DNA of 64,000 nt from Nesterenkonia marinintestina (GTDB lineage Bacteria; Actinomycetota; Actinomycetes; Actinomycetales; Micrococcaceae), in assembly GCF_025420485.1 (NCBI RefSeq), contig NZ_JAOEFD010000012.1, forward strand, positions 1-64,000, read 5' to 3'. Both the position numbers and the translations under genes were made by a program. This document shows positions 1 to 64,000 of this stretch, piece by piece (position 1 is the stretch's first letter; each line of letters begins with the position of its first letter). The notes below the pieces were generated by a model that saw only the letters and a list, made by a program, of their open reading frames with translations, was not told where the DNA came from and did no database searches.

Positions 1-1724
1 CAACGTGCGTTAGTGAGGATCCGGGCCTCGTCCGCGGTTGGTTCGGCTTCGAGCCAGTTGAGTTTGCGGGTGCGTTCGGCCACGTTCATCCCACCATCGA
101 CGTGCTCTGCCCGGCACACCAGTGAAGGTTCCTCGCCAGCGTTGGTGTCGGCGATCTGTTCGGTGATGCGTTCGAACATCGAGGCCGCCCACCGGGATTC
201 TTTAATGTTCGAGGCAAACGCCACTGCCCGCTGCATCGGACGCACCGTCTTACTGCCGTTGCTGAGGCCACGGTGGGATAGCCCGTTCCAGCAGCCGACC
301 ACTTTGGCCACATCTGGGATCCTCAGCGCGCTTTCCTCGTCGGTGAGCAGACCTTGCCAGCGCTTATTGATCGCGGCTTCATCGACTGCTAACACCAACA
401 CCTTGTAATCGGTCAGCAGACCTTTTTCAACAGCTTCTCCGAAGCCCAGCCGGTGAAACTCGGGGCCATAGAGCCGCTGATCATCCATAGAGGCGACCAC
501 CACCGAATTCTCATCGGCCTTCTTCTTAGTGCTCTCATCGAAGACCCTGGGCGTGGCAGTCATATACAACCGTTTCGCCCCGGCAACGAAGGAATCGTCG
601 TGGATCTTGGTGAACGCTGACTCATCTTCACCGGCCACGGTGGCACCGGTGGTGCGGTGGGCCTCATCGCAGATGATCAGATCAAACTCGCCGAACCCGA
701 GCTGCTGGGCCTGGTTGAGCACATCAATTGACTGATACGTCGAGAACACCACCGTCCGGCCCTCATAGCTTTGGGCCAGGCGGCGCCGGTTGACCAACTT
801 ATCCGGATCCGTGGTTGCCGGCACGATCAGCTCAGTAGTGGAAATATCCTCGGCCGTGTTCTTCCCGACCTTCACATCTGAGCAGACCGCCAAGGCCCGG
901 AACGGTTCATCAGCGTCTGCCTTCCACTCCCTCAAGGTCTGGTCCAACAACGCGATAGAGGGCACCATGAACAGCACGTTGCCAGTGGGTGGTGTCTGTT
1001 CCTGCATGATCTGCAGCGACGTATAGGTTTTGCCCGTGCCGCAGGCCATAATCATCTTTCCCCGGTCCGAGACCTCGAACCCGGCAGCGACCTCGGCCAT
1101 GGCTGCACGTTGATACGGGAACGGCGACTTCCCCAGACCCTTATGCCGCACCACCCGATCCGGGGTCTCGATGGCGAACTCCGACCAGGCGATATCAGCC
1201 CGATCCATCTGCGGTAAATCGATGACCTGGACATCGTTGTCCTCAAGAGTCCGCTGAGCCGTGGGCCCAAGCTTCAAAGCAGTATGCGCCAGAATCCGGC
1301 GAGAGAACTCTTTCGGGTGAGCTGCAGAGATGAACGAGTCAATGCCTGCTTTATCAACGGTGGACTCAGGGTCTACAAACTTCGTCTGAATCGCTGTCAG
1401 TTCCCCGGTGAACCGGTCCCTGGCCACCAGATCCACACCGGTATCTACCCGGCCCTCACGTCCGGGATACTCGTTCCACAACCACACATCAGAGAACTCA
1501 CGAGCCCACACCGGATCCACAGTCAGATACGACCGCATCAGCCGTTCAAACTTATCGCCCTGATCCCGTGTGCCATCCGAACCGTGATAATAGGTCTCCA
1601 GCAGGTGCCCCAGCGTGATCTCTTCAGTCCCCATAGAGACATTGTCTAAGACGACGGCCCAAGGGACACCATCGACACCGTCCTGTGTGTCACAAAGGAG
1701 CAAGGCGGCGGATTCGGTTTTCAT
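1..1724 (-). CDS. Nuclease-helicase resembling type ISP restriction-modification enzymes (COG4889), 5' part only
   Basis: The frame is open from the start codon to the window edge, giving the first roughly 574 residues. Residues 90-116 carry an Mrr-like PD-(D/E)XK nuclease site: D98 in GVDLV, then Q113 and K115 in IQTKF. An SF2 helicase core follows, with motif I ACGTGKT (227-233), motif II DEAH (353-356) and motif III TAT (389-391). Nuclease followed by helicase is the layout of single-chain type ISP enzymes such as LlaGI, which then carry an adenine methyltransferase and a target recognition domain. Those parts would lie left of the window, so the type is not proven. A GTG at 1733 in the same frame has a better-placed GAGG than the ATG used here. 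As transposon cargo, a role in phage defence is likely. Confidence 0.8.
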   Translation of the reverse strand, partial: MKTESAALLLCDTQDGVDGVPWAVVLDNVSMGTEEITLGHLLETYYHGSDGTRDQGDKFERLMRSYLTVDPVWAREFSDVWLWNEYPGREGRVDTGVDLVARDRFTGELTAIQTKFVDPESTVDKAGIDSFISAAHPKEFSRRILAHTALKLGPTAQRTLEDNDVQVIDLPQMDRADIAWSEFAIETPDRVVRHKGLGKSPFPYQRAAMAEVAAGFEVSDRGKMIMACGTGKTYTSLQIMQEQTPPTGNVLFMVPSIALLDQTLREWKADADEPFRALAVCSDVKVGKNTAEDISTTELIVPATTDPDKLVNRRRLAQSYEGRTVVFSTYQSIDVLNQAQQLGFGEFDLIICDEAHRTTGATVAGEDESAFTKIHDDSFVAGAKRLYMTATPRVFDESTKKKADENSVVVASMDDQRLYGPEFHRLGFGEAVEKGLLTDYKVLVLAVDEAAINKRWQGLLTDEESALRIPDVAKVVGCWNGLSHRGLSNGSKTVRPMQRAVAFASNIKESRWAASMFERITEQIADTNAGEEPSLVCRAEHVDGGMNVAERTRKLNWLEAEPTADEARILTNAR

Positions 1725-1841
1725 AGCGACCACACCATGAACCTCACGCCCTCAGGAAGGCTGGAGGCACTCTGGAGCTACTGTGAAACGACCTCACCAC
1801 GGCAGCAGTGCAACCGGAAGTCCGCGAGCTATGGTCTTGTA

Positions 1842-2666
1842 ATGAGCAGCTCAGCATCCTCCGACACATCATTGTGGGTTCTGCCGCCCGAGTCGTACGC
1901 CCAGGTTTGGCGCTACATGACCCTCCCGAAATATTTATCCCTGCTTCAAACGGGATCACTGTATTTTGGGCGCCTGGATCTGATGGAAGATGCGTGGGAG
2001 GGCGCGCCTCATATGGGAGGGCTTGAAGCCGAAGTCCGCAACCTCGGGACGGCCCGGGACGATGTTAGAGCCGTTGCACGACAGTCACTGCTCAACTTGG
2101 CAGCGTTTCAACGTCGATCCACGTACGTCAGCTGCTGGCATATGGCAGAAGAGGAGTCCGCCGCGATGTGGTCCTTGTACCAACAGGACAACGCGGGAAT
2201 CGCCATTCAGACTGATTGGCATGCACTCAACAGCTCTCTGGACCCTTGGATTCCTTTCCTGGAGGCTCAGGTTGTTTACGGATCGCATTTTGAAGGCGGC
2301 GGTAACCATTTCAATTTGCCAGCTTCCCTGTGCACGAAACGCCGGAGTTTCGCTCATGAGCGCGAGGCCCGCATCATCTATCTCGACGCACAAAAAGAGT
2401 TCAAAACAGACATGGACTACTTCAAGTATCAGGGAACGAAGATCGCTCGGCCTCGTGACCACGCTCTGGAGGCGCGATTGGCCGAACTTCCATCCGGCAT
2501 TCCAATGAAAGCTGATATAGAGAGGCTCGTTGGACGCGTGGTTTTGGCTCCGTATATGCCTCCCTGGGTAGAGGAGGCTGTTCGCGAGACGACGGCCCGG
2601 TTCGGCTTCGAGTTTCCTGTAGGAAGATCAGCGTTAGATACGGATTTCCCTGGCTGGCGGTCTTAG
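1842..2666 (+). CDS. DUF2971 domain protein
   Basis: The 274-residue product fits the DUF2971 family. It has an N-terminal WRYMTLPKYLSLLQTGSLYF segment, a central YVSCWHM then AAMWSLY then GIAIQT block, and a KRRSFAHEREARII block. The biochemical function of the family is unknown. The ATG at 1842 is preferred because the family-like sequence begins shortly after it; the frame is open back to an ATG at 1737, but those extra 35 residues are not protein-like. The gene is divergent from the restriction-like gene, leaving about 110 bp for two promoters. It sits among transposon cargo, and DUF2971 genes often occur in mobile islands. No membrane segment or signal peptide is visible. Confidence 0.8.
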   Translation: MSSSASSDTSLWVLPPESYAQVWRYMTLPKYLSLLQTGSLYFGRLDLMEDAWEGAPHMGGLEAEVRNLGTARDDVRAVARQSLLNLAAFQRRSTYVSCWHMAEEESAAMWSLYQQDNAGIAIQTDWHALNSSLDPWIPFLEAQVVYGSHFEGGGNHFNLPASLCTKRRSFAHEREARIIYLDAQKEFKTDMDYFKYQGTKIARPRDHALEARLAELPSGIPMKADIERLVGRVVLAPYMPPWVEEAVRETTARFGFEFPVGRSALDTDFPGWRS

Positions 2667-3174
2667 GGCTTCGTCGTCCAGGCTCCGCTGAGGGGGGACC
2701 GCTGAGCTCTGCGTGCCATCCGCTGAGCTAGGAAAGTCATCTCGCTGGGGGACGGTTGCCATGAATACGTCTTTGCCCATGGGACCAGGACTCCAGATAC
2801 AGGTCGCAGCGCAATCTGTTCAATGCGGCCTGACCTGGCCCTTTACAAGGTCGCAGGAAGATCTCCGGTGAAACTGTACGATAATTCATTGCACGATTAC
2901 CCCTAGATGGACTGCATCTGAGCGCAGACAAACGAAACCAAACAGCACTATTTTGCGGATTCAATCTACGTATATTGACCCAGAACGGGCGCTGGCGTTG
3001 CACGAATGAATGCATCATATCTGGAGTCCTGGGGACCGAGCGCAATCGAGTACGTAGCTCCCACTGGCACGTTGAAGCGGCCCTCCGGGTCGAGTTCGAA
3101 GGCGCCGTTCTTCTCTTAGACAGTGGAGCGACTTCAGCCACGGTCGGTGGGGCGGGTCCATGTGTTTGAGACGG
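2667..3174. other. Gene-poor stretch in transposon cargo
   Basis: No convincing gene is visible. Short open frames on both strands (2737-3141 minus, 2975-3169 plus) lack recognisable composition or motifs. The octamer CCGCTGAG occurs three times between 2690 and 2740. Local AT content is high around 2870-2980. The stretch separates two genes that converge on it. Confidence 0.5.
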
Positions 3175-4947
3175 TTAGGTGCGGGGCGTTTCTATTCGAA
3201 CGCGGTGCCCGTCGTCGTTCTTGACCCATAGGAGCCTGCGGTCATCTGATAAGCGAGTGGCGATGTCATCACTCTCCTGGGCACGTTCGAACACAGCATC
3301 TGGGTCCCCGTAGACGTGGAGGATTGGGCCGTTCTCAGTGGGCGGCGGCTTCGTGGCACTGGCTTGGGTGATCATCAGGTTTCCTGCCAGCCGGATGTGG
3401 CTCTCGCTGTACTCACCGGGAAGTTGGAGAACTTTCTCGTAGAAGGATCTGGTGGCGCTTAAGTCGGCTACTTTGATCTCCACGAGGGTCAGATTAGAGG
3501 GTGTCACCGTCTGGACCTCACGGGTGTCGGACGCCCTCGAGAGGGGCTGTCCTCGGCTAGCTGCGGCGGCGTCCGCCTCCAGGTCGATGGTGAGAGTCTG
3601 GCCGTCTTCAGTCGTTGCCACGATACGGCTGACCTGCTTCTTTCTCGACGCCGAAAGGAGGGAGTGGCGCTCGAGGTTGATCGTGCGTCCATCGGGCAGC
3701 ACATCGGTGTTGGCGCTCTGGAAGAGCTCTTCGGACCAACCTTGCAGAGCTTTCCGGTCCACCGGCATGTCTTTGCGAGGTTGAACGGTCGCATCCGTGG
3801 AGAGAAGTTCCGCCCCCAACCACGAGATGTACTGGCTGTCTTGGACGTATTCATCCAATGAAGCCAACCAGTAGGTCCCGTGCACCGTTCCCCAGAGGCT
3901 GCCTGCCATGGAGGCGAGGGCGTCGGTATCGGCGCCGGTGAGGTAAGCGGCCTGAACCAGGCCGCTAGCGGGACTGCTCGCGTATTTGGTTGCCAGGTAG
4001 AGACTGGCCAGAGCACTGACCGTGCCTGCCCCGCTGATCGTGTTGTCGAAGGCACCCAAGACGTTCAGGACGCTGTGGTCATTCTCCGTGCTGCCGTTAT
4101 CGAGGTGGGCTTTGATCGTCTGTAGGCTCGCGTCGATTTCTTCGACCGTTTCTCGCCAGCTGGTGGCGATGTCCGTCCATTCGTGGGAGTACTGATCGGC
4201 TGTGCGCTGGTGATTGAATATCCAGGTGTCGTCGACGTTTTCGAAGAGCACATCGATAGGCCGCCAGCTGGTCTCATCTGCGATGGCATCGATGAGTTCT
4301 CCGTGCTCCAGGGTGGCCGGGTCGTGGTGGGCGTAGCACAGAGCTATCGCGTGGATGAGGGCTCCGAGTATGGCCCGCGGGTGACCGTGGGTCGCGATGC
4401 TATCGCGCACCACTCGCCCGGCGAGGTTCGGGATATCCGCCACCCCACGGGTCTTCAGGACGTGGGGAACGATCCTCGTGGCTGCGCTGTTTCCACCGGC
4501 GCTGAAGTAGCCGGTGGCATGTGTTTTCTTCTTTTTGGTCTTCGCGAGGCTCCAGGGAGGTTTCCCAGCCTGCCAGCTGCGCGCAGCCCGCAGCACAGCA
4601 CCCCCGCCTTCCCGCTGGTAGAGGGTCCACTGCGGCAACTCAACCTCGGTCAACCATGGGTACCAGTCGCCGTCTCTGAGGCAGGCACGGCCGACGGCAA
4701 GCAGCAATTGGGTGTGGTCGCTGTATCCTCCGGCCGAGACTGGCTCCTGGTAGCGGGCAGAACCCTCTCGTCTGCGACGTGTCCAGGACTGGAAACCCAG
4801 TACCCTACTCTCCTGCCGCCTGCGGTTGCCTCTAATGTTTCGGCTTCGGCGTGCCTGGGGCCAGCCCAAAGCATCACCCACAGCAGCTCCCAGCATAGAA
4901 CCGGCAACGTGGTCACCCCGGCCACCAGGAGTCTGGACACCGCCCAT
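3175..4947 (-). CDS. ADP-ribosylglycohydrolase (DraG family) fused to a C-terminal VOC/glyoxalase domain
   Basis: Residues 13-380 follow the DraG/ARH fold. They contain AGSMLGAAVGDALG at the start, the metal-site segment YSDHTQ (75-80), GGNSAATR (151-158), THGHPRAILGAL (186-197) and the second metal segment GADTDALASMAG (338-349). Such enzymes remove ADP-ribose from proteins or nucleic acids using two metal ions. The usual DDT of the first metal site is DHT here, with His78 replacing the second Asp. After a linker (about 385-480), residues 485-590 form a VOC domain that starts LTLVEIKVADLSATRSFYEKV. The pairing is unusual. It sits in transposon cargo near a restriction-like gene, so a role in defence or in reversing a toxin's ADP-ribosylation is possible but unproven. 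The start gives the normal family N-terminus. Confidence 0.8.
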   Translation of the reverse strand: MGGVQTPGGRGDHVAGSMLGAAVGDALGWPQARRSRNIRGNRRRQESRVLGFQSWTRRRREGSARYQEPVSAGGYSDHTQLLLAVGRACLRDGDWYPWLTEVELPQWTLYQREGGGAVLRAARSWQAGKPPWSLAKTKKKKTHATGYFSAGGNSAATRIVPHVLKTRGVADIPNLAGRVVRDSIATHGHPRAILGALIHAIALCYAHHDPATLEHGELIDAIADETSWRPIDVLFENVDDTWIFNHQRTADQYSHEWTDIATSWRETVEEIDASLQTIKAHLDNGSTENDHSVLNVLGAFDNTISGAGTVSALASLYLATKYASSPASGLVQAAYLTGADTDALASMAGSLWGTVHGTYWLASLDEYVQDSQYISWLGAELLSTDATVQPRKDMPVDRKALQGWSEELFQSANTDVLPDGRTINLERHSLLSASRKKQVSRIVATTEDGQTLTIDLEADAAAASRGQPLSRASDTREVQTVTPSNLTLVEIKVADLSATRSFYEKVLQLPGEYSESHIRLAGNLMITQASATKPPPTENGPILHVYGDPDAVFERAQESDDIATRLSDDRRLLWVKNDDGHRVRIETPRT

Positions 4948-5068
4948 CAGCCATTCCCTCTTACAACGTTCTTCACCACTAGATGGTGCCGTCGCCCGAC
5001 GAAGATTCCGCCTCGATGGTGGTGCCTAGCTCTGTTCTGGCTGTGAGGCGGAACGCAGGCCATGACCG

Positions 5069-5323
5069 TCATTGGCCGGTACTGCGGCGGGAGACGATAC
5101 GGGTAATCGTGTTCTCATTGACTCCCCAGTCTTTAGCGAGCCGATACTTCGATAGACCCTCGTCGTAGGAAACCAGTATCCGCTCATCTCGCGCTGCTCG
5201 CAGCGTGAGCAGGTGAGCCTCTGTTTCAGTGATCTGTTGTGCCAGCTGTTCGTTACCCAGACTTGAGGGGATAGTGGTTGGTCCTGTGCTGGGTGTCTCG
5301 TCAGTCAAGGGGGTCTCCTTCAT
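5069..5323 (-). CDS. Small helix-turn-helix protein
   Basis: The product has 84 residues. The C-terminal half looks like a DNA-binding helix-turn-helix: SKYRLAKDWGVNENTITRIV, preceded by a helical segment LLTLRAARDERILVSYDEGL. This pattern resembles small actinobacterial proteins with a resolvase-like or sigma-4-like HTH. The gene follows the tniQ end on the same strand after about 560 bp, and precedes the ADP-ribosylglycohydrolase by 121 bp. It could regulate the cargo or the transposition genes. The start is uncertain, since AAGGAG overlaps codons 2-3 of the ATG and would fit a TTG at 5308 (codon 6). Confidence 0.6.
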   Translation of the reverse strand: MKETPLTDETPSTGPTTIPSSLGNEQLAQQITETEAHLLTLRAARDERILVSYDEGLSKYRLAKDWGVNENTITRIVSRRSTGQ

Positions 5324-5353
5324 GGCCGCAGGCGAGGGCTATTTGTTCATAGC

Positions 5354-5871
5354 CTAGATGTCACCGCCTATGTCTACGACGAAGGCGGGCTTCAGCAAAG
5401 TCACATGACTTGAGAGCTTGTGGTCCTTGGCGAGGTACGCGATTGGTGGCGGAATATACGCCTTCATCTGAGACCTAGATGTTGCTGATCGGTCTGAAAG
5501 GATCATTCTTGGGCTTTCCAGCAAGGGAGTTAGTGAGGCAGACACTAGTTTGCCTGCATTGAGCGACGCTCCGCCCGGCCTGGCTTTACAGGTTGGGACG
5601 AACACGCGCGTCGGCGAGTTCCCTACCCAGTGTCCATTGCCGATGACTGGCACCTCTTTGCTGGTGCCTGACCCAAGACTTTGAAGTCGGCAATGTCGCC
5701 TGAATCCTGGTTCTTTGATACCGCATGAATGATGAATTTGCGCCATTCAGGGGTGTCTGATGCGCCCGGGGCGAGGGCCATCGCCGCATTGAGTTCGTCT
5801 TCAACGGTCCAGTTCAGGGTCTCAAGCTCGCCGGTCGAGGGGTGACGTGAGTCCCGAGATCGGGAGGGCAT
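5354..5871 (-). pseudogene. Small unrecognised gene after tniQ, apparently frameshifted
   Basis: A frame starting 12 bp after the tniQ stop encodes a protein-like stretch of 82 residues with segments such as LNWTVEDELNAAMALAPGAS and EWRKFIIHAVSKNQDSGDIA, stopping at 5623. A second frame overlaps it and continues to 5354 with protein-like sequence, including VIGNGHWVGNSPTRVFVP and AYIPPPIAYLAKDHKL. Shifting back one base near 5650, at the AAAGAGG run, joins them into one product of about 172 residues. No family was recognised. It could be a decayed gene, a sequencing error, or two unrelated small frames. Its position suggests it was part of the transposition operon. Confidence 0.4.
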
Positions 5872-5883
5872 TGCGGTCTCTCT

Positions 5884-7596
5884 TCAGGGTGGGGTCCATG
5901 TTTCAGGCTCGGCGCATTGTTCAGTTAGGGCGCGGTGAATGAGCTGTCTTTTCCAAGTCGAGGGCTCTTCAGGAAGAACGTTTGTCGCCCGGAGGTCTCC
6001 CCAGGCCATGGGGGTGTACCGAGGGCTCGCTTGCGTGAAGTGACACCAGGTCCATAGTCTTTCGGGATCGGAGAAGGAAGCCTTGAGGCTTAATCCCTGT
6101 GCCAGTAGGTCTACTTGAGCGGGGCTGGACAGAGCACGCCGTCGTGACGCGTAGTCAATCGTCGATGGATCATGGGTAAGCCGGTCAGAGGCCCTCAGGA
6201 TTGCTTGGCGAAGTGTCGGCCACCCTGTTTGTTTGCAGAGGCGCTTCCAGGTGCCGGTGATCCTTGCAGCAGCATGCTTAGGTGCTCCCAGCCTCTCGGC
6301 CGCGGAGGCTACGGAGATGCTCCGGCCCACGCAGATAACGGCGATGCTGATCGCGAATTGTGCTCTTTCGTCGTCGGTGAGGTCGAAACCCGGCAGGCCA
6401 AGGGGATACCACAGTTGTGGTACCGCAGAGAATGGTGCGGGCCTTATCTTCCAGTCGAGAGCGTACTTCGGGGTGGGAGTGTTTCGGTGACGAAGTTCAT
6501 GAGGTGCTCGCGGCAAGGACGAGCCGGCGCGGAACGCCAACTGGGTTGTAGGCGGAAGCCGGTTCTGGAGGCTCTGGAGACGAATGGCGTGCAGAAGAGG
6601 CTCCAGAGGGCGTGAGCGAATATTGTGCGCCGGCCCTATCGGCGCTAAACGCCCATGGACTCGTAAGAGGTCGAAGTGATCGGCCATGGCCCCAGCTTCC
6701 TCCAGCGAAGGCTGGTTCAGAACGATGAAAGCACTCTGCGGAGCTCTACCGACCTGCAGTGCAGTTACGGGGAGTCTCTTGCCCCTGGGGGTATGGAGAG
6801 CTTCGTACGTCAGAAGAGTAAGTGCCCGGCTGGCTTCGGCGTTCGTGATCTCTCGTCCGGCCCACTTCTTCGATCCGCCGTTCTCGTGGAACGTCTGGAG
6901 CGCTTCGGTTGCTCGGAGGAGGGTAGTTGTCGCAGGCTCAGCCGAGATTGCTGACAGATTTGTAAAGCAACCGGTTCGGCGACTGCGATCAAGCTGGCTA
7001 GGCTCACCAACATATTCGGTGCAAGTGGCTGGATGTCTATCTCGACGTGCCCAAGCGATGGTGCTGAACGGTCGAGATTCACAACCTGGGCAAATGTCCC
7101 TCAGGACTCGACTGTGCTGAAGGCAGACCAAAGTTAGAGGGTCCCGCCATTCCGGACGCCATATCTGATGTTCGTGGATACATTCAGGACAAAACCTTGA
7201 ACCTTTCAGAAGTGGAAAGGGACGGAAAACGTCGAATCGGTGGAGAACACTCACCGGCGCTCCCATAATTCGCTGTTGGCGAGAAAATGCTTCGGCGCGT
7301 TCTGAGTCGCTTACTCCGGTGCGTTCACTAAGGTCGTTTCGTGGACGTGCCAGTCGCTGATTGACTCCCGTCGGCGAGTAGGAACGAACGTGCATGTTCA
7401 GCTCACGGAACACCCCGGCTGGCGTGACCTCATATCGGTGAGCAAGTCGGGCCCACCAACTGACTAGCGTTTCGTCCTTACGAAGCTCAACGTGTATAGG
7501 CCAGCGGTCCAGATCATGTCCTCCCGGGATCCCCCTCAGCTTGGGGGCGACCGAGTGGGTGGGGTTAGGGGCTGAAGATGCTAGTTTCGGCTGCAT
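5884..7596 (-). CDS. tniQ: TniQ family transposition target-selection protein
   Basis: The 570-residue protein begins like TniQ/TnsD, with WPIHVELRKDETLVSWWARL (32-51). It then has a zinc-binding module with C136/C139 (CPEC), C158/H161 (CLQH) and C169/C172 (CPGC). TniQ-type proteins bind or recognise the target and recruit the TnsC ATPase. It is longer than minimal TniQ proteins (about 300-400 residues) and nearer to TnsD in size, which would suit sequence-specific DNA binding by its C-terminal half; that is an inference. Its start overlaps the tnsC end by 32 bp, so the two are co-transcribed. The insertion point next to clpB may be the site it recognises. Confidence 0.9.
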   Translation of the reverse strand: MQPKLASSAPNPTHSVAPKLRGIPGGHDLDRWPIHVELRKDETLVSWWARLAHRYEVTPAGVFRELNMHVRSYSPTGVNQRLARPRNDLSERTGVSDSERAEAFSRQQRIMGAPVSVLHRFDVFRPFPLLKGSRFCPECIHEHQIWRPEWRDPLTLVCLQHSRVLRDICPGCESRPFSTIAWARRDRHPATCTEYVGEPSQLDRSRRTGCFTNLSAISAEPATTTLLRATEALQTFHENGGSKKWAGREITNAEASRALTLLTYEALHTPRGKRLPVTALQVGRAPQSAFIVLNQPSLEEAGAMADHFDLLRVHGRLAPIGPAHNIRSRPLEPLLHAIRLQSLQNRLPPTTQLAFRAGSSLPRAPHELRHRNTPTPKYALDWKIRPAPFSAVPQLWYPLGLPGFDLTDDERAQFAISIAVICVGRSISVASAAERLGAPKHAAARITGTWKRLCKQTGWPTLRQAILRASDRLTHDPSTIDYASRRRALSSPAQVDLLAQGLSLKASFSDPERLWTWCHFTQASPRYTPMAWGDLRATNVLPEEPSTWKRQLIHRALTEQCAEPETWTPP

Positions 7597-8632
7597 TGTC
7601 GACCGTCACGGCGTTGAGAATTTCGGCATCAATAGTCTCCCTGCCTGATCGAATCGCGAATTGGCATGCGCGGTCCAACAAATTCGTCAAGGATCCAATG
7701 TTTCCTTGAGTTCTGCGGAAGATCTCCTTTGCTTGCTCTACAAGCATGCCGCGCTCCTTGTTGAGGAGAAGGAGATGGTCCTCGAATCGAGCGAGGAGGT
7801 CACACCAGGCTCTCATCCCCGGTCCTGTCGAGACGGTGAATGGGTCTACGGGCACGCGGGTTGCCCTTCGCGATGTTTGAGCGAAAGAGGCATCCTCACC
7901 GTATAACCCTTCGTCAAAGAATTTCTTAGCTTTGAGTTGGACGCCGACGTAGATGAAGGTCGCCGGCATTTCGTTGGCCAGGCCTTTGAGGTGATTACTG
8001 ACCTCCTGACCGCGTCGGTGCTTGAAGTCAACGAAGTGAAGATCATCGATGATGATCAACTTGGTTTGGCAGCTCCTGACACAGTCGACGGCTAGTGAGG
8101 CCAGTCTCGAGGTCGTCGCTCGGTGGGCTCCGGGGTGCCCGTAGAAGCTGAGAATCTTTTGATTGAGACCCTTCAATGTCACGCCGGAGTCGAGCGGGAC
8201 GAAGGCGACGGGTATCCGTTGGTGCCCTTCCTCAGTCTTAAGGCCTGAGCGCCGGAGCGCCCTCCGATGAAAATCGCGGGCATAACGAGTGGCGATGGTC
8301 GTCTTACCTAATGCTGGGGCAGCGTCGATGACCGCTGATCCTCGAAGACGGTCACCGTCTCGATAGCTGGAGGCCATGACCTGGTCGAGAATGCTGAACC
8401 CCCGGACGAGTTGTGCTGTCTTCATCGCTGGAGGGTTGGCGTTCCACACGGCGCGGGAGTCGTTATAATCCTCGAGCTCTTCTTCGGTGAAAGCTCTGAA
8501 TTCTGAAGCGGATACTGGGGGTAGCGGTTGTCGTGGTGCCGACTCAGCAAAAGCGTGCCAGCCACCCTTGGTCGCCAAATTGAAGTTGCGGATGTTGTTG
8601 GATGCAAGCCAATGACCGAACCGGTTAGTCAT
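7565..8632 (-). CDS. tnsC: TnsC/TniB-type AAA+ transposition ATPase
   Basis: The 355-residue product has an AAA+ core. Walker A is DAAPALGKTT (103-112) and Walker B is KLIIIDDLHF (191-200), followed by a helix-rich C-terminus. TnsC-type ATPases assemble on target DNA, link TniQ to the transposase and control insertion. The first glycine of the P-loop is replaced by alanine while GKT is kept. The start overlaps the tnsB stop (ATGA) and the 3' end overlaps tniQ. The N-terminal 80 residues have no recognisable domain and may contact TnsA or TnsB by analogy with Tn7. Confidence 0.9.
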   Translation of the reverse strand: MTNRFGHWLASNNIRNFNLATKGGWHAFAESAPRQPLPPVSASEFRAFTEEELEDYNDSRAVWNANPPAMKTAQLVRGFSILDQVMASSYRDGDRLRGSAVIDAAPALGKTTIATRYARDFHRRALRRSGLKTEEGHQRIPVAFVPLDSGVTLKGLNQKILSFYGHPGAHRATTSRLASLAVDCVRSCQTKLIIIDDLHFVDFKHRRGQEVSNHLKGLANEMPATFIYVGVQLKAKKFFDEGLYGEDASFAQTSRRATRVPVDPFTVSTGPGMRAWCDLLARFEDHLLLLNKERGMLVEQAKEIFRRTQGNIGSLTNLLDRACQFAIRSGRETIDAEILNAVTVDNAAETSIFSP

Positions 8633-10677
8633 TCGTCGAACACTTCTATCGCTCCCTCGGGGTTGGTGATGTGGAAATCGCGAAAGACATCGAGATCAGC
8701 AAAGGGCTCCTCGCGCTGCTTCTTCGCTTTTGCCGCGTTGAAGTCCAGTACCGCAGGGGTCGATGCTGGATTGTGGTCGTTGATAGTTGCGTCGATTGGG
8801 AGGGCCGTTGCTGATCTCTTGGCGCTAAGGCGTCGGGCCAAAGACTTCTCCCGGCGAGACATCACTGTTTCCTGGCTCCAGTCGCGGAGAAGATCGTGAA
8901 TAGCCTGGCCGGGGTCGACGTGTCGGTCTTCTCGAAGAGCAATTCTCTTGGTGTACTCAGCTGCTTCCTTGGAGAAGGGCCCTTCCAGCCCGGCTGCGTG
9001 CTCCCACTCCAAGGGCTCGAAGGACCCCGTTTCAAGGTCTTGGAACCATACGCGGCGGACATCGTGGGCGTCTGTAAAGATCGGCCACTTCGCTCGGTGG
9101 CGACCCGTGTATGGCGACTGGGTGTTTCGGTGCATGTTCAACGTTGGCCCGTCATAGCGGCGCCCGTTGATTTCCACGCCGTAGTGCTGGATGGTGCGCC
9201 ACTCCACTTCCAGGAAAGAGAATGCTAGGTCGTCTGAGGCAGGTAGCCTGAGCCCTCCACACTTGGCCAGTCCGATTTCGAACATCTCCGCAGGTGAGAA
9301 CGAAGCCCCCGGGACTTCTGGAACGCAGAGACCGCTGTGTTTGGTTCGGTGGTAGATCTGGCCCACCCACTCTCGAATTATCTGCTCCAGCTCGCTGAGG
9401 TAGTAGAACGCCTGGCTTTCCACGTTCTGGCCCCGGTTGTAGACGTCCGGTCCTTTATAGCCAGGAAGATGCTGGAGGCAACCTTGGCGCAGGGTCCTGA
9501 AAAACCTTTCAATTGTTGGTTTGTCGGTGGGCTTATAAGGGATGGAGGGTTGAACAGAAATTCCTAAGCGGGCACAGGATGAGATGACGTGGTCAGAGAG
9601 GTAGATCTTGCCGCGATCGACCATGATCGACTCGGGCAGGCACGCCGGCAAGCCTCCAGTGGGCATCTCGGATGTATCTTCGATAGTTTCTGGGCCCACC
9701 AGAACGTTTTGTGGAACTCCATGAAAAGGCCAGGCCCCATCATCGTCCTTGCGCGGCATTGGAGTAACTGCCTGATAAAGGACATTGGCCACGTCTGCTG
9801 AATTTGTTGACACGGGAGAGAGTCGCAGTCCCAAGATGCACCGTGTGAAAAGGTCCTGAGCCACCGTCAGCTCAACTGGTACCCAGCGCAACGTCACCGG
9901 TTCCATCGCGAAAACATCCAGAGGCGTGGTATCCAGGATGACGTGCTCCCCAGGCCGAGTAGCGCTGAGCCGGCCATATGGTCCGTCGGGGCGCTGTGCC
10001 ACGGATCTTCGCTGCTTGGCGCTGCCGAAAGCGTGTCTGCCTTTCGAGAGCTCTTTGAGCCGCCGGTACTGCGTTGCACGGGACGGGATGAGAACTTCAC
10101 CGGCGCCGTACTCATCTTCCAGGCGTTGCTTCGTCTGTTGCAGCACGACATCTGCAGTGGGAGTCGATGCCTGAACGTAGCAATTTAACACGGCTCGGCA
10201 AGCCGCTTCCCAGCGTTCGTCAACCCCTGAACTTCTTCGACCGACAGTCCTGCTATCGGCGAGGGCTGCCGGCCCGCCTTCAATGTACGACCGTATCCAG
10301 CGGCGGAGCGTTCGCCCCGAGACGCCTTGTTCCTGCGCACACTGCTGGATCCACTCGTCATCGGTGCCACTATGAGATTTTGGAGGTGCCTGGGCGAGAC
10401 GCACCGCCAGGGAGCGCTCTTCGACTTTGGCGCGCTGGCTCTCGGGCAGATTCTTCAGCAGCACATCCACAGGTGCGGGCGAACCTGGGTTCTTCTCACG
10501 CTGATCCAGTTCGTCCAGAACCTTGCATGAGGCCACCAAATAGGAGGTTTGAACCCGCTTGAAGGTCTCGCCAGAGGACAGCAGCGTGCTCCCCGCCCCC
10601 AGTTCAAGGACCGTCCAGACTCCTCCATCTAGCCAGACGTTGCAGCTGACTCGAAGCTCGACCTGGTTAGAGTTCAC
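8629..10677 (-). CDS. tnsB: TnsB-type DDE transposase (Mu/rve family)
   Basis: The protein has 682 residues. An N-terminal region (about 80-210) holds helix-turn-helix segments, including VSGRTLRRWIRSYIEGG. An integrase-fold catalytic core carries D249 (VILDTTPLDVF), D354 (IMVDRGKIYLSDH) and E390 (KPTDKPTIERFF); 35 residues separate D354 and E390, the classic DD(35)E spacing. A Mu-type beta-barrel and C-terminal tail follow, the tail presumably contacting TnsC. TnsB binds the end repeats and joins the 3' ends to target DNA. The size is close to Tn7 TnsB (702 residues). It begins 5 bp after the tnsA stop and overlaps tnsC, so one transcript is likely. Confidence 0.95.
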   Translation of the reverse strand: MNSNQVELRVSCNVWLDGGVWTVLELGAGSTLLSSGETFKRVQTSYLVASCKVLDELDQREKNPGSPAPVDVLLKNLPESQRAKVEERSLAVRLAQAPPKSHSGTDDEWIQQCAQEQGVSGRTLRRWIRSYIEGGPAALADSRTVGRRSSGVDERWEAACRAVLNCYVQASTPTADVVLQQTKQRLEDEYGAGEVLIPSRATQYRRLKELSKGRHAFGSAKQRRSVAQRPDGPYGRLSATRPGEHVILDTTPLDVFAMEPVTLRWVPVELTVAQDLFTRCILGLRLSPVSTNSADVANVLYQAVTPMPRKDDDGAWPFHGVPQNVLVGPETIEDTSEMPTGGLPACLPESIMVDRGKIYLSDHVISSCARLGISVQPSIPYKPTDKPTIERFFRTLRQGCLQHLPGYKGPDVYNRGQNVESQAFYYLSELEQIIREWVGQIYHRTKHSGLCVPEVPGASFSPAEMFEIGLAKCGGLRLPASDDLAFSFLEVEWRTIQHYGVEINGRRYDGPTLNMHRNTQSPYTGRHRAKWPIFTDAHDVRRVWFQDLETGSFEPLEWEHAAGLEGPFSKEAAEYTKRIALREDRHVDPGQAIHDLLRDWSQETVMSRREKSLARRLSAKRSATALPIDATINDHNPASTPAVLDFNAAKAKKQREEPFADLDVFRDFHITNPEGAIEVFDE

Positions 10678-10682
10678 AGCGA

Positions 10683-11360
10683 TTACCTCACGAGACTGTT
10701 TCGGTTAAATGGCACATCAAGTTCGACTGGGTGCTCACCTGACCACACTGCTTGGAGAGCATCATGGAGGGACTCCACCGTCGTGTCCCCGGGAGATGGT
10801 GGTGATTCATGCCGCAGTGGTGCATTTGGGTACCTACGGCGCGCGAAGGCGGAAAATTTGATGTTTTCCAGAATGATGGGGTCCCCGCCGTGCCACACCT
10901 CGTAACCCCACCCGCGTGCCGAGCACAGGGCTTGAGTCCACGCGAAGACTGCGGCAGCTTTAGGGTGCCGCGCGAACTCTCGTGGTTTGACGTCCACTAC
11001 GGTCAGCGTTCCGTCCGTATGGGTGAGGAGGAAGTCTGGCACGTGGCGGCGTGACGCCTCTCCATCGTTTCCCGAGAGTCGCATCGGTTGTGCGGAGATC
11101 CATGACACTGTCGGGTCGAAATCTGCGAACCACAAGCGATCCATTTCCAGTCGACTTTCGTATGGAACGTGGTCACCTGTCGTTGCAGACCAAAAGAGAC
11201 CGGAATAATGCCGCTGGCGAGCATGGGCATGGAACTTCCGCACTGGAAGAGCAGTGGAGAGTCGCCCTTCGTCGACCGCGCCCAGAGTTGTCGAGATCTC
11301 TTCCCCATCTGCGGTCACATACCGGAGGTCTGCTCTGAGGTGCGCGGTGGCGGCGCTCAT
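10683..11360 (-). CDS. tnsA: TnsA-type endonuclease subunit of heteromeric transposase
   Basis: The ATG at 11360 gives 225 residues. Residues with restriction-endonuclease-fold spacing are present: E68 in PYESRLE, D109 in HVPDFLL and K125 in VVDVKPRE, matching the catalytic E-D-K set of Tn7 TnsA. TnsA cuts the 5' strands at the transposon ends, which allows cut-and-paste movement in place of replicative insertion. A GTG at 11405 in the same frame would extend the protein, but that stretch lies inside the end repeats, so the ATG is preferred. It is the first gene of the leftward operon, and its promoter must lie within the transposon end. Confidence 0.9.
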   Translation of the reverse strand: MSAATAHLRADLRYVTADGEEISTTLGAVDEGRLSTALPVRKFHAHARQRHYSGLFWSATTGDHVPYESRLEMDRLWFADFDPTVSWISAQPMRLSGNDGEASRRHVPDFLLTHTDGTLTVVDVKPREFARHPKAAAVFAWTQALCSARGWGYEVWHGGDPIILENIKFSAFARRRYPNAPLRHESPPSPGDTTVESLHDALQAVWSGEHPVELDVPFNRNSLVR

Positions 11361-11376
11361 AGTTCCAGTATGTGAC

Positions 11377-11439
11377 CTATGACACGTCTGTGAGACTAAT
11401 GACACGCCTATGACAAGTTCTTGAGACTATGACAAGTTC
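11377..11439. repeat. Transposon end repeats, probable TnsB binding sites
   Basis: Read inward on the minus strand, the box TGTCAT occurs four times (11434-11429, 11415-11410, 11404-11399 and 11384-11379). Two copies are embedded in an identical 13-bp sequence, GAACTTGTCATAG (11439-11427 and 11420-11408). Spacings are 19, 11 and 20 bp. Multiple overlapping boxes just inside one end match the organisation of TnsB sites in the Tn7 right end. They overlap the region where the tnsA promoter must lie, so TnsB binding could autoregulate the operon. Confidence 0.75.
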
Positions 11440-11507
11440 GATGAGATCCGACAGGCGACACTGGGGATGGAGACCGTCACCACCGGAATAGACGGGCGCG
11501 ATCCAAA

Positions 11508-11528
11508 GTTGAGCATGAATGACTCAAG
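11508..11528 (+). promoter_or_regulatory. HAIR element (HspR operator) of clpB
   Basis: GTTGAGC, seven bases, then ACTCAAG matches the HspR-associated inverted repeat, whose consensus is CTTGAGT-N7-ACTCAAG. The right arm is perfect and the left arm has two mismatches. HspR represses clpB and dnaK operons in actinobacteria and releases them on heat stress. The element lies 49 bp before the clpB start and about 47 bp inside the chromosome from the transposon end. Confidence 0.8.
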
Positions 11529-11576
11529 TTTTGAACTCGGGCCATCACCCACCCGAGACGGAAAGGACACGCACCC

Positions 11577-14213
11577 ATGGACGTCCAGCTCACCACCAAG
11601 TCGCAGGAGGCGATGTCCGCGGCCTCCGCCCACGCGAACACGACGGGCAGCCCGAGGATCGAGCCCGCCCACCTGCTCAAGGCGCTGATGGACCAGCGCG
11701 ACTCCGTCGCCGTCGCCCTGCTCAAGGCCGCCGGCGCCGACGCCGAGGCCGTCTCCACCCGCGCGTCCGCACTGATCCGGCAGCTTCCCAAGACATCAGG
11801 CTCCAGCGTCTCCCAGCCCCAGCTCGCGCAGCCGACGCTCGCCGCGCTGCGCACCGCACAGGCCGAGGCCGAAGAGTTCGGCGACGAGTACATCTCCACC
11901 GAACACGTCCTGCTCGGCCTCTCCGCCGACAACGGCCCAGTCGGCCGCGCCCTGGCCGACAACGGCGCCTCCCACGACGCCCTGAAGGCCGAACTTCCCG
12001 GCATCCGTGGTGACAAGAAGGTCACCAGCCCGGACCCGGAGAACAGCTTCCAGGCCCTGGAGAAGTACGGCACCGACCTCACCGAGGTGGCCCGTTCGGG
12101 CAAGCTGGACCCCATCATCGGCCGCGACTCCGAGGTGCGCCGCGTCGTCCAGGTCCTCTCCCGCCGCACCAAGAACAACCCGGTGCTCATCGGTGAGCCC
12201 GGCGTCGGCAAGACCGCCGTCGTCGAGGGCCTCGCCCAGCGCATCGTCGCCGGCGACGTCCCCGAGTCCCTGCGCAATCGGACACTGATCTCCCTCGACC
12301 TCGGCGCCATGATCGCCGGGGCGAAGTACCGCGGCGAGTTCGAGGAGCGGCTGAAGTCCGTGCTCGACGAGATCAAGGGATCCGAGGGTGAGATCATCAC
12401 CTTCATCGATGAGATCCACACCGTCGTCGGCGCGGGCGCCTCAGAGGGCTCCATGGATGCGGGCAACATGCTCAAGCCCATGCTCGCCCGCGGTGAGCTG
12501 CGTCTGATCGGGGCCACCACCCTGGACGAGTACCGCGAGAACGTCGAGACCGACGCGGCCCTGGAGCGCCGCTTCCAGCAGGTCTGGGTCGGCGAGCCCT
12601 CGGTCGAGGACACCGTGGCCATCCTGCGCGGTATCAAGGAGCGTTACGAGGCCCACCACAAGGTGGCCATCTCCGACGGCGCACTGGTCGCCGCCGCCAC
12701 CCTCTCCGACCGCTACATCACCGACCGGCAGCTGCCCGACAAGGCCATCGACCTCATCGACGAGGCCGCCTCCCGGCTGCGCATGGAGATCGACTCCGCG
12801 CCGGTGGAGATCGACGAGCTGCGCCGTCAGGTCGACCGACTGACCATGCAGGAGATGGCGCTCTCCGGCGAAGCCGACGCCGGCTCTCAGGAGCGGCTCG
12901 AGACGCTGCGGGCCGACCTCGCCGACAAGAAGGAGTCGCTGGCCGCGCTCACCGCACGGTGGGAGGCCGAGAAGGGCGAGCTCAACCGTGCCGGTGACCT
13001 CCGCGTGCAGATCGACGAGCTGCGCTCGGCCGCCGAGAAGGCACAGCGCGAGGGTGACCTCGGGGAGGCCGCCCGGCTGCTCTACGGCGAGATCCCGCAG
13101 GTCGAGCGGCAGCTCGCAGAGGTCGAAGAGGAGGAGGACGCCGAGCGTGAGGCCGGAGAGCCCAAGATGGTCTCCGACGAGGTCGACGACGACGGCATCG
13201 CCGAGGTCATCTCCGCCTGGACCGGGATCCCCGCCGGACGCATGCTGCAGGGAGAGACCGAGAAGCTGCTCCAGATGGAGACGCTCATCGGCTCACGGCT
13301 GATCGGTCAGGACAAGGCTGTCACCGCAGTGGCCGACGCGGTCCGCCGGGCGCGCACCGGCGTCGCCGACCCGGACCGGCCCACCGGTTCGTTCCTCTTC
13401 CTGGGTCCGACCGGTGTCGGCAAGACCGAGCTGGCGAAGTCTCTGGCGGAGTTCCTCTTCGACGACGAGCGCTCGATGGTCCGCGTCGACATGTCCGAGT
13501 ACTCCGAGAAGCACTCCGTGGCCCGGCTGGTGGGCGCCCCGCCCGGCTACGTGGGCCACGAGGAGGGCGGTCAGCTCACCGAGGCTGTGCGGCGCCGCCC
13601 CTACTCGGTGGTGCTGCTCGACGAGGTGGAGAAGGCCCACCCGGAGGTGTTCGACATCCTGCTGCAGGTCCTCGACGACGGCCGCCTGACCGACGGGCAG
13701 GGCCGGACCGTGGACTTCCGCAACGTGGTGCTCATCCTCACCTCCAACCTCGGTTCCCAGTTCCTGGTGGACCAGACCCTGGACCAGCAGGCCAAGCACA
13801 AGGCCGTGATGGATACGGTGCACGCCTCCTTCAAGCCCGAGTTCCTCAACCGGCTCGACGACGTCGTGATGTTCGACCCGCTGTCCATGGAGCAGCTCGG
13901 GTCGATCGTGGACCTGCAGATCGACTCGCTGCAGCGCCGCCTGGCCGCCCGGCGTCTGACCCTGGAGGTCTCCGACGCCGCCCGCGACTGGCTGGCGTTC
14001 ACCGGGTACGACCCGGCCTTCGGCGCCCGTCCGCTGCGCCGTCTGGTCCAGCGCGAGATCGGGGACCAGCTGGCCAAGGAGCTCCTCGCCGGCACCGTGG
14101 AGGACGGGGACACCGTGCTCGTCGACCGTGAGGAGCCCCGCCTCGAACCCGGTGCGGAGGGAGACGACCTCACCGCCCCGAGCCATGGGTTGACGGTGTC
14201 CCGCGCGGAGTGA
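11577..14213 (+). CDS. clpB: ATP-dependent protein disaggregase ClpB
   Basis: The protein has 878 residues, normal for ClpB. It has an N-terminal Clp repeat domain (1-145), a first AAA+ module with Walker A GEPGVGKT (206-213), a coiled-coil middle domain (about 405-530, rich in E, R and L), and a second AAA+ module with Walker A GPTGVGKT (610-617). ClpB works with DnaK to extract polypeptides from aggregates in the cytoplasm. The start is well supported by GGAAAGGA upstream. A HAIR operator in the leader indicates HspR control. The transposon ends just upstream, so any more distal promoter elements of clpB have been displaced. Confidence 0.97.
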
Positions 14214-14238
14214 GGGGCGTCGGATCGGCTGACGAGGC

Positions 14239-14820
14239 TCAGATCTCGACGCCCTCGGCGCGCAGCAGCTGCCGCTTGGTCTCGGTGCCGTAGTACAGGT
14301 AGCCGCCGAGGGATCCGTCGGCTCGGATGACCCGGTGGCAGGGCACGGCGAAGGCCACCAGGTTGTTCGCGCAGGCGCTCGCCGCGGCACGGTGGGCCTG
14401 CGGGCGTCCGGCCATCTGGGCGAGCTCCGCGTAGGAGACGGTCTCCCCGGCGGGCACCTCCCGCAGCGCCGCCCATACCTTCTGCCGGTACTCGGAACCG
14501 GGCTGGGAGATCGCGACGTCGTCGAAGGCGGTGCTGTCACCTGAGGCGTAGGCGGCGACGGCCTCGGCCACCGGGCCGCGGTCGGTGGGCAGCGGGTTCA
14601 TCTCTCGGTCCGCGGTCGTGGGGTCGACGTCCCAGAGGATGTCCATCAAATGCTCGAGCATCCGCCCGATGGCTGCGACTTCGGGCTCCCCGCCCTCGGC
14701 TCGGGCGAGTCCGCAGGCACGAAGCGTCTCGTCGTCGGGGGAGTGGATCGCCACCACGGTGCCCAGGTCGCCGAGGGAGGCGGAGGACCAGCGGAGTTCG
14801 GGCAGGAAGTCGGTCATCAC
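14239..14820 (-). CDS. ogt: Methylated-DNA--protein-cysteine methyltransferase
   Basis: The 193-residue product carries the alkyl-acceptor signature PCHRVIRADGSLGGY, whose cysteine receives the methyl group from O6-methylguanine in a single-use repair reaction. An N-terminal domain (1-95) of the Ogt/Ada type precedes the catalytic domain (from about 105, with YRQKVWAALREVPAGETVSY). Its start overlaps the stop of the Septum_form protein gene by 4 bp, so the two are co-transcribed. It converges on clpB, with only 25 bp between them. Confidence 0.93.
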   Translation of the reverse strand: MMTDFLPELRWSSASLGDLGTVVAIHSPDDETLRACGLARAEGGEPEVAAIGRMLEHLMDILWDVDPTTADREMNPLPTDRGPVAEAVAAYASGDSTAFDDVAISQPGSEYRQKVWAALREVPAGETVSYAELAQMAGRPQAHRAAASACANNLVAFAVPCHRVIRADGSLGGYLYYGTETKRQLLRAEGVEI

Positions 14821-15707
14821 TGGTCCTCGGTCTCCTCATCGGTGGGTTCGTCGGCAGGCTCGTCGGTGTCCTCGTCGTCTTCAGCGTCGTCGGCGTCGCC
14901 ATCCTCGGTCTGGTCGTCGCCCTCGTCCTCGGCGTCCTCAGGGTCCAGGACGTAGGAGCCGGAGAAGTCGCCGCCGTCGGCGCGCTCGATGGTGCAGGTG
15001 ACCCGTCGGTCACCGTCACCCCACGAGCTCTGGGTCGGATGGGACATCCGCACCTCCAGGGAGTGCTCCGACTCGTCCACCGCGTCCTGGTCCACCAGAT
15101 CGGCGGCCTCGCAGGCGGCCTGGGTCTCGCGCAGCACCTCGTCGTCGCCCGGGTAGGGCCCGTCCTCGAGGGTCTCGGTGTGTAGCACCTGAGCATTGTG
15201 CTCCTGGTCGCACTCCACCACAGTCGCTCCGGCGTCCTCGGCCACCGGGTCGAAGTCGGTGAGGCAGTCGGCGGTCTCCCAGTGGCTGGGCGGCGCATCG
15301 GCCAGGATCACACCGTCGGCGCCGGGATCCTCGTCCCGCTCCCCGACGAACTCCTCGTCGTCGCGCACGAACCACATGGTCACGACGCCGACGACCACCA
15401 GCACGACCAGCCCCACGGCGATCGGCACCACCGGGATCGCGCGCAGCACCCGGCCGACGGGGCCCCGAGCGGCCTCACGGCGCGCTTCACGCTTCTTCCG
15501 CTCCTCGCGACGGGACCGCTGGCTGAGCGGGACTGCGTGGGAACCGGGGTTCTCGGCGTCTGGGCGGTCCTCCACGGTGGGCAGCTCCTGGCGGGGGTGG
15601 ACGTCTTGCTGGGGCACGGTGCTCGGGCGCGGTCCGGTGGGCGCCGGTCCGACGAGGGACTCGGCGCGTCTTCGCCGTGGGCGCAATCGACGACGTGATC
15701 TCGCCAC
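14817..15707 (-). CDS. Septum formation family membrane protein with acidic tail
   Basis: The protein has 296 residues. A cytoplasmic N-terminus rich in R and P (1-95) is followed by one membrane segment near 97-117 (VVPIAVGLVVLVVVGVVTMW). The outer domain has paired cysteines in patterns such as TADCLTDF, VVECDQEHNAQV and VTCTIE, typical of the Septum_form family of mycobacterial cell-envelope proteins. The last 50 residues are almost entirely D, E, T and P and look disordered. The start is a GTG; the overlapping ATG at 15711 is in another frame. The function is not established. It is divergent from the DUF3073 gene. Confidence 0.7.
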   Translation of the reverse strand: MARSRRRLRPRRRRAESLVGPAPTGPRPSTVPQQDVHPRQELPTVEDRPDAENPGSHAVPLSQRSRREERKKREARREAARGPVGRVLRAIPVVPIAVGLVVLVVVGVVTMWFVRDDEEFVGERDEDPGADGVILADAPPSHWETADCLTDFDPVAEDAGATVVECDQEHNAQVLHTETLEDGPYPGDDEVLRETQAACEAADLVDQDAVDESEHSLEVRMSHPTQSSWGDGDRRVTCTIERADGGDFSGSYVLDPEDAEDEGDDQTEDGDADDAEDDEDTDEPADEPTDEETEDQ

Positions 15708-15814
15708 TCATGTTAACCTAGGGAGCACGAAACACGTGATGGAACAGTTGCTCCTGCGGTCGTCGCATGCCCGGCGCCGTGAGGACCGGAGAGAAGACAG
15801 AGGGGGTCTCGCTC

Positions 15815-16006
15815 ATGGGGCGCGGCCGTCAGAAGGCGAAAGCAACGAAGCAGGCCCGGGAGATCAAGTACTTCACCCCGGACACCGACCTGACCGCACT
15901 GCAGCGTGAGCTTGCTCAGAAGCGCGACGATTCCGTCGGCGAGCCGTCTTCCTCCGACGACGGGCACGACGACTACGACGACGTCGCCGAGCGCTACGGA
16001 AGCTGA
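15815..16006 (+). CDS. DUF3073 domain protein
   Basis: The 63-residue product starts MGRGRQKAKATKQAREIKY, the hallmark of the actinobacterial DUF3073 family, and continues FTPDTDLTALQRELAQ with an acidic C-terminus. The function is unknown. The ATG at 15815 is chosen over an in-frame upstream start because the conserved sequence begins there and GAGGGGG lies 9 bp upstream. It precedes the sirtuin gene by 5 bp and is probably in one transcript with it. Confidence 0.9.
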   Translation: MGRGRQKAKATKQAREIKYFTPDTDLTALQRELAQKRDDSVGEPSSSDDGHDDYDDVAERYGS

Positions 16007-16011
16007 GCCCC

Positions 16012-17001
16012 TTGACCTCATCGGGGTCCCAGGAGACCCCTCGGGCGCAGACCCGGTACACGGACTCCCCACTGTTCACCGCCTCCGTCGCCGACGCCCA
16101 CCGCGCCGCGCTGAGGTCGATCGCGCGCGTGGTGGAGGACACCGCTGAGCCCCAGTCCGCGGAGACCGCCCGCGAGGGGATCCTCGATCTCCTACGGGCC
16201 GGAGACGTGTTGTGTGTGACCGGCGCGGGAGTCTCCACCGCCTCCGGAATCCCCGACTACCGCGGCCCCCGCGGATCCCTGCATCGGCACCGTCCGATGA
16301 CCTACCAGGAGTTCCAGCACGACGCCGGCGCGCGTCAGCGATACTGGGCGCGCAGCTTCGTCGGCTGGCGCCGTATGCGGGGCGCGGCACCCAACCCAGC
16401 GCACCACCTGCTCGCCGACTGGCAGCGCCGCGGGGTGCTGAGCACCCTGGTCACACAGAACGTGGACGGCCTCCACCGTGCGGCCGGCTCGGAGCCGCTG
16501 GTCGCCCTGCACGGAGACCTCGACCGCGTGATCTGCCTCGACTGCGGCTGCACCGAGGACCGCTCCGGCCTCGACCAGCGGCTCGAGGAGGCCAACCCCG
16601 GCTACGCCGAGCAGGCTTCGGCCGCGGCCGAGAACGTGAACCCCGACGGTGACGTCGAACTCGACGAGACCTGGGTGGCCCGCTTCCGCATGGTGCCCTG
16701 TCTGGTCTGCGGCTCGCTGCGGCTGAAACCCGACGTCGTCTACTTCGGCGAAGGCGTGCCGCCGGAGCGCAAGGCCGCTGTGGAGGAAGCCGTGGCCGCG
16801 GCCTCCTCGCTGCTGGTGGTCGGCTCCTCGATGGCCGTGATGAGCGGGTTCCGCATCGCACTGCAGATGGGCCGGGCGTCCAAACCGATCGGCATCATCA
16901 ACGGCGGACCGTCGCGGGCGGACGCCAAGGCGCAGTGGCGCTGGCGCAGCGACATCATCGAGTCGCTGGAGACCCTGGAGAGCCGTCTGACCAGCGGGTG
17001 A
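16012..17001 (+). CDS. Sir2 family NAD-dependent protein deacylase
   Basis: The 329-residue protein carries the sirtuin core: CVTGAGVSTASGIPDYRG binds NAD, TQNVDGLHRAAG supplies the catalytic region, and LHGDL holds the conserved histidine. Two cysteine pairs (CLDCG and CLVCG) form the zinc site, and VVYFGEGVPPE and SSMAV belong to the cofactor pocket. It removes acyl groups from lysines using NAD in the cytoplasm. Acetyl-CoA synthetase is a classic sirtuin target and is also encoded in this window (acs), but there is no linkage evidence. The start is TTG, 5 bp after the DUF3073 stop with GGAAG upstream. The 3' end overlaps the convergent tetR gene by 47 bp. Confidence 0.92.
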   Translation: MTSSGSQETPRAQTRYTDSPLFTASVADAHRAALRSIARVVEDTAEPQSAETAREGILDLLRAGDVLCVTGAGVSTASGIPDYRGPRGSLHRHRPMTYQEFQHDAGARQRYWARSFVGWRRMRGAAPNPAHHLLADWQRRGVLSTLVTQNVDGLHRAAGSEPLVALHGDLDRVICLDCGCTEDRSGLDQRLEEANPGYAEQASAAAENVNPDGDVELDETWVARFRMVPCLVCGSLRLKPDVVYFGEGVPPERKAAVEEAVAAASSLLVVGSSMAVMSGFRIALQMGRASKPIGIINGGPSRADAKAQWRWRSDIIESLETLESRLTSG

Positions 17002-17518
17002 TTGCCTCGACGAGTCGGCGTCGCTGCTCCGGATCGAAGCTGCCCGGAAGTGCGGCCCCGTACATCCAGAGTCCGTCGGCGGCCAGCCGTGCCAGGAACG
17101 GCCGCAGATCGGCCTCCGACGCCGCCCCCTCCGCCTCCGGGAGTTCCGGGGCCCACCGCCGGTAGGCGTCGTCCCAGATCTCCCGGGCCCGGGGGTCCTC
17201 GGCAGACTCGAGTAGCAGCATCAGCTCGGCGCGGTCGGGATCGCAGGAGGCGGCGATGTAGGCCCGCAGCCGCTGACCGGCGTCGAGGTCCTCCCGTCGT
17301 GCTCCGGCGGCCTGCTCCATGGCCGACTCCCACTGCTGGGCCACGTGGGCGTGGAGCTCCAGCACCAGGTCCTCGCGGGTCGAGAAGTGGTAGAGGATCC
17401 CGCCCTTCGTCAGCCCCGTCTCCTTCGCCAGCGCCTCATAGGTGAGCAGGCGTACCCCGTCGCGCTGGACGACGGCGCGCGCGGCCTCGAGGATCTCGGT
17501 GCGGCGGGACTGTCTCAT
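16955..17518 (-). CDS. TetR family transcriptional regulator
   Basis: The protein has 187 residues. The N-terminal HTH is typical: EILEAARAVVQRDGVRLLTY, then LAKETGLTKGGILYHFSTRE. The C-terminal domain is a ligand-binding fold of the kind described in TetR_C_6-like regulators. It lies downstream of the MFS exporter gene on the same strand, with GAGG upstream of its ATG. The pair therefore looks like a regulator-exporter operon, and the palindrome before the exporter (19159-19186) is the likely operator. The ligand is probably a drug or other exported compound. Confidence 0.9.
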   Translation of the reverse strand: MRQSRRTEILEAARAVVQRDGVRLLTYEALAKETGLTKGGILYHFSTREDLVLELHAHVAQQWESAMEQAAGARREDLDAGQRLRAYIAASCDPDRAELMLLLESAEDPRAREIWDDAYRRWAPELPEAEGAASEADLRPFLARLAADGLWMYGAALPGSFDPEQRRRLVEAITRWSDGSPGSPATR

Positions 17519-17536
17519 CGGGGCATCCTCAGGGTC

Positions 17537-17596
17537 GGGTCGGCGGTTCTCGGGGCGGTGGTTCTCGGGTCGGTGATCATCGGGTCAGTGGTTGTC
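17537..17596. repeat. Four 15-bp tandem repeats between MFS and tetR genes
   Basis: Four exactly phased 15-bp units lie end to end; the first three begin at 17537, 17552 and 17567. Two of the units read GGGTCGGCGGTTCTC and GGGTCAGTGGTTGTC. The unit at 17582-17596 includes the MFS stop codon. Read on the minus strand, the repeat would encode (D/E)-(N/D)-(H/R)-R-P units if the stop TGA were CGA as in the other copies. Confidence 0.75.
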
Positions 17597-19150
17597 CGGG
17601 TAGGCCTGGGACGGTGTGCCGGGAGTGTATCGGCGCAGCAGCAGGGCGGTCAGTGCGGCGGCCGCGGCGAGGAACACCACCACGGTGACGAGGACGATGA
17701 GGAAGGCGCCGTCGAGGGCTTCGGCGCCCGCGGCGACCACGGCAGGGTCATCGGCCTGCAGCGCCTCGGCGGGAGCCTCCGCACGGAGGTGCTCGGCGCC
17801 GGCCGGCGGGACGAACAGGTGCAGGTAGGCGAAGTTGAGCAGCGTGCCGAGCACCGCGACGCCGACCAGTCCGCCGAACTCGTAGGACACCTCCTCCAGA
17901 GAGGCGGCCATCCCCGCCCGGCGCGGGGGGACGTTGCCCATGATGGAGGTGGAGGCGACCGACATCGCCGCTCCGAGTCCGGCGCCGACGACCAGCAGAC
18001 CGATGATCAGCAGCGCGAAGGAGTCCTGCCACGCGGCGAACGCCGAGACGACGGACCCTGAGGTGGAGAGTCCGATCCCTCCCGCGATCAGCACCAGAAG
18101 TCCCGTCCGGTGCAGCACCGCGCCGCCGAGCAGGGACATCGGCAGGGCGCCGACGGCCAGGGCGGAGACCAGCAGGCCGGCCTGCAGCGGGGAGAACCCC
18201 TCGACCAGCTGGTAGCGCTGGGTGCCGGCGAGCTGGATGCCCATGATCGTGAAGATGCTGATCCCCGCGGCGATCACCCCGGCGGTGAAGGCGCGGTTCC
18301 GGAAGACGGCGAAGTCGATCAGCGGTTCCTCCAGGCCGCCGCCGGGCCCGCGCATCAGCCGCAGCTGCCGACGGGCGAACAGCGTCAGCGCGACGGCGGC
18401 GACGACTCCCGCGACGATCACCGTGACCCAGCTGACCTCGGGCTCTGCCAGCGACTTCAGGGCGAGCACCGCGGCCGAGAGGCCGACCATGATCTGTGCG
18501 GAGGAGACCCAGTCCCAGCGGCGCGCGGGGTCGGCGACGTTGGCCGGACCGGCCAGGAGGATGGCCGCCGAGGCGGCGATCACGATGGGCACGTTGATCA
18601 GGAACACCGACCCCCACCAGAAGAACTCGAGCAGCAGCCCGCCCACGATGGGTCCCGCCGCCATCCCGACCAGGGAGACGGCGGCCCAGGTGGCGATGGC
18701 GACGTTGCGCTCGCGTTCGATCGGGAAGCTGATGCGGATCAGGGCGAGGGTCGCCGGCATCATCGCCGCCGCTCCGACGGCGAGTCCCACCCGCGCGGCG
18801 ATGAGCACCTCGGAGGTGGGGGAGAAGGCGGCCAGCAGTGAGGCCACGCCGAAGATGACCAGTCCGTACTGGAAGATGCGCTGGTGCCCGAGACGTTCGC
18901 CGAGCGCACCGGAGCCGGGAAGCAGGCCGGCGATCACCAGCGGATACGCGTTGATGATCCACAGCGCGTCCGAGGGCGTGGCGTCGAGGTCCTCGGTCAG
19001 CCGCGGCAGGGCCGTGTAGAGGACGGTGTTGTCGAGGGTGATCAGCAGCAGCGCCGAGGACACGATGGCGAGCACGCTCCACCGCTGGGCCGGGCTGAGG
19101 TCGGCCGGAGCGGTCGTGGAGCGGCGTCGCCGTCGGGAGGTCTCGGTCAT
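17585..19150 (-). CDS. MFS drug exporter, DHA2 (14-helix) type
   Basis: The ATG at 19150 gives 521 residues with about 14 hydrophobic segments. TM1 contains the DHA2-type motif LITLDNTVLYTALP, and the loop after TM2 contains GALGERLGHQRIF (motif A). Motif C-like glycine-rich sequence (GMAAGPIVGGLL) is present in TM5. Such proton antiporters export drugs and cationic compounds through the plasma membrane. An upstream in-frame start at 19216 would add 22 residues lying across the operator palindrome, so it is rejected. The operator centre is only about 22 bp before the ATG, so the transcript has a very short leader. Confidence 0.9.
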   Translation of the reverse strand: MTETSRRRRRSTTAPADLSPAQRWSVLAIVSSALLLITLDNTVLYTALPRLTEDLDATPSDALWIINAYPLVIAGLLPGSGALGERLGHQRIFQYGLVIFGVASLLAAFSPTSEVLIAARVGLAVGAAAMMPATLALIRISFPIERERNVAIATWAAVSLVGMAAGPIVGGLLLEFFWWGSVFLINVPIVIAASAAILLAGPANVADPARRWDWVSSAQIMVGLSAAVLALKSLAEPEVSWVTVIVAGVVAAVALTLFARRQLRLMRGPGGGLEEPLIDFAVFRNRAFTAGVIAAGISIFTIMGIQLAGTQRYQLVEGFSPLQAGLLVSALAVGALPMSLLGGAVLHRTGLLVLIAGGIGLSTSGSVVSAFAAWQDSFALLIIGLLVVGAGLGAAMSVASTSIMGNVPPRRAGMAASLEEVSYEFGGLVGVAVLGTLLNFAYLHLFVPPAGAEHLRAEAPAEALQADDPAVVAAGAEALDGAFLIVLVTVVVFLAAAAALTALLLRRYTPGTPSQAYPDNH

Positions 19151-19158
19151 CACCCGGG

Positions 19159-19186
19159 AAACTGTACCAGACGTATAGTGCAGTTT
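19159..19186 (-). promoter_or_regulatory. Palindromic operator and -10 region of the MFS-tetR operon
   Basis: A 28-bp imperfect palindrome has perfect outer arms AAACTG (19159-19164) and CAGTTT (19181-19186); inner positions match at 5 of 8. On the minus strand it includes TATACG, a plausible -10 element about 25 bp before the exporter ATG. Size and position suit a TetR dimer blocking the promoter. Confidence 0.65.
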
Positions 19187-19232
19187 GCCGTGCGGGGATC
19201 CTCGCCTCGAGGTCACCTTCGGGGCGGTCCGC

Positions 19233-20405
19233 TCACCGCCGGGACATGTAGACCTCGAAGGCCTTCGTCAGCAGCGGGTTGACCGGGTAGTCCCACTCGC
19301 CGTGGGTCTGGACGACGTCGGCGCCCATCGTGGTCTTGAACCGGGTCAGCCCGGCCAGCTCGTACTCCGGGTCCAACGAGGGGCTCAGCCCGCCGAGGTC
19401 GTACCACCGGCACCCGGCCGCCAGGGCGTCCTCGATCTGGCGCAGCTGCAGTGCCCGCGGGGCATATCGCTTGCGCTCCTCCGAGGACGAGGCGCCGTAC
19501 ACGTACCACGCGAACCCGCCCTGCCTGACGTAGATCGCCGCCGCCAGGGGAACGTCCTCCAAGTGGGCGAAGTAGAGCGTGCACTCGGTGTCCGAGGCTG
19601 CGTTGAGCTCCCGATACATCCGCTGGAAGTAGGACAGGGGCCGTCCGGTGAAGTCGTCGCGCTCTGCGGTCTCCTCGTAGAGCTTCTGCCATTCCGGCAG
19701 GTCGGCCTCGGTCCCGACGCTGATCGTCAGCTCCGACCGGGTGGACTTCCGCGTCTGGCGGCGGGAGGTCTGATCCATCCGGGCCAGCACGGCCTCGACG
19801 TCGAGAGCGTTCCCGCCGTCGTCGACCAGCGGGATCCGCGCCTGGTACTGCGGCTGCCCGGCCTCGAACTCCTCCGAGGACTTCGGAGGGTTCCAGCCGA
19901 GCCGACGAAGCTCCATGTGCAGCTCGGGGGCGTCGGCGTCCTCCTCCACCGGGGTGAGCTCATGCATGCTGGTCTCCTCACCCTTGGAGAGGCCCCGGCG
20001 GACGTCCTCGGCGGCCCAGCGCCGCACCACTCCGGGAAGGCCCATGCGGATCAGGAACGCCCCACGGGTCTTCAGGTGCTCGACCAGCATCGGCAGCAGG
20101 GTGTCGAGGGAGACCCGCTGGGCATCGAAGACCGGTCCCTCGGCCAGATACGCCAGGGACTTCGACCCCAGCACCGGCAGCTTCACCGGCAGCGGCCGGT
20201 AGAGGACCAGGGAGGCCGCGACCAGCTCATCTCCGTCGAAGGCGCCCACGGACTCTCCGCGCCAGTCGGTCTTGACCTGCGGCCACCGGGGGTTCTGCAG
20301 GAAGGACGCCGTCGGGTGGCCGGCGAGGAACGCGGCGTGCTCCGACTCGGTCAGGGTGCGGATGGTCAGCGGCTGCGCCCGCTCGGGCTGGACTCGGGTG
20401 TTCAC
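19233..20405 (-). CDS. FemAB/MurM-type peptidoglycan bridge aminoacyltransferase
   Basis: The 390-residue protein has the double GNAT-like fold of Fem ligases: HAAFLAGHPTASFLQNPRW at the start, then LPGV-containing beta strands. The C-terminal domain has FAWYVYGASSSEERKRYAP, followed by DLGGLSPSLDPEYELAGL and FKTTMGADVV. These cytoplasmic enzymes transfer amino acids from aminoacyl-tRNA to lipid-linked peptidoglycan precursors to build the cross-bridge. The window also encodes an ATP-grasp ligase and a class A PBP that may act in the same pathway. The gene stands alone on its transcript, preceded by a strong hairpin. Confidence 0.88.
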   Translation of the reverse strand: MNTRVQPERAQPLTIRTLTESEHAAFLAGHPTASFLQNPRWPQVKTDWRGESVGAFDGDELVAASLVLYRPLPVKLPVLGSKSLAYLAEGPVFDAQRVSLDTLLPMLVEHLKTRGAFLIRMGLPGVVRRWAAEDVRRGLSKGEETSMHELTPVEEDADAPELHMELRRLGWNPPKSSEEFEAGQPQYQARIPLVDDGGNALDVEAVLARMDQTSRRQTRKSTRSELTISVGTEADLPEWQKLYEETAERDDFTGRPLSYFQRMYRELNAASDTECTLYFAHLEDVPLAAAIYVRQGGFAWYVYGASSSEERKRYAPRALQLRQIEDALAAGCRWYDLGGLSPSLDPEYELAGLTRFKTTMGADVVQTHGEWDYPVNPLLTKAFEVYMSRR

Positions 20406-20438
20406 GGTGCTGATTCTACTGATCGGCCCTCGGGCGAC

Positions 20439-20478
20439 GACGACGGCGCGGCGAGGTTCCGCCCGCCGCGCCGTCGTC
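20439..20478 (-). terminator. Hairpin after the lipoprotein gene
   Basis: Perfect 14-bp arms GACGACGGCGCGGC (20439-20452) and GCCGCGCCGTCGTC (20465-20478) enclose a 12-base loop. It lies between the lipoprotein stop and the femAB start, both on the minus strand, and fits a GC-rich terminator without a U tract. Several GTCGTC/CAGCCGTC direct repeats follow on the lipoprotein side. Confidence 0.6.
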
Positions 20479-20505
20479 AGCCGTCGTCAGCCGTCAGCCG
20501 ACGAG

Positions 20506-21492
20506 TCACTGCGCCGCCGGCTGAGGGGTTCCCAGACTGTGGGTCAGCACGCCGCCGTCCTCGGTGACCGTGATCCGCACCAGGGTGGGGTCGGCCCCCA
20601 CTCCGTGGAGGCGGCCGTCCTCGGCGGTGACCACCAGGTCGTACTCGCCGGCCGGCAGCCCCTCGACCGTGAATCGGTCGGCCCCCGTCGCACCCGAGGC
20701 GAGCGGCTCACCCGACCCGCCCGGGCCGTACTCGTCGACGACCTCCCACCGGTGGCCGACCGTCTGCCCCCGGTACTCGTCGTCGCCTCCCACGTGCACC
20801 GCCAGACCCTCTGCGGCGTCCTCGCCGGTGATGTCGGTGGTGGTGGACAGCGGGGCGAATGACCCGTCCGGGGCGTACTCGCCGTCGGCGAAGGCGTCGT
20901 AGAACATCACGCGTTCGTCGACCCGCGAGTCGGTGACGGAGTAGACCATTCCGTCCTCCGACCCTTCGGCGGTGAACCGCAGTTCGGCCGCCTCGCCGCC
21001 GGGGCCGTCCTGCCGGGGGTCGTCGGCGCTGATCGTGAACACGTAGTCCCCGGCCGGCAGATGGTCGAGGTGCAGGGGGTCGTCGTCGACGTGTCCCGAG
21101 TCGACGACGTCGTCGCCGGAGGTCAGGCTCCAGCTGTAGCCGGAGACCTCGGCCTCGCTCCAGAGACGCCCGTCCGGCCCCAGCGGCGGCGTCCAGCTCA
21201 CGGTGAGTCCGTCGGCGTCGTAGGCGATCGCCAGGTTCTGCGGGTAGGGGACGGGCTCCACGTCCAGATCCAGGTCTCCGTCCTGGACGCCCTCCCCGGC
21301 GGCCGTGCCCGTGCTCCCGGGGGCCGACCCGCCCGGTGCGTCCGCCCCGGCGTCGGGCTGCGTCGTCGAGGAGCCGCCTCCTCCTCCGGCCTCCGGGTCT
21401 GCCGGCGGCGGCGCGCATGCGACGCCGAAGATGAGTGCGGCCGACGCCGCGGTGATGATGAGGGCTTCGCCCGCCCTGTGCTGGTCGAACAT
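20506..21492 (-). CDS. Secreted lipoprotein with Fn3-like domains
   Basis: The ATG at 21492 gives 328 residues. A signal sequence (ALIITAASAALIFGVAC) ends with a lipobox cysteine near residue 26. A low-complexity stretch of G, S, T and P follows. Two or more Ig/fibronectin-like segments are suggested by LAIAYDADGLTVSWTPPLGP, LDHLPAGDYVFTISADD and VEGLPAGEYDLVVTAEDG. The mature protein is strongly acidic. It is probably anchored outside the membrane. No enzyme motif is visible and the function is unknown. An upstream in-frame start exists at 21534, but the signal peptide places the start at 21492. Confidence 0.7.
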   Translation of the reverse strand: MFDQHRAGEALIITAASAALIFGVACAPPPADPEAGGGGGSSTTQPDAGADAPGGSAPGSTGTAAGEGVQDGDLDLDVEPVPYPQNLAIAYDADGLTVSWTPPLGPDGRLWSEAEVSGYSWSLTSGDDVVDSGHVDDDPLHLDHLPAGDYVFTISADDPRQDGPGGEAAELRFTAEGSEDGMVYSVTDSRVDERVMFYDAFADGEYAPDGSFAPLSTTTDITGEDAAEGLAVHVGGDDEYRGQTVGHRWEVVDEYGPGGSGEPLASGATGADRFTVEGLPAGEYDLVVTAEDGRLHGVGADPTLVRITVTEDGGVLTHSLGTPQPAAQ

Positions 21493-21738
21493 CGTTCCTC
21501 CCCCGTCCGGGGTCCGTTCCGGTGCCGGAGGCACCGCCCCGTGGATGGTCGCCTGTCGGTATGAGGCGTTCGGAGAATCTCTCCGACATGAGGGAACGCT
21601 ATGCCTGACCGCGAGAGACGGTCCAGGATCCGCGCCTTACGATTTGGTAACGCAAATATAGTGAAAATTGCGAATATCTGGTCGGGTGTCACCGGTGCGG
21701 TCTAGAGTCGCGGTGAGACTCAGAGAAAGGGGTCGGAC

Positions 21739-22152
21739 ATGAGGATCGACCTGACCAGTGTGTTCGTCGACGACCAGGAGAAGGCGCGCCGCTTCTACAC
21801 CGAAGTCCTGGGCTTCCGAGTATTCCGAGACGTCCCGATGGGAGACGGCGTCTCCTGGTTGACCGTCGTCTCGCCCGACTCCCCGTCCGGACCCGAGCTG
21901 CTGCTGGAGCCGGCCGGCCACCCGGCGGTGAAGCCCTATCGGGATGCGCTGAACGCCGACGGCATCCCGCTGGCGCAGTTCTCGGTCGACGACGTCGCCG
22001 CCGAGCACGAACGGCTCCTCGGTCATGGGGTGCGGTTCACCCAGGAGCCGGTGGACATCGGCCCGGCCGTCTTCGCAGTGTTCGACGACACCTGCGGAAA
22101 CCTGATCCAGATCATCCGGGAGAAGAGCCGGCCGGCCGCTCCGGACGGGTGA
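21739..22152 (+). CDS. VOC/glyoxalase family protein
   Basis: The 137-residue product is a single VOC unit: RIDLTSVFVDDQEKARRFYT at the start, then SPDSPSGPELLLEPAGHPA and FAVFDDTCGNLIQIIRE at the end. Families with this fold include glyoxalase I, dioxygenases and antibiotic-binding proteins; the substrate cannot be told from sequence. GAAAGGGG lies 8-10 bp before the ATG. An AT-rich segment upstream (21635-21680) probably holds its promoter and that of the divergent lipoprotein. Confidence 0.85.
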   Translation: MRIDLTSVFVDDQEKARRFYTEVLGFRVFRDVPMGDGVSWLTVVSPDSPSGPELLLEPAGHPAVKPYRDALNADGIPLAQFSVDDVAAEHERLLGHGVRFTQEPVDIGPAVFAVFDDTCGNLIQIIREKSRPAAPDG

Positions 22153-22192
22153 GGTTTGAGTGCGGCGCACAGCGCTCGGCCGCGGTGACGCC

Positions 22193-22822
22193 TCAGCCGT
22201 CTGCCGCCCGGCGCTCGCCGGCGGCGATCCGCTCATCCAGGCTCAGACGGACCGTCGGCCACTCGGCCTCGATGATCGAGAAGACCACCGTGTCCCGGGG
22301 GACGCCGGCGAACATCTGGTGGTGCCGCAGGACGCCGTCCTGCTTGGCGCCCAGACGGGCCAGCGCATCCCGCGACTGATGGTTGTGGAAGTGGGTGCGG
22401 AACTCCACCGCCAGACAGCCGAGGTCGTCGAACGCCCGCCCCAGCACCAGTCGCTTGGTGTGGGCGTTGATCCCGCTCCGTTGGGCGCTGCGCAGCAGCC
22501 AGGTCGAGCCGACCTCCACGCGAGGGGTCACCGCGTCGATGTTCATATACGTGGTCATCCCCACCGGGAGGTCGGTCGCCGCATCGAAGATCGTCCACGG
22601 CGCCATCGAACCGGCCGCCTGCAGGTCCAGTCGGCGGGTGATCTCCTCCTCGACGCGGTCCGGCGCCGGCACGATCGTGTACCAGGTACGCCACAGGTCG
22701 TCCCGACTCAGGGCCTCCGACAGTGCGGGAGCATGGTCGAGTTCGAGCTGACGGAGCACGACCCGCGCCGAGCGCAGCGTCACCGCCTCGGTGATGTCGG
22801 GCCGCGGCCGGGAGGACGTCAC
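22193..22822 (-). CDS. GNAT acetyltransferase, RimJ/RimL-like
   Basis: The 209-residue protein has the RimL-type GNAT pattern. LRSARVVLRQLELDHAPAL is at the N-terminus, VEVGSTWLLRSAQRSGINAH is the acetyl-CoA binding region, and FRTHFHNHQSRDALARLGAK is the core following strand. It transfers an acetyl group to an unknown amine, possibly a protein N-terminus or a small molecule. Its start overlaps the purM stop by 4 bp, so it is the last gene of the purine operon, though its role need not be in purine synthesis. Confidence 0.88.
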   Translation of the reverse strand: MTSSRPRPDITEAVTLRSARVVLRQLELDHAPALSEALSRDDLWRTWYTIVPAPDRVEEEITRRLDLQAAGSMAPWTIFDAATDLPVGMTTYMNIDAVTPRVEVGSTWLLRSAQRSGINAHTKRLVLGRAFDDLGCLAVEFRTHFHNHQSRDALARLGAKQDGVLRHHQMFAGVPRDTVVFSIIEAEWPTVRLSLDERIAAGERRAADG

Positions 22823-23985
22823 TGTGCGTACTCTCCGGTGAGCAGGACCCCGCCGCCGTCGACTCCCTTGGCGCCCTGGACGAAGTCGTCCCCGGCTCCG
22901 GCGACGTCATCCTCGCGGTAGGGGGCCACGGTGCCCATGATCCACGCGGTCTCGCCCGCGTCCTGCAGCAGCCGCACGGCCCGATCCGCCCGGTCGGCGG
23001 CGACCACCGCGACCATGCCCACCCCGAGGTTCAGGGTGCGTTCCAGGTCCGCCTGCGGCACCCGGCCCAGCTCGGCGACGGTGCGGAACACCTGAGGCCA
23101 GGCCCATGTGGTGCGGTCCACGGTCGCCATCAGCCCGGCGGGCAGCACCCGGGCGAGGTTCGCCGCGAGTCCGCCCCCGGTGACATGGCTGAACCCGCGC
23201 ACCGGTGCCTCCGGCGAGACCCCGGCCGAGGCGGGGTCCCCGTTGAGCTCCTCCACCAGCCGGAGGCAGGGTGAGGTGTAGAGCCTGGTCGGCTCCAGCA
23301 GCTCCTCGCCCAGGGTGCGGCCGAATTCGGCGACGTCGCGGTCGTAGGTCCAGCCGGCCTGGGCCACCACGCGGCGCACGAGCGAATAGCCGTTGGAGTG
23401 GATCCCGGAGGAGGCCATGCCGACGACGACGTCGCCGGCCCGTACCCGCTCCGGACCGAGCACGGCCGAGGCGTCCACCACTCCGGTGGCGGCTCCGGCC
23501 ACGTCGTACTCGTGCTCACCCAGCAGGCCGGGGTGCTCGGCGGTCTCGCCGCCGATCAGAGCGGTGCCCGTCTCGGCGCAGGCCCGTGCGATGCCGGAGA
23601 CGATGCCGGCGATGCGGGTCGGCTCGACCTTCCCGCAGGCGATGTAGTCGGTCATGAACAGCGGCTTCGCCCCGGTGACGACGATGTCGTCGACGACCAT
23701 CCCGACCAGGTCGAAGCCGATGGTGTCGTGGACGCCCATGGCCTGGGCGATCGCGACCTTCGTGCCGACCCCGTCGGTGGAGGTCGCCAGCAGAGGCTTC
23801 GGCAGGCGGGCGAGCTCAGAGGCGTCGAACAGGCCGGCGAAGGACCCGAACCCGCCCAGGACCTTCGACGAGTGGGTGGCCTGGACGTGGGACTTCATCA
23901 GCTCCACCGCGCGGTCGCCGGCGTCGACGTCGACACCGGCGGAGGCGTAGGTGATCGGGGTCTGCCCGACGTTCGGGGTGCTCAA
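22819..23985 (-). CDS. purM: Phosphoribosylformylglycinamidine cyclo-ligase
   Basis: The 388-residue product makes aminoimidazole ribotide from FGAM and ATP, step 5 of purine synthesis. Family segments are ITYASAGVDVDAGDRAVELM, LATSTDGVGTKVAIAQ, GFDLVGMVVDDIVVTGA, GGETAEHPG and SGIHSNGYSLVRR. The start is TTG at 23985, overlapping the purF stop (TTGA). The frame is open much further upstream, but that part only mirrors purF in another frame. It is in one operon with purDC, purF and the downstream acetyltransferase. Confidence 0.95.
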   Translation of the reverse strand: MSTPNVGQTPITYASAGVDVDAGDRAVELMKSHVQATHSSKVLGGFGSFAGLFDASELARLPKPLLATSTDGVGTKVAIAQAMGVHDTIGFDLVGMVVDDIVVTGAKPLFMTDYIACGKVEPTRIAGIVSGIARACAETGTALIGGETAEHPGLLGEHEYDVAGAATGVVDASAVLGPERVRAGDVVVGMASSGIHSNGYSLVRRVVAQAGWTYDRDVAEFGRTLGEELLEPTRLYTSPCLRLVEELNGDPASAGVSPEAPVRGFSHVTGGGLAANLARVLPAGLMATVDRTTWAWPQVFRTVAELGRVPQADLERTLNLGVGMVAVVAADRADRAVRLLQDAGETAWIMGTVAPYREDDVAGAGDDFVQGAKGVDGGGVLLTGEYAQ

Positions 23986-25520
23986 CGCTCGGCCTCCGCC
24001 AGGGTCTTCTCGGTCGTCTCCGCGGCCTCGGTCCGGTCGGCCGGCTGCGCCGCATCGGGGCGGTCCGTCTCCAGCAGCAGCTTTCCGCGCTGCTCCTCCG
24101 GCGGCAGCTCGATCGGGTACACCCCCGAGAAGCACGCCGTGCACAGGGTCGACCGCGGCTGCTTCGTCGCCTCGATCATCCCCTCCTCGGAGATGTAGGC
24201 CAGGGAGTCCGCACCCACCGACCGGGCGATCTCGTCCATCGTGGCCCCGTTGGCGATCAGCTCGGCGCGGGAGGCGAAGTCGATGCCGTAGAAGCACGGC
24301 CACTGCACCGGCGGCGAGGAGATCTTCACGTGGATCTCCCGCGCCCCCGCCTCACGGAGCATGCCCACGATCGCCCGCTGGGTGTTGCCGCGGACGATCG
24401 AGTCGTCGACCACGACGACCTTCCTGTCCCGGACCACATGCTCCTGGACGTTGAGCTTCAGCCGGATCCCCAGCTGACGCAGCGTCTGCGAGGGCTGGAT
24501 GAAGGTCCGTCCCACATAGGCGTTCTTGATGAACCCCTGCGCGAAGGGCAGGCCGGAGGCCTCCGCGTAGCCCACCGCGGCCGGGGTGCCGGACTCGGGG
24601 ACGGGGATGACGATGTCGGCGTCGTGGGTGTCCTCGCGTGCCAGCTGGCGCCCCATCTCCACCCGCGACTCGTAGACCGAGCGGCCGTTGATGTGCGCAT
24701 CCGGGCGGGACAGGTACACGTACTCGAACACGCAGCGGGCGGGCTTCGTCTCTGCGAAGCTGCGGGAGCGGATCCCGGTGGAGTCGATGGCGATCAGCTC
24801 CCCGGGCTCGATCTCCCGGATGACGGTCGCCCCCACGGTGGCCAGGGCGGACTGTTCGGAGGCGACCACCCAGCCGCTGGCCAGCCGGCCGAGCACCAGG
24901 GGACGCACCCCCTGCGGATCGCGCGCCGCGTAGAGGGTGTGCTCGGACATGAAGACGAAGCAGAACGCGCCCTTCAGGGTGGGGAGCAGGGCCATGGCCT
25001 GCTCCTCGATGTCCTCACCCTCCTGCTCACGGAGCAGTGCGGTGACCAGGGCGGTGTCGGTGGTGTTGCCCTGACGCATCTCCCCGTGGCGGGTGGAGCC
25101 GTGGATCGCGGTGACCCGGTCCAGCAGCTCGGCGGAGTTGGTCAGGTTGCCGTTGTGGCCCAGGGCGACCGTGCCGTGGGGGGTGTCTCCGAGCGTGGGC
25201 TGCGCATTGGCCCAGTTGTTCCCGCCGGTGGTGGAGTAGCGGCAGTGGGCCACCGCGATGTGCCCTCCGAGGGTGGTCAGCGTGGACTCGTCGAAGACCT
25301 GGGAGACCAGGCCGACGTCCTTGTAGACCTGGATGCGGTCACCGTCGGAGGTGGCGATGCCGGCGGCCTCCTGGCCGCGGTGCTGCAGCGCATAGAGCCC
25401 GTAGTAGGAGAGCTTGGCGACCTCTTCGCCCGGGGCCCAGACTCCGAACACCCCGCATTCGTCCTGCGGGGACGGGTCCTCGTCGAGGAGCGAATGGGAC
25501 AGGCGGCTGCGGTCAGCCAT
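23982..25520 (-). CDS. purF: Amidophosphoribosyltransferase
   Basis: The ATG at 25520 gives 512 residues. C22 in DECGVFGVW is the glutaminase nucleophile, freed by removing a short propeptide. LQHRGQEAAGIATSDGD and STTGGNNWANAQPT belong to the Ntn-hydrolase domain, and VVVVDDSIVRGNTQRAIV is the PRPP-binding motif. It catalyses the first committed step of purine synthesis, PRPP to phosphoribosylamine. Cysteines near the C-terminus (C435-type TLCTACFSGVYP) suggest an iron-sulfur cluster as in the Bacillus enzyme. It overlaps purM and lies 2 bp after the small membrane protein gene. Confidence 0.96.
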   Translation of the reverse strand: MADRSRLSHSLLDEDPSPQDECGVFGVWAPGEEVAKLSYYGLYALQHRGQEAAGIATSDGDRIQVYKDVGLVSQVFDESTLTTLGGHIAVAHCRYSTTGGNNWANAQPTLGDTPHGTVALGHNGNLTNSAELLDRVTAIHGSTRHGEMRQGNTTDTALVTALLREQEGEDIEEQAMALLPTLKGAFCFVFMSEHTLYAARDPQGVRPLVLGRLASGWVVASEQSALATVGATVIREIEPGELIAIDSTGIRSRSFAETKPARCVFEYVYLSRPDAHINGRSVYESRVEMGRQLAREDTHDADIVIPVPESGTPAAVGYAEASGLPFAQGFIKNAYVGRTFIQPSQTLRQLGIRLKLNVQEHVVRDRKVVVVDDSIVRGNTQRAIVGMLREAGAREIHVKISSPPVQWPCFYGIDFASRAELIANGATMDEIARSVGADSLAYISEEGMIEATKQPRSTLCTACFSGVYPIELPPEEQRGKLLLETDRPDAAQPADRTEAAETTEKTLAEAER

Positions 25521-25522
25521 GC

Positions 25523-25846
25523 TCAGCGGTCCTCTCCGTGGTGATCGGGTCGGTCGGCGTCCCGACCCCGGTCCTCCACGCGGCGGGCGGTGACCTCGCG
25601 GCCGCGGCCGCGCGAGCGTCGCTCGAGCAGCAGCCATGCCACCGCGCCGAGGGTCAGTCCGGGCAGGGACAGCACGAAGGTCACATAGCCGATGGATGCG
25701 GCCATCGAGTAGTCCTCCGAGCGTCCGGTGCTCAGCACGACGATCACGGCGACGACGAACGCCGCTCCGACGCCCGCCGCCAGGAACGGGACGAGTCGTG
25801 GCATGGGACGCACCGTGAGCTGACGGTTCTGCTCGGGGGAGGGCAT
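25523..25846 (-). CDS. Small two-helix membrane protein in the purine operon
   Basis: The 107-residue product has two membrane segments: FLAAGVGAAFVVAVIVVL (about 20-37) and IGYVTFVLSLPGLTLGAVAW (about 53-72). A basic, then acidic, soluble tail follows. Small proteins of this layout precede purF in several Micrococcales genomes as far as I recall; no function is known. It sits 10 bp after purDC and 2 bp before purF, so it is translated from the same transcript. Confidence 0.75.
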   Translation of the reverse strand: MPSPEQNRQLTVRPMPRLVPFLAAGVGAAFVVAVIVVLSTGRSEDYSMAASIGYVTFVLSLPGLTLGAVAWLLLERRSRGRGREVTARRVEDRGRDADRPDHHGEDR

Positions 25847-25856
25847 GGGCTCCAGT

Positions 25857-28073
25857 CTACTGCTCCGGAGGGGCCGGAAGCTCCCGCCCGGTCAGCCGTC
25901 GGTAGGCGTCGAGGTAGCGTTCGCGGGTGGCGGCGACGACCTCGTCGGGCAGCGGTGGCGGGGCGACGTCGTCCGACCGCTTCCACCCCGACTCCGGGGA
26001 GGTCAGCCAGTCACGGACGAACTGCTTGTCGAAGGAGGCCTGGGCCCGTCCCGGTTCCCACTGCTCGGCCGGCCAGAACCGGGAGGAGTCCGGGGTCAGC
26101 ACCTCGTCGGCCAGGACCACGGAACCGTCGGCGTCGACCCCGAACTCCAGCTTGGTGTCGGCCAGGATCACTCCGGCCTCGCGGCATCGGGCCTCGGCGA
26201 TCCCGTAGATCCGCAGGGTGGCCGCGCGCAGCGCCTCAGCCTGCTCGGGGCCGACCCGGTCGGCCAGCTCGGCGAAGCTGATGTTCTCGTCGTGGCTCCC
26301 CTGCCGGGCCTTCGAGGACGGGGTGAAGATCGGCTCGGGGAGACGGGATCCGTCGGTCAGTCCCGCAGGAAGCCTGATCCCCGTCACGCCGCCGGACTGC
26401 TGGTACTCGGCCAGGACCGATCCGGTCAGGTGGCCGCGGGCGATGCACTCGGCCTCGATCATCTCCAGGTCCCGGCAGATCACCGCACGCCCGGCCACCG
26501 GCTCAGGCACCTCGGTGGAGACCACATGGTTGACGACGCCGGCCTCGGCGAGCGTCTCGAACCACCACAGGCTCAGCTGGGTCAGCACGCGACCCTTGTC
26601 CGGGATGGGGGTGGTCAGCACATGGTCATAGGCGCTGATCCTGTCGGTGGCGACCATCAGCAGGACCTCTTCGCCCTCCCATGCGGACCCGGGAGCGGGG
26701 CGGTACAGCTCGCGGACCTTCCCCGAGGCCGCGTGCCGCCATCCGGGCAGCTGCGGGGCGACCCGGATCCGTCCGGCGACCGCCGCGGCGGCGACGTCCG
26801 TGCGGTGCTGGGCCCCGTCGAAGGCGATCCGCTCCACCCCTGCGTAGGCACGGTCGGTGGCAGCGGCCAAGGTCGGTCCCGTGCCGACGACGGCGAGCAC
26901 GCGGCCCCCAGCGGTGACGATCTCGTCGTCCTCCTTGGCGGGGTTCGCCAGCGAGGTCCCGGCGTGGAGCACCGAGACTCCGTCGAGGGACTCCGCCTCC
27001 TCGGTCCCGGTGATGCGGTCGCCTTTCCGAGGTGCGTCCGGGTAGTCCTTGGCAGCCATCACCACGTCGACGGCGTAGCCGTCCGTCCAGTCGAGTCGGC
27101 GGTCGGCGCCCAGTGCGCCCGTGGAGCAGTCGTGGAGCAGTCCGCCCAGCGGGGTGTCGAGCCGCTGCAGCACGGCTTGGGTCTCGGGGTCCCCGAAGCG
27201 GGCGTTGAACTCGATCACCCGCACCCCGAGGGAGGTGACGGCGAGTCCGCAGTAGAGCACCCCCACGAAGGGCGTGCCGCGGCGGGTCATCTCCTCGAGG
27301 GTGGGTCTGGCGACGCGGTCCACCACGGTCTGCGTGAAGTCTCGGGTGACGCCGTCGTCGTGGGTCTCGGTGTAGTCGTCCAGCCAGTCCAGCGGCGTGT
27401 AGGCGCCCATGCCGCCGGTGTTGGGGCCGGCGTCGCCGTCGGAGAGGCGCTTGAAGTCCTGGGCGGGGCTCAGCGGCACCAAGTCGTGCCCGTCGGAGAG
27501 GACGAACAGGGAGACCTCGGGTCCGTCGAGGAACTCCTCGACGACGACGCTGCCGCCGGCGTCGATGCAGGCCTGCGCGTGGGCCACGGCGGCGTCCCGG
27601 TCCGAGGTGACGACGACCCCTTTGCCGGCGGCGAGCCCGTCGTCCTTGACCACATGCGGGGCGCCGAAGCGGTCCAGGGCCTCAGACGCGGTCTCGAGGT
27701 CTGCGGCGTGCACCGCGCCGGCGGTGGGAACGCCGGCGGCCTCCATGACCTCCTTGGCGAAGGCCTTCGAGGACTCCAGCCGTGCGGCCGCGCGGGACGG
27801 GCCGAAGACGGGGACCCCGGCCTCGCGGACCGCGTCGGCGACCCCGGCGGCCAGCGGCGCCTCGGGCCCGATGACCACGAGGTCGTAGCTCTGTTCGCGG
27901 ACCAGGGCGACCACGGCGTCGGTGTCCTGGGCCTCGACCCTGCGGCAGACGACCTCCCGGGAGATCCCGGCGTTGCCGGGTGCGGCCTCGACGCAGGTGA
28001 CGGACTCATCGCGCAGCAGGGCGCGGACGACGGCGTGCTCTCGGCCTCCGGGGCCCACCACAAGTACCTTCAC
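25857..28073 (-). CDS. purD-purC: Bifunctional PurD-PurC (GAR synthetase and SAICAR synthetase fusion)
   Basis: One uninterrupted frame of 738 residues holds two enzymes. Residues 1-432 are PurD: MKVLVVGPGGREHAVVRALL at the start, then the ATP-grasp segments DDGLAAGKGVVV and VIEFNARFGDPETQ. After a linker of about 15 residues, residues 446-738 are PurC: ASGKVRELY (449-457), VATDRISAYD and CIARGHLTGS, with the C-terminal LADTKLEFG and DSSRFWP. The two act at steps 2 and 7-8 of purine synthesis, not consecutively. In most relatives the genes are separate neighbours, so this looks like loss of a stop codon between adjacent genes. It leads the purine operon. Confidence 0.95.
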   Translation of the reverse strand: MKVLVVGPGGREHAVVRALLRDESVTCVEAAPGNAGISREVVCRRVEAQDTDAVVALVREQSYDLVVIGPEAPLAAGVADAVREAGVPVFGPSRAAARLESSKAFAKEVMEAAGVPTAGAVHAADLETASEALDRFGAPHVVKDDGLAAGKGVVVTSDRDAAVAHAQACIDAGGSVVVEEFLDGPEVSLFVLSDGHDLVPLSPAQDFKRLSDGDAGPNTGGMGAYTPLDWLDDYTETHDDGVTRDFTQTVVDRVARPTLEEMTRRGTPFVGVLYCGLAVTSLGVRVIEFNARFGDPETQAVLQRLDTPLGGLLHDCSTGALGADRRLDWTDGYAVDVVMAAKDYPDAPRKGDRITGTEEAESLDGVSVLHAGTSLANPAKEDDEIVTAGGRVLAVVGTGPTLAAATDRAYAGVERIAFDGAQHRTDVAAAAVAGRIRVAPQLPGWRHAASGKVRELYRPAPGSAWEGEEVLLMVATDRISAYDHVLTTPIPDKGRVLTQLSLWWFETLAEAGVVNHVVSTEVPEPVAGRAVICRDLEMIEAECIARGHLTGSVLAEYQQSGGVTGIRLPAGLTDGSRLPEPIFTPSSKARQGSHDENISFAELADRVGPEQAEALRAATLRIYGIAEARCREAGVILADTKLEFGVDADGSVVLADEVLTPDSSRFWPAEQWEPGRAQASFDKQFVRDWLTSPESGWKRSDDVAPPPLPDEVVAATRERYLDAYRRLTGRELPAPPEQ

Positions 28074-28121
28074 GGTGGTCCAGACTACCGGGCACGACGC
28101 GGCCCTGACTCTCCCTCATCC

Positions 28122-28185
28122 GTTGGGCGTTCCGCGTCGCTCAGAGGACCCCTGAGGGGTCCTTCGGCGACGCGGAACGCCCAAC
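28122..28185. repeat. 64-bp nearly perfect palindrome upstream of purDC
   Basis: Perfect 19-bp outer arms lie at 28122-28140 (GTTGGGCGTTCCGCGTCGC) and 28167-28185. Inside is a second perfect inverted repeat, AGGACCCCT (28145-28153) and AGGGGTCCT (28155-28163), offset by 4 and 3 unpaired bases. It lies between the divergent purDC and asparaginase genes, so it is not a terminator shared by converging genes. It could be a regulatory hairpin in the purDC leader, a protein-binding site or a mobile palindrome. Confidence 0.85.
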
Positions 28186-28277
28186 CGACGTCAGGTGCGC
28201 ACCATCCTGACCTCACGGATGCCCTCGGCGTCGTCCTCCGCATGGGTCCACGGTATCCCTCCACATAGACTGGGAGC

Positions 28278-29309
28278 ATGAGCGCAGACCGTCAGGGACC
28301 CACCGTGCACACCGCTTCAGCCGCCGACTCTGCGGAGCTGGCCTGGGTGACCCGTGCCGGCGTCGTCGAGTCACGACACATCGGCTCGATGGTCATGGTG
28401 GCCCCCGACGGACGGGTGCTGGAGTCCTTCGGCGCCCCGGAGCGGTCGATCTTCCCCCGCTCCACGCTGAAGCCCTTCCAGGCCGTCGCCTCGCTGCGCG
28501 CCGGGGCGCTGATCTCTCCGGAGGCGGTCGCGCTGGCCTGCGGATCCCACATCGGCACGCCCCGCCACCAGGAGCTCGCCGCCTCGGTGCTCGAGGCGGA
28601 GAAGCTCGACGTGTCGCACCTGAAGTGCCCGGAAGCCTACCCGCAGAGGGAGAAGGACAGGGTCGAGCACATCGCGGCGGGCCGGGAGAAGACGAAGCTC
28701 GCCTTCAACTGCTCCGGCAAGCACGCCGCCTTCCTCGCCGCCACCCGCACCCAGGGGTGGCGGCTGGCGACCTACGCCGAGCAGCACCACCCGCTGCAGC
28801 GCATCGTGCTGCAGGTCATCGAGGAGTACTGCGAGGAGACCCCGCAGGTCGTCGGCGTCGACGGCTGCGGCGCACCGGCCCCGGCGGTGAGTCTGACCGG
28901 ACTGGCCCGCGGATTCTCGAAGATCGCCTCGGCGACCTCCCGCCGCGACGCCGAGGTCCACGCCTTCACCGTGAACCAGGCGATGCTGGACTACTCCTGG
29001 GCCGTCCACGGCCGCGGTGAGGCGAACACCGTGGTCATGGAGGACCTCGGTGTGCTCGCCAAGCTCGGTGCCGAGGGCGTGCTGATCCTCGGCGCCCAAG
29101 ACGGGACCACGGTGGCGGTGAAGATCCTCGACGGCTCCGGCCGGGCTGCGAACCTCGTGGCTCTCAGCCTGCTCGCCGCCCGGGAGGTCGTCGACGTGGA
29201 GGACCTCGCCCCAGTGCTGAAGAAGATCGTCCACCCCATCACCGGCGGCTCCGACGGCGCCCAGGTCGGATCGCTGCGCCTGGCCCAGGACCTCCTGGAC
29301 CGGCTCTAG
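28278..29309 (+). CDS. Asparaginase II family protein
   Basis: The 343-residue protein matches the Asparaginase_II family (related to thermolabile Rhizobium-type asparaginase). Signatures are RSTLKPFQAVASLRAGAL, ALACGSHIGTPRHQELA, KLAFNCSGKHAAFLAATR and VDGCGAPAPAVSLTGLARGF, with a glycine-rich end ITGGSDGAQVG. These enzymes hydrolyse L-asparagine to aspartate and ammonia in the cytoplasm. GGGAGC precedes the ATG by about 8 bp. It starts a short operon with the SCP-like gene. Confidence 0.88.
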   Translation: MSADRQGPTVHTASAADSAELAWVTRAGVVESRHIGSMVMVAPDGRVLESFGAPERSIFPRSTLKPFQAVASLRAGALISPEAVALACGSHIGTPRHQELAASVLEAEKLDVSHLKCPEAYPQREKDRVEHIAAGREKTKLAFNCSGKHAAFLAATRTQGWRLATYAEQHHPLQRIVLQVIEEYCEETPQVVGVDGCGAPAPAVSLTGLARGFSKIASATSRRDAEVHAFTVNQAMLDYSWAVHGRGEANTVVMEDLGVLAKLGAEGVLILGAQDGTTVAVKILDGSGRAANLVALSLLAAREVVDVEDLAPVLKKIVHPITGGSDGAQVGSLRLAQDLLDRL

Positions 29310-29327
29310 GGCGAGGGGGACGCAGCG

Positions 29328-29708
29328 GTGGCACGACGACGGATCACCCCCGCCGACGGCCGCGCTGCGGTCGAGGCCTGGGCCGTGACCGCACACCCGG
29401 ACCGCCGCACCACGGCGACCGCCGTGCGTCACCTCTTGGAGGAGCTCGCCGATCGCGCCCCGGGGAACTCGGTGGAGGTGCGGGTGCCGCCCTTCGGCGT
29501 CACCCAATGCGTGGAGGGCCCGTCGCACACGCGGGGCACACCGCCGAACGTGGTGGAGGTCGATCCGGCCACCTGGTTGGGCCTCGCCGTCGGGCGGGAG
29601 TCTTGGGACTCCGCGCTCGCCGGCGGCCGGATCGCCGCCTCGGGGGTCCGCGCGGACCTCAGCGAACACCTGCCGCTGATGAGACTCACAGGCCACTCCG
29701 GCGCCTAG
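29328..29708 (+). CDS. Sterol carrier-like (SCP_3 type) small protein
   Basis: The 126-residue protein resembles the bacterial SCP orthologue domain of actinobacteria: RHLLEELADRAPGNSVEVRV, then VPPFGVTQCVEGPSHTRGTP and VEVDPATWLGLAVG. The domain is thought to bind lipids or other hydrophobic ligands; the true role is unknown. The start is GTG with GAGGGGG upstream. Its 3' end overlaps the stop of the convergent ABC exporter gene by 4 bp. Confidence 0.75.
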   Translation: MARRRITPADGRAAVEAWAVTAHPDRRTTATAVRHLLEELADRAPGNSVEVRVPPFGVTQCVEGPSHTRGTPPNVVEVDPATWLGLAVGRESWDSALAGGRIAASGVRADLSEHLPLMRLTGHSGA

Positions 29709-31600
29709 CTCCGCATCGTCTCCTCCCAGGCGCGGTGCAGCCGGGCGTAGTAACCGTCCCCGACGGCGAGCTCCTCGGGCGGGCCGTCCTCGATGATGCG
29801 GCCGTCGTCGACCACCAGCACGCGGTCGGCCACGGCCACGGTGGAGAGCCGGTGGGCGATGATCAGCGCCGTCCGCCGTCCCAGCAGCCGGTGCAGGCCG
29901 TGCTGGACGAGCTGCTCGCTGGGCAGATCCAGGGATGAGGTCGCCTCATCCAGGATCAGCACAGTGGGGTCGGCCAGGAACGCCCGGGCGAAGGACACCA
30001 GCTGGCGCTGCCCGGCCGAGAGGCGTCCGCCGCGCTTGTTGACGTCGGTGTCGTAGCCCTCGGGCAGCGCCTCGACGAACCGGTCGGCCCCGACCGCTCG
30101 GGCCGCGGCGGCGATCTCCTCGGCGGAGGCCTCGGGGCGTCCCAGCGCGATGTTCTCGGCGATGGTCCCGGAGAACATGAACGCCTCCTGGGTGACCATG
30201 GCGATGTGTCGGTTCCGATCCGTCTGTGCGAGCTCGCGCAGGTCGACTCCGTCGAGGCGCACCGCACCCTCGGTGACGTCGTAGAACCGTGCCAGCAGCT
30301 TCACCAGCGTCGACTTTCCGGCCCCCGTGCGTCCGACCACGGCCACCGTCTGACCGGCCGGGATGTGCAGGTCGGTACGGTGCAGCACCTCCGGCGACTC
30401 CGGGGTGTAGCGGAAGGTGACGCCCTCGAGGTCCACGCGTCCCGACCCCTCCGGCAGCGGCGTCGGCTCGGCGGGCTCGGTCACGGTCGGCTCCTCCTCG
30501 AGGAGTCCGGAGACCTTCTCCAGTGCGGCGGTGGCCGACTGGAACGCGTTGTAGAACATCGCCATCATCTCGACGGGCTGGAACACCCGGCGCGTGGCCA
30601 GCACGAGCGCCACCAGCACACCCACTTCGAGGGCGCCGTCGAGCACGCGGAACCCTCCCCACACCAGCACGGCGACCATCGTGACGTTTCCGATGGCCAT
30701 CAGGGCCGGCTGCAGCACGCCGAACAGGCTCACCGAGGCGACGGTGTCCCGGCGGTAGTCCTCGGTCAGCCGCCGGTACCGCGCCGACCGCGAATGCTCC
30801 CGTCGGAACGCCTGCACCGCACGGATGCCGGTCATGGTCTCCATGAAGTGCACGATCATCCGCGCCGAGGAGATCCGGGTCCGTCGGTAGGCGACCTCGG
30901 AACGGCGCTGGTACCAGCGCACCACCATCGCGATCGGCACTGCCGCGGCGGCGAGCAGGAGTCCGGACCGCCAGTCGAGGATGACGATGGAGGCCGCGGT
31001 GAAGGACATGAACATCAGCCCGGAGACCAGTGAGTTGACCCCCTGGTCGAGGAGCTCGCGCAGCGACTCCAGATCCGAGGTCTGCCGGGAGATGACCCGC
31101 CCCGAGGTGTAGTCCTCATGGAACTCGAGGCTCAGCCGCTGGGTCTTGCGGAACACGCGGCGGCGCAGGGTGAACAGCATCTGCTGTGAGACCTCGGCGG
31201 TGGTGCGCGTGTAGACCCAGGTCAGCACCCCGGCGGCCAGCGCGCACAGCACGTAGGTCAGCCCGGGCAGCCACATGCCGGAGGCGTAGCCGTCGGTCGC
31301 CCGCGGCAGCCCCCAGTCGATGGCCCAGGCGATGATCAGAGGAGTGGCCGCCTGCGCCGCCTGGGCGACGGTCACGCACAGTGCGGTCACCAGCAGCTTC
31401 AGCCGCACTCCGACGGAGAGCTCGACGAGCAGCCGCCACGACCGTCGGCGCATGAACCGCCGCTCGGGCTTCTCCAGGTCCACCTGCTCCTCACCGGCCG
31501 TGCCGCGCAGGTGGTCGAAGCGGTGCTCGTCCGGCTCGGCCTCCCGGTGCGGGCGCCGCGGCCGTCCGCCGCGCGGCTGTCCTGCGGTCCATGGAGTCAC
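29705..31600 (-). CDS. ABC exporter half-transporter with canonical ATPase
   Basis: The GTG at 31600, overlapping the partner's stop (GTGA), gives 631 residues. An ABC type-1 exporter membrane domain with six helices spans about 60-350. The ATPase follows with Walker A VVGRTGAGKSTLVK, Q-loop VTQEAFMFSG, signature LSAGQRQLVSFARA, Walker B VLILDEATSSLD with its catalytic Glu, and the switch His in IIAHRLSTV. It pairs with the preceding gene as a heterodimer and has the intact catalytic site. The substrate is unknown, with lipid, peptide and drug all possible. An in-frame ATG at 31618 is less likely because it lies inside the partner gene. Confidence 0.92.
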   Translation of the reverse strand: MTPWTAGQPRGGRPRRPHREAEPDEHRFDHLRGTAGEEQVDLEKPERRFMRRRSWRLLVELSVGVRLKLLVTALCVTVAQAAQAATPLIIAWAIDWGLPRATDGYASGMWLPGLTYVLCALAAGVLTWVYTRTTAEVSQQMLFTLRRRVFRKTQRLSLEFHEDYTSGRVISRQTSDLESLRELLDQGVNSLVSGLMFMSFTAASIVILDWRSGLLLAAAAVPIAMVVRWYQRRSEVAYRRTRISSARMIVHFMETMTGIRAVQAFRREHSRSARYRRLTEDYRRDTVASVSLFGVLQPALMAIGNVTMVAVLVWGGFRVLDGALEVGVLVALVLATRRVFQPVEMMAMFYNAFQSATAALEKVSGLLEEEPTVTEPAEPTPLPEGSGRVDLEGVTFRYTPESPEVLHRTDLHIPAGQTVAVVGRTGAGKSTLVKLLARFYDVTEGAVRLDGVDLRELAQTDRNRHIAMVTQEAFMFSGTIAENIALGRPEASAEEIAAAARAVGADRFVEALPEGYDTDVNKRGGRLSAGQRQLVSFARAFLADPTVLILDEATSSLDLPSEQLVQHGLHRLLGRRTALIIAHRLSTVAVADRVLVVDDGRIIEDGPPEELAVGDGYYARLHRAWEETMRS

Positions 31601-33510
31601 AGCCGGTCGCCTCCCCACAGGCTCTCGGCGGTCGGCTCGGGGCTCATCACCGCACGGTAGGTCTCGCTGCGGGCCAGCAGCTCCGCATGGGTGCCGACGT
31701 CGACGATGCGTCCTTCGTGGAGCATCGCGACCCGGTCGGCCAGTGCGACGGTGGAGGGCCGGTGGGCCACCAGCAGCGTGGTGGTGTCGGTCAGCACCTC
31801 GCGCAGCCGCCCGGTGACCCGCTCCTCGGTGCGGACGTCCAGCGCGGAGAGCGGATCGTCGAGCAGCAGCACCGACGGTCGGGCCGCGATGGCGCGGGCC
31901 AGGGCCAGCCGCTGTCGCTGCCCTCCGGAGAGGCTCAGGCCCTCCTCGCCCACGGCGGTGTCCTCACGTGCGGGCAGTGCGGCGACGAACTCGGCGTCGG
32001 CGACCCGAAGGGCCTCACGGAGCCTGGCCTCGTACTCCTCGTCCGTGTCCGTCCCGCGCGGCGGATGCCGGGGGTCGTCGGGCTCCCGACCCCACCCGGT
32101 GCCCAGCAGCACGTTCTCGCGGACCGAGGCGGAGAACAGCGTGGGGTCCTCGAAGGCCACGGCCACGCGGGAGCGGAGGTCGGCGAGGTCGAAGTCCCGG
32201 ACGTCGATCCCGTCGACGCGGACCGAGCCGGAGACGACGTCGTAGAGACGGGGCACCAGATTCAGCAGGGTGGAGGTCCCGCCGCCGGTCTCCGAGACCA
32301 GGGCCAGGGTCTCGCCCCGCTCCACGGTGAGGCTGAGCCCCCGGAGCAGCGGAGCGGACTCCTCCGACGACCCGGGGAAGCGGAAGACGACGTCGTCGAA
32401 CTCCACCGTCCCCCGCTCCGGGGCGGTGCGGGGCTCCTCGGGGGAGACGATCTCCGGCTCGAGGTCGACCACATCGATGTGGCGGTCGATGGCCGTCTTG
32501 GACATGAAGGTCATCCCCAGCAGCATCCCGAGGCCCTCCAGCGGAGCCTTGAGCACGGCCGCCGTGGCGAAGAACGCGGCCAGGGCTCCGACGGTGAGGT
32601 CGCCCCCGGCGGCGACCTGCTGCAGGCCGATGAGCAGGCACACCCCCAGGGCCAGTTCGGGCAGCCCGATCATGATCAGCTGGAAGCGGGCCAGAGTGTG
32701 GGCCTTGGCGATCTCACGGCCCCTCAACGACTGCGCCTGCCCGACGAACGAGCCGAGGGCATACTCCTCACGGCCGAAGGCCTTGAGCACGCGGATGCCG
32801 TGCACCGACTCCTCCACCGCTGTGGCCACCTCGCCGGCCTGGTCCTGGGCCGAGCGGGAGAGCCGCATGTACTCCCGGCGGAACCGCGGACCGGCCAGCA
32901 GGAGGGGAACCGCGGCGACGACGAAGACGGACGTCAGCAGAGGTGAGAGCGAGAGCATCAGCCCGAAGCCGACGAGCAGCGAGACCGCCGAGGTCACCAG
33001 CATCACCGAGCCGAAGGCGAACCAGCGGCGGATCACGTTGAGGTCGCTGATCGCACGGGACTGCAGCTGGCCGGCTCCCCACGAGGCGTGGAACGAGGCC
33101 GGCAGATCCTGCAGCACGTCGAAGAGCCGATTCCGCATCGCGGTCTCCGCGCCGGAGGCCGGGGGGAGGATGAAGAACCGACGCAGGTAGATGAGTCCGG
33201 CCTGGGCGAGGCCCATGACCAGCATCACCCCGCCGGCGATCCACACTGCAGAGGCCGCCGCCCCGGGATCCAGGAGGGCGTCGACCAGCAGCTGCAGCAC
33301 CTGGGGGATGACCAGGGCGAGCACGGCGGCGAGCACGGCGCTCACCAGTCCGGCGACCCATCGGGTGCGGATCCCCTCGAGATAGATGTCGAGCCGGGCC
33401 AGCGCCTCACGCAGGGTGCGCGCCGGGGACCCGGAGTCTCGTGGGGCGATGGACGCGGTGCGGATGGCTGAGGTGCTCCTCGATGCGGACTGTCGGCGGC
33501 GGAGTCCCAT
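31597..33510 (-). CDS. ABC exporter half-transporter with degenerate ATPase
   Basis: The ATG at 33510 has GGAGG 6 bp upstream and gives 637 residues; the frame is open further upstream but without family sequence. Six membrane helices precede the ATPase. Walker A reads VSETGGGTSTLL, where the essential Lys is Thr412. Walker B reads VLLLDDPLSALD, where the catalytic Glu is Asp552. The signature LSLSGGQRQRLALARA is intact. Heterodimeric exporters normally have one degenerate site, but loss of the Walker A lysine is rarer than loss of the Glu. It is translationally coupled to the intact partner gene. Confidence 0.92.
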   Translation of the reverse strand: MGLRRRQSASRSTSAIRTASIAPRDSGSPARTLREALARLDIYLEGIRTRWVAGLVSAVLAAVLALVIPQVLQLLVDALLDPGAAASAVWIAGGVMLVMGLAQAGLIYLRRFFILPPASGAETAMRNRLFDVLQDLPASFHASWGAGQLQSRAISDLNVIRRWFAFGSVMLVTSAVSLLVGFGLMLSLSPLLTSVFVVAAVPLLLAGPRFRREYMRLSRSAQDQAGEVATAVEESVHGIRVLKAFGREEYALGSFVGQAQSLRGREIAKAHTLARFQLIMIGLPELALGVCLLIGLQQVAAGGDLTVGALAAFFATAAVLKAPLEGLGMLLGMTFMSKTAIDRHIDVVDLEPEIVSPEEPRTAPERGTVEFDDVVFRFPGSSEESAPLLRGLSLTVERGETLALVSETGGGTSTLLNLVPRLYDVVSGSVRVDGIDVRDFDLADLRSRVAVAFEDPTLFSASVRENVLLGTGWGREPDDPRHPPRGTDTDEEYEARLREALRVADAEFVAALPAREDTAVGEEGLSLSGGQRQRLALARAIAARPSVLLLDDPLSALDVRTEERVTGRLREVLTDTTTLLVAHRPSTVALADRVAMLHEGRIVDVGTHAELLARSETYRAVMSPEPTAESLWGGDRL

Positions 33511-33533
33511 TCTACGCCTCCGGCCGATTCTGT

Positions 33534-34496
33534 TCACAGGTGCAACAGGGCATTCCCGGCACGGGCGGGCACGAGGTCGATGACGCAGGCTTCGGGCGGA
33601 CAGTTCAGACGGAACGGGGCCCGGACGACGGTCCCGACGCCCGCCGAGACGTGCAGCGCGACGCTCCGTCCGTCGCCGGCGGTCACCGTCGAGACACCCT
33701 TGGCCTGCCGTCGGGGCAGGTCGCAGTTCGTGGTCAGGGCGACCTCTCCGGGCAGGCACACCTGACCCCCGTGGGTGTGGCCGGCCAGGACGAGGTCCGC
33801 GCCCGTGTCGGAGAACTGCGACAGCACCCGGCCCATCGGAGCGTGTGCGACACCGATGCGCAGGGCGTCGCCCTGGGCCGCGTCGGCGGGCCAGCCGGCG
33901 AACCGGTCGCGTCCGATGTGGGGGTCGTCGACGCCGGAGAGCTGCACCGGTCGCCCGCCGACCGTCATCTGCAGAGACCTGTTGGTCAGATCGCTCCACC
34001 CCGAGTCCGTCAGGTGGGCGAAGAACGAGCGCCACGGCAGCTGCGGCGGATCGGCGGCCAACCTCGACGGCCTCCACAGGTAGGCCAGCGGGTTCCTGCG
34101 CCGGGCGATGTAGTAGTCGTTCGACCCGGGGACGAACACTCCGGGGAACCGCCGCAGCGGCTCCAGGGCCTCCAGGACCTCCGGGACCGACTCCGGGTAG
34201 GCGAGGTTGTCCCCGGTGTTCACGACCAGATCCGGGTCCGTCTCGGCCAGGGAGCGCAGCCATCGAGCCTTGTGCCGCTGCCCGGGCACATAGTGGATGT
34301 CGGAGACGTGGAGGATGCGCAACGGAGGCGAGCCGGCAGGCAGCACCTCGATCTCATGGTGTCGGAGGCGGAACCGCTGGGCGGCGACGCTCCGTCCGTA
34401 GGCGACCATGCCGAGGCCGATCCCGGCCGTCGCAGTCAGGCCGATGCCGAGGATCAGCGGAGTCGACGGGGCCGCGGCGGGGCGGCCCGACGTCAT
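33534..34496 (-). CDS. Metallophosphoesterase
   Basis: The 320-residue protein has an N-terminal membrane segment (PLILGIGLTATAGIGLGMVA, about 13-32). The calcineurin-like metal-site motifs follow: ILHVSDIHY, VVNTGDNLA, VPGSNDYY in place of the usual GNHD, and VLAGHTHGGQV. These match YkuE-type membrane-anchored phosphoesterases, which hydrolyse phospholipid headgroups or UDP-linked lipids. Its start overlaps the PBP stop (ATGA), and it ends 23 bp before the ABC exporter gene, so it is co-transcribed with the PBP. GSND is seen in actinobacterial members as far as I recall. Confidence 0.88.
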   Translation of the reverse strand: MTSGRPAAAPSTPLILGIGLTATAGIGLGMVAYGRSVAAQRFRLRHHEIEVLPAGSPPLRILHVSDIHYVPGQRHKARWLRSLAETDPDLVVNTGDNLAYPESVPEVLEALEPLRRFPGVFVPGSNDYYIARRRNPLAYLWRPSRLAADPPQLPWRSFFAHLTDSGWSDLTNRSLQMTVGGRPVQLSGVDDPHIGRDRFAGWPADAAQGDALRIGVAHAPMGRVLSQFSDTGADLVLAGHTHGGQVCLPGEVALTTNCDLPRRQAKGVSTVTAGDGRSVALHVSAGVGTVVRAPFRLNCPPEACVIDLVPARAGNALLHL

Positions 34497-36748
34497 GGCG
34501 TGCCGCCGTCGGCGTCTCCCTCGGGCATACCGCCTTCGCCGCCGTCCTCACCGGCGTCGTCACCGCTGCCGTCGTCGGCCTGCGCGTTCTCCGGGGTGTT
34601 GCCCCCTTCGCGCCCGTTGCCGCCCATGTAGCGGTCGGTCGAGTCCGGGTTCTGGAACGGTGAGTCGTCCGGACTGCGGAAGTCGTCGGTGCTGTAGTCG
34701 CCGGCGATCCGGTTCATGTAGTCCACCCACATCGGCATCGCGATGGTGGAGCCGTAGACCTCGTCATGGACCTGCCCGTTGATGGGTCGGTTGTTCAGGC
34801 TGGTCATGTCCGCGTAGGAGCCGACCCAGCTTGCCGTGGACAGACCCTTCGAGTAGCCGATGAACCAGGTGGAGGACTGCTCGTTGTTCGTGCCGGTCTT
34901 GCCGCCCACGGGGAAGTCGAAGCTGCTGCCGGAGTCCTGAGCGTTGTAGTCGGCGATGTTGGTCATCGTCTCGTTGAGCTGAGCGACCGAGTCAGCCTCC
35001 ATGGCCTCCTCGCACTGCGGGCCCGAGACGTCGTACTCGTTGCCGTTGGCGTCGGTGACCTCCGAGATGGCCCGGGGACGGCAGTACTCGCCGTCGGCGG
35101 CGAACGCCGCGTACGCGCTGGCCTGGGTCATCGGGGAGAGGTTCTCGGAGCCGAGCACGAACGAGGGGTTCTGCGGATTCAGCTCGGCGCCGTCGCCGGC
35201 CTGCTTCACACCGAGGCGGGTGGTGAGGTCGGCGATGTCGCAGAGGTCCAGCTCGTAGGCCATGTTGACCGTGGCGGTGTTCACCGACCAGAACAGGCCG
35301 AAGTCCGCCGTCATCGGACGCTTGGAGTTGTCCATGACGTTGTTGATGGACCAGCCGCCGTCGTCGAGGACGGTGGCGGCACCGTTGGGCAGGCAGGAGG
35401 CCTGGAACTGCGACCCCTGGGCGAACTCGTCCCGGCCGGCGTCGACGATCTCGTACATGGAGTGCCCGGACTCGAGCCAGGCGGCGGCCACGTACGGCTT
35501 GAGCGTCGAGCCTCCCTGGAAGCCGTTGCCTCCGCCGAAGGCGGCGTCGACGTTGAAGTTCAGCTCCGTCCGTCCCTCACCCTCCTCGGGCGAGTACTCG
35601 GTGTTCTGCGCCATGGCCTTGATGTCGCCGCTGCCGGGCTCCACCGTGACCAGGGTCGCGGCCGCACCCGAGACGCTGCCCGGGGCCATGGTGTCCTCGA
35701 CCTCGCTCTGCGCGGCGTCCTGCAGCTCCGGATCCAGGGTGGTGGTGATCTCCAGGCCGCCGCGGTTGAGCAGCTGGTCCCGGGACTCCTGATCGGGCCC
35801 GAAGGTGTCGTCGGCGAGGATCGCCCGGCGCACGTAGTCGCAGAAGTACGGCGCCGATTCGGCCGCCACGCAGCCGGAGGGCTCCGGCTGGACGTCGAGG
35901 TCCAGCGAGGAGTCGATCGCCTCGTCGTACTCCTCCTGGGAGAGGTAGTCGTTGCGGAGCATCGCGCCGAGCACCACGTCGCGGCGGGACTCTGCGCTCT
36001 CCGGGTTGTTCTCCGGGTTGTAGCCGTTCGGGTTCTGCACCATGCCGGCCAGGGTGGCCGACTGGGCGGGGTTCAGCTCGGAGGCCGGGATGCCCCAGTA
36101 GTACTGGGCGGCGGCCTCGACGCCGTAGTTGCGCCCGCCGAAGAGGACGATGTTCAGGTAGCCCTCGAGGATCTCGTCCTTGGTCATGTCCTCCTCTGCG
36201 GCGACGGCGAGCTTCATCTCGCGCAGCTTGTCCGCGTAGGTCTTCGACCCCGAGATCGTCAGGCGGTCCTCCCCACGGAGGAAGTCGGCGTTGATCATCA
36301 CGTTGTTCACGTACTGCTGGGTGATCGTGGAGGCGCCCTGCTGGGAGTCTGAGGTGACGTTGTGGACCACGGCGCGGCCCAGGCCGCGGGCGTCGACTCC
36401 GCCGTGCTCGTAGAACCGCTCATCCTCGATCGCGATGATCGCGTTGGTCATGTTGTCCGAGATCTCGTCGATGTCGACCGGAGTCCGGTTCTCCGCGTAG
36501 AACGTGGCGAGTTCGTTGCCCTCCTGGTCGTATACGTGGGAGGGCACGCTCAGCGGCTCCTCGCGCAGCTCGGAGGGGAGCTCCTCGAGGATCTCGGTGC
36601 CTGCGGCGGCCGTGGCTCCCCCGGTGGCGGCCAGCGGGAAGATCAGCCCGGCCGCGAGCACCCCGCACAGCGCGCTCACGCCGAGGAAGGACATGATCTT
36701 CCCGACGGTGGTCGCGGTGTCGAAGAGGGGAGACTTGGATGACGCCAT
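34493..36748 (-). CDS. Class A penicillin-binding protein
   Basis: The protein has 751 residues. One N-terminal membrane anchor (about 16-45) is followed by a glycosyltransferase domain with EDERFYEHGGVD and GASTITQQYVNN, and a transpeptidase domain with SxxK in GGSTLKPYVA, SxN in FWSVNTATVN and KTG in VGGKTGTNN. It polymerises and cross-links peptidoglycan outside the membrane. The last 60 residues are rich in D, G and E and low complexity. It is the first gene of a leftward operon with the phosphoesterase. Confidence 0.95.
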   Translation of the reverse strand: MASSKSPLFDTATTVGKIMSFLGVSALCGVLAAGLIFPLAATGGATAAAGTEILEELPSELREEPLSVPSHVYDQEGNELATFYAENRTPVDIDEISDNMTNAIIAIEDERFYEHGGVDARGLGRAVVHNVTSDSQQGASTITQQYVNNVMINADFLRGEDRLTISGSKTYADKLREMKLAVAAEEDMTKDEILEGYLNIVLFGGRNYGVEAAAQYYWGIPASELNPAQSATLAGMVQNPNGYNPENNPESAESRRDVVLGAMLRNDYLSQEEYDEAIDSSLDLDVQPEPSGCVAAESAPYFCDYVRRAILADDTFGPDQESRDQLLNRGGLEITTTLDPELQDAAQSEVEDTMAPGSVSGAAATLVTVEPGSGDIKAMAQNTEYSPEEGEGRTELNFNVDAAFGGGNGFQGGSTLKPYVAAAWLESGHSMYEIVDAGRDEFAQGSQFQASCLPNGAATVLDDGGWSINNVMDNSKRPMTADFGLFWSVNTATVNMAYELDLCDIADLTTRLGVKQAGDGAELNPQNPSFVLGSENLSPMTQASAYAAFAADGEYCRPRAISEVTDANGNEYDVSGPQCEEAMEADSVAQLNETMTNIADYNAQDSGSSFDFPVGGKTGTNNEQSSTWFIGYSKGLSTASWVGSYADMTSLNNRPINGQVHDEVYGSTIAMPMWVDYMNRIAGDYSTDDFRSPDDSPFQNPDSTDRYMGGNGREGGNTPENAQADDGSGDDAGEDGGEGGMPEGDADGGTP

Positions 36749-36838
36749 GGGCTACATCGTACCGGCCCGGGTCAACCGGAGCCCGGTGATCGCCACGGTG
36801 ATGCGCACAGGCGACCGGAGCGGGGCTATGGTGGGGGC

Positions 36839-37006
36839 ATGACTGAATCCGTGAGCCAGTGGGAGTACGCCACCATCCCGCTCATCATCCACAACACCAA
36901 GGCCATCCTCGACCAGTGGGGCGAGGACGGCTGGGAGCTCGTCACCGTGCTCCCCGGACCGGACGGAAACGCCCCGGTCGCCTACCTGAAGCGTCCGAAG
37001 GCCTGA
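36839..37006 (+). CDS. Small DUF4177-like protein
   Basis: The 55-residue product reads SQWEYATIPLIIHNTKAIL, then DQWGEDGWELVTVLPG and APVAYLKRPKA, the compact WEY/GWELV pattern of DUF4177. Close relatives are found throughout actinobacteria beside RidA genes. The function is unknown. The start has GGTGGGGG just upstream. It ends 13 bp before the ridA-like gene, so the two form an operon divergent from the PBP gene. Confidence 0.85.
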   Translation: MTESVSQWEYATIPLIIHNTKAILDQWGEDGWELVTVLPGPDGNAPVAYLKRPKA

Positions 37007-37019
37007 GGAGAGCACCCAG

Positions 37020-37520
37020 ATGACCGCCCACGAATCGTCGCGCCCGGTCGGGGCGGCAGGATCCGACGTCGAGTCCCGACTGGCCGAGCTGGGTCTGGCC
37101 GTGCCCGAGGTCGTCCCCCCGGTGGCCGCCTACCAGCCGGTGGTCGTGGCCGACGGCGTGGTGTACACCGCCGGGCAGCTCCCGCTGATCCAGGGCGAGC
37201 TGCCCCTGACCGGCAAGGTCGGTGCCGAGGTCACCGAGGAGCAGGCCGTGGAGCTCGCGCGCCAGTGCGCCCTGAACTGCCTGGCCGCGCTGAAGCACGC
37301 CGTCGGTGACCTGGACAGGATCGCCCGGATCGCCAAGGTCGGCGGCTTCGTCGCCTCCGACCCAGGGTTCTTCGGTCAGCCGAAGGTCCTCAACGGAGCC
37401 TCCGAGCTGTTCGGGCACGCGTTCGGGGACCTCGGAGCGCACGCCCGCTCGGCGGTCGGCGTCGCGGCCCTGCCGCTCAACGCCCCGGTCGAGGTCGACG
37501 TGATCGCCCACGTCGCCTGA
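37020..37520 (+). CDS. RidA family protein
   Basis: The 166-residue protein fits the YjgF/RidA family, with [20 protein letters not shown], then [17 protein letters not shown] and [20 protein letters not shown]. RidA proteins hydrolyse reactive enamine or imine intermediates from amino-acid metabolism. The strictly conserved Arg of true RidA (about position 105) is not seen in its usual IPxR context, so this is one of the divergent RidA subfamilies and its deaminase activity is uncertain. It is coupled to the small DUF4177-like gene upstream. Confidence 0.88.
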
Positions 37521-37564
37521 GCCGCTCGACCACACTGACCGTCGAACCGCCTGCTGAGGGGACG

Positions 37565-38812
37565 ATGAGCGCTGACTTCATCCCGGTGATCGTCGGGACC
37601 GACATCAACACCTACCTGACCGGCGTCTGCTTCCATGAGGAGTACGGCGTCCGTCCGTACCTGCTGGGTCGCGAGGGTATGGGCGTGACCCGGTACAGCT
37701 CGCTCTTCGAGCGCACCCGCTTCGACGCCGACATCGAGGACGCCGACGGACTGGTCGCCGCCCTGCGCTCGTACGCCGAGGAGATCCCGCATGAGGGTCG
37801 GCCGCTCGTGCTGGTCGGGACCTCGGACAAGTACGTGCGCCTGATCGTGGAGAACCGCGAGCGGCTCGAGGACCTCTACCGGATGAATGTGCCGCCGGCC
37901 GAGGTCAACGCCGCGCTGCAGGACAAGCGGCGCTTCTATGCCCTGGCCGCCGAGCACGGGCTGCCGATCCCCGAGACGCACTTCCACCAGGTGGGGGAGC
38001 CGATCACGATGCAGATCTCCCGATACCCGGTGATCATCAAGCCCAGCAACGGCATCGAGTACTTCCGCCACGAGTTCCCCGGCCGGGAGAAGGTCTACCG
38101 GGTCGACGACGAGCAGCAGCTCCACGAGGTCGTCTCCCGGATCGAGGCGGGCGGCTACCGGGACCAGCTCATCGTCCAGGACTTCATCCCCGGAGACGAC
38201 ACCTGCATCTGGGACTCGGTGCTCTACCTGAACTCCGCCGGACGGGGGGAGTTCGTCACCTTCGGACAGGTGGCGCTGCAGGAGCACACCGCCACCGCCG
38301 TGGGGAACTACACCGCCGTCGTCTCGAGGTACGACCGGCCGATGATGGAGCAGCTGGTCCGGTTCCTGGAGACGATCGGATACACCGGCTTCGCCAATGC
38401 GGACCTGAAGTGGGACCACCGGGACGGGCAGTACAAAGTCCTCGAGTTCAACACGCGCCAGGGCCGATCGAGCTATTACGCCACCCAGCTGGGCCACAAC
38501 CTGGCCCGTCACCTCGTCGACGACGTCGTCCACGGGCGACGGGGGGAGCTCACCTACGCCGAGGGCGAGGTGCTGTTCACCGTGGTGCCGCGCTACATCC
38601 TGCGCCGCTACGTGCAGAACCCGAGGATGGCCGCCGATGTGCGGCGGCTGATCCGGTCCGGTCGGTGGTCGAACCCGCTGTGGTACCGCGGGGACTGGCA
38701 CCTGAAGCGTCGGGCGTTCCTGCTCATGCGCGGCTACCGGTACGCCAAGAAGTACCGGGAGTCGACGTGGATCCGCGACGGCGACGCCGCGGTGCCTGCT
38801 CAGGCCGACTGA
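37565..38812 (+). CDS. ATP-grasp carboxylate-amine ligase, D-aspartate ligase-like
   Basis: The 415-residue protein has an ATP-grasp fold. [20 protein letters not shown] begins the central domain, [14 protein letters not shown] binds nucleotide, and [20 protein letters not shown] carries the metal-binding Glu and Asn. It resembles the carboxylate-amine ligase group that includes the enterococcal D-aspartate ligase, which adds D-Asp to the lysine of peptidoglycan precursors. A role in the cell-wall cross-bridge is therefore plausible, together with FemAB, but substrate specificity cannot be read from sequence. GAGGGGACG precedes the ATG. Confidence 0.78.
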
Positions 38813-38837
38813 GGCCGACTCAGGCCCGGCCGCGGGC

Positions 38838-39515
38838 TCAGCGGGAGCGCTGGCGGATGCGCTGGATGTCGAGGATGACCACCGCGCGGGCCTCCAGGCG
38901 CAGCCAGCCGCGCTGGACGAACTCGGCCAGTGCCTTGTTCACGGTCTCGCGGGAGGCGCCGACCAGCTGGGCCAGCTCCTCCTGGGTGAGCTCGTGAGCG
39001 ACGAGCACACCGTCCGGGGCGGGGCGGCCGAATCGGTCGGCCAGGTCCAGCAGCGCCTTGGCCACGCGGCCCGGCACGTCGGAGAAGACCAGATCGGCCA
39101 GCGACTCATTGGTGCGCGTCAGCCGCTGGGCCAGTGCCTGCAGCAGCTGCACGGAGACCTCCGGGCTGGAGGAGATGACCTGCCGGAGGCTCTCGTGCTT
39201 CAGACCGGCCAGGCGGGTCTCGGACACCGCAGTGGCGGTCGCAGTGCGGGGAGCGGGGTTGAAGAGCGCCATCTCGCCGAAGATCTCACCCGGTCCGAGC
39301 ACGGCCAGCAGGTTCTCGCGGCCGTCGGGGGTGCTGCGTCCGAGCTTGATCTTGCCGGAGACGATGAAGTAGAGCTGATCGCCCTGGTCGCCCTCATGGA
39401 AGATCGAGGCGCCGCGGGACAGGTCCACCTCGGTCAGCTCACCGGTCAGCGCGGCGAAGACGTCATCGTCGACGGTCGCGAACAGCGGGGCGCGACGCAG
39501 AACTTCAAGATCCAT
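38838..39515 (-). CDS. Crp/Fnr family regulator, GlxR-like
   Basis: The 225-residue protein has a cyclic-nucleotide binding domain ([20 protein letters not shown], then [20 protein letters not shown], whose Arg and Thr contact the phosphate). A C-terminal winged helix follows, with [20 protein letters not shown]. Length and sequence fit GlxR of corynebacteria and Crp of mycobacteria, global cAMP-responsive regulators. A TGTG(T/A)-N6-TCACA site in front of acs in this window (43471-43486) is a likely target. It converges on the ATP-grasp gene. Confidence 0.93.
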
Positions 39516-39684
39516 GGTCTACCGTTAAATCCTCTCCGCGAGAACGATGGCGCTCGCTGATCTCGAAAATATCAGCTCAGATGTGATCCAGGAAACGTTC
39601 AGCCCCGTCGTGGGGGAATGTGCGATCCTGGAGCATCCCCGACCTGCGTGCCTCAGGCCGCGCATGACCTGAGAGGACGTGTCC

Positions 39685-40863
39685 ATGGACTTCCCCGTGC
39701 TCGACGTCATCCTGGTCCTGCTCCTCATCGTCTTCTTCGTCGCCGGCGCTCGGATGGGCCTGTGGGTGACCGTCGGAAGCATCATCGGATTCGTGCTCGG
39801 GGCGGCCGCGGCGTTCTTCGCGATGCCGATCGTCGGCTCCTGGGTGGAGGACCCCATGTGGCGGGTGATCGCCGTGCTCGGCGCGGCCCTCGTCCTCGTG
39901 CTCACCGGCCAGGGGGTCGGAGCCGCCGTCGGCCGGGAGATCACCCGGCTGTTCCGCTCCCCGGCGCTGCAGACGCTGGGCGCCCTGATCGGCGGGGCGG
40001 TCAACGCGGCGGTCGCGGCGGTCGTGATCCTCGCCCTCTCCTTCTCGGTGAGCGCGCTCGGAAGCCCGACGCTGAACCAGCAGACCCAGGAGTCCAGGGT
40101 CCTCGACGGCATCAGCGCCGTCGTCCCGGACCCGGCCGAAGCATGGTTCGCGCAGCTGCGCTCGGTGGTCACACAGGTCGACATCCCGGAGCTGGCGGAG
40201 CCGCTGGTCCCGCACGCCGACTCGACGCCCGCCGACCACGACCTCACACCGGCCGCCGAGGTCTCGGCCGAGTCGGTGGCCAGGATCACCGGTGTGGCCG
40301 AGCAGTGCGATCAGACCCAGTCGGGATCCGGGTTCCTGATCTCCCCCACCCGCGTGGTGACCAACGCGCATGTGATCGCCGGAGTCGAGTCCCCGACCGT
40401 CGAGCTGCCCTCGGGGGAGCGCGCCACCGGACGTGTGGTGCACTTCGACGCCGATCGGGACCTGGCGCTGCTGGCCGTGGACGAGGTCTCCGGCGCGCCG
40501 CTCGAGGTCGGGGATCCGCTGGATCCCGGGGATGAGGCCTTCGTGATGGGGTATCCCGCCGGCGGTCCCTTCGCGGCGGGCCCCGCCGAGGTCCAGGCCC
40601 GCGGGCAGTCCTCCCTCAACGACATCTACGGCGGCACCGCCGCCGCCCATGAGATCTACCAGCTCAGCGCCGACGTGCGACAGGGCAACTCGGGTGGGCC
40701 GGTCGTGGACCCCGACGGCGACGTCGTCGGGGTGGTCTTCGCCAAGGCGATGGAGGGCGACGACGTCGGGTTCGCGCTGACCGCCGACGAGGCCGGCGAG
40801 GTGCTCACCGCACCCGGGGCGTTCGGCGAGACGGTGACGCCGGGGGAGTGCGTGACCCGCTGA
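39685..40863 (+). CDS. MarP-type membrane serine protease
   Basis: The ATG at 39685 has AGAGGA about 8 bp upstream and gives 392 residues. Four N-terminal helices of the CvpA type (about 5-125) precede a trypsin-like domain. Its catalytic triad is H in TNAHVIAG, D in DADRDLALL and S in RQGNSGGPVV. Two cysteines (QCDQTQ and ECVTR) may form the disulfide known in mycobacterial MarP, which protects against acid and oxidative stress by acting on cell-wall enzymes. The in-frame GTG at 39679 is too close to the Shine-Dalgarno sequence. Confidence 0.9.
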   Translation: MDFPVLDVILVLLLIVFFVAGARMGLWVTVGSIIGFVLGAAAAFFAMPIVGSWVEDPMWRVIAVLGAALVLVLTGQGVGAAVGREITRLFRSPALQTLGALIGGAVNAAVAAVVILALSFSVSALGSPTLNQQTQESRVLDGISAVVPDPAEAWFAQLRSVVTQVDIPELAEPLVPHADSTPADHDLTPAAEVSAESVARITGVAEQCDQTQSGSGFLISPTRVVTNAHVIAGVESPTVELPSGERATGRVVHFDADRDLALLAVDEVSGAPLEVGDPLDPGDEAFVMGYPAGGPFAAGPAEVQARGQSSLNDIYGGTAAAHEIYQLSADVRQGNSGGPVVDPDGDVVGVVFAKAMEGDDVGFALTADEAGEVLTAPGAFGETVTPGECVTR

Positions 40864-40879
40864 CCGTCGCGCTCAGAGG

Positions 40880-41332
40880 TCAGTCCGCGCACAGCCGGTC
40901 GGCCAGCAGGTCGATCGCGTAGCGATAGCCGCTGATCCCGGCACCGGCGAAGACGGCGACCGCGTGCGGTGAGACGTAGGAGTGGTGCCTGAAGGCCTCC
41001 CGGGCGTGGACGTTGGACAGGTGCACCTCGACCACGGGCAGCCCCACCGCCCTCAGTGCGTCGGCGACGGCGACGGAGGTGTGGGTGTAGGCGGCGGGGT
41101 TGATGACTATCGCGTCGGCGGTGTCCGCGGCGGCCTGGATCGCGTCGACGAGCACGCCCTCGTGGTTGGACTGCATCACCTCGACCTCGACGCCGTGCGC
41201 CGCGCCGCTGCGGCGGCACAGGGCGACGAGGTCGTCGTAGGTGTCCGCACCGTAGACGCCCGGCTCGCGGCTCCCCAGCAGGTTGAGGTTGGGGCCGTTG
41301 ACCACCAGCACCCGTCGCTGCGCCTGCGCCAT
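40880..41332 (-). CDS. aroQ: Type II 3-dehydroquinate dehydratase
   Basis: The 150-residue protein begins [20 protein letters not shown] and contains [33 protein letters not shown] and [18 protein letters not shown]. These are the conserved segments of the type II dodecameric enzyme, including the lid Arg and the catalytic Tyr in GVYG. It converts 3-dehydroquinate to 3-dehydroshikimate in the shikimate pathway. It converges on marP with 16 bp between. No other shikimate genes are nearby. Confidence 0.95.
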
Positions 41333-41405
41333 GTCCGGTCCTCCTCGCTCTGGGCGTCCTCCCGACTCACCCTATCGGGGGAGCGGCAGGTGGCCGTCCC
41401 GGGCG

Positions 41406-43415
<2,010 letters not shown>

Positions 43416-43470
43416 TCGTGTCCTCCTCGAGGTGCTCGGGCGGCGGTGACCGCGGGGTGCTCACCGCCCC

Positions 43471-43486
43471 TGTGTCTGGGCTCACA
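43471..43486. promoter_or_regulatory. Crp/GlxR-type binding site between acs and nth
   Basis: TGTGT-CTGGGC-TCACA matches the Crp/GlxR consensus TGTGA-N6-TCACA with one mismatch. It lies in the 122-bp gap between divergent acs and nth. In corynebacteria GlxR controls acetate-utilisation genes, so acs is the likelier target. Confidence 0.6.
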
Positions 43487-43537
43487 CTATCTCGGCGGCG
43501 CGGCCCGTGGCGAGTCGGAGACGGGCACCCCGATAGC

Positions 43538-44332
43538 ATGACGGCCATGATGATCGAGGAGACTCCGCTGGCCCGCACACGCCGTGCGCGCAAGATCGAC
43601 AGGGTCCTCGGCGAGACGTACCCCTACGCCGTGGCCGAGCTCGACTTCGAGGACGCCTTCGAGCTGCTGGTGGCCACGGTGCTCTCCGCCCAGACGACCG
43701 ACGTGCGGGTCAACCTGGCCACGCCGGAGCTCTTCCGCCGCTGGCCCGACGCCCATGCGATGGCTGTCGCCGACGAGCGTGAGCTCTCCGAGGTCATCCG
43801 TCCGACCGGCTTCTACCGCTCCAAGGCGCGCTCGCTGCTGGGGCTGGCGCACGTCCTGTCCGAGGAGCACGACGGTGAGGTCCCGAACACCCTGGAGGAG
43901 CTGGTGCGGCTGCCGGGAGTGGGCCGCAAGACGGCATTCGTCGTGCTCGGCAACGCCTTCGGCCGCCCGGGTCTGACGGTGGACACCCACTTCGGACGGC
44001 TGGCCCGGAGGCTGGGCCTCACCGCGCAGGAGGATCCGGTGAAGGTGGAGCGTGACGTCGCCGAGCTGTTCGAGCCGAAGCAGTGGACGATGCTCTCCCA
44101 CCGTCTGATCTTCCACGGCCGACGGGTCTGCCACGCGAAGCGCCCCGCCTGCGGCGCCTGTCCCGTCGCACGGTGGTGCCCCTCCTACGGGACCGGGGAG
44201 ACGGATCCGGAGCAGGCACGGACGCTGCTGAAGTATGAGCTGGCGCCCGGGCGGGAGGAGCTGCTCGAGAAGATGCGGGCGGGTCGGACGAGGCGTCAGC
44301 TGCGCGAGGAAGGGTACAGCCTCAGTGCCTGA
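43538..44332 (+). CDS. nth: Endonuclease III
   Basis: The 264-residue product has the helix-hairpin-helix [20 protein letters not shown] with the catalytic Lys, then [14 protein letters not shown] with the catalytic Asp. The 4Fe-4S loop has cysteines spaced C-x6-C-x2-C-x5-C ([17 protein letters not shown]). It is a DNA glycosylase/AP lyase that removes oxidised pyrimidines. Several ATGs lie close together (43538, 43547, 43550); the first is used. Its stop overlaps the start of the NUDIX gene. Confidence 0.95.
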
Positions 44333-45104
44333 GGTGGAGTCGACCGGCGGCCGTGACGAGGCGGAGGTCCGACCCCTGCCCCGGGACTCCGACGGACTGG
44401 CTGAGGCGCTGGGTGCGGTGCGCCGTCGGGCCGGCGAGTACCTCAGCGAGCACCCCGACCCCGCGGGACGCGGCGGGTGGTGGGCCCCGGAGCCGATCAC
44501 CGGGGCCGCGGAGCGGGTGCCGGCACGGCTGCGCATGGGCCCCACGGACCGCCGCGCCGCGGTGCTCGCACTGTTCTCCCTCGACGACGAGGCGACCGGC
44601 CCGTCGGTGCTGCTGACCGAGCGGGCCGCGCATCTGGGCTCCCACCCCGGGCAGATCTCCTTCCCCGGCGGTCGGGTGGATCCCGACGACGCCGACGAGA
44701 CCGCCGCGGCGGTGCGGGAGGCCCACGAGGAGGTCGCCCTGGACCCCGGGCGGCTGCAGGTGCTCGGTCCGCTGCCGCCCGCACCGATCCCGGTCAGCGG
44801 GTTCATGGTCACCCCGGTGCTGGCGGTGTCCGGCGAGGTGGGTCGGCTGGTCCCGGAGGCCGGCGAGGTGGCGCGCATCCTGCGTCTGCCGCTGGCGGTG
44901 CTCCGCGATCCGGAGAACCGGCGGATGTCGGCGCTGCGGCGGGAAGGGGTGGTGGTGCGCAGCCCGGCCTTCGTCGTCGACGACACCCTGGTGTGGGGCT
45001 TCACCGCTCTGCTTCTGGATCGGCTCATCAGTCGGAGCGGGTGGGAGCTTCCCTGGGACGCGACCCATGAGGTGGATCCCCGCCGGTGGCAGGACGTGCC
45101 CTGA
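44325..45104 (+). CDS. NUDIX hydrolase, CoA pyrophosphatase-like
   Basis: The GTG at 44325, overlapping the nth stop, gives 259 residues. The Nudix box begins with GGRVDPDD and continues [13 protein letters not shown], preceded by [14 protein letters not shown], the PROSITE-type UPF0035 segment of coenzyme A diphosphatases. It probably hydrolyses CoA or related nucleotides to the monophosphates. Pairing with nth is common in actinobacteria. An upstream in-frame ATG (44235) lies within nth and gives no family sequence. Confidence 0.9.
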
Positions 45105-45222
45105 GTCGGCGGGCGCCGGACTCCTCCCCAACCCAGGACCGTCGGCCCTCCGCCGGATCCGCACTCCACACCGTGCCCGTCGGCGGTGGGCCCGAACACG
45201 TCCGCGGACGAAGGTGGGGGTC

Positions 45223-46404
45223 ATGCGGACCCCAGGCCTCCAGGACGACGACCACGGCAGCTTCGCCCTGGTCACCGGCGACCTCGCCCTGAGCGACGAG
45301 ATCGCGGTCCTCGCCGCGGTGGTGGGAGGACGGCTGCGACTCTTCGCCCGATGGGAGGAGATCTCCGCCGTCGATCCGGCCGGTCGGACCTGGGCGGCGG
45401 TGCTCTGCGGCCCCGACGCTCCTCCGGTCGGGGGACCGACGCCCGTATCGGCGGTCTCGTCGTCGGTCGCGGCGGCGGCACCCACCCCGATCCTGATGGT
45501 CGGACTGGGCGAGGCCGCGCGGGAACAGCTGTGGAGTGCGGCCGCCGAGGGGTCCGACGTCACAGCGGTCCCGCTGCCCGAGGGTGAGACCTGGCTGCGT
45601 GAGCATCTCGGGGTGCGGCTGACCGATCAGATGCCCGGGCGTGCGGCCGCGTTCCTCGGGGCCTGCGGCGGAGCCGGCACTACGACGACCGCCTACCTCA
45701 CAGCGGCGGAGGCCGCCGCCTGGGGTCTGCGCACGCTCCTGCTCGACGCCGATCCCGCACCCGGCGGAGGACTGCGGGCCGCGCTCGAGCCGACGGGCGC
45801 TGTGCGGGGCCGCGGCTCCTCCGGTGCTCCGAGCGCCCGCGGCCCCCGGACGGGACGGCTGAACTGGGACGACCTGGCAGCTGCGGAGGGCGACATCTCG
45901 GCGGCGCAGCTGCAGACCGCGGCGGCGCCGCTGGACGGATTCGGTCTGATCACCGGGGGCGCCGAAGCTCCGGCGGCCTCCACGGTCGAGGCAGTGCTGA
46001 TGGCGGCCCGCCGTGCCGCCGACGTCGTCGTGGTGGACTTGGGCCGTCGTCGGGACCTGATCGGACTGGGACGGGGCCGCTGGGACCTGGGCGTCCTCGT
46101 CGCCTCGCCGGATCGTCGCGGCGTGCAGGGCGCAGGCGGCCTCGCGGAGAGGCTCGACGCCGGCGTCTGGCGGACTGCGGTCTGCGGAGGAGCCCGTCGC
46201 GAACCGCCGCCGAAGGGTCTCGCAGCACATTCCGGTCTCGAGGTCGTCGCCGTGCTTCCGGAGCTGCGGTGGCTCCGCCGGGCGGAGTGCCTCCGAGACG
46301 CCTACGACGTGCTGCGCACCCGATCGGGCTCGCGCGCCGTGGGTGCGCTGGTGGAGCGGATCGCTCCGACCGAGGCGTCCGGGGCGGGTGGTCCTCATGG
46401 CTGA
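45223..46404 (+). CDS. ssd: Ssd/CpaE-like septum-site and Tad pilus protein
   Basis: The ATG at 45223 (GGTGGGGG upstream) gives 393 residues. The second half is MinD/ParA-like, with GACGGAGTTTTAYL (147-160) in the Walker A position and TLLLDADPAPGGG after it. Both P-loop lysines are missing (C148 and T153), as is usual in the actinobacterial CpaE-homologue family, so ATP hydrolysis is doubtful. The family localises the Tad pilus machinery or acts on septation. It overlaps tadA by 8 bp and starts the pilus operon. Confidence 0.88.
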   Translation: MRTPGLQDDDHGSFALVTGDLALSDEIAVLAAVVGGRLRLFARWEEISAVDPAGRTWAAVLCGPDAPPVGGPTPVSAVSSSVAAAAPTPILMVGLGEAAREQLWSAAAEGSDVTAVPLPEGETWLREHLGVRLTDQMPGRAAAFLGACGGAGTTTTAYLTAAEAAAWGLRTLLLDADPAPGGGLRAALEPTGAVRGRGSSGAPSARGPRTGRLNWDDLAAAEGDISAAQLQTAAAPLDGFGLITGGAEAPAASTVEAVLMAARRAADVVVVDLGRRRDLIGLGRGRWDLGVLVASPDRRGVQGAGGLAERLDAGVWRTAVCGGARREPPPKGLAAHSGLEVVAVLPELRWLRRAECLRDAYDVLRTRSGSRAVGALVERIAPTEASGAGGPHG

Positions 46405-47596
46405 GCCGCGCCTGCGTGCCGACGTGCCGGAGCTCACGCTGCGGCGTCTGCGGGAGGAGCTCACCGCATCGACGGAGCCGATCACCGCGGCCCGCATCGC
46501 GGAGACCGTCCGCAGCTGCGGAATGGCGCTGGGCTCTGAGACGACGCAGCAGCTGGTGCGCAGCCTGCGCGACGAGCTCGTCGGACTCGGCCCCCTCCAA
46601 CGGTTCGTGGAGTCTCCGGGGATCACCGACGTCCTGGTGGATCCGCGGCGGAGGCTGTGGACCGACGGCGCCGAGGGGCTGAGGGACACCGGCGTCCGGC
46701 TGCGCGACGAGGAGCAGGTGCGTGGTCTGGCGCGGCGGCTGATCTCCGCCTCGGGCGGCCGGCTGGACGAGGGGAGTCCGTGCGCCGACGGACGCCTCGG
46801 CGACTGCCGCATCCACGCCGTCATACCACCGGTGGCGGTCGGCGGCACCATGATCTCGGTCCGCGTCTCTCGAAGCTCCAGCGCATCCCTCGAGGACCTC
46901 GCCGAGCGGTGGGAGGCGGCGGACCTCTGGCTCGACCTCATCGCAGGCGTGGTGGACGCACGACTGAACGTGCTCATCAGCGGCGCCACCGGGAGCGGGA
47001 AGACGAGCCTGCTGGCCGCCATGCTGGCCCGCTGCGCCCCGGAGGAGCGTCTGGTGATCGTGGAGGACACCGCCGAGCTGCGTCCGGACCATCCGCATAC
47101 GGTGCACCTGCAGGGGCGGCAGGGGAATGTGGAGGGGGCCGGCCGCATCGAGATGGGCCATCTGGTCCGGCAGACGCTGCGCATGCGGCCCGATCGGCTG
47201 ATCGTGGGGGAGTGCCGCGGGGCCGAGCTCAGGGACTTCCTCACAGCGATGAACACGGGACACCAGGGAGCCGGGGGCACGGTGCACGCGAACTCCCCGG
47301 AGGGTGTGCCGGCAAGGCTGATCGCGATGGGTGCCCTGGCCGGACTCACGCCGGAGGCGGTGGCCCTCCAGGCCTCGGCGGCGGTCGACCTCGTCGTCCA
47401 CGTGGCCCGGCGGGGCGATCGTCGCATGCCCGTCGCCGCGTCCATGGTCGGCCATGACGAGGGTCGGCTCACCACCGTCCCCGTGCTGCACCGGGACCAG
47501 GAGGGCCGGTACTGCCGCGGACCCGGTTGGGAGCCGCTGAGCGCCCGGCTTCGAGGACGCGCCGCCGGAGAGCCGCGACACCGGGAGCAGGCGTGA
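46397..47596 (+). CDS. tadA: TadA/CpaF pilus-assembly ATPase
   Basis: The 399-residue protein is a type II/IV secretion ATPase. Walker A is LISGATGSGKTSLLAAML, the Asp box LVIVEDTAELRPDHP, Walker B RPDRLIVGECRGAELRDFL, and the His box ends GAGGTVHANSPEG. It powers Flp/Tad pilus assembly from the cytoplasmic face. It corresponds to the subgroup usually found beside a DEAD/DEAH helicase in actinobacteria (heli_sec_ATPase), which is encoded at 54886-57066 here. It overlaps ssd and tadB. Confidence 0.95.
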   Translation: MAEPRLRADVPELTLRRLREELTASTEPITAARIAETVRSCGMALGSETTQQLVRSLRDELVGLGPLQRFVESPGITDVLVDPRRRLWTDGAEGLRDTGVRLRDEEQVRGLARRLISASGGRLDEGSPCADGRLGDCRIHAVIPPVAVGGTMISVRVSRSSSASLEDLAERWEAADLWLDLIAGVVDARLNVLISGATGSGKTSLLAAMLARCAPEERLVIVEDTAELRPDHPHTVHLQGRQGNVEGAGRIEMGHLVRQTLRMRPDRLIVGECRGAELRDFLTAMNTGHQGAGGTVHANSPEGVPARLIAMGALAGLTPEAVALQASAAVDLVVHVARRGDRRMPVAASMVGHDEGRLTTVPVLHRDQEGRYCRGPGWEPLSARLRGRAAGEPRHREQA

Positions 47597-48450
47597 CGGC
47601 GGGTGTGATCCTGGCTTTCCTGGGGCTGTCGGCGGCCGTCGGTCTCCTGGCGGCGGCCGAGCGCGGGACGGGGTGGGCCGCCGACACGTCCTCGCCGCGT
47701 GTCCTCCGAGCCGCACGGCGGATCCGAGACCGCCGTGGATCACGGTTGGATGCGGAGGCCGTGCGACGCGACTCGGCGCAGCTGCTGCGGCAGCTCTCCG
47801 CACTGCTGCAGGCCGGACGGGGCGTCGACCAGGCCTGGGGAGACCTCCATGCGCACTGGTCGCAGCGTCGGCCCGATCATCCGATCGTAAGGCTGTGCGC
47901 CCACGCCGCCGCCGGCGATCGCACCGGCCGGGGCGGGGAAGAGGGCCTGCGCAGCTTCCTGCGTGCTCAGGAGGAGCACCCGGTCCGCCCCGTCGCCGAC
48001 CTGGCGTTCGGTTCCGGGCCGGTCCGGGGCGTCGTCGATGGGGGCAGGGATGCCTCGGAGGACCGGGAGGAGGAGCGCCTGATGACCCGTTCAGCGGCTC
48101 AGGAGCTGAACCGCACAGTGCATCGGCTCACGGGGGTCGCGACTCTGTCCGCCCGGACCGGGGCTCCCCTGTCACGGCTGGTGGAGCAGATCGCGGGCGC
48201 GGCCGACGACGCGGCCGAACTCCATGCCCAGGTGCGCACGGCGGCGGCCGGGCCCCGCCTGACCCAGACCATCCTGTCGCTGCTGCCGGTCGGAGGGGCG
48301 GTGATAGGTCAGCTGATCGGTGCCGACGCCGCCGCAGCCCTGTTCGGCACCGCACTGGGCCGAGGCTGTCTCCTGGTCGGCGGGCTGCTGATGTCCCTGG
48401 GCTGGTGGTGGAGCGCCAGGATGATCACCCGGGTGGTGGAGCATGTCTGA
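47593..48450 (+). CDS. tadB: TadB-like pilus inner-membrane protein
   Basis: The GTG at 47593, overlapping the tadA stop (GTGA), gives 285 residues. The N-terminal segment VILAFLGLSAAVGLLAAAER and two C-terminal helices (ILSLLPVGGAVIGQLIGA, then GCLLVGGLLMSLGWWW) flank a T2SSF-like soluble domain with LLRQLSALLQAGRGVDQAW. It forms the membrane platform together with TadC. It is shorter than well-studied TadB proteins, as is normal for this actinobacterial subgroup. Confidence 0.85.
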   Translation: MTAGVILAFLGLSAAVGLLAAAERGTGWAADTSSPRVLRAARRIRDRRGSRLDAEAVRRDSAQLLRQLSALLQAGRGVDQAWGDLHAHWSQRRPDHPIVRLCAHAAAGDRTGRGGEEGLRSFLRAQEEHPVRPVADLAFGSGPVRGVVDGGRDASEDREEERLMTRSAAQELNRTVHRLTGVATLSARTGAPLSRLVEQIAGAADDAAELHAQVRTAAAGPRLTQTILSLLPVGGAVIGQLIGADAAAALFGTALGRGCLLVGGLLMSLGWWWSARMITRVVEHV

Positions 48451-48949
48451 GCCCCGTGCGAACGGATTCCGGCGGCGTCGGGAGGACGGCGCTCGGACGG
48501 AGGACTGCGACGTCGACGCCGCCATGCTCCTGGACCTCACCGGTGCGCTGCTCAGCGCCGGCGTCGGCGTGGAGGCCGCATTGGAACGGCTCGCCGCCAC
48601 CGTCCCCGGCGCCGAACCACTGGCGGGGGTCCATCGGTCCTTGGCCGCGGGCGCCGACTGGGCCACGGCCTGGTCCGGCCTCGACGTCGAGGGCCGGTCC
48701 GCTCAGCAGCTGGGGGCGTTCGCCGATCAGCTGGCCTTCGCCCATTCCACCGGTGCGCCCACCGCCGAGCTGCTCGAGGTGGGCGCCCGGCAGCTGCGGA
48801 CCGAGCGGCGTCACGGGGCCGAACGGGCCGCCGCTCAGCTGGGGGTGAAGATGGTGCTGCCGCTGGGGGCCTGCTATCTGCCGGCATTCGTGCTCATCGG
48901 CGTGGTGCCGGTCGCCCTGGGCCTGCTGCCGGGAGCACTCGACATGTGA
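48443..48949 (+). CDS. tadC: TadC-like pilus inner-membrane protein
   Basis: The 168-residue product has a T2SSF-like domain beginning DAAMLLDLTGALLSAGVGVE and ends with a hydrophobic hairpin (VLPLGACYLPAFVLIGVVPV). It overlaps tadB by 8 bp. It is the last gene of the rightward half of the locus. The pilin genes that normally follow directly are found downstream in the opposite direction, beyond a convergent glycosyltransferase gene. Confidence 0.85.
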   Translation: MSEPRANGFRRRREDGARTEDCDVDAAMLLDLTGALLSAGVGVEAALERLAATVPGAEPLAGVHRSLAAGADWATAWSGLDVEGRSAQQLGAFADQLAFAHSTGAPTAELLEVGARQLRTERRHGAERAAAQLGVKMVLPLGACYLPAFVLIGVVPVALGLLPGALDM

Positions 48950-48991
48950 GACTCCGACGCGTGCTCCGTGCCGCATCTCGTCCCCTCCGGA

Positions 48992-50266
48992 CTACGCCGT
49001 CGGTTCGGGCCACCCCACCAGGGCTGCGATCTCCGCCGCCGCGGCGCCCGGACCGTCGACGTCGCGCAGCTCGGCGGCCATCGCCGCGGCCCGTCCGCGC
49101 ATCCGGTCATCGGTCAGCGCCTCTGAGACCAGCACCGACCAATCGGCACGGCGGGCCCGCCGCGGACCCACGAGCCGAGCCGACCCGTAGTCGACGCAGC
49201 GCTGCACGTTGAACCGCTGCTCCATCTGCAGGGGTATCCCGATGAACGGCCAACCCTGCGTGCTCGAATTCTGCACCGTGCCCTCACCGCCGTGGGTCAC
49301 CGCCAGGTCGACCGCATCCCCCAACCGATCTGCCGGGAGCCAGTCGGTGACGTGGACGTTCTCCGGAAGCCCGGCGACGTCGTCATCGCGGAGGTGGGCG
49401 CGCACCGGGGCGAGCACCTGACACGGCGCATCGCCGAGCCCGCGCAGCACCGAGAGGACCAGGTCACGACCTCCCGACGAGCCGACCGCGAAGTACACCA
49501 GAGGCTCTGCGGCCGCGGCCAGCTCGTCGACGAGGGCAGGCACTCGGCCGGGCAGCGACGCGAAGACCGGTCCGACCACCCGGTACGAGGCGGGCAGGTC
49601 GACACCCGCCGGCAGCAGATGCTCGGCGGTGGTGATCAGATTCAGATCGGCGTCCAGAGCGTGGAGCGCCGTCGTCGGCAGTCGGACTCCGTGGAAGCGG
49701 GCCACCCGTGGGAAGGACCGCGGCACCAGCGGGATCTTAGGACCCGCGGTGCGTGCGATTCCGGCCAGGACCTCATCGACCAGTGCGGCTCCGCGTGTGC
49801 TCCGCGGCATCAGCCCGGTGCGGCGCATGGCCGTGACATGGGCGACCGAATACGCGAACGGCTTCACGAAGACCAGGGGCACGCACTCGGCGCGTGCGGA
49901 GATCAGCTGGCTCAGGGTCGTGCCGATGACCACCGCCGAGGCGCCCAGCTCACGGATCAGGGCCCGTTCGGAGGTGACCCGTCGGCCCAACATCTCTTCG
50001 CTGAACGGGTGGCGGACTCCGCGCCCCTGATCCAGGGCCAGCAGCTGATCCGCCTCCCGATCGGTGAGCTCCGGGTCCAGCAGGGTCAGCTCGAAGCCGG
50101 CATCGGTGATCACCGAGGCGTATCTGTGCGAGTAGCCCATGAAGTGACACCGCACACCGTCCGGCATGCGTCGAGCGACTTCGATACCCCGTGTGACCTC
50201 CGCCAGGTTGAACGTCTCCGGTGCGAAGAGCACCGTACGATCAGGGTCTTCAGCCTGGTCGGTCAT
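48992..50266 (-). CDS. UDP-glycosyltransferase-like protein (MGT/GT1 family)
   Basis: The 424-residue protein is GT-B-like. VLFAPETFNLAEVTRGIEVA begins the acceptor domain, and the donor domain contains LVYFAVGSSGGRDLVL, VHVTDWLPADRL and the HGG motif in LAVTHGGEGTVQNSSTQGWP. Such enzymes transfer sugar from a nucleotide donor to lipids, macrolides or other small acceptors. It ends the leftward gene set after the TadE genes and the monooxygenase. Glycosylation of pilin or another surface molecule is a possibility, but pilin glycosylation by GT1 enzymes is not established here. Confidence 0.82.
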   Translation of the reverse strand: MTDQAEDPDRTVLFAPETFNLAEVTRGIEVARRMPDGVRCHFMGYSHRYASVITDAGFELTLLDPELTDREADQLLALDQGRGVRHPFSEEMLGRRVTSERALIRELGASAVVIGTTLSQLISARAECVPLVFVKPFAYSVAHVTAMRRTGLMPRSTRGAALVDEVLAGIARTAGPKIPLVPRSFPRVARFHGVRLPTTALHALDADLNLITTAEHLLPAGVDLPASYRVVGPVFASLPGRVPALVDELAAAAEPLVYFAVGSSGGRDLVLSVLRGLGDAPCQVLAPVRAHLRDDDVAGLPENVHVTDWLPADRLGDAVDLAVTHGGEGTVQNSSTQGWPFIGIPLQMEQRFNVQRCVDYGSARLVGPRRARRADWSVLVSEALTDDRMRGRAAAMAAELRDVDGPGAAAAEIAALVGWPEPTA

Positions 50267-50278
50267 CGCCGCACCGGC

Positions 50279-50584
50279 TCAGTCCGGCCGCAGGGGAGAG
50301 CCCGTCACGTCGAATCCGCGCCCGTCCATCTGCCCGGTGAGCAGCGGCATGGCCTCCGCGATCGCGGCGCGCACCGACGGCAGCTGAAGCGACTCCCGGT
50401 GTGCCTCCGCCGATTCCCACAGTTCCGCGACGCACACCGTGTCAGGTCGCTCCGGGTCGGCCCCGACCTCATAGGACAGGCACCCGGCCTCGGCCATATC
50501 CGGATTCGACCGGGTCAGGATCGCGACGACCTCATCCAGGTGTCCGGCCCGGACCTCCAGAGAGCCCATATGCGCGTAGGTCAT
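50279..50584 (-). CDS. Antibiotic biosynthesis monooxygenase (ABM) domain protein
   Basis: The ATG at 50584 gives 101 residues of a single ABM ferredoxin-like fold: YAHMGSLEVRAGHLDEVVAI, then CLSYEVGADPERPDTVCVAE and LWESAEAHRESLQLPSV. The family includes quinol monooxygenases and heme-degrading enzymes; the substrate is unknown. It lies 12 bp before the glycosyltransferase gene and may share its transcript. Upstream in-frame starts lie too far from the family sequence. Confidence 0.85.
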   Translation of the reverse strand: MTYAHMGSLEVRAGHLDEVVAILTRSNPDMAEAGCLSYEVGADPERPDTVCVAELWESAEAHRESLQLPSVRAAIAEAMPLLTGQMDGRGFDVTGSPLRPD

Positions 50585-50640
50585 GGTCGAAGCGTACGAC
50601 CGGTCCTCGCGGAACAGAAGATCTCCCGGCCGCGATCGCA

Positions 50641-51063
50641 TCACCCGTCGGACGCCTCCGGAGGACCCGCCCGTGAGAGGGCCCGTGCGGGAAGGTCCGG
50701 GGCCGGCACGGCGTCAGGGACGAAGGCGATGCGCTCGCCGACGTCGACGACGACCTCCACCGTCAGCTCCGTGTCGTACTCCCCGCCGGCCTCACAGCTG
50801 ACCACCTGCGCTCCGCCGCGTCGGGCCGTATCCTCGGCGACTGAACAGGGGCTTCCCGGCGCTATGCCCCTGGCGGAATCGGCCGCCGCCACGGCTGAGA
50901 GATCGGCCGCACGGGCCGCCTGTTCGGCCGCGCCGTGGGCCGCACCGAGCACGTGGACCAGGCCCAGCAGGACCATCAGCACCGAGGTCAGCGCGAGCGC
51001 GAGGACCGTCCCGGAGCCCTCGTCGAGGGGGTCTCCGATGCGGAGGCGGGGTCGCAGCGTCAT
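50641..51063 (-). CDS. TadE-like pilus protein of the helicase/secretion neighbourhood type
   Basis: The 140-residue product has a hydrophobic N-terminal helix, GTVLALALTSVLMVLLGLVH (about 18-37), followed by HGAAEQAARAADLSAVAAAD, a pattern seen in the TadE-like proteins beside the Tad ATPase and helicase in actinobacteria. Two cysteines (PCSV and VSCEAG) may form a disulfide outside the cell. It lies 3 bp after TadE. Confidence 0.8.
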   Translation of the reverse strand: MTLRPRLRIGDPLDEGSGTVLALALTSVLMVLLGLVHVLGAAHGAAEQAARAADLSAVAAADSARGIAPGSPCSVAEDTARRGGAQVVSCEAGGEYDTELTVEVVVDVGERIAFVPDAVPAPDLPARALSRAGPPEASDG

Positions 51064-51066
51064 CGT

Positions 51067-51465
51067 TCATCGACCTCCGTCGGGTCGGATCCGCTCGGTG
51101 CGCACCGCGGCCTCGGCCGACTGTGCGGCCGACAGCTCCACCACGCCCAGGAGCCGGACCGGGCGGGTCCCGGTCACCCGGACGTACTCGCCGTCCTCGA
51201 CGACGTCGAAGCTCGCCCCGTCGGTGAGTCCGCGCTGGGCGATTCGCAGCGCCTGCTGCGGCTCCTCGCCTCTGGCGATCTCACGCGCCGCAGCACGGAC
51301 GCCCTCCTCGAGGGAGACCTGCCCGGCGGCGTGGACGCCCAGTCCGAGCACCAGGGCCAGCACCATCAGCACCGCCGGCAGTGCGAGCGCGAACTCCGCA
51401 CTGACCGAGCCGGTCTCCGAGGTCTGCCGCTCCGCCCGGACCGGACGTCCCACCTGACCGGACAT
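51067..51465 (-). CDS. tadE: TadE family minor pilin
   Basis: The 132-residue protein has a prepilin-like N-terminus, SETGSVSAEFALALPAVLMV, with a Glu about five residues into the hydrophobic helix, as in TadE-type pseudopilins processed by the TadV peptidase. The rest is an extracellular domain. It lies 5 bp after the DUF4244 pilin gene. No prepilin peptidase gene is in this window. Confidence 0.85.
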   Translation of the reverse strand: MSGQVGRPVRAERQTSETGSVSAEFALALPAVLMVLALVLGLGVHAAGQVSLEEGVRAAAREIARGEEPQQALRIAQRGLTDGASFDVVEDGEYVRVTGTRPVRLLGVVELSAAQSAEAAVRTERIRPDGGR

Positions 51466-51470
51466 TCCGG

Positions 51471-51662
51471 TCAGGAGCCCGCGCTGAGTGCCGTCTCGAC
51501 CAGGGAGGACAGCATCGACTGCACCTCACCGGAGGAGAGCACGGCCACCAGCAGGCCGGCGAAGCCGACGGCGGCGAGCATGACGATGCCGTACTCGGCG
51601 GTCGCCAGACCCTCCTCCTCGCGGTGCAGGTCCGTCGGCCTCGGCAGGGATCGATCGACCAT
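51471..51662 (-). CDS. DUF4244 Flp-type pilin
   Basis: The ATG at 51662 has AAGGAG 6-7 bp upstream and gives 63 residues. A charged leader ends REEEG, and the hydrophobic helix LATAEYGIVMLAAVGFAGLL follows. Gly before the cleavage point and Glu at mature position 5 followed by Tyr are hallmarks of Flp pilins. It is probably the major pilin subunit. An upstream in-frame start would include a hairpin region and is not favoured. Confidence 0.88.
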   Translation of the reverse strand: MVDRSLPRPTDLHREEEGLATAEYGIVMLAAVGFAGLLVAVLSSGEVQSMLSSLVETALSAGS

Positions 51663-51680
51663 GGCAGGCTCCTTCATCTC

Positions 51681-51714
51681 GGTGGTCCGCCCCGCAGACG
51701 CGGGACGGACCACC
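51681..51714 (-). promoter_or_regulatory. Strong hairpin just upstream of the pilin gene
   Basis: Arms of 15 bp with one mismatch, GGTGGTCCGCCCCGC (51681-51695) and the matching sequence at 51700-51714, enclose the loop AGAC. It lies between the leftward metI and pilin genes. It may terminate the met operon or stabilise the pilin mRNA 5' end; a U tract is lacking. Confidence 0.6.
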
Positions 51715-51814
51715 GAGCCTGCCCGGATGGCACCACCCCGGGAACCCTGGGTCGCGGCACTGTGGAGTGCGGCTCAGGAACCCCGTCGGGGGCCGGTGCT
51801 GTGGAGGAGCCGAC

Positions 51815-52501
51815 TCAGCGGCGCATGACCTTCCGGGCGAGCATGTTGCCGACGATCTGCACCAGCTGGACCAGGATGATGATGACCACCACGGCCAGCC
51901 AGATCACCTCGGTGCGGAACCGCTGGTAGCCCTCCACGATGGCGAAGTTCCCGAGCCCGCCGCCGCCGATGATCCCTGCCATCGCGGACATGTCCGCCAG
52001 GGCGATGATCACGAACGTGAACCCGAGGATCAGCGGGCCCAGCGCCTCGGGCAGGATCACGGTGAGGATGATCCGGAACCGACCGGCTCCCATGGCTCGG
52101 GCCGCCTCGATGACGCCGGGGTCGATGGCGAACAGGTTCTGCTCCACGATGCGACCGATGGCGAAGGTCGAGGCCCAGATCATGCCGAAGATGACCGCCT
52201 GGTTGCCGATCCCCGTGCCGATCACCTGGATGGTCAGCGGCTGGATCGCCGCGACCAGGATGACGAACGGGATGGGACGGATCAGGTTGACCACGAAGTT
52301 CGTCAGCAGCCACATCGGCCGGTTCGCCAGAACCCCGCCGGAACGGGTCGTGTACAGGGTGACGCCGAGCAGCAGACCGATGAATCCGCCGATCAGGAAG
52401 CTGCCGGCCACCAGGTAGAGCGTCTCCCATGTGGCGGTGAGCAGCTCCGGACCGTAGTAGCCCCAGTCCAGCTCCCGGTAGGCGTCGACGATGCCGATCA
52501 T
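51815..52501 (-). CDS. metI: Methionine ABC transporter permease
   Basis: The 228-residue protein has about five to six membrane helices and the permease coupling segment in EAARAMGAGRFRIILTVILP. FVVNLIRPIPFVILVAAIQP is characteristic of MetI. It forms the membrane channel for D- and L-methionine with MetN and MetQ. The start overlaps the metN stop by 4 bp (ATGA). Confidence 0.95.
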   Translation of the reverse strand: MIGIVDAYRELDWGYYGPELLTATWETLYLVAGSFLIGGFIGLLLGVTLYTTRSGGVLANRPMWLLTNFVVNLIRPIPFVILVAAIQPLTIQVIGTGIGNQAVIFGMIWASTFAIGRIVEQNLFAIDPGVIEAARAMGAGRFRIILTVILPEALGPLILGFTFVIIALADMSAMAGIIGGGGLGNFAIVEGYQRFRTEVIWLAVVVIIILVQLVQIVGNMLARKVMRR

Positions 52502-53547
52502 GCCTGAACCTCCCTGACCTGACCGACGCCGCGCAGCTCGACGACGAAGCCCTCCACCGCATCGGCCGCGCCCTCGACGGCGAGTGTGAGCAGCCCGTAG
52601 GACGAGGACTTGGTGGTGCTCAGTCCGCCGTGGACGATCTCGAAGCTCACCCCGTGGTTCGCCGCAGACCCCAGCACTCGGCCGACTCCGCCGGCGTCGG
52701 CCAGCGAGACCGTCACCAGCCGTCCCGCCGTGTGCCGCCGGATCCGCGCGAGGTCGTCCGCATCGGGCCGGTCCTTCAGCGCGGTGGCCACGAAGCTGCC
52801 CTCCCCGTCCCCGGGATCGGAGAACAGGTCGTGGGCGGTGCCCGTCTCGATGATCCGCCCCGAATCCATCACTGCGACGCGGTCGGCGATCGAGCGGATG
52901 ACCTCCATCTCATGGGTGATCGCCACGATGGTGATCCCCAGCTCCTCATTGGCTCGGCGCAGCAGGCGCAGCACCTCCGTGGTGGTGGCCGGGTCCAGGG
53001 CGGAGGTCGACTCGTCGGCGAGCAGGATGTCGGGCTCGGCGGCCAGGGCGCGGGCGATGCCGACCCGCTGCTTCTGGCCGCCGGAGAGCTGCTCCGGATA
53101 GTGGCCCGCCTTGTCGGACAGGCCGACGAACTCCAGCAGCTCGGTCACTCGGGCGTCCCGCTCGGAGCGGGACCAGCCGGCCACCTTCAGCGGGTAGGCC
53201 ACGTTGCCGGCCACGTTCCGCGAGGTGAACAGGTTGAACTGCTGGAACACCATGCCGATCCGTGCCCGCAGCTTCGGCAGCCGCCGCTCCGAGAGGCGTG
53301 AGACCTCCAGGCCGAGCACGGTCACCGTTCCGGAGGTCGGCTTCTCCAGCCCGTTGATCATCCGGATCAGGGTGGACTTGCCGGCGCCGGAGAAGCCGAT
53401 CACGCCGAAGACCTCACCGCGGTCGACGCCGAAGCTGACATCGTCGACCGCGGTGACCGCCGCGGCACCCTTCCCGTAGACGCGGGAGACCCCGCTGAAC
53501 TCGATGAGCCGATCCGTCGACGCCTCGGCGGTCACCGTCCGGGTCAC
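52498..53547 (-). CDS. metN: Methionine ABC transporter ATP-binding protein
   Basis: The 349-residue protein has Walker A GFSGAGKSTLIRMING, signature LSGGQKQRVGIARALA and Walker B ILLADESTSALDP. The C-terminal NIL domain (about 265-349) binds methionine and inhibits transport when internal methionine is high. It overlaps both metQ and metI, so the three are one operon. Confidence 0.96.
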   Translation of the reverse strand: MTRTVTAEASTDRLIEFSGVSRVYGKGAAAVTAVDDVSFGVDRGEVFGVIGFSGAGKSTLIRMINGLEKPTSGTVTVLGLEVSRLSERRLPKLRARIGMVFQQFNLFTSRNVAGNVAYPLKVAGWSRSERDARVTELLEFVGLSDKAGHYPEQLSGGQKQRVGIARALAAEPDILLADESTSALDPATTTEVLRLLRRANEELGITIVAITHEMEVIRSIADRVAVMDSGRIIETGTAHDLFSDPGDGEGSFVATALKDRPDADDLARIRRHTAGRLVTVSLADAGGVGRVLGSAANHGVSFEIVHGGLSTTKSSSYGLLTLAVEGAADAVEGFVVELRGVGQVREVQA

Positions 53548-54464
53548 CGGTCGTCCTCGCCGCTGAGGAAGTCCTCGTACTCCTCGGAGGCGTCCCGGAT
53601 CTCCTCGGAGGAGGCGTCCACCGGCACGGAGGTGTCGCCGGAGACCTCCTGGGCGGACTCGAGGATGCGCTCGTCGTGGTAGAGCTCGAACAGCTCGAGC
53701 AGCCGCTCGTCCTCGGCGTCCTCGGACCGGACCACGAAGCCGTTGGAGTACGGGAAGGCCTCGGCGTCCTCCGGGTCGTCCTGGGTGAGCGCGTCCTCCT
53801 GCGGGTTCAGCCCCGCGTCGTTGGCGAAGCTGTTGTTGATCACCGCCCCCTCGACCGACTGCAGCGCGTTGACGGTCTGCGCGGCGTCGATGGGCTCGAC
53901 CTCGATCAGGGAGGCTCCCTCATCGATGTCGGCCGGGCGCGGCTGCGGGACGTCCTCGGTCAGTTCGAGCAGGTCCGCCGAGGCGAGCATCAGGATGGCG
54001 CGGGCCTGGTTGATCTCATCGTTGGGGATGGCCACGGTGTCGCCGTCCTGGAGGTCCTCCACCTCGTCGTACTCCTCGGAGTACAGCGGCAGCGGTACGG
54101 CCTCGGTGGTGGCGACCATGGTCAGGTCGTCGTCGTTGTTGACGTTGTAGTCGGCCAGGTAGGCGATGTGCTGGAACCAGTTGGCGTCGAGGTCGCCGTT
54201 GGCCAGGGCCGGGTTCGGCTGGTTGAAGTCGCCGAAGTTGACGATCTCCACGTCGATCCCGAGCTCCTCCCGGGCCAGCTCCGCGAACTCCTGGTTGGTC
54301 TCGTCCTGGTTCGTCACGCCGATGCGGACGGTCTCGTCGTCGCCTGGGTCTCCGTCGCCGTTCCCGCCGTCGCCGCAGGAGGCGAGTCCCAGGGTCAGGG
54401 CGGTCAGGGTGGCGACGACGGCGGTGCGGCGGCGGGCGGCTGCGGGGCGTCCGATGATGGGCAT
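53544..54464 (-). CDS. metQ: Methionine-binding lipoprotein
   Basis: The 306-residue protein has a signal peptide ending in the lipobox LASC (cysteine about 30). The MetQ/NlpA fold follows, with VNFGDFNQPNPALANGDLDA, NWFQHIAYLADYN and PNDEINQARAILML. The mature part is exceptionally acidic, in keeping with an extracytoplasmic protein of a salt- or alkali-tolerant bacterium. It captures methionine outside the membrane. GAAGGAG is 7 bp before the ATG. Confidence 0.95.
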   Translation of the reverse strand: MPIIGRPAAARRRTAVVATLTALTLGLASCGDGGNGDGDPGDDETVRIGVTNQDETNQEFAELAREELGIDVEIVNFGDFNQPNPALANGDLDANWFQHIAYLADYNVNNDDDLTMVATTEAVPLPLYSEEYDEVEDLQDGDTVAIPNDEINQARAILMLASADLLELTEDVPQPRPADIDEGASLIEVEPIDAAQTVNALQSVEGAVINNSFANDAGLNPQEDALTQDDPEDAEAFPYSNGFVVRSEDAEDERLLELFELYHDERILESAQEVSGDTSVPVDASSEEIRDASEEYEDFLSGEDDR

Positions 54465-54885
54465 GGGTGTGCTCCTTCAGGGGTGGGCGCACCGAGGTGG
54501 GCGTCCTGGTCGGGGTGGCGACGAGGACGCGGCGATGCGCGGCCGGATGCCGACGGACCGGTGGCTCCGTCGGCGGGATGAGTGGGATGACGGTGAGGGG
54601 AGGCGCGGCCTCCCTGCGGGTGATCCTTCCTACGCTGCTCTTGCCCGCTCCATACAGGGCCGGTCGAGATCCGAGGGAGGCCGTCGTCCTCCCTGACCGG
54701 ACCCCGTCCACCGGGCCAGCAGCGGGCCGCTTCGTGATCCGAGACCACCCGTGAACATGGGGTTGGTGAGCGACCGGGACCGGATCGTCCTGGGGTGTGC
54801 CCCAAAGGTCGCTGCTCGTGAAGCTGGTTCCACTCTAGACGAGGGTCGTGCTCCCGCCCGCTTCTGTGACGCTGAGGCCCTCGTC
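54465..54885 (-). other. Long structured leader between helicase and metQ
   Basis: About 420 bp without a convincing gene. It contains five inverted repeats: CCGACGGA/TCCGTCGG (54550-54573), GGGAGGC/GCCTCCC (54598-54614), GGGAGG/CCTCCC (54675-54693), TGGGG/CCCCA (54791-54804) and AGACGAGGG/CCCTCGTCT (54837-54886, long loop). The last may end the helicase transcript. The rest may be a metQ leader. I could not fit it to the SAM-I or SAM-IV riboswitch consensus, because the GGCAACC core is absent. Confidence 0.5.
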
Positions 54886-57066
54886 TCAGACGCCGACCTG
54901 CACCTCGCCGCCCCGCGCCTGAAGCAGCGCCTCGAGCACGTGCAGCGCCGCGGTCTTCTCCAGCGGAGCGTTCCGGTTCCCACACTTCGGAGACTGCACG
55001 CACGAGGGGCAGCCGGTCGCACACGGGCAACCGCGGATCGTGGCCGCCGTCGTACGGATCCACTCCTCGGCCGCCTCGAAGCCCCGTTCGGCGAACCCGG
55101 CGCCTCCCGGGTGCCCGTCGTAGACGAACACCGTGGGCAGCCCGGTGTCTCGGTGCAGGGCCGTGGAGACCCCGCCGATGTCCCAGCGGTCCGAGGAGGC
55201 GATCAGCGGGAGCAGTCCGATCATCGCGTGTTCGGCGGCGTGCAGCGCCCCGGGGACCTGCTCGGGCACCACGCCGACCTCGGCGAGCAGCGTCTCGGGC
55301 GCGGTGAACCAGAACGCCCGCGTCTGCAGCACCGAAGGCGCCAGCTCCAACGGCTCGTCGGAGAGGACCTCTCCGGTCCCCAGCGCCCGGCGCTGGAATC
55401 CGACGACGGTGCCGGTCACCTCCACCTGTCCGGTGTGCAGGCGGAACCGCCCACGGTCGATGCGCCGGTGCTCTGCGAGCACGCGGATCGTGGTGGTCTC
55501 ACGCGCCTGGGTGTAGTAGGGCGGCGAGGATCGGACCACCAGCACGACCTGGTGCTCCTCGTCGAGCTCCTCCACCTCATAGCTGCGTCCCTGGTGGACG
55601 TAGACCGCCCCGGGATGGGCCTGGGGCCGCACCTGGGACGCCCCGACGTCGCCGATGACCTGCCCGTCCTCGGCGGAGACGATCGTGAAGGGACCTCCTC
55701 CGTCCGAGCGCAGTCGGACCCAGTCCGTCGCAGAGACGCCGTCGAGGGCGAAGAACCACCCGCGCGGCCGCCGCCGCAGATGACCCTGATCGGTGAGGGC
55801 GTCGATCAGGGGGCGGCCCGACTCGAAGAGCTCGGCGTCGGGCAGGGTCAGGGGGACCTCCTGGGCCGCGGCCAGCAGGTGCGGGGCGGCCACGTGGGGG
55901 TTGCTCGGATCGATGACCGCGTCCTCCACAGCGGCGTCGAAGATGGCCTCGGGATGGTCGAGCAGGAAGGCGTCGAGCGGGTCGTCCCCGGCGACGAAGA
56001 ACGCCGCGCCCCGCCGCCCGGACCGACCGGCCCGCCCCAGCTGCTGGAAGAACGAGGCACGCGTGCCCGGCCAGCCGGAGATGATCACCGCATCCAGACC
56101 GGCGATGTCGATCCCCAGCTCCAGCGCCGGGGTGGAGGCCACGCCCAGCAGGGTGCCGGCCCGCAGCGCCTCCTCGAGCCCGCGGCGCTCCTCCTTCAGG
56201 TAGCCGGACCGGTACGCGGCGACCCGCCCGGCCAGCTCCGGGTCGATCTCGGCCAGCGAGTCCGCCGCGATCCGGGCGATGGTCTCCGCTCCGCGTCGGG
56301 AGCGGATGAACGCCAGCGTCCGGTCCCCGGCGACCACCAGGTCGGTCAGCAGGTCGGCGGCCTCCACGCTCAGCGAGCGACGGGTCGGGGCTCCGTGGTC
56401 CCCCACCCGGTCGGAGACGCCGGACTCCCACAGGTACACGTCGACCGGGGCATGCGGGGAGCCGTCCTCGGTGACCGTCCACACCTGCTCCCGGTCGACG
56501 CCGATGAGCCGGGCGAAGGAGCGTCCCGGGTCCCCGGAGGTGGCCGACGCCCCGGCGAAGACCGGTGAGGCCCCGTAGTGGGCGCAGATGCGGCGCAGGC
56601 GTCGCAGCAGCAGAGCGATGTTCGACCCGTAGACCCCGCGGCACGAGTGCACCTCGTCGACGACGACGCAGCGCAGCCGGGCCAGGAACCGGGCCCAGGC
56701 CCGATGGTTGGGGAGGATGCCCACGTTGAGCATGTCCGGGTTGGTGAGCACGACGTCGGCGTGACGGCGCACCCACCGCCGGGTCTCCGTGTCGGTGTCC
56801 CCGTCGTAGGCCGCCGGTCGCAGCCGCCCGTGGCCGGGCAGCTCTCCCACGGCCTCTGCGAGCTTCTCGAGTCCGTCCAGCTGGTCGGCGGCCAGCGCCT
56901 TGGTGGGGGAGAGGTAGAGCATCGTCCCGCCGGACTCGGCGGACGCGAGTCCGGCGAGCTGGGTCCCCAGGGACTTCCCGGAGGCCGTGCCCGTGGCCAG
57001 GACCACGTGCCGTCCGTCGTGGAGCGCGTCGGCGGCCTCGGCCTGGTGGGTGTACGGCCCCGCCAC
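54886..57066 (-). CDS. DEAD/DEAH-box helicase of the Tad-neighbourhood family
   Basis: From the first usable start (GTG 57066) the product has 726 residues. Motif I is ATGTASGKS, motif II VVDEVHSCRGVYGSN, motif III ASATSGDP and motif VI QLGRAGRSGR. A C-terminal DUF1998-like domain has cysteines in CPCATGCPSCVQSPKCGNRN. The family is known in actinobacteria as the helicase beside the secretion ATPase. The family N-terminus continues upstream in the same frame to about 57237, before a TGA, yet that stretch holds no ATG, GTG or TTG. The annotated protein is therefore probably short at the N-terminus by about 40-57 residues. Confidence 0.9.
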   Translation of the reverse strand: MAGPYTHQAEAADALHDGRHVVLATGTASGKSLGTQLAGLASAESGGTMLYLSPTKALAADQLDGLEKLAEAVGELPGHGRLRPAAYDGDTDTETRRWVRRHADVVLTNPDMLNVGILPNHRAWARFLARLRCVVVDEVHSCRGVYGSNIALLLRRLRRICAHYGASPVFAGASATSGDPGRSFARLIGVDREQVWTVTEDGSPHAPVDVYLWESGVSDRVGDHGAPTRRSLSVEAADLLTDLVVAGDRTLAFIRSRRGAETIARIAADSLAEIDPELAGRVAAYRSGYLKEERRGLEEALRAGTLLGVASTPALELGIDIAGLDAVIISGWPGTRASFFQQLGRAGRSGRRGAAFFVAGDDPLDAFLLDHPEAIFDAAVEDAVIDPSNPHVAAPHLLAAAQEVPLTLPDAELFESGRPLIDALTDQGHLRRRPRGWFFALDGVSATDWVRLRSDGGGPFTIVSAEDGQVIGDVGASQVRPQAHPGAVYVHQGRSYEVEELDEEHQVVLVVRSSPPYYTQARETTTIRVLAEHRRIDRGRFRLHTGQVEVTGTVVGFQRRALGTGEVLSDEPLELAPSVLQTRAFWFTAPETLLAEVGVVPEQVPGALHAAEHAMIGLLPLIASSDRWDIGGVSTALHRDTGLPTVFVYDGHPGGAGFAERGFEAAEEWIRTTAATIRGCPCATGCPSCVQSPKCGNRNAPLEKTAALHVLEALLQARGGEVQVGV

Positions 57067-57258
57067 GCCGAGCCGTCGATATCCGGCGCGCAGGGACTCG
57101 GGGACCCAGTCGGGCCAGGGCGCGGATCGGGACGGACGTGCGGACAGCGTCCGGACGTGCCGGAGCGGACCGGACTCACCGACCGTGGTCGGCAGACCGG
57201 CCCGCCTCAGCAGGTCGTACGGATCGGAGATCTCAGCTCACCGCGCGGGTGCGCCGGT

Positions 57259-57960
57259 TCAGTCGTCGATTTCGTCGAACTGCGAGTGGGTGGACTCGCT
57301 CTCGGAGGCCTTCGGGCCCCCGTACATGTGCACGTCGCCGAGCAGGGTCCAGCCCAGGAACTCGTAGAGCTCCTGGCCGTCCTCGGTGGCGACCAGCAGG
57401 CCCTCCTCGACGTCCCGCTCCAGCGCGATGGCCGTGAGCGCCCGGGTGACGAAGGTCCCCAGACCCTGGCGGCGGAAGTCCGGGTTGGTGTAGATGCGGT
57501 CCAGGATGGCGTGGTTGCCGACCACGGCGAGACGCCCGCGGGCGGCCATGTGCTCCCCCTGCCGCACCGTGAACAGGGTCCATCCCTCGAAGTCCTCACG
57601 CTCGGTGGTGAAGCCCTCGGGGGTGATCGGGTCCTCGACGTCCTGGATCCCCATGTCCACGACCATGAGCTTCTCCTCGTCGGAGATCAGTCGCAGGCCG
57701 TGGCCCTCCGGGTCGTCCAGCGAGTCCTGGCCGGGCTCCACGACGACGGTGAGCAGCCGGTTCGGCCCCTTGGCCACCGCTGAGGAGACCTTCCGCAGGT
57801 CGGTCTGGTCGGGGGAGTAGACGATGTACTCCCACTGGTCCGTGCTGTCCGAGCGCAGGGCCGAGTGGACCGCGCCGTCGTGCTGCACGTCGAAGTCGTG
57901 AGTGCGCGCCCAGCCCGTCACCCAGGTGCGGACCAGGTCGTCGTTCAGCTCAGAAGTCAT
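57259..57960 (-). CDS. GNAT family acetyltransferase
   Basis: The ATG at 57960 gives 233 residues. The GNAT core is in the second half: GRLAVVGNHAILDRIYTNPD, then FRRQGLGTFVTRALTAIAL with the acetyl-CoA pyrophosphate loop RRQGLG, and LLVATEDGQELYEFLGW. The first 110 residues are an N-terminal extension without a recognised domain. The substrate is unknown. It lies 22 bp before the helicase frame and may be co-transcribed with it. It is divergent from trhO, with 108 bp between. Confidence 0.85.
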   Translation of the reverse strand: MTSELNDDLVRTWVTGWARTHDFDVQHDGAVHSALRSDSTDQWEYIVYSPDQTDLRKVSSAVAKGPNRLLTVVVEPGQDSLDDPEGHGLRLISDEEKLMVVDMGIQDVEDPITPEGFTTEREDFEGWTLFTVRQGEHMAARGRLAVVGNHAILDRIYTNPDFRRQGLGTFVTRALTAIALERDVEEGLLVATEDGQELYEFLGWTLLGDVHMYGGPKASESESTHSQFDEIDD

Positions 57961-58068
57961 GCTTCGACTATACGGGCATCTCCGGCGGACTGGTGAAGTC
58001 GCCTGCGGCAACGAGTTGATAAAGATGGGCACTCGGGGCCCGGCGGCGCGAATACTACGATTGATGGT

Positions 58069-59019
58069 GTGAGCCAGTCCCGGATCGTCCTCTACTACGC
58101 CTTCACGCCCCTCTCCGACCCTGAGGCCGTGCGTCTGTGGCAGCTCGAGCTGTGCCGCGGCCTGGGGCTGACCGGGCGGATCATCGTCTCCGCCCAGGGC
58201 ATCAACGGCACCGTCGGCGGCGAGCTGTCGGCGGTCAAGCAGTACGTCAGGCGGACCCGTGGGTACGGCCCCTTCTCAGGGCTGGAGTTCAAGTGGTCCG
58301 ACGGCGGCGCCGAGCAGTTCCCCCGCCTGTCGGTGAAGGTGCGCCCAGAACTCGTGGCCTTCGGCGTCCCGGATCAGATCGAGGTCGACGAGGGCGGGGT
58401 CGTCGGCTCCGGCACCCACCTGCGGCCCGAGGAGGTCCACAGGCTCGTCGACTCCGAGCGCGCCCGCGGGCGGGAGGTCACCTTCTTCGACGGGCGGAAC
58501 ACCATGGAGGCCGCCATCGGACGCTTCGCCGGCGCGGTGGTGCCCGAGACGGAGACGACCCGGGACTTCGTCGCAGAACTCGACTCCGGCCGCTACGACC
58601 ATCTCAAGGACGAGCCGGTGGTCACCTACTGCACCGGCGGCATCCGCTGTGAGGTGCTCTCCGCGCTGATGACCGATCGCGGCTTCCGCGAGGTCTATCA
58701 GCTCGAGGGCGGCATCGTCCGCTACGGGGAGACCTACGGCGACTCCGGCCTCTGGGAGGGAGAGCTCTACGTCTTCGACGCGCGCATGAGCACCCGCTTC
58801 AGCGACGACGCCGTCACGCTCGGCCGATGCACCGGCTGCGACGCCCCGACCAGCACCTACCGCAACTGCACGGACCGCGGATGCTCCACGCTGCGGCTCT
58901 GGTGCGGCGACTGTGAGCACATCCCCGCCGAGAGCAGGTGCGACGTGTGCGCGGCCCGCCTGGCCGCCGACCCGCAGGACCCCAACTCCGGTCGCCTGGA
59001 GAAGGTGCGGCGCCGATGA
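58069..59019 (+). CDS. trhO: tRNA uridine(34) hydroxylase TrhO (YceA family)
   Basis: The 316-residue protein starts [20 protein letters not shown]. The N-terminal acylphosphatase-like domain has ISAQGINGT-type sequence ([12 protein letters not shown]), and the rhodanese domain carries the active-site Cys in [17 protein letters not shown]. Cysteine pairs at the end ([20 protein letters not shown]) form a zinc-like module. TrhO makes 5-hydroxyuridine at the tRNA wobble base. The start is GTG. Its stop overlaps the methyltransferase start (ATGA). Confidence 0.93.
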
Positions 59020-60680
59020 CCCGCCCCGCGCCGCTGATCCCCCGGGACCGTGCCGCCGCGCTGCCCGCGCCGGACCCGGCTCCCGCCGCCCGCTGGGCCG
59101 ATCTGGCCGCCGACCTGACCGCGGCCGACTACACCAACCGCCGGATCGTCGAGATCCTGGGCTCCGACGCCGCCGAAGCGCTCGCCCGTGAACAGATCGT
59201 GCCCGGCCGCGCCTCCGTGCTCGACCACTTCGAGGCCGCCCGGGCCGCAGAGGAGAGTCCGCACCCCTGTGCCGTGCTCTCCGGGCTGTATCTGCTCGGG
59301 CTGCGGGTCACCGCCGGGCAGGTCGACGCCGCCCTGCCGCGTCTGGGGTTCTCCGGGCTGTGCGAGCTGGGCCTGGCCTTCGTCGAGGACGGGACGGTGC
59401 AGCCGGCGACGGACCTGCGTCCCTACACCACCCAGCGGGGCGGAGACTCCGGTCCGGCCGAGGACGCCGACCTGTGGGTCCTCTCCGACCTCGGCGCCTC
59501 TCGGATCGACGGCTCCCTGCCCACCGACCACGTCCTGGGGGTGGGCGGGGCGAGCCTGACGCTGGCCGGGACCGTGCACCGCCGACGGGTCGACCGTGCC
59601 CTGGACCTCGGAACAGGCTGCGGGATCCAGCTGTTCCACCTGCTCGACCACGCCGAGCACGTCGTCGGCACCGACGTCTCGCAGCGGGCCCTGGACTTCA
59701 CCCGCTGCAACCTGCTGCTGAACGCGTCCGGCCTCGGACTCGACGCCGACCGACTCGACGAGCGGGTCGAGCTGCGTCGGGGCAGCCTGCTGGAGCCGGT
59801 GTCGGCGGACCGCTTCGACCTGGTGGTCAGCAACCCTCCCTTCGTCATCACCCCGCGCTCCGCCGACCCGCGCTACACCTACCGCGACGGCGGACGCCCC
59901 GGCGACGAACTGATGGCCGACCTGATCCGCGGGGTCGGGGAGGTCCTGGCCCCGGGCGGAACGGTGCAGATGCTGGGGAACTGGGAGATCATCACCGACG
60001 CCGACTGGTCCGTCCGGCCCCGGACCTGGGTCGAGGACGGCGATCTCCACGCCTGGTTCCTCCAGCGCGACGAGCAGACCCCCGCCCAGTACGCCGAGAC
60101 CTGGCTGCGCGACGCCTCGGGCGAGCGGGACCTGACCGACTATCGACGCCGATACGCCGAGTACCTCGCCGACTTCGGCTCCCGCGACGTCACGGGCGTC
60201 GGATTCGGTCTGATCTGGCTCCGCCGAGGAGAGACCGATCACGTCTCGCCCGCTTCGGACGGAGCCGCCGGACCCTGGAGGCGCTTCGAGGAGGTCTCCC
60301 ACGCGGTCGACCAGCCGCTGGGACCGGCGATCGGAGGCACGGCGGAGCGGGCGCTCGCCGTCGCCGAGGATCCCGACGCCGTACTGGCTCGGCCGCTCGT
60401 CGCCGCCGAAGACGTCACCGAGGAGCGGCACCAGCGCTTCGGGGCGTCTGATCCCGAGGTCATCCTCGCCCGTCAGGGCGCCGGTCTGCGGCGGGTGCGT
60501 CCGGTCAGCTCCGCGGCCGCAGGGCTGCTCGGCGCCGCCGACGGTGAGTTCGCCGCCGGGCAGCTGATCACCGCCGTGACCGCACTCCTGGACGACGGCG
60601 ACACCGACCTCGAGGCGCTGACCGTCAGCCTCCGAGCCGAGGTCCTGGAGCTGTACACCGAGGGATTCCTCACCGACTGA
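59016..60680 (+). CDS. SAM-dependent methyltransferase with N-terminal extension
   Basis: The 554-residue product is a Rossmann methyltransferase. [16 protein letters not shown] binds SAM, and [14 protein letters not shown] carries the NPPF motif seen in RNA or protein N- or C-methyltransferases (MTS type). The N-terminal 150 residues form a small extra domain like those in large actinobacterial homologues. The last 130 residues look like a degenerate winged-helix domain. The target (rRNA, tRNA or a protein) is not known. It is coupled to trhO, and a role in RNA modification would fit. Confidence 0.85.
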
Positions 60681-60858
60681 GATGCCGTCGCCGTCCGCCC
60701 GCCCCCTCGGCACACCGCCTGCGGACCGGTCCCGGAGTCCTCGCCGACCCCTGTTATATTGAGCACCCGACAGCCGGATCCGGTCGGCGCCCCGCGCCGA
60801 CGCGGGCCGGAGGGCGCATCGCGTCGCTGATCACCGTCCCCCAGGATCGAGGAGCCCC

Positions 60859-63657
60859 GTGCCCACCCAGTCCGCAGACGGCAAGAAGCTCGTCATCGTC
60901 GAGTCGCCGGCGAAGAGCCGGTCGATCGCCAAGTACCTCGGCGACGACTTCATCGTCGACGCCTCCGCCGGACACATCCGGGACCTCCCGCAGCCGTCGG
61001 ACCTGCCCGCCGACATGAAGAAGGGGCCGTTCGGGAAGTTCGCGGTGAACCCCGAGGCCGGATTCGAGCCGTACTACGTGGTCTCCGACTCGAAGCGGAA
61101 GAAGGTCACCGAGCTCAGACGTGCCCTGAAGGGCGCCTCGGAGCTGTATCTCGCCACCGACGCCGACCGCGAGGGCGAGGCCATCGCCTGGCACCTGCTG
61201 GAGGTCCTGAAGCCCAAGGTGCCGGTCTACCGGATGACCTTCACCGAGATCACCCGTGAGGGCATCTCCCGAGCCATGGAGAACATCCACGAGATCGACC
61301 AGGACCTGGTCGATGCGCAGGAGACCCGGCGGATCCTGGACCGTCTCTACGGATACGAGATCTCGCCGGTGCTGTGGCGCAAGGTCGGCCGCGGACTCTC
61401 CGCCGGTCGTGTGCAGTCGGTGGCCACCCGGCTGGTCGTCGAGCGTGAGCGTGAGCGCATGGCCTTCGTCCCGGCCTCCTACTGGGACCTGGCCGGCACG
61501 TTCGCCACGGACGGAGGCGAGTCCTTCGGCGCCAAGCTGACCGCGGTCGACGGCGCCCGTGTGGCGCAGGGGTCCGACTTCGACGATCGCGGACGGCTGA
61601 AGTCCACACGCAGCCGCAGCGAGGTCTCGGTGCTGGGTCGCGCCGACGCCGAGTCCCTGGCAGAGGGCCTCCGCGGCGCGCCCTTCGCCGTCGACTCGGT
61701 GGAGGACAAGCCCTACAGCCGTCGCCCGTCCCCGCCGTTCACGACCTCCACCCTGCAGCAGGAGGCCTCGCGCCGGCTGCGCTTCTCATCCCGGGTGACC
61801 ATGCAGGTCGCCCAGAGGCTGTATGAGAACGGCTACATCACCTATATGCGCACCGACTCGGTGAACCTCTCCAACGAGGCGATCACCGCCGCGCGGCGTC
61901 AGGCCTCCGAGCTCTACGGGGGAGAGTCGGTGCCCGAGCGGCCCCGGTACTACTCGAAGAAGAGCGACTCCGCGCAGGAGGCCCACGAGGCCGTGCGCCC
62001 GGCCGGCGACCACTTCCGGACCCCCGGGCAGGTGGCCGGTGAGCTCAGCCGTGAGGAGTTCCGTCTCTACGAGCTCATCTGGAAGCGCACCATCGCCTCC
62101 CAGATGGCCGACGCCAAGGGCTTCACCGCCTCGGTGCGGCTGACCGGCCGGGCCTCCGACGGCCGCCGGGCGACCTTCGGCGCCTCCGGGACCGTGATCA
62201 CCTTCCAGGGCTTCCTCGCCGCCTACGAGGAGGCCCGGGAGAGCGCGTCGTCGGAGACCGCCGACGCGGACGAGGGGTCCTCGCCCGGCTCGAAGCGGCT
62301 GCCGCATCTGGAGCAGGATCAGCCGCTGACCGGAGACGACGTGGAGGCCAAGGGTCATGAGACCACGCCTCCCGCCCGCTACACGGAGGCCTCGATCGTC
62401 GCCGAGCTGGAGAAGCGGGAGATCGGACGGCCGTCGACCTACGCGCCGACGATCTCGACGATCATGGACCGCGGGTACATCACCAAGCGGGGGGCGGCGC
62501 TGGTGCCGTCCTGGACGGCGTTCTCCGTCATCCGCCTGCTCGAGGAGCACTTCGGCCGCTACGTCGACTACGACTTCACGGCGCGGATGGAGGACGACCT
62601 CGACCAGATCGCCCGCGGAGAGATCCAGCGCGAGGCCTGGCTGCAGACGTTCTACTTCGGCGCCGACTCCGGTGAGCAGGGTCTGAGCGACGTGGTCGAG
62701 AACCTCGGTGAGATCGACGCCCGCGCCATCAATTCGATCCGGATCGCCGACGACGTCACCCTGCGGGTGGGACGGTACGGCCCGTACCTGGAGCGGCCGG
62801 CCGCCCCGGACGCCGGGGAGGACGCCGAGCCGGTGCGGGCGAACCTCCCCGAGGACCTGGCCCCCGACGAGCTGACCGCGCAGAGGGCGGAGGAGCTCTT
62901 CGAGCAGGCCCGCCACTCGGGCAAGATACTCGGCACCGATCCGGAGACGGGCCGTGAGATCGCCGCGAAGGACGGCCGCTTCGGACCCTACGTCACCGAG
63001 GTCATCCCGGAGCGCACCGAGGAGGAGCTGCAGGCCTACTACGACGCCCAGCCGACCGAGTACTACAAGAACGGCAATCCCAAACCGAAGAAGAAGCCTC
63101 CGAAGGAGAAGCCGCGCACCGGCTCCCTGCTGGAGTCCATGAGCCTGGAGACGGTGACCCTGGAGGATGCGCTGAAGCTCCTCTCGCTGCCGCGCACCGT
63201 CGGCGTCGACGACGACGGCGAGGAGATCACCGCGCAGAACGGGCGCTTCGGCCCCTACCTGAAGAAGGGCTCCGACTCCCGATCGATCGACTCCGAGGAG
63301 CAGCTGTTCACGATCACCATGGAGGAGGCCGAGGCGATCTACGCCCAGCCCAAGCAGCGTGGCCGGCGTGCGGCGGCCAAGCCGCTGGCCGAATTCGGCC
63401 AGGACCCGACCACGGAGAAGCCCGTGGTGGTCAAGGACGGCCGCTTCGGGCCCTACGTCACCGACGGTGAGACCAACGCGACGCTGCCGCGGGGCACCAC
63501 GGTGGAGTCGCTGACCGGGGACCGGGCCTTCGAGCTGCTGGCTGAGAAGCGGGCCAAGGGACCGGCGCCCAAGCGCTCGACGCGGAGCTCGGGCGGAGGC
63601 TCCGGGAAGAGCACTGCGAAGCGCAGGACGAAGACCACCGCGAAGTCCGGTTCCTAG
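60859..63657 (+). CDS. topA: DNA topoisomerase I
   Basis: The 932-residue protein has the TOPRIM motif VIVESPAKSRSIAKYL and ATDADREGEAIAWH. The catalytic Tyr lies in ENGYITYMRTDSVNLS, and RPSTYAPTIS is in the type IA core. The C-terminal 270 residues carry repeated segments of the form GRFGPYV or GRFGPYL (four copies near 704, 796, 859 and earlier) and a Lys/Ser/Thr-rich tail, as in actinobacterial TopA, without zinc fingers. It relaxes negative supercoils. The start is GTG. TATATT at 60755-60760 is a candidate -10 element. Confidence 0.96.
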   Translation: MPTQSADGKKLVIVESPAKSRSIAKYLGDDFIVDASAGHIRDLPQPSDLPADMKKGPFGKFAVNPEAGFEPYYVVSDSKRKKVTELRRALKGASELYLATDADREGEAIAWHLLEVLKPKVPVYRMTFTEITREGISRAMENIHEIDQDLVDAQETRRILDRLYGYEISPVLWRKVGRGLSAGRVQSVATRLVVERERERMAFVPASYWDLAGTFATDGGESFGAKLTAVDGARVAQGSDFDDRGRLKSTRSRSEVSVLGRADAESLAEGLRGAPFAVDSVEDKPYSRRPSPPFTTSTLQQEASRRLRFSSRVTMQVAQRLYENGYITYMRTDSVNLSNEAITAARRQASELYGGESVPERPRYYSKKSDSAQEAHEAVRPAGDHFRTPGQVAGELSREEFRLYELIWKRTIASQMADAKGFTASVRLTGRASDGRRATFGASGTVITFQGFLAAYEEARESASSETADADEGSSPGSKRLPHLEQDQPLTGDDVEAKGHETTPPARYTEASIVAELEKREIGRPSTYAPTISTIMDRGYITKRGAALVPSWTAFSVIRLLEEHFGRYVDYDFTARMEDDLDQIARGEIQREAWLQTFYFGADSGEQGLSDVVENLGEIDARAINSIRIADDVTLRVGRYGPYLERPAAPDAGEDAEPVRANLPEDLAPDELTAQRAEELFEQARHSGKILGTDPETGREIAAKDGRFGPYVTEVIPERTEEELQAYYDAQPTEYYKNGNPKPKKKPPKEKPRTGSLLESMSLETVTLEDALKLLSLPRTVGVDDDGEEITAQNGRFGPYLKKGSDSRSIDSEEQLFTITMEEAEAIYAQPKQRGRRAAAKPLAEFGQDPTTEKPVVVKDGRFGPYVTDGETNATLPRGTTVESLTGDRAFELLAEKRAKGPAPKRSTRSSGGGSGKSTAKRRTKTTAKSGS

Positions 63658-63665
63658 GAGTTCAC

Positions 63666-64000
63666 ATGCGTCTGGGCGTCCTCGACATCGGCTCCAACAC
63701 GGTCCATCTGCTGCTCGTCGATGCGCACTCCGGAGCGAAGCCGGAGGCCTTCGCCTCGCACAAGCGCCCGCTGTCGCTGGTCCAGCACCTCGACGACGAC
63801 GGCGCCATCACTCCGGAGGGTCAGGAGCAGCTGCTCGGATTCATCGACGAGGCCGTGCGGTTCGCCGCGCGACACCGGGCCGAGGACCTGCTGGCGTTCT
63901 GCACCTCGGCGATCCGTGAGGCCGCCAACGGCGAACAGGTGCTGGCACGTGTGGGCGAGGAGTCCGAGGTCGGACTCATGGAGCTCGAGGGAGCCCAGGA
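63666..64000 (+). CDS. Ppx/GppA exopolyphosphatase family, 5' part
   Basis: The first 111 residues are present and the frame runs off the window. LGVLDIGSNTVHLLLVDAHS is the actin-like phosphate-binding motif of Ppx/GppA, and CTSAIREAANG follows. The family removes terminal phosphates from polyphosphate or converts pppGpp to ppGpp; actinobacterial members are mostly exopolyphosphatases. GGAG is 5-6 bp before the ATG. It lies 8 bp after topA. Confidence 0.9.
   Translation, partial: MRLGVLDIGSNTVHLLLVDAHSGAKPEAFASHKRPLSLVQHLDDDGAITPEGQEQLLGFIDEAVRFAARHRAEDLLAFCTSAIREAANGEQVLARVGEESEVGLMELEGAQ

Follow-up and report, generated by a model that had tools for sequence, protein, structure and literature searches.

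Tn7 has TGT...ACA ends, is flanked by 5-bp target duplications, and inserts at attTn7 (glmS) by means of TnsA, TnsB, TnsC and a TniQ-domain selector, TnsD, in a fixed orientation and at a safe position near the sequence that is recognised. For TnsD of Tn7, this sequence consists of the final 36 bp of the glmS coding region (PMC2918618, excerpt). In the CAST I-B2 and I-D systems, which have a fused TnsA-TnsB and a CRISPR system, TnsD homes to tRNA genes (PMC11406308, excerpt). The attachment sites named in the searched portions of the Tn7 literature (glmS, parE, comM and tRNAs) are conserved or tRNA genes, and no SigH/HspR promoter address for Tn7-like elements was found in these portions. An Actinobacteria-dominated clade of Tn7-like elements, with no experimentally characterised member, has been described by Benler et al. 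2021; the element analyzed here possibly belongs to it, and no attachment site of the present kind was found in the excerpt of that paper (PMC8649781).

The elements studied here resemble Tn7 in their proteins, ends, 5-bp duplications, fixed orientation and short distance to the conserved sequence. Here, however, this sequence is not coding: it is a promoter/operator located upstream of the gene. The tRNA gene address and the fused TnsA-TnsB set the CAST I-B2 and I-D systems apart from the element in our window, in which tnsA and tnsB are separate genes.

A Tn7-like operon next to clpB

The window is the whole stretch of DNA that was analyzed, 64,000 nucleotides from Nesterenkonia marinintestina (GCF_025420485.1, contig NZ_JAOEFD010000012.1, positions 1..64,000, forward strand). 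The first-pass annotation had read a complete tnsA-tnsB-tnsC-tniQ operon from it, and Pfam matches were found for all four genes, in that order, on the minus strand: tnsA, a TnsA-like endonuclease subunit (10683..11405, likelier start 11360; also NCBIfam TnsA_like_Actin); tnsB, a DDE transposase of the Mu-C/rve type (8629..10677); tnsC, a TniB/AAA+ regulator with a TniB/TnsC match (7565..8632); and tniQ, a long, TnsD-like form of 570 aa and the proposed target selector (5884..7596). The TnsA-like endonuclease adjoins the DDE transposase, and the AAA+ regulator and the TniQ-domain protein lie within the same operon, as is characteristic of Tn7-like elements. The catalytic residues had also been described as intact: the D, D and E of the window TnsB align to those of a solved TnsB, and we take them to be the catalytic residues, whereas no solved relative was found for TnsA, the residues of which were judged by motif only.

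The cargo genes in the window encode an ADP-ribosylglycohydrolase-like protein (3175..4947, minus strand, Pfam), a PDC-S31-like candidate defence protein (1737..2666, plus strand), and a type IIG restriction enzyme-methyltransferase, truncated at the contig end to its N-terminal part (3..1733, minus strand). A scan of this cargo returned no cas-like protein apart from the restriction enzyme, which weakly matches helicases of the DinG type. The host gene, clpB, is intact (11577..14213, plus strand, TIGR03346 above the cut-off).

Ends of the elements and target duplications

A repeat-rich end does lie just outside tnsA. This right end spans 11361..11453 on the minus strand, its start being deduced from position 11360, where tnsA probably begins, and contains a TGT...ACA tip at 11453 (minus strand 5'-TGTCGGATCTCATCGAACTTGTCAT) and AACTTGTCAT-type repeats. 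Two exact copies of AACTTGTCATAG and one copy with two mismatches are found, all within the right end; shuffled windows gave a mean of 0.39 and a maximum of 2. The tip reads ...GATCCGACA and is followed by the 5-bp target duplication GGCGA (11454..11458); the identical 5 bp stand outside the best left-end candidate, located on another contig of the same genome (G000:C32:3041). The extent of 1..11460 assigned previously has to be corrected at both sides: the tip is at 11453, with the duplication beyond it, and the left end is absent from the window, whose first letter is base 1 of the contig (C4). A GGCGA-flanked TGT at position 4170 was rejected as the left end, its tip being mismatched (8 of 14 letters differ).

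Exact 5-bp duplications were recovered for 7 of the 21 elements for which they were sought (G000, G016, G010, G005, G730, G541 and G651). For the other 14, a left end with a matching duplication was not found, many of the contigs or fetched stretches ending early; in G437, a left-end candidate has a non-matching 5 bp. TGT...ACA ends with repeated transposase-binding-like sites were seen at both right and left ends, and TnsB presumably binds these repeats. In several places, a right end directly adjoins a further left end. The window element and its relatives are ordinary Tn7-like transposons, and they are probably active in transposition.

The promoter at the insertion site

Between the tip and clpB, motifs mark a SigH-type promoter on the plus strand (11485..11510), with GGAATA at 11485-11490, a 17-bp spacer and GTT at 11508-11510, and an HspR operator (HAIR) at 11507..11528, also on the plus strand, that overlaps the -10 box. 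These are the first and second parts of the proposed attachment site. The sequence GGAAYR-N17-GTT is the M. tuberculosis SigH promoter consensus (PMC4803200, excerpt), and, judging by motif, SigH and HspR would control these promoters in the present hosts. Between the tip and the -35 box there are 31 bp, and the HAIR follows at 54 bp; the junction is shortly upstream of the operator, as annotated earlier, but not at the distance of about 47 bp given then. Promoter and operator are spared by the insertion, and the earlier description of a Tn7-like element upstream of clpB holds.

A right end of such an element was present in 12 of the 29 Nesterenkonia clpB upstream regions examined, a number that may be too low because in one genome (G019) left ends and fragments of tnsA lie near clpB, with no tip of the two kinds sought at the promoter. 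A genome without a clpB match (G026) was dropped, and a CCTACA at 66 bp in G007 was judged to be a chance occurrence rather than a right end. Another Micrococcaceae genus (G262) has one element, which is also located at clpB. These recurrences support the suggestion, made as an alternative in the first-pass annotation, that the clpB promoter serves as the address. A pattern search without the TniQ requirement matched 11 of 395 family genomes, versus 1 of 395 for the reversed pattern. The sequence GGAATA was found 23 bp upstream of the HAIR in all 28 Nesterenkonia clpB HAIRs, which were located by HAIR alone, GGAATA not being selected for.

An order-wide search with a TniQ profile matched 12 other genomes, 9 of them with the target in the fetched DNA. 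These nine elements, from five other families, are all upstream of dnaK, and each of the 9 readable targets is the composite promoter of an HSP70/DnaK gene. Three matches were not counted as readable: a 3-kb contig without target (G607), a TniQ 86% identical to that of G437 with only a tnsC scrap beside it (G707), and an N-terminal match with no composite within its 19 kb (G091). A search of the plasmid collection for TniQ relatives gave no match at 80% query coverage. TniQ homologues next to unrelated genes had been named in advance as evidence against this address; such homologues exist, namely the nine upstream of dnaK, but they keep the same promoter geometry. The idea widens to the promoter, and not clpB, as the address because of this shared geometry.

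Junction geometry

At 22 junctions, the distance between the tip and GGAA was 31 bp (10 junctions), 32 bp (8 junctions), or 25, 33, 34 and 35 bp (one each); i.e., 31 or 32 bp in 18 of 22 cases, the exceptions being G010, G020, G022 and G728. Wherever tnsA is present, the tnsA end is toward the promoter, so both attachment site and orientation are fixed. All 22 junctions have GGAAYR-N17-GTT with a HAIR overlapping the -10 box, and conservation peaks at the positions read by SigH and HspR; however, the full conservation of GGAA/GTTGAG and the invariant 23-bp spacing are partly built in because the dnaK junctions were picked by a pattern demanding GGAA and GTTGAG at about this spacing. The right half of the HAIR was not demanded by this pattern.

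Over the 19 junctions measured, the tip and the start codon are 101 to 214 bp apart (101-154 bp for 11 of 13 clpB junctions and 178-214 bp for 8 of 9 dnaK junctions). These distances bear on the model in which TniQ reads coding DNA of clpB, in the way that the Tn7 TnsD reads the end of glmS. The neighbour is indeed clpB in Nesterenkonia and G262; however, nine relatives are upstream of dnaK, the start-codon distance varies by about 50 bp among clpB hosts, and clpB and dnaK are unrelated genes that have a near-fixed distance only to the promoter. The clpB coding DNA is effectively refuted as the recognised sequence by the dnaK elements and the promoter spacing, and we consider the probability of this model to be negligible. 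The address appears to be the promoter, a regulatory switch, and not the clpB gene. The same spacing can be used to evaluate loose insertion followed by survival of only those copies that occupy a harmless spot. Such survivorship is consistent with the intact promoter and gene and with right ends abutting further left ends, but 31-32 bp at 18 of 22 junctions, in six families and at two genes, is far tighter than viability needs, and this explanation is very improbable.

We also obtained readings from 30 fetched HAIR loci. Of the 11 composite HAIRs, 6 have a right-end tip 54-56 bp away. None was found at this distance for the 26 non-composite readings, which are not genomes and include some opposite strands of a palindromic HAIR and some HAIRs of non-dnaK genes. 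Thus, in the fetched Nesterenkonia DNA, HAIRs that do not overlap a -10 box had no right end at this distance, and this ruled out HAIR alone as the address. The hexamer CC[TC]ACA occurs elsewhere in the 250 bp upstream of 3 of the 26 non-composite readings (at 143, 149 and 175 bp), which we took as chance. In the Nesterenkonia dnaK upstream regions inspected, a SigH promoter and a HAIR are both present, but the HAIR is displaced downstream by about 22 bp and no right end is seen; a SigH promoter and a HAIR in any arrangement were accordingly rejected as the address. The shares of the -35 box and the HAIR in the signal are indistinguishable because their spacing never varies at used sites.

TniQ proteins and their targets

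A profile of the TniQ C-terminal half gave 69-144 bits for eight dnaK-type TniQs that had no part in its construction and at most 51 bits for other TniQs, but the dnaK-type proteins had been found by the A2 profile itself and these scores are not independent of that selection. The G441 TniQ, split between two frames, scored 17 bits. In a quick tree, the heat-shock TniQs form a clade of moderate support (SH-aLRT 83, no bootstrap), and the TniQ of G262, a clpB type, nests among dnaK types, with the long, split G441 as its nearest row; at least two changes of neighbour gene are needed because of this nesting.

Tn7-like elements of Streptomyces and Mycobacterium (L130-L148) and G191 have related TnsB and TnsC (45% and 54% identical to those of the window in G191), but their TniQ is similar mainly in the N-terminal part. 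Among the 21 compared loci (one is G022 itself), no clpB match and no strict HAIR were found in the fetched DNA, some of which stops short of the target side. G191 sits elsewhere; citrate synthase was dropped as its target, the right end being 335 bp from the stop of that gene (G191_gltA is a label only).

Every tns operon that could be read from end to end contained a TniQ of the long type. This argues against an extra selector, a guide RNA or a protein encoded in the left part of the elements, that would set the site, as does the TniQ C-terminal half being what same-target elements have in common. Such a selector could be encoded in the left part, which in the window element is partly on other contigs; we nevertheless regard it as highly unlikely. 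A less remote, although still improbable, alternative is that TniQ or TnsC docks not on DNA but on a promoter-bound protein (HspR at the HAIR, or RNA polymerase with SigH), which would then be the landmark. A bound host protein would likewise produce a fixed spacing, and conservation is highest where SigH and HspR read the DNA, with the caveat of the built-in pattern. However, the window TniQ is a long one, of 570 aa, and direct binding to attachment sites is ascribed to long proteins of the TnsD type (PMC10293859, excerpt); furthermore, the TniQ C-terminal half tracks the target, and the HAIR sites at Nesterenkonia dnaK have no right end.

Discussion

We consider it probable that the composite SigH/HspR promoter is the attachment site of these elements and that it is read by a TniQ/TnsD-type protein. 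In this model, deduced from sequence comparisons, TniQ would bind directly to the composite, a -35 box GGAAYR, 17 bp and a -10 GTT overlapped by the HAIR, and TnsC together with the TnsA/TnsB transposase would be recruited there. The element would then be cut and pasted 31-32 bp upstream of the -35 box with a 5-bp duplication, its tnsA (right) end toward the promoter, and the promoter, operator and chaperone gene would be left intact. The neighbour would be whichever chaperone gene bears the composite: clpB in Nesterenkonia and a further genus of Micrococcaceae, and dnaK in the five other families found. A more speculative idea, to which we assign a low probability, is that the element responds to the state of the heat-shock switch as well as to its sequence: TniQ would compete with HspR or SigH-RNA polymerase at the overlapping -35/-10/HAIR positions, and homing would be licensed only under a particular stress state; TniQ would then be a functional mimic of promoter-binding proteins, coupling transposition to proteotoxic stress.

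With the promoter as the address, a conserved non-coding switch common to different genes would be the homing site of diverse elements from six actinobacterial families, a testable new class of address. Through their TniQ proteins, these elements would offer a natural collection in which to study the evolution of target specificity and, possibly, site-specific integration tools for actinobacteria. They also raise the question of whether transposition may be tied to the heat-shock response.

The element and its right end

The four transposition genes lie on the minus strand: tniQ (5884-7596; Pfam), tnsC (7565-8632; Pfam and solved TnsC chains), tnsB (8629-10677; Pfam and solved TnsB chains), and tnsA (10683-11405; Pfam and NCBIfam). 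Outside tnsA, the repeat-bearing right end terminates with ACA at 11453 and is followed by GGCGA, by GGAATA-N17-GTT overlapping the HspR operator (HAIR), and by clpB. The available text of PMC4803200 gives GGAAYR-N17-GTT as the consensus recognised by SigH in M. tuberculosis, a species whose clpB promoter overlaps an HspR site. The promoters of the present hosts are of the SigH/HspR type by motif, and the action of the two regulators there is putative.

In the cargo, a perfect 15-bp inverted repeat (2785-2799 and 3018-3032, spacing 218 nt) lies between two genes. Contig C15 of the same genome also has an Mrr_cat_2 gene, and its DNA is 70% identical to bases 1-200 of the window; thus, a relative of the restriction gene at 1-1733 is present elsewhere in this genome.

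The clpB site across Nesterenkonia

We located clpB in 29 of 30 Nesterenkonia genomes and found a right end upstream of it in 12 of the 29 (G000, which is the window's own genome, and G001, G005, G009, G010, G011, G013, G016, G017, G020, G022, and G027), a count that covers two recognised tip types. Within the genus, TniQ of the window's type was found only in G000, G016 (52% identity to the window's protein), and G022 (33%); the TniQ of G015 is of a second, different kind, on another contig (L122, G015:C39; 6.4 kb). In several other genomes bearing right ends, the tns genes were partial, truncated by a contig end, or undetected within ~20 kb. In G016 (29.3 kb), G010, and G005, the right end could be paired with a left end through an exact 5-bp duplication.

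Among 30 fetched loci, a right-end tip stood at the expected distance in 6 of 11 readings of composite HAIRs, i.e., those overlapping the SigH-type motif, and in 0 of 26 readings of non-composite Nesterenkonia HAIRs. A pattern search that did not depend on TniQ matched 11 of 395 genomes of the family, namely 10 Nesterenkonia and G262, and the reversed pattern, which served as a control, matched one family genome.

Relatives beyond the genus

A profile built from the three Nesterenkonia TniQs of the window's type and searched against the 395 family genomes (E <= 1e-20) detected six genomes. Beyond Nesterenkonia, G262 alone holds a full-length relative; its element also adjoins clpB, with the same geometry as those of Nesterenkonia. 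With the G262 TniQ added, the search of 396 genomes of the order (E <= 1e-20) detected 13 genomes, including the window's own. We examined the flanks in the other 12; G607, G707, and G091 were left out of the target count. In nine of the 12, from five other families, tnsA, tnsB, tnsC, and tniQ (in pieces in G441) are detectable beside a SigH/HAIR promoter, and the gene downstream of this promoter encodes HSP70/DnaK in all nine. Exact 5-bp duplications were found in G730, G541, and G651. The G707 locus (L183, 1870-3664) is a decayed element: its tniQ shares 86% identity with the tniQ of one dnaK-type element, only a tnsC scrap lies beside it, and no SigH/HAIR composite was found within the 19 kb fetched.

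The distance from the element end to GGAA at 22 junctions is 31 bp (10) or 32 bp (8), with single cases of 25, 33, 34, and 35 bp. The start codon lies 101-154 bp away at 11 clpB junctions and 178-214 bp away at 8 of the 9 dnaK junctions. When the junctions were anchored at GGAA, conservation averaged 1.74 bits over the -35 box and 1.39 bits over the HAIR block, compared with 0.33 bits on the upstream side and 0.27 bits on the downstream side; it should be noted that the sites were placed with a pattern containing GGAA and GTTGAG, such that their letters and 23-bp spacing are partly built in. Within the genus, the 23-bp spacing was found at 28 of 28 clpB upstreams by a search that did not require it.

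Among elements with a related TnsB and another TniQ (G191, G091, and further loci, within the DNA fetched for these), none was seen at a HAIR by the strict pattern, which misses imperfect HAIRs such as that of G262. The right end in G191 (L156, ~10717) lies 335 bp from a citrate-synthase-like gene and ~29 bp from clustered DnaA-box-like TTATCCACA repeats (both named by eye); perhaps this element uses another non-coding address.

TniQ halves and phylogeny

Profiles of the C-terminal half of TniQ separate heat-shock-site elements from others better than those of the N-terminal half. The C-terminal profile places eight of the nine dnaK types above all non-heat-shock TniQs (the ninth, G441, is low), whereas the N-terminal profile scores G191 above G651. 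Because the dnaK types had themselves been found with the TniQ profile, this separation is suggestive and does not count as independent evidence. The heat-shock-site proteins cluster in a quick TniQ tree (SH-aLRT 83), and G262 is nested among the dnaK types, its nearest row being the long, split G441; this nesting requires at least two changes of the neighbouring gene.

Left ends and tandem elements

The left end lies outside the window's contig (C4, of which the window is bases 1-64000), because that contig starts within a cargo gene. A left-end-derived pattern, searched across the genus, gave five matches in the window's own genome, including the window's right end. One candidate left end (C32:3018-3041) has on its outer side GGCGA, matching the 5 bp that follow the right end (11454-11458). 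Outside it lies a type III polyketide synthase-like gene (named by eye), homologues of which are located ~18 kb (G003) and ~27 kb (G013) upstream of clpB. The interval from C32 to the window may hold more than one element, because further ends are found on C18 and C9 (the latter an additional left end at C9:32229).

Right and left ends are separated by 4 to 7 bp in G005, G010, G730, and C18 of the window's genome; therefore, the elements stack in tandem. The C18 junction (L115, 1595-1646) has its two ends back-to-back with 4 bp between them, and represents another tandem junction, unplaced. In G005 (L066, G005:C8), a 2.2-kb element (2194-4379) has both ends and an exact duplication, with no tns match within; its cadmium-transporter (Cad) gene is 88% identical to one inside the C32 left end. 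It is perhaps a cargo unit moved in trans.

Proposed targeting and comparison with known elements

We infer TniQ binding, activity of the element, and any link to heat shock. TniQ would bind the composite promoter, TnsC would then be recruited, and TnsA/TnsB would insert the element one Tn7-like step off, at 31-32 bp. This spacing compares with ~30-33 nt between the tRNA homing site and the insertion of a CAST I-D in the available text of PMC10293859; for Tn7, the available text of PMC2918618 places TnsD binding at the final 36 bp of glmS. Among the titles and abstract openings listed for open-licence papers, none reports a Tn7-like element at clpB, dnaK, or a heat-shock promoter, although one may be recorded in a table or in a subscription journal; the available portions of PMC10293859, PMC8649781, and PMC11406308 mention none either. 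The element in the window is a standard Tn7-like transposon. Its address looks like one of a new kind, a composite SigH/HspR promoter common to two chaperone genes.
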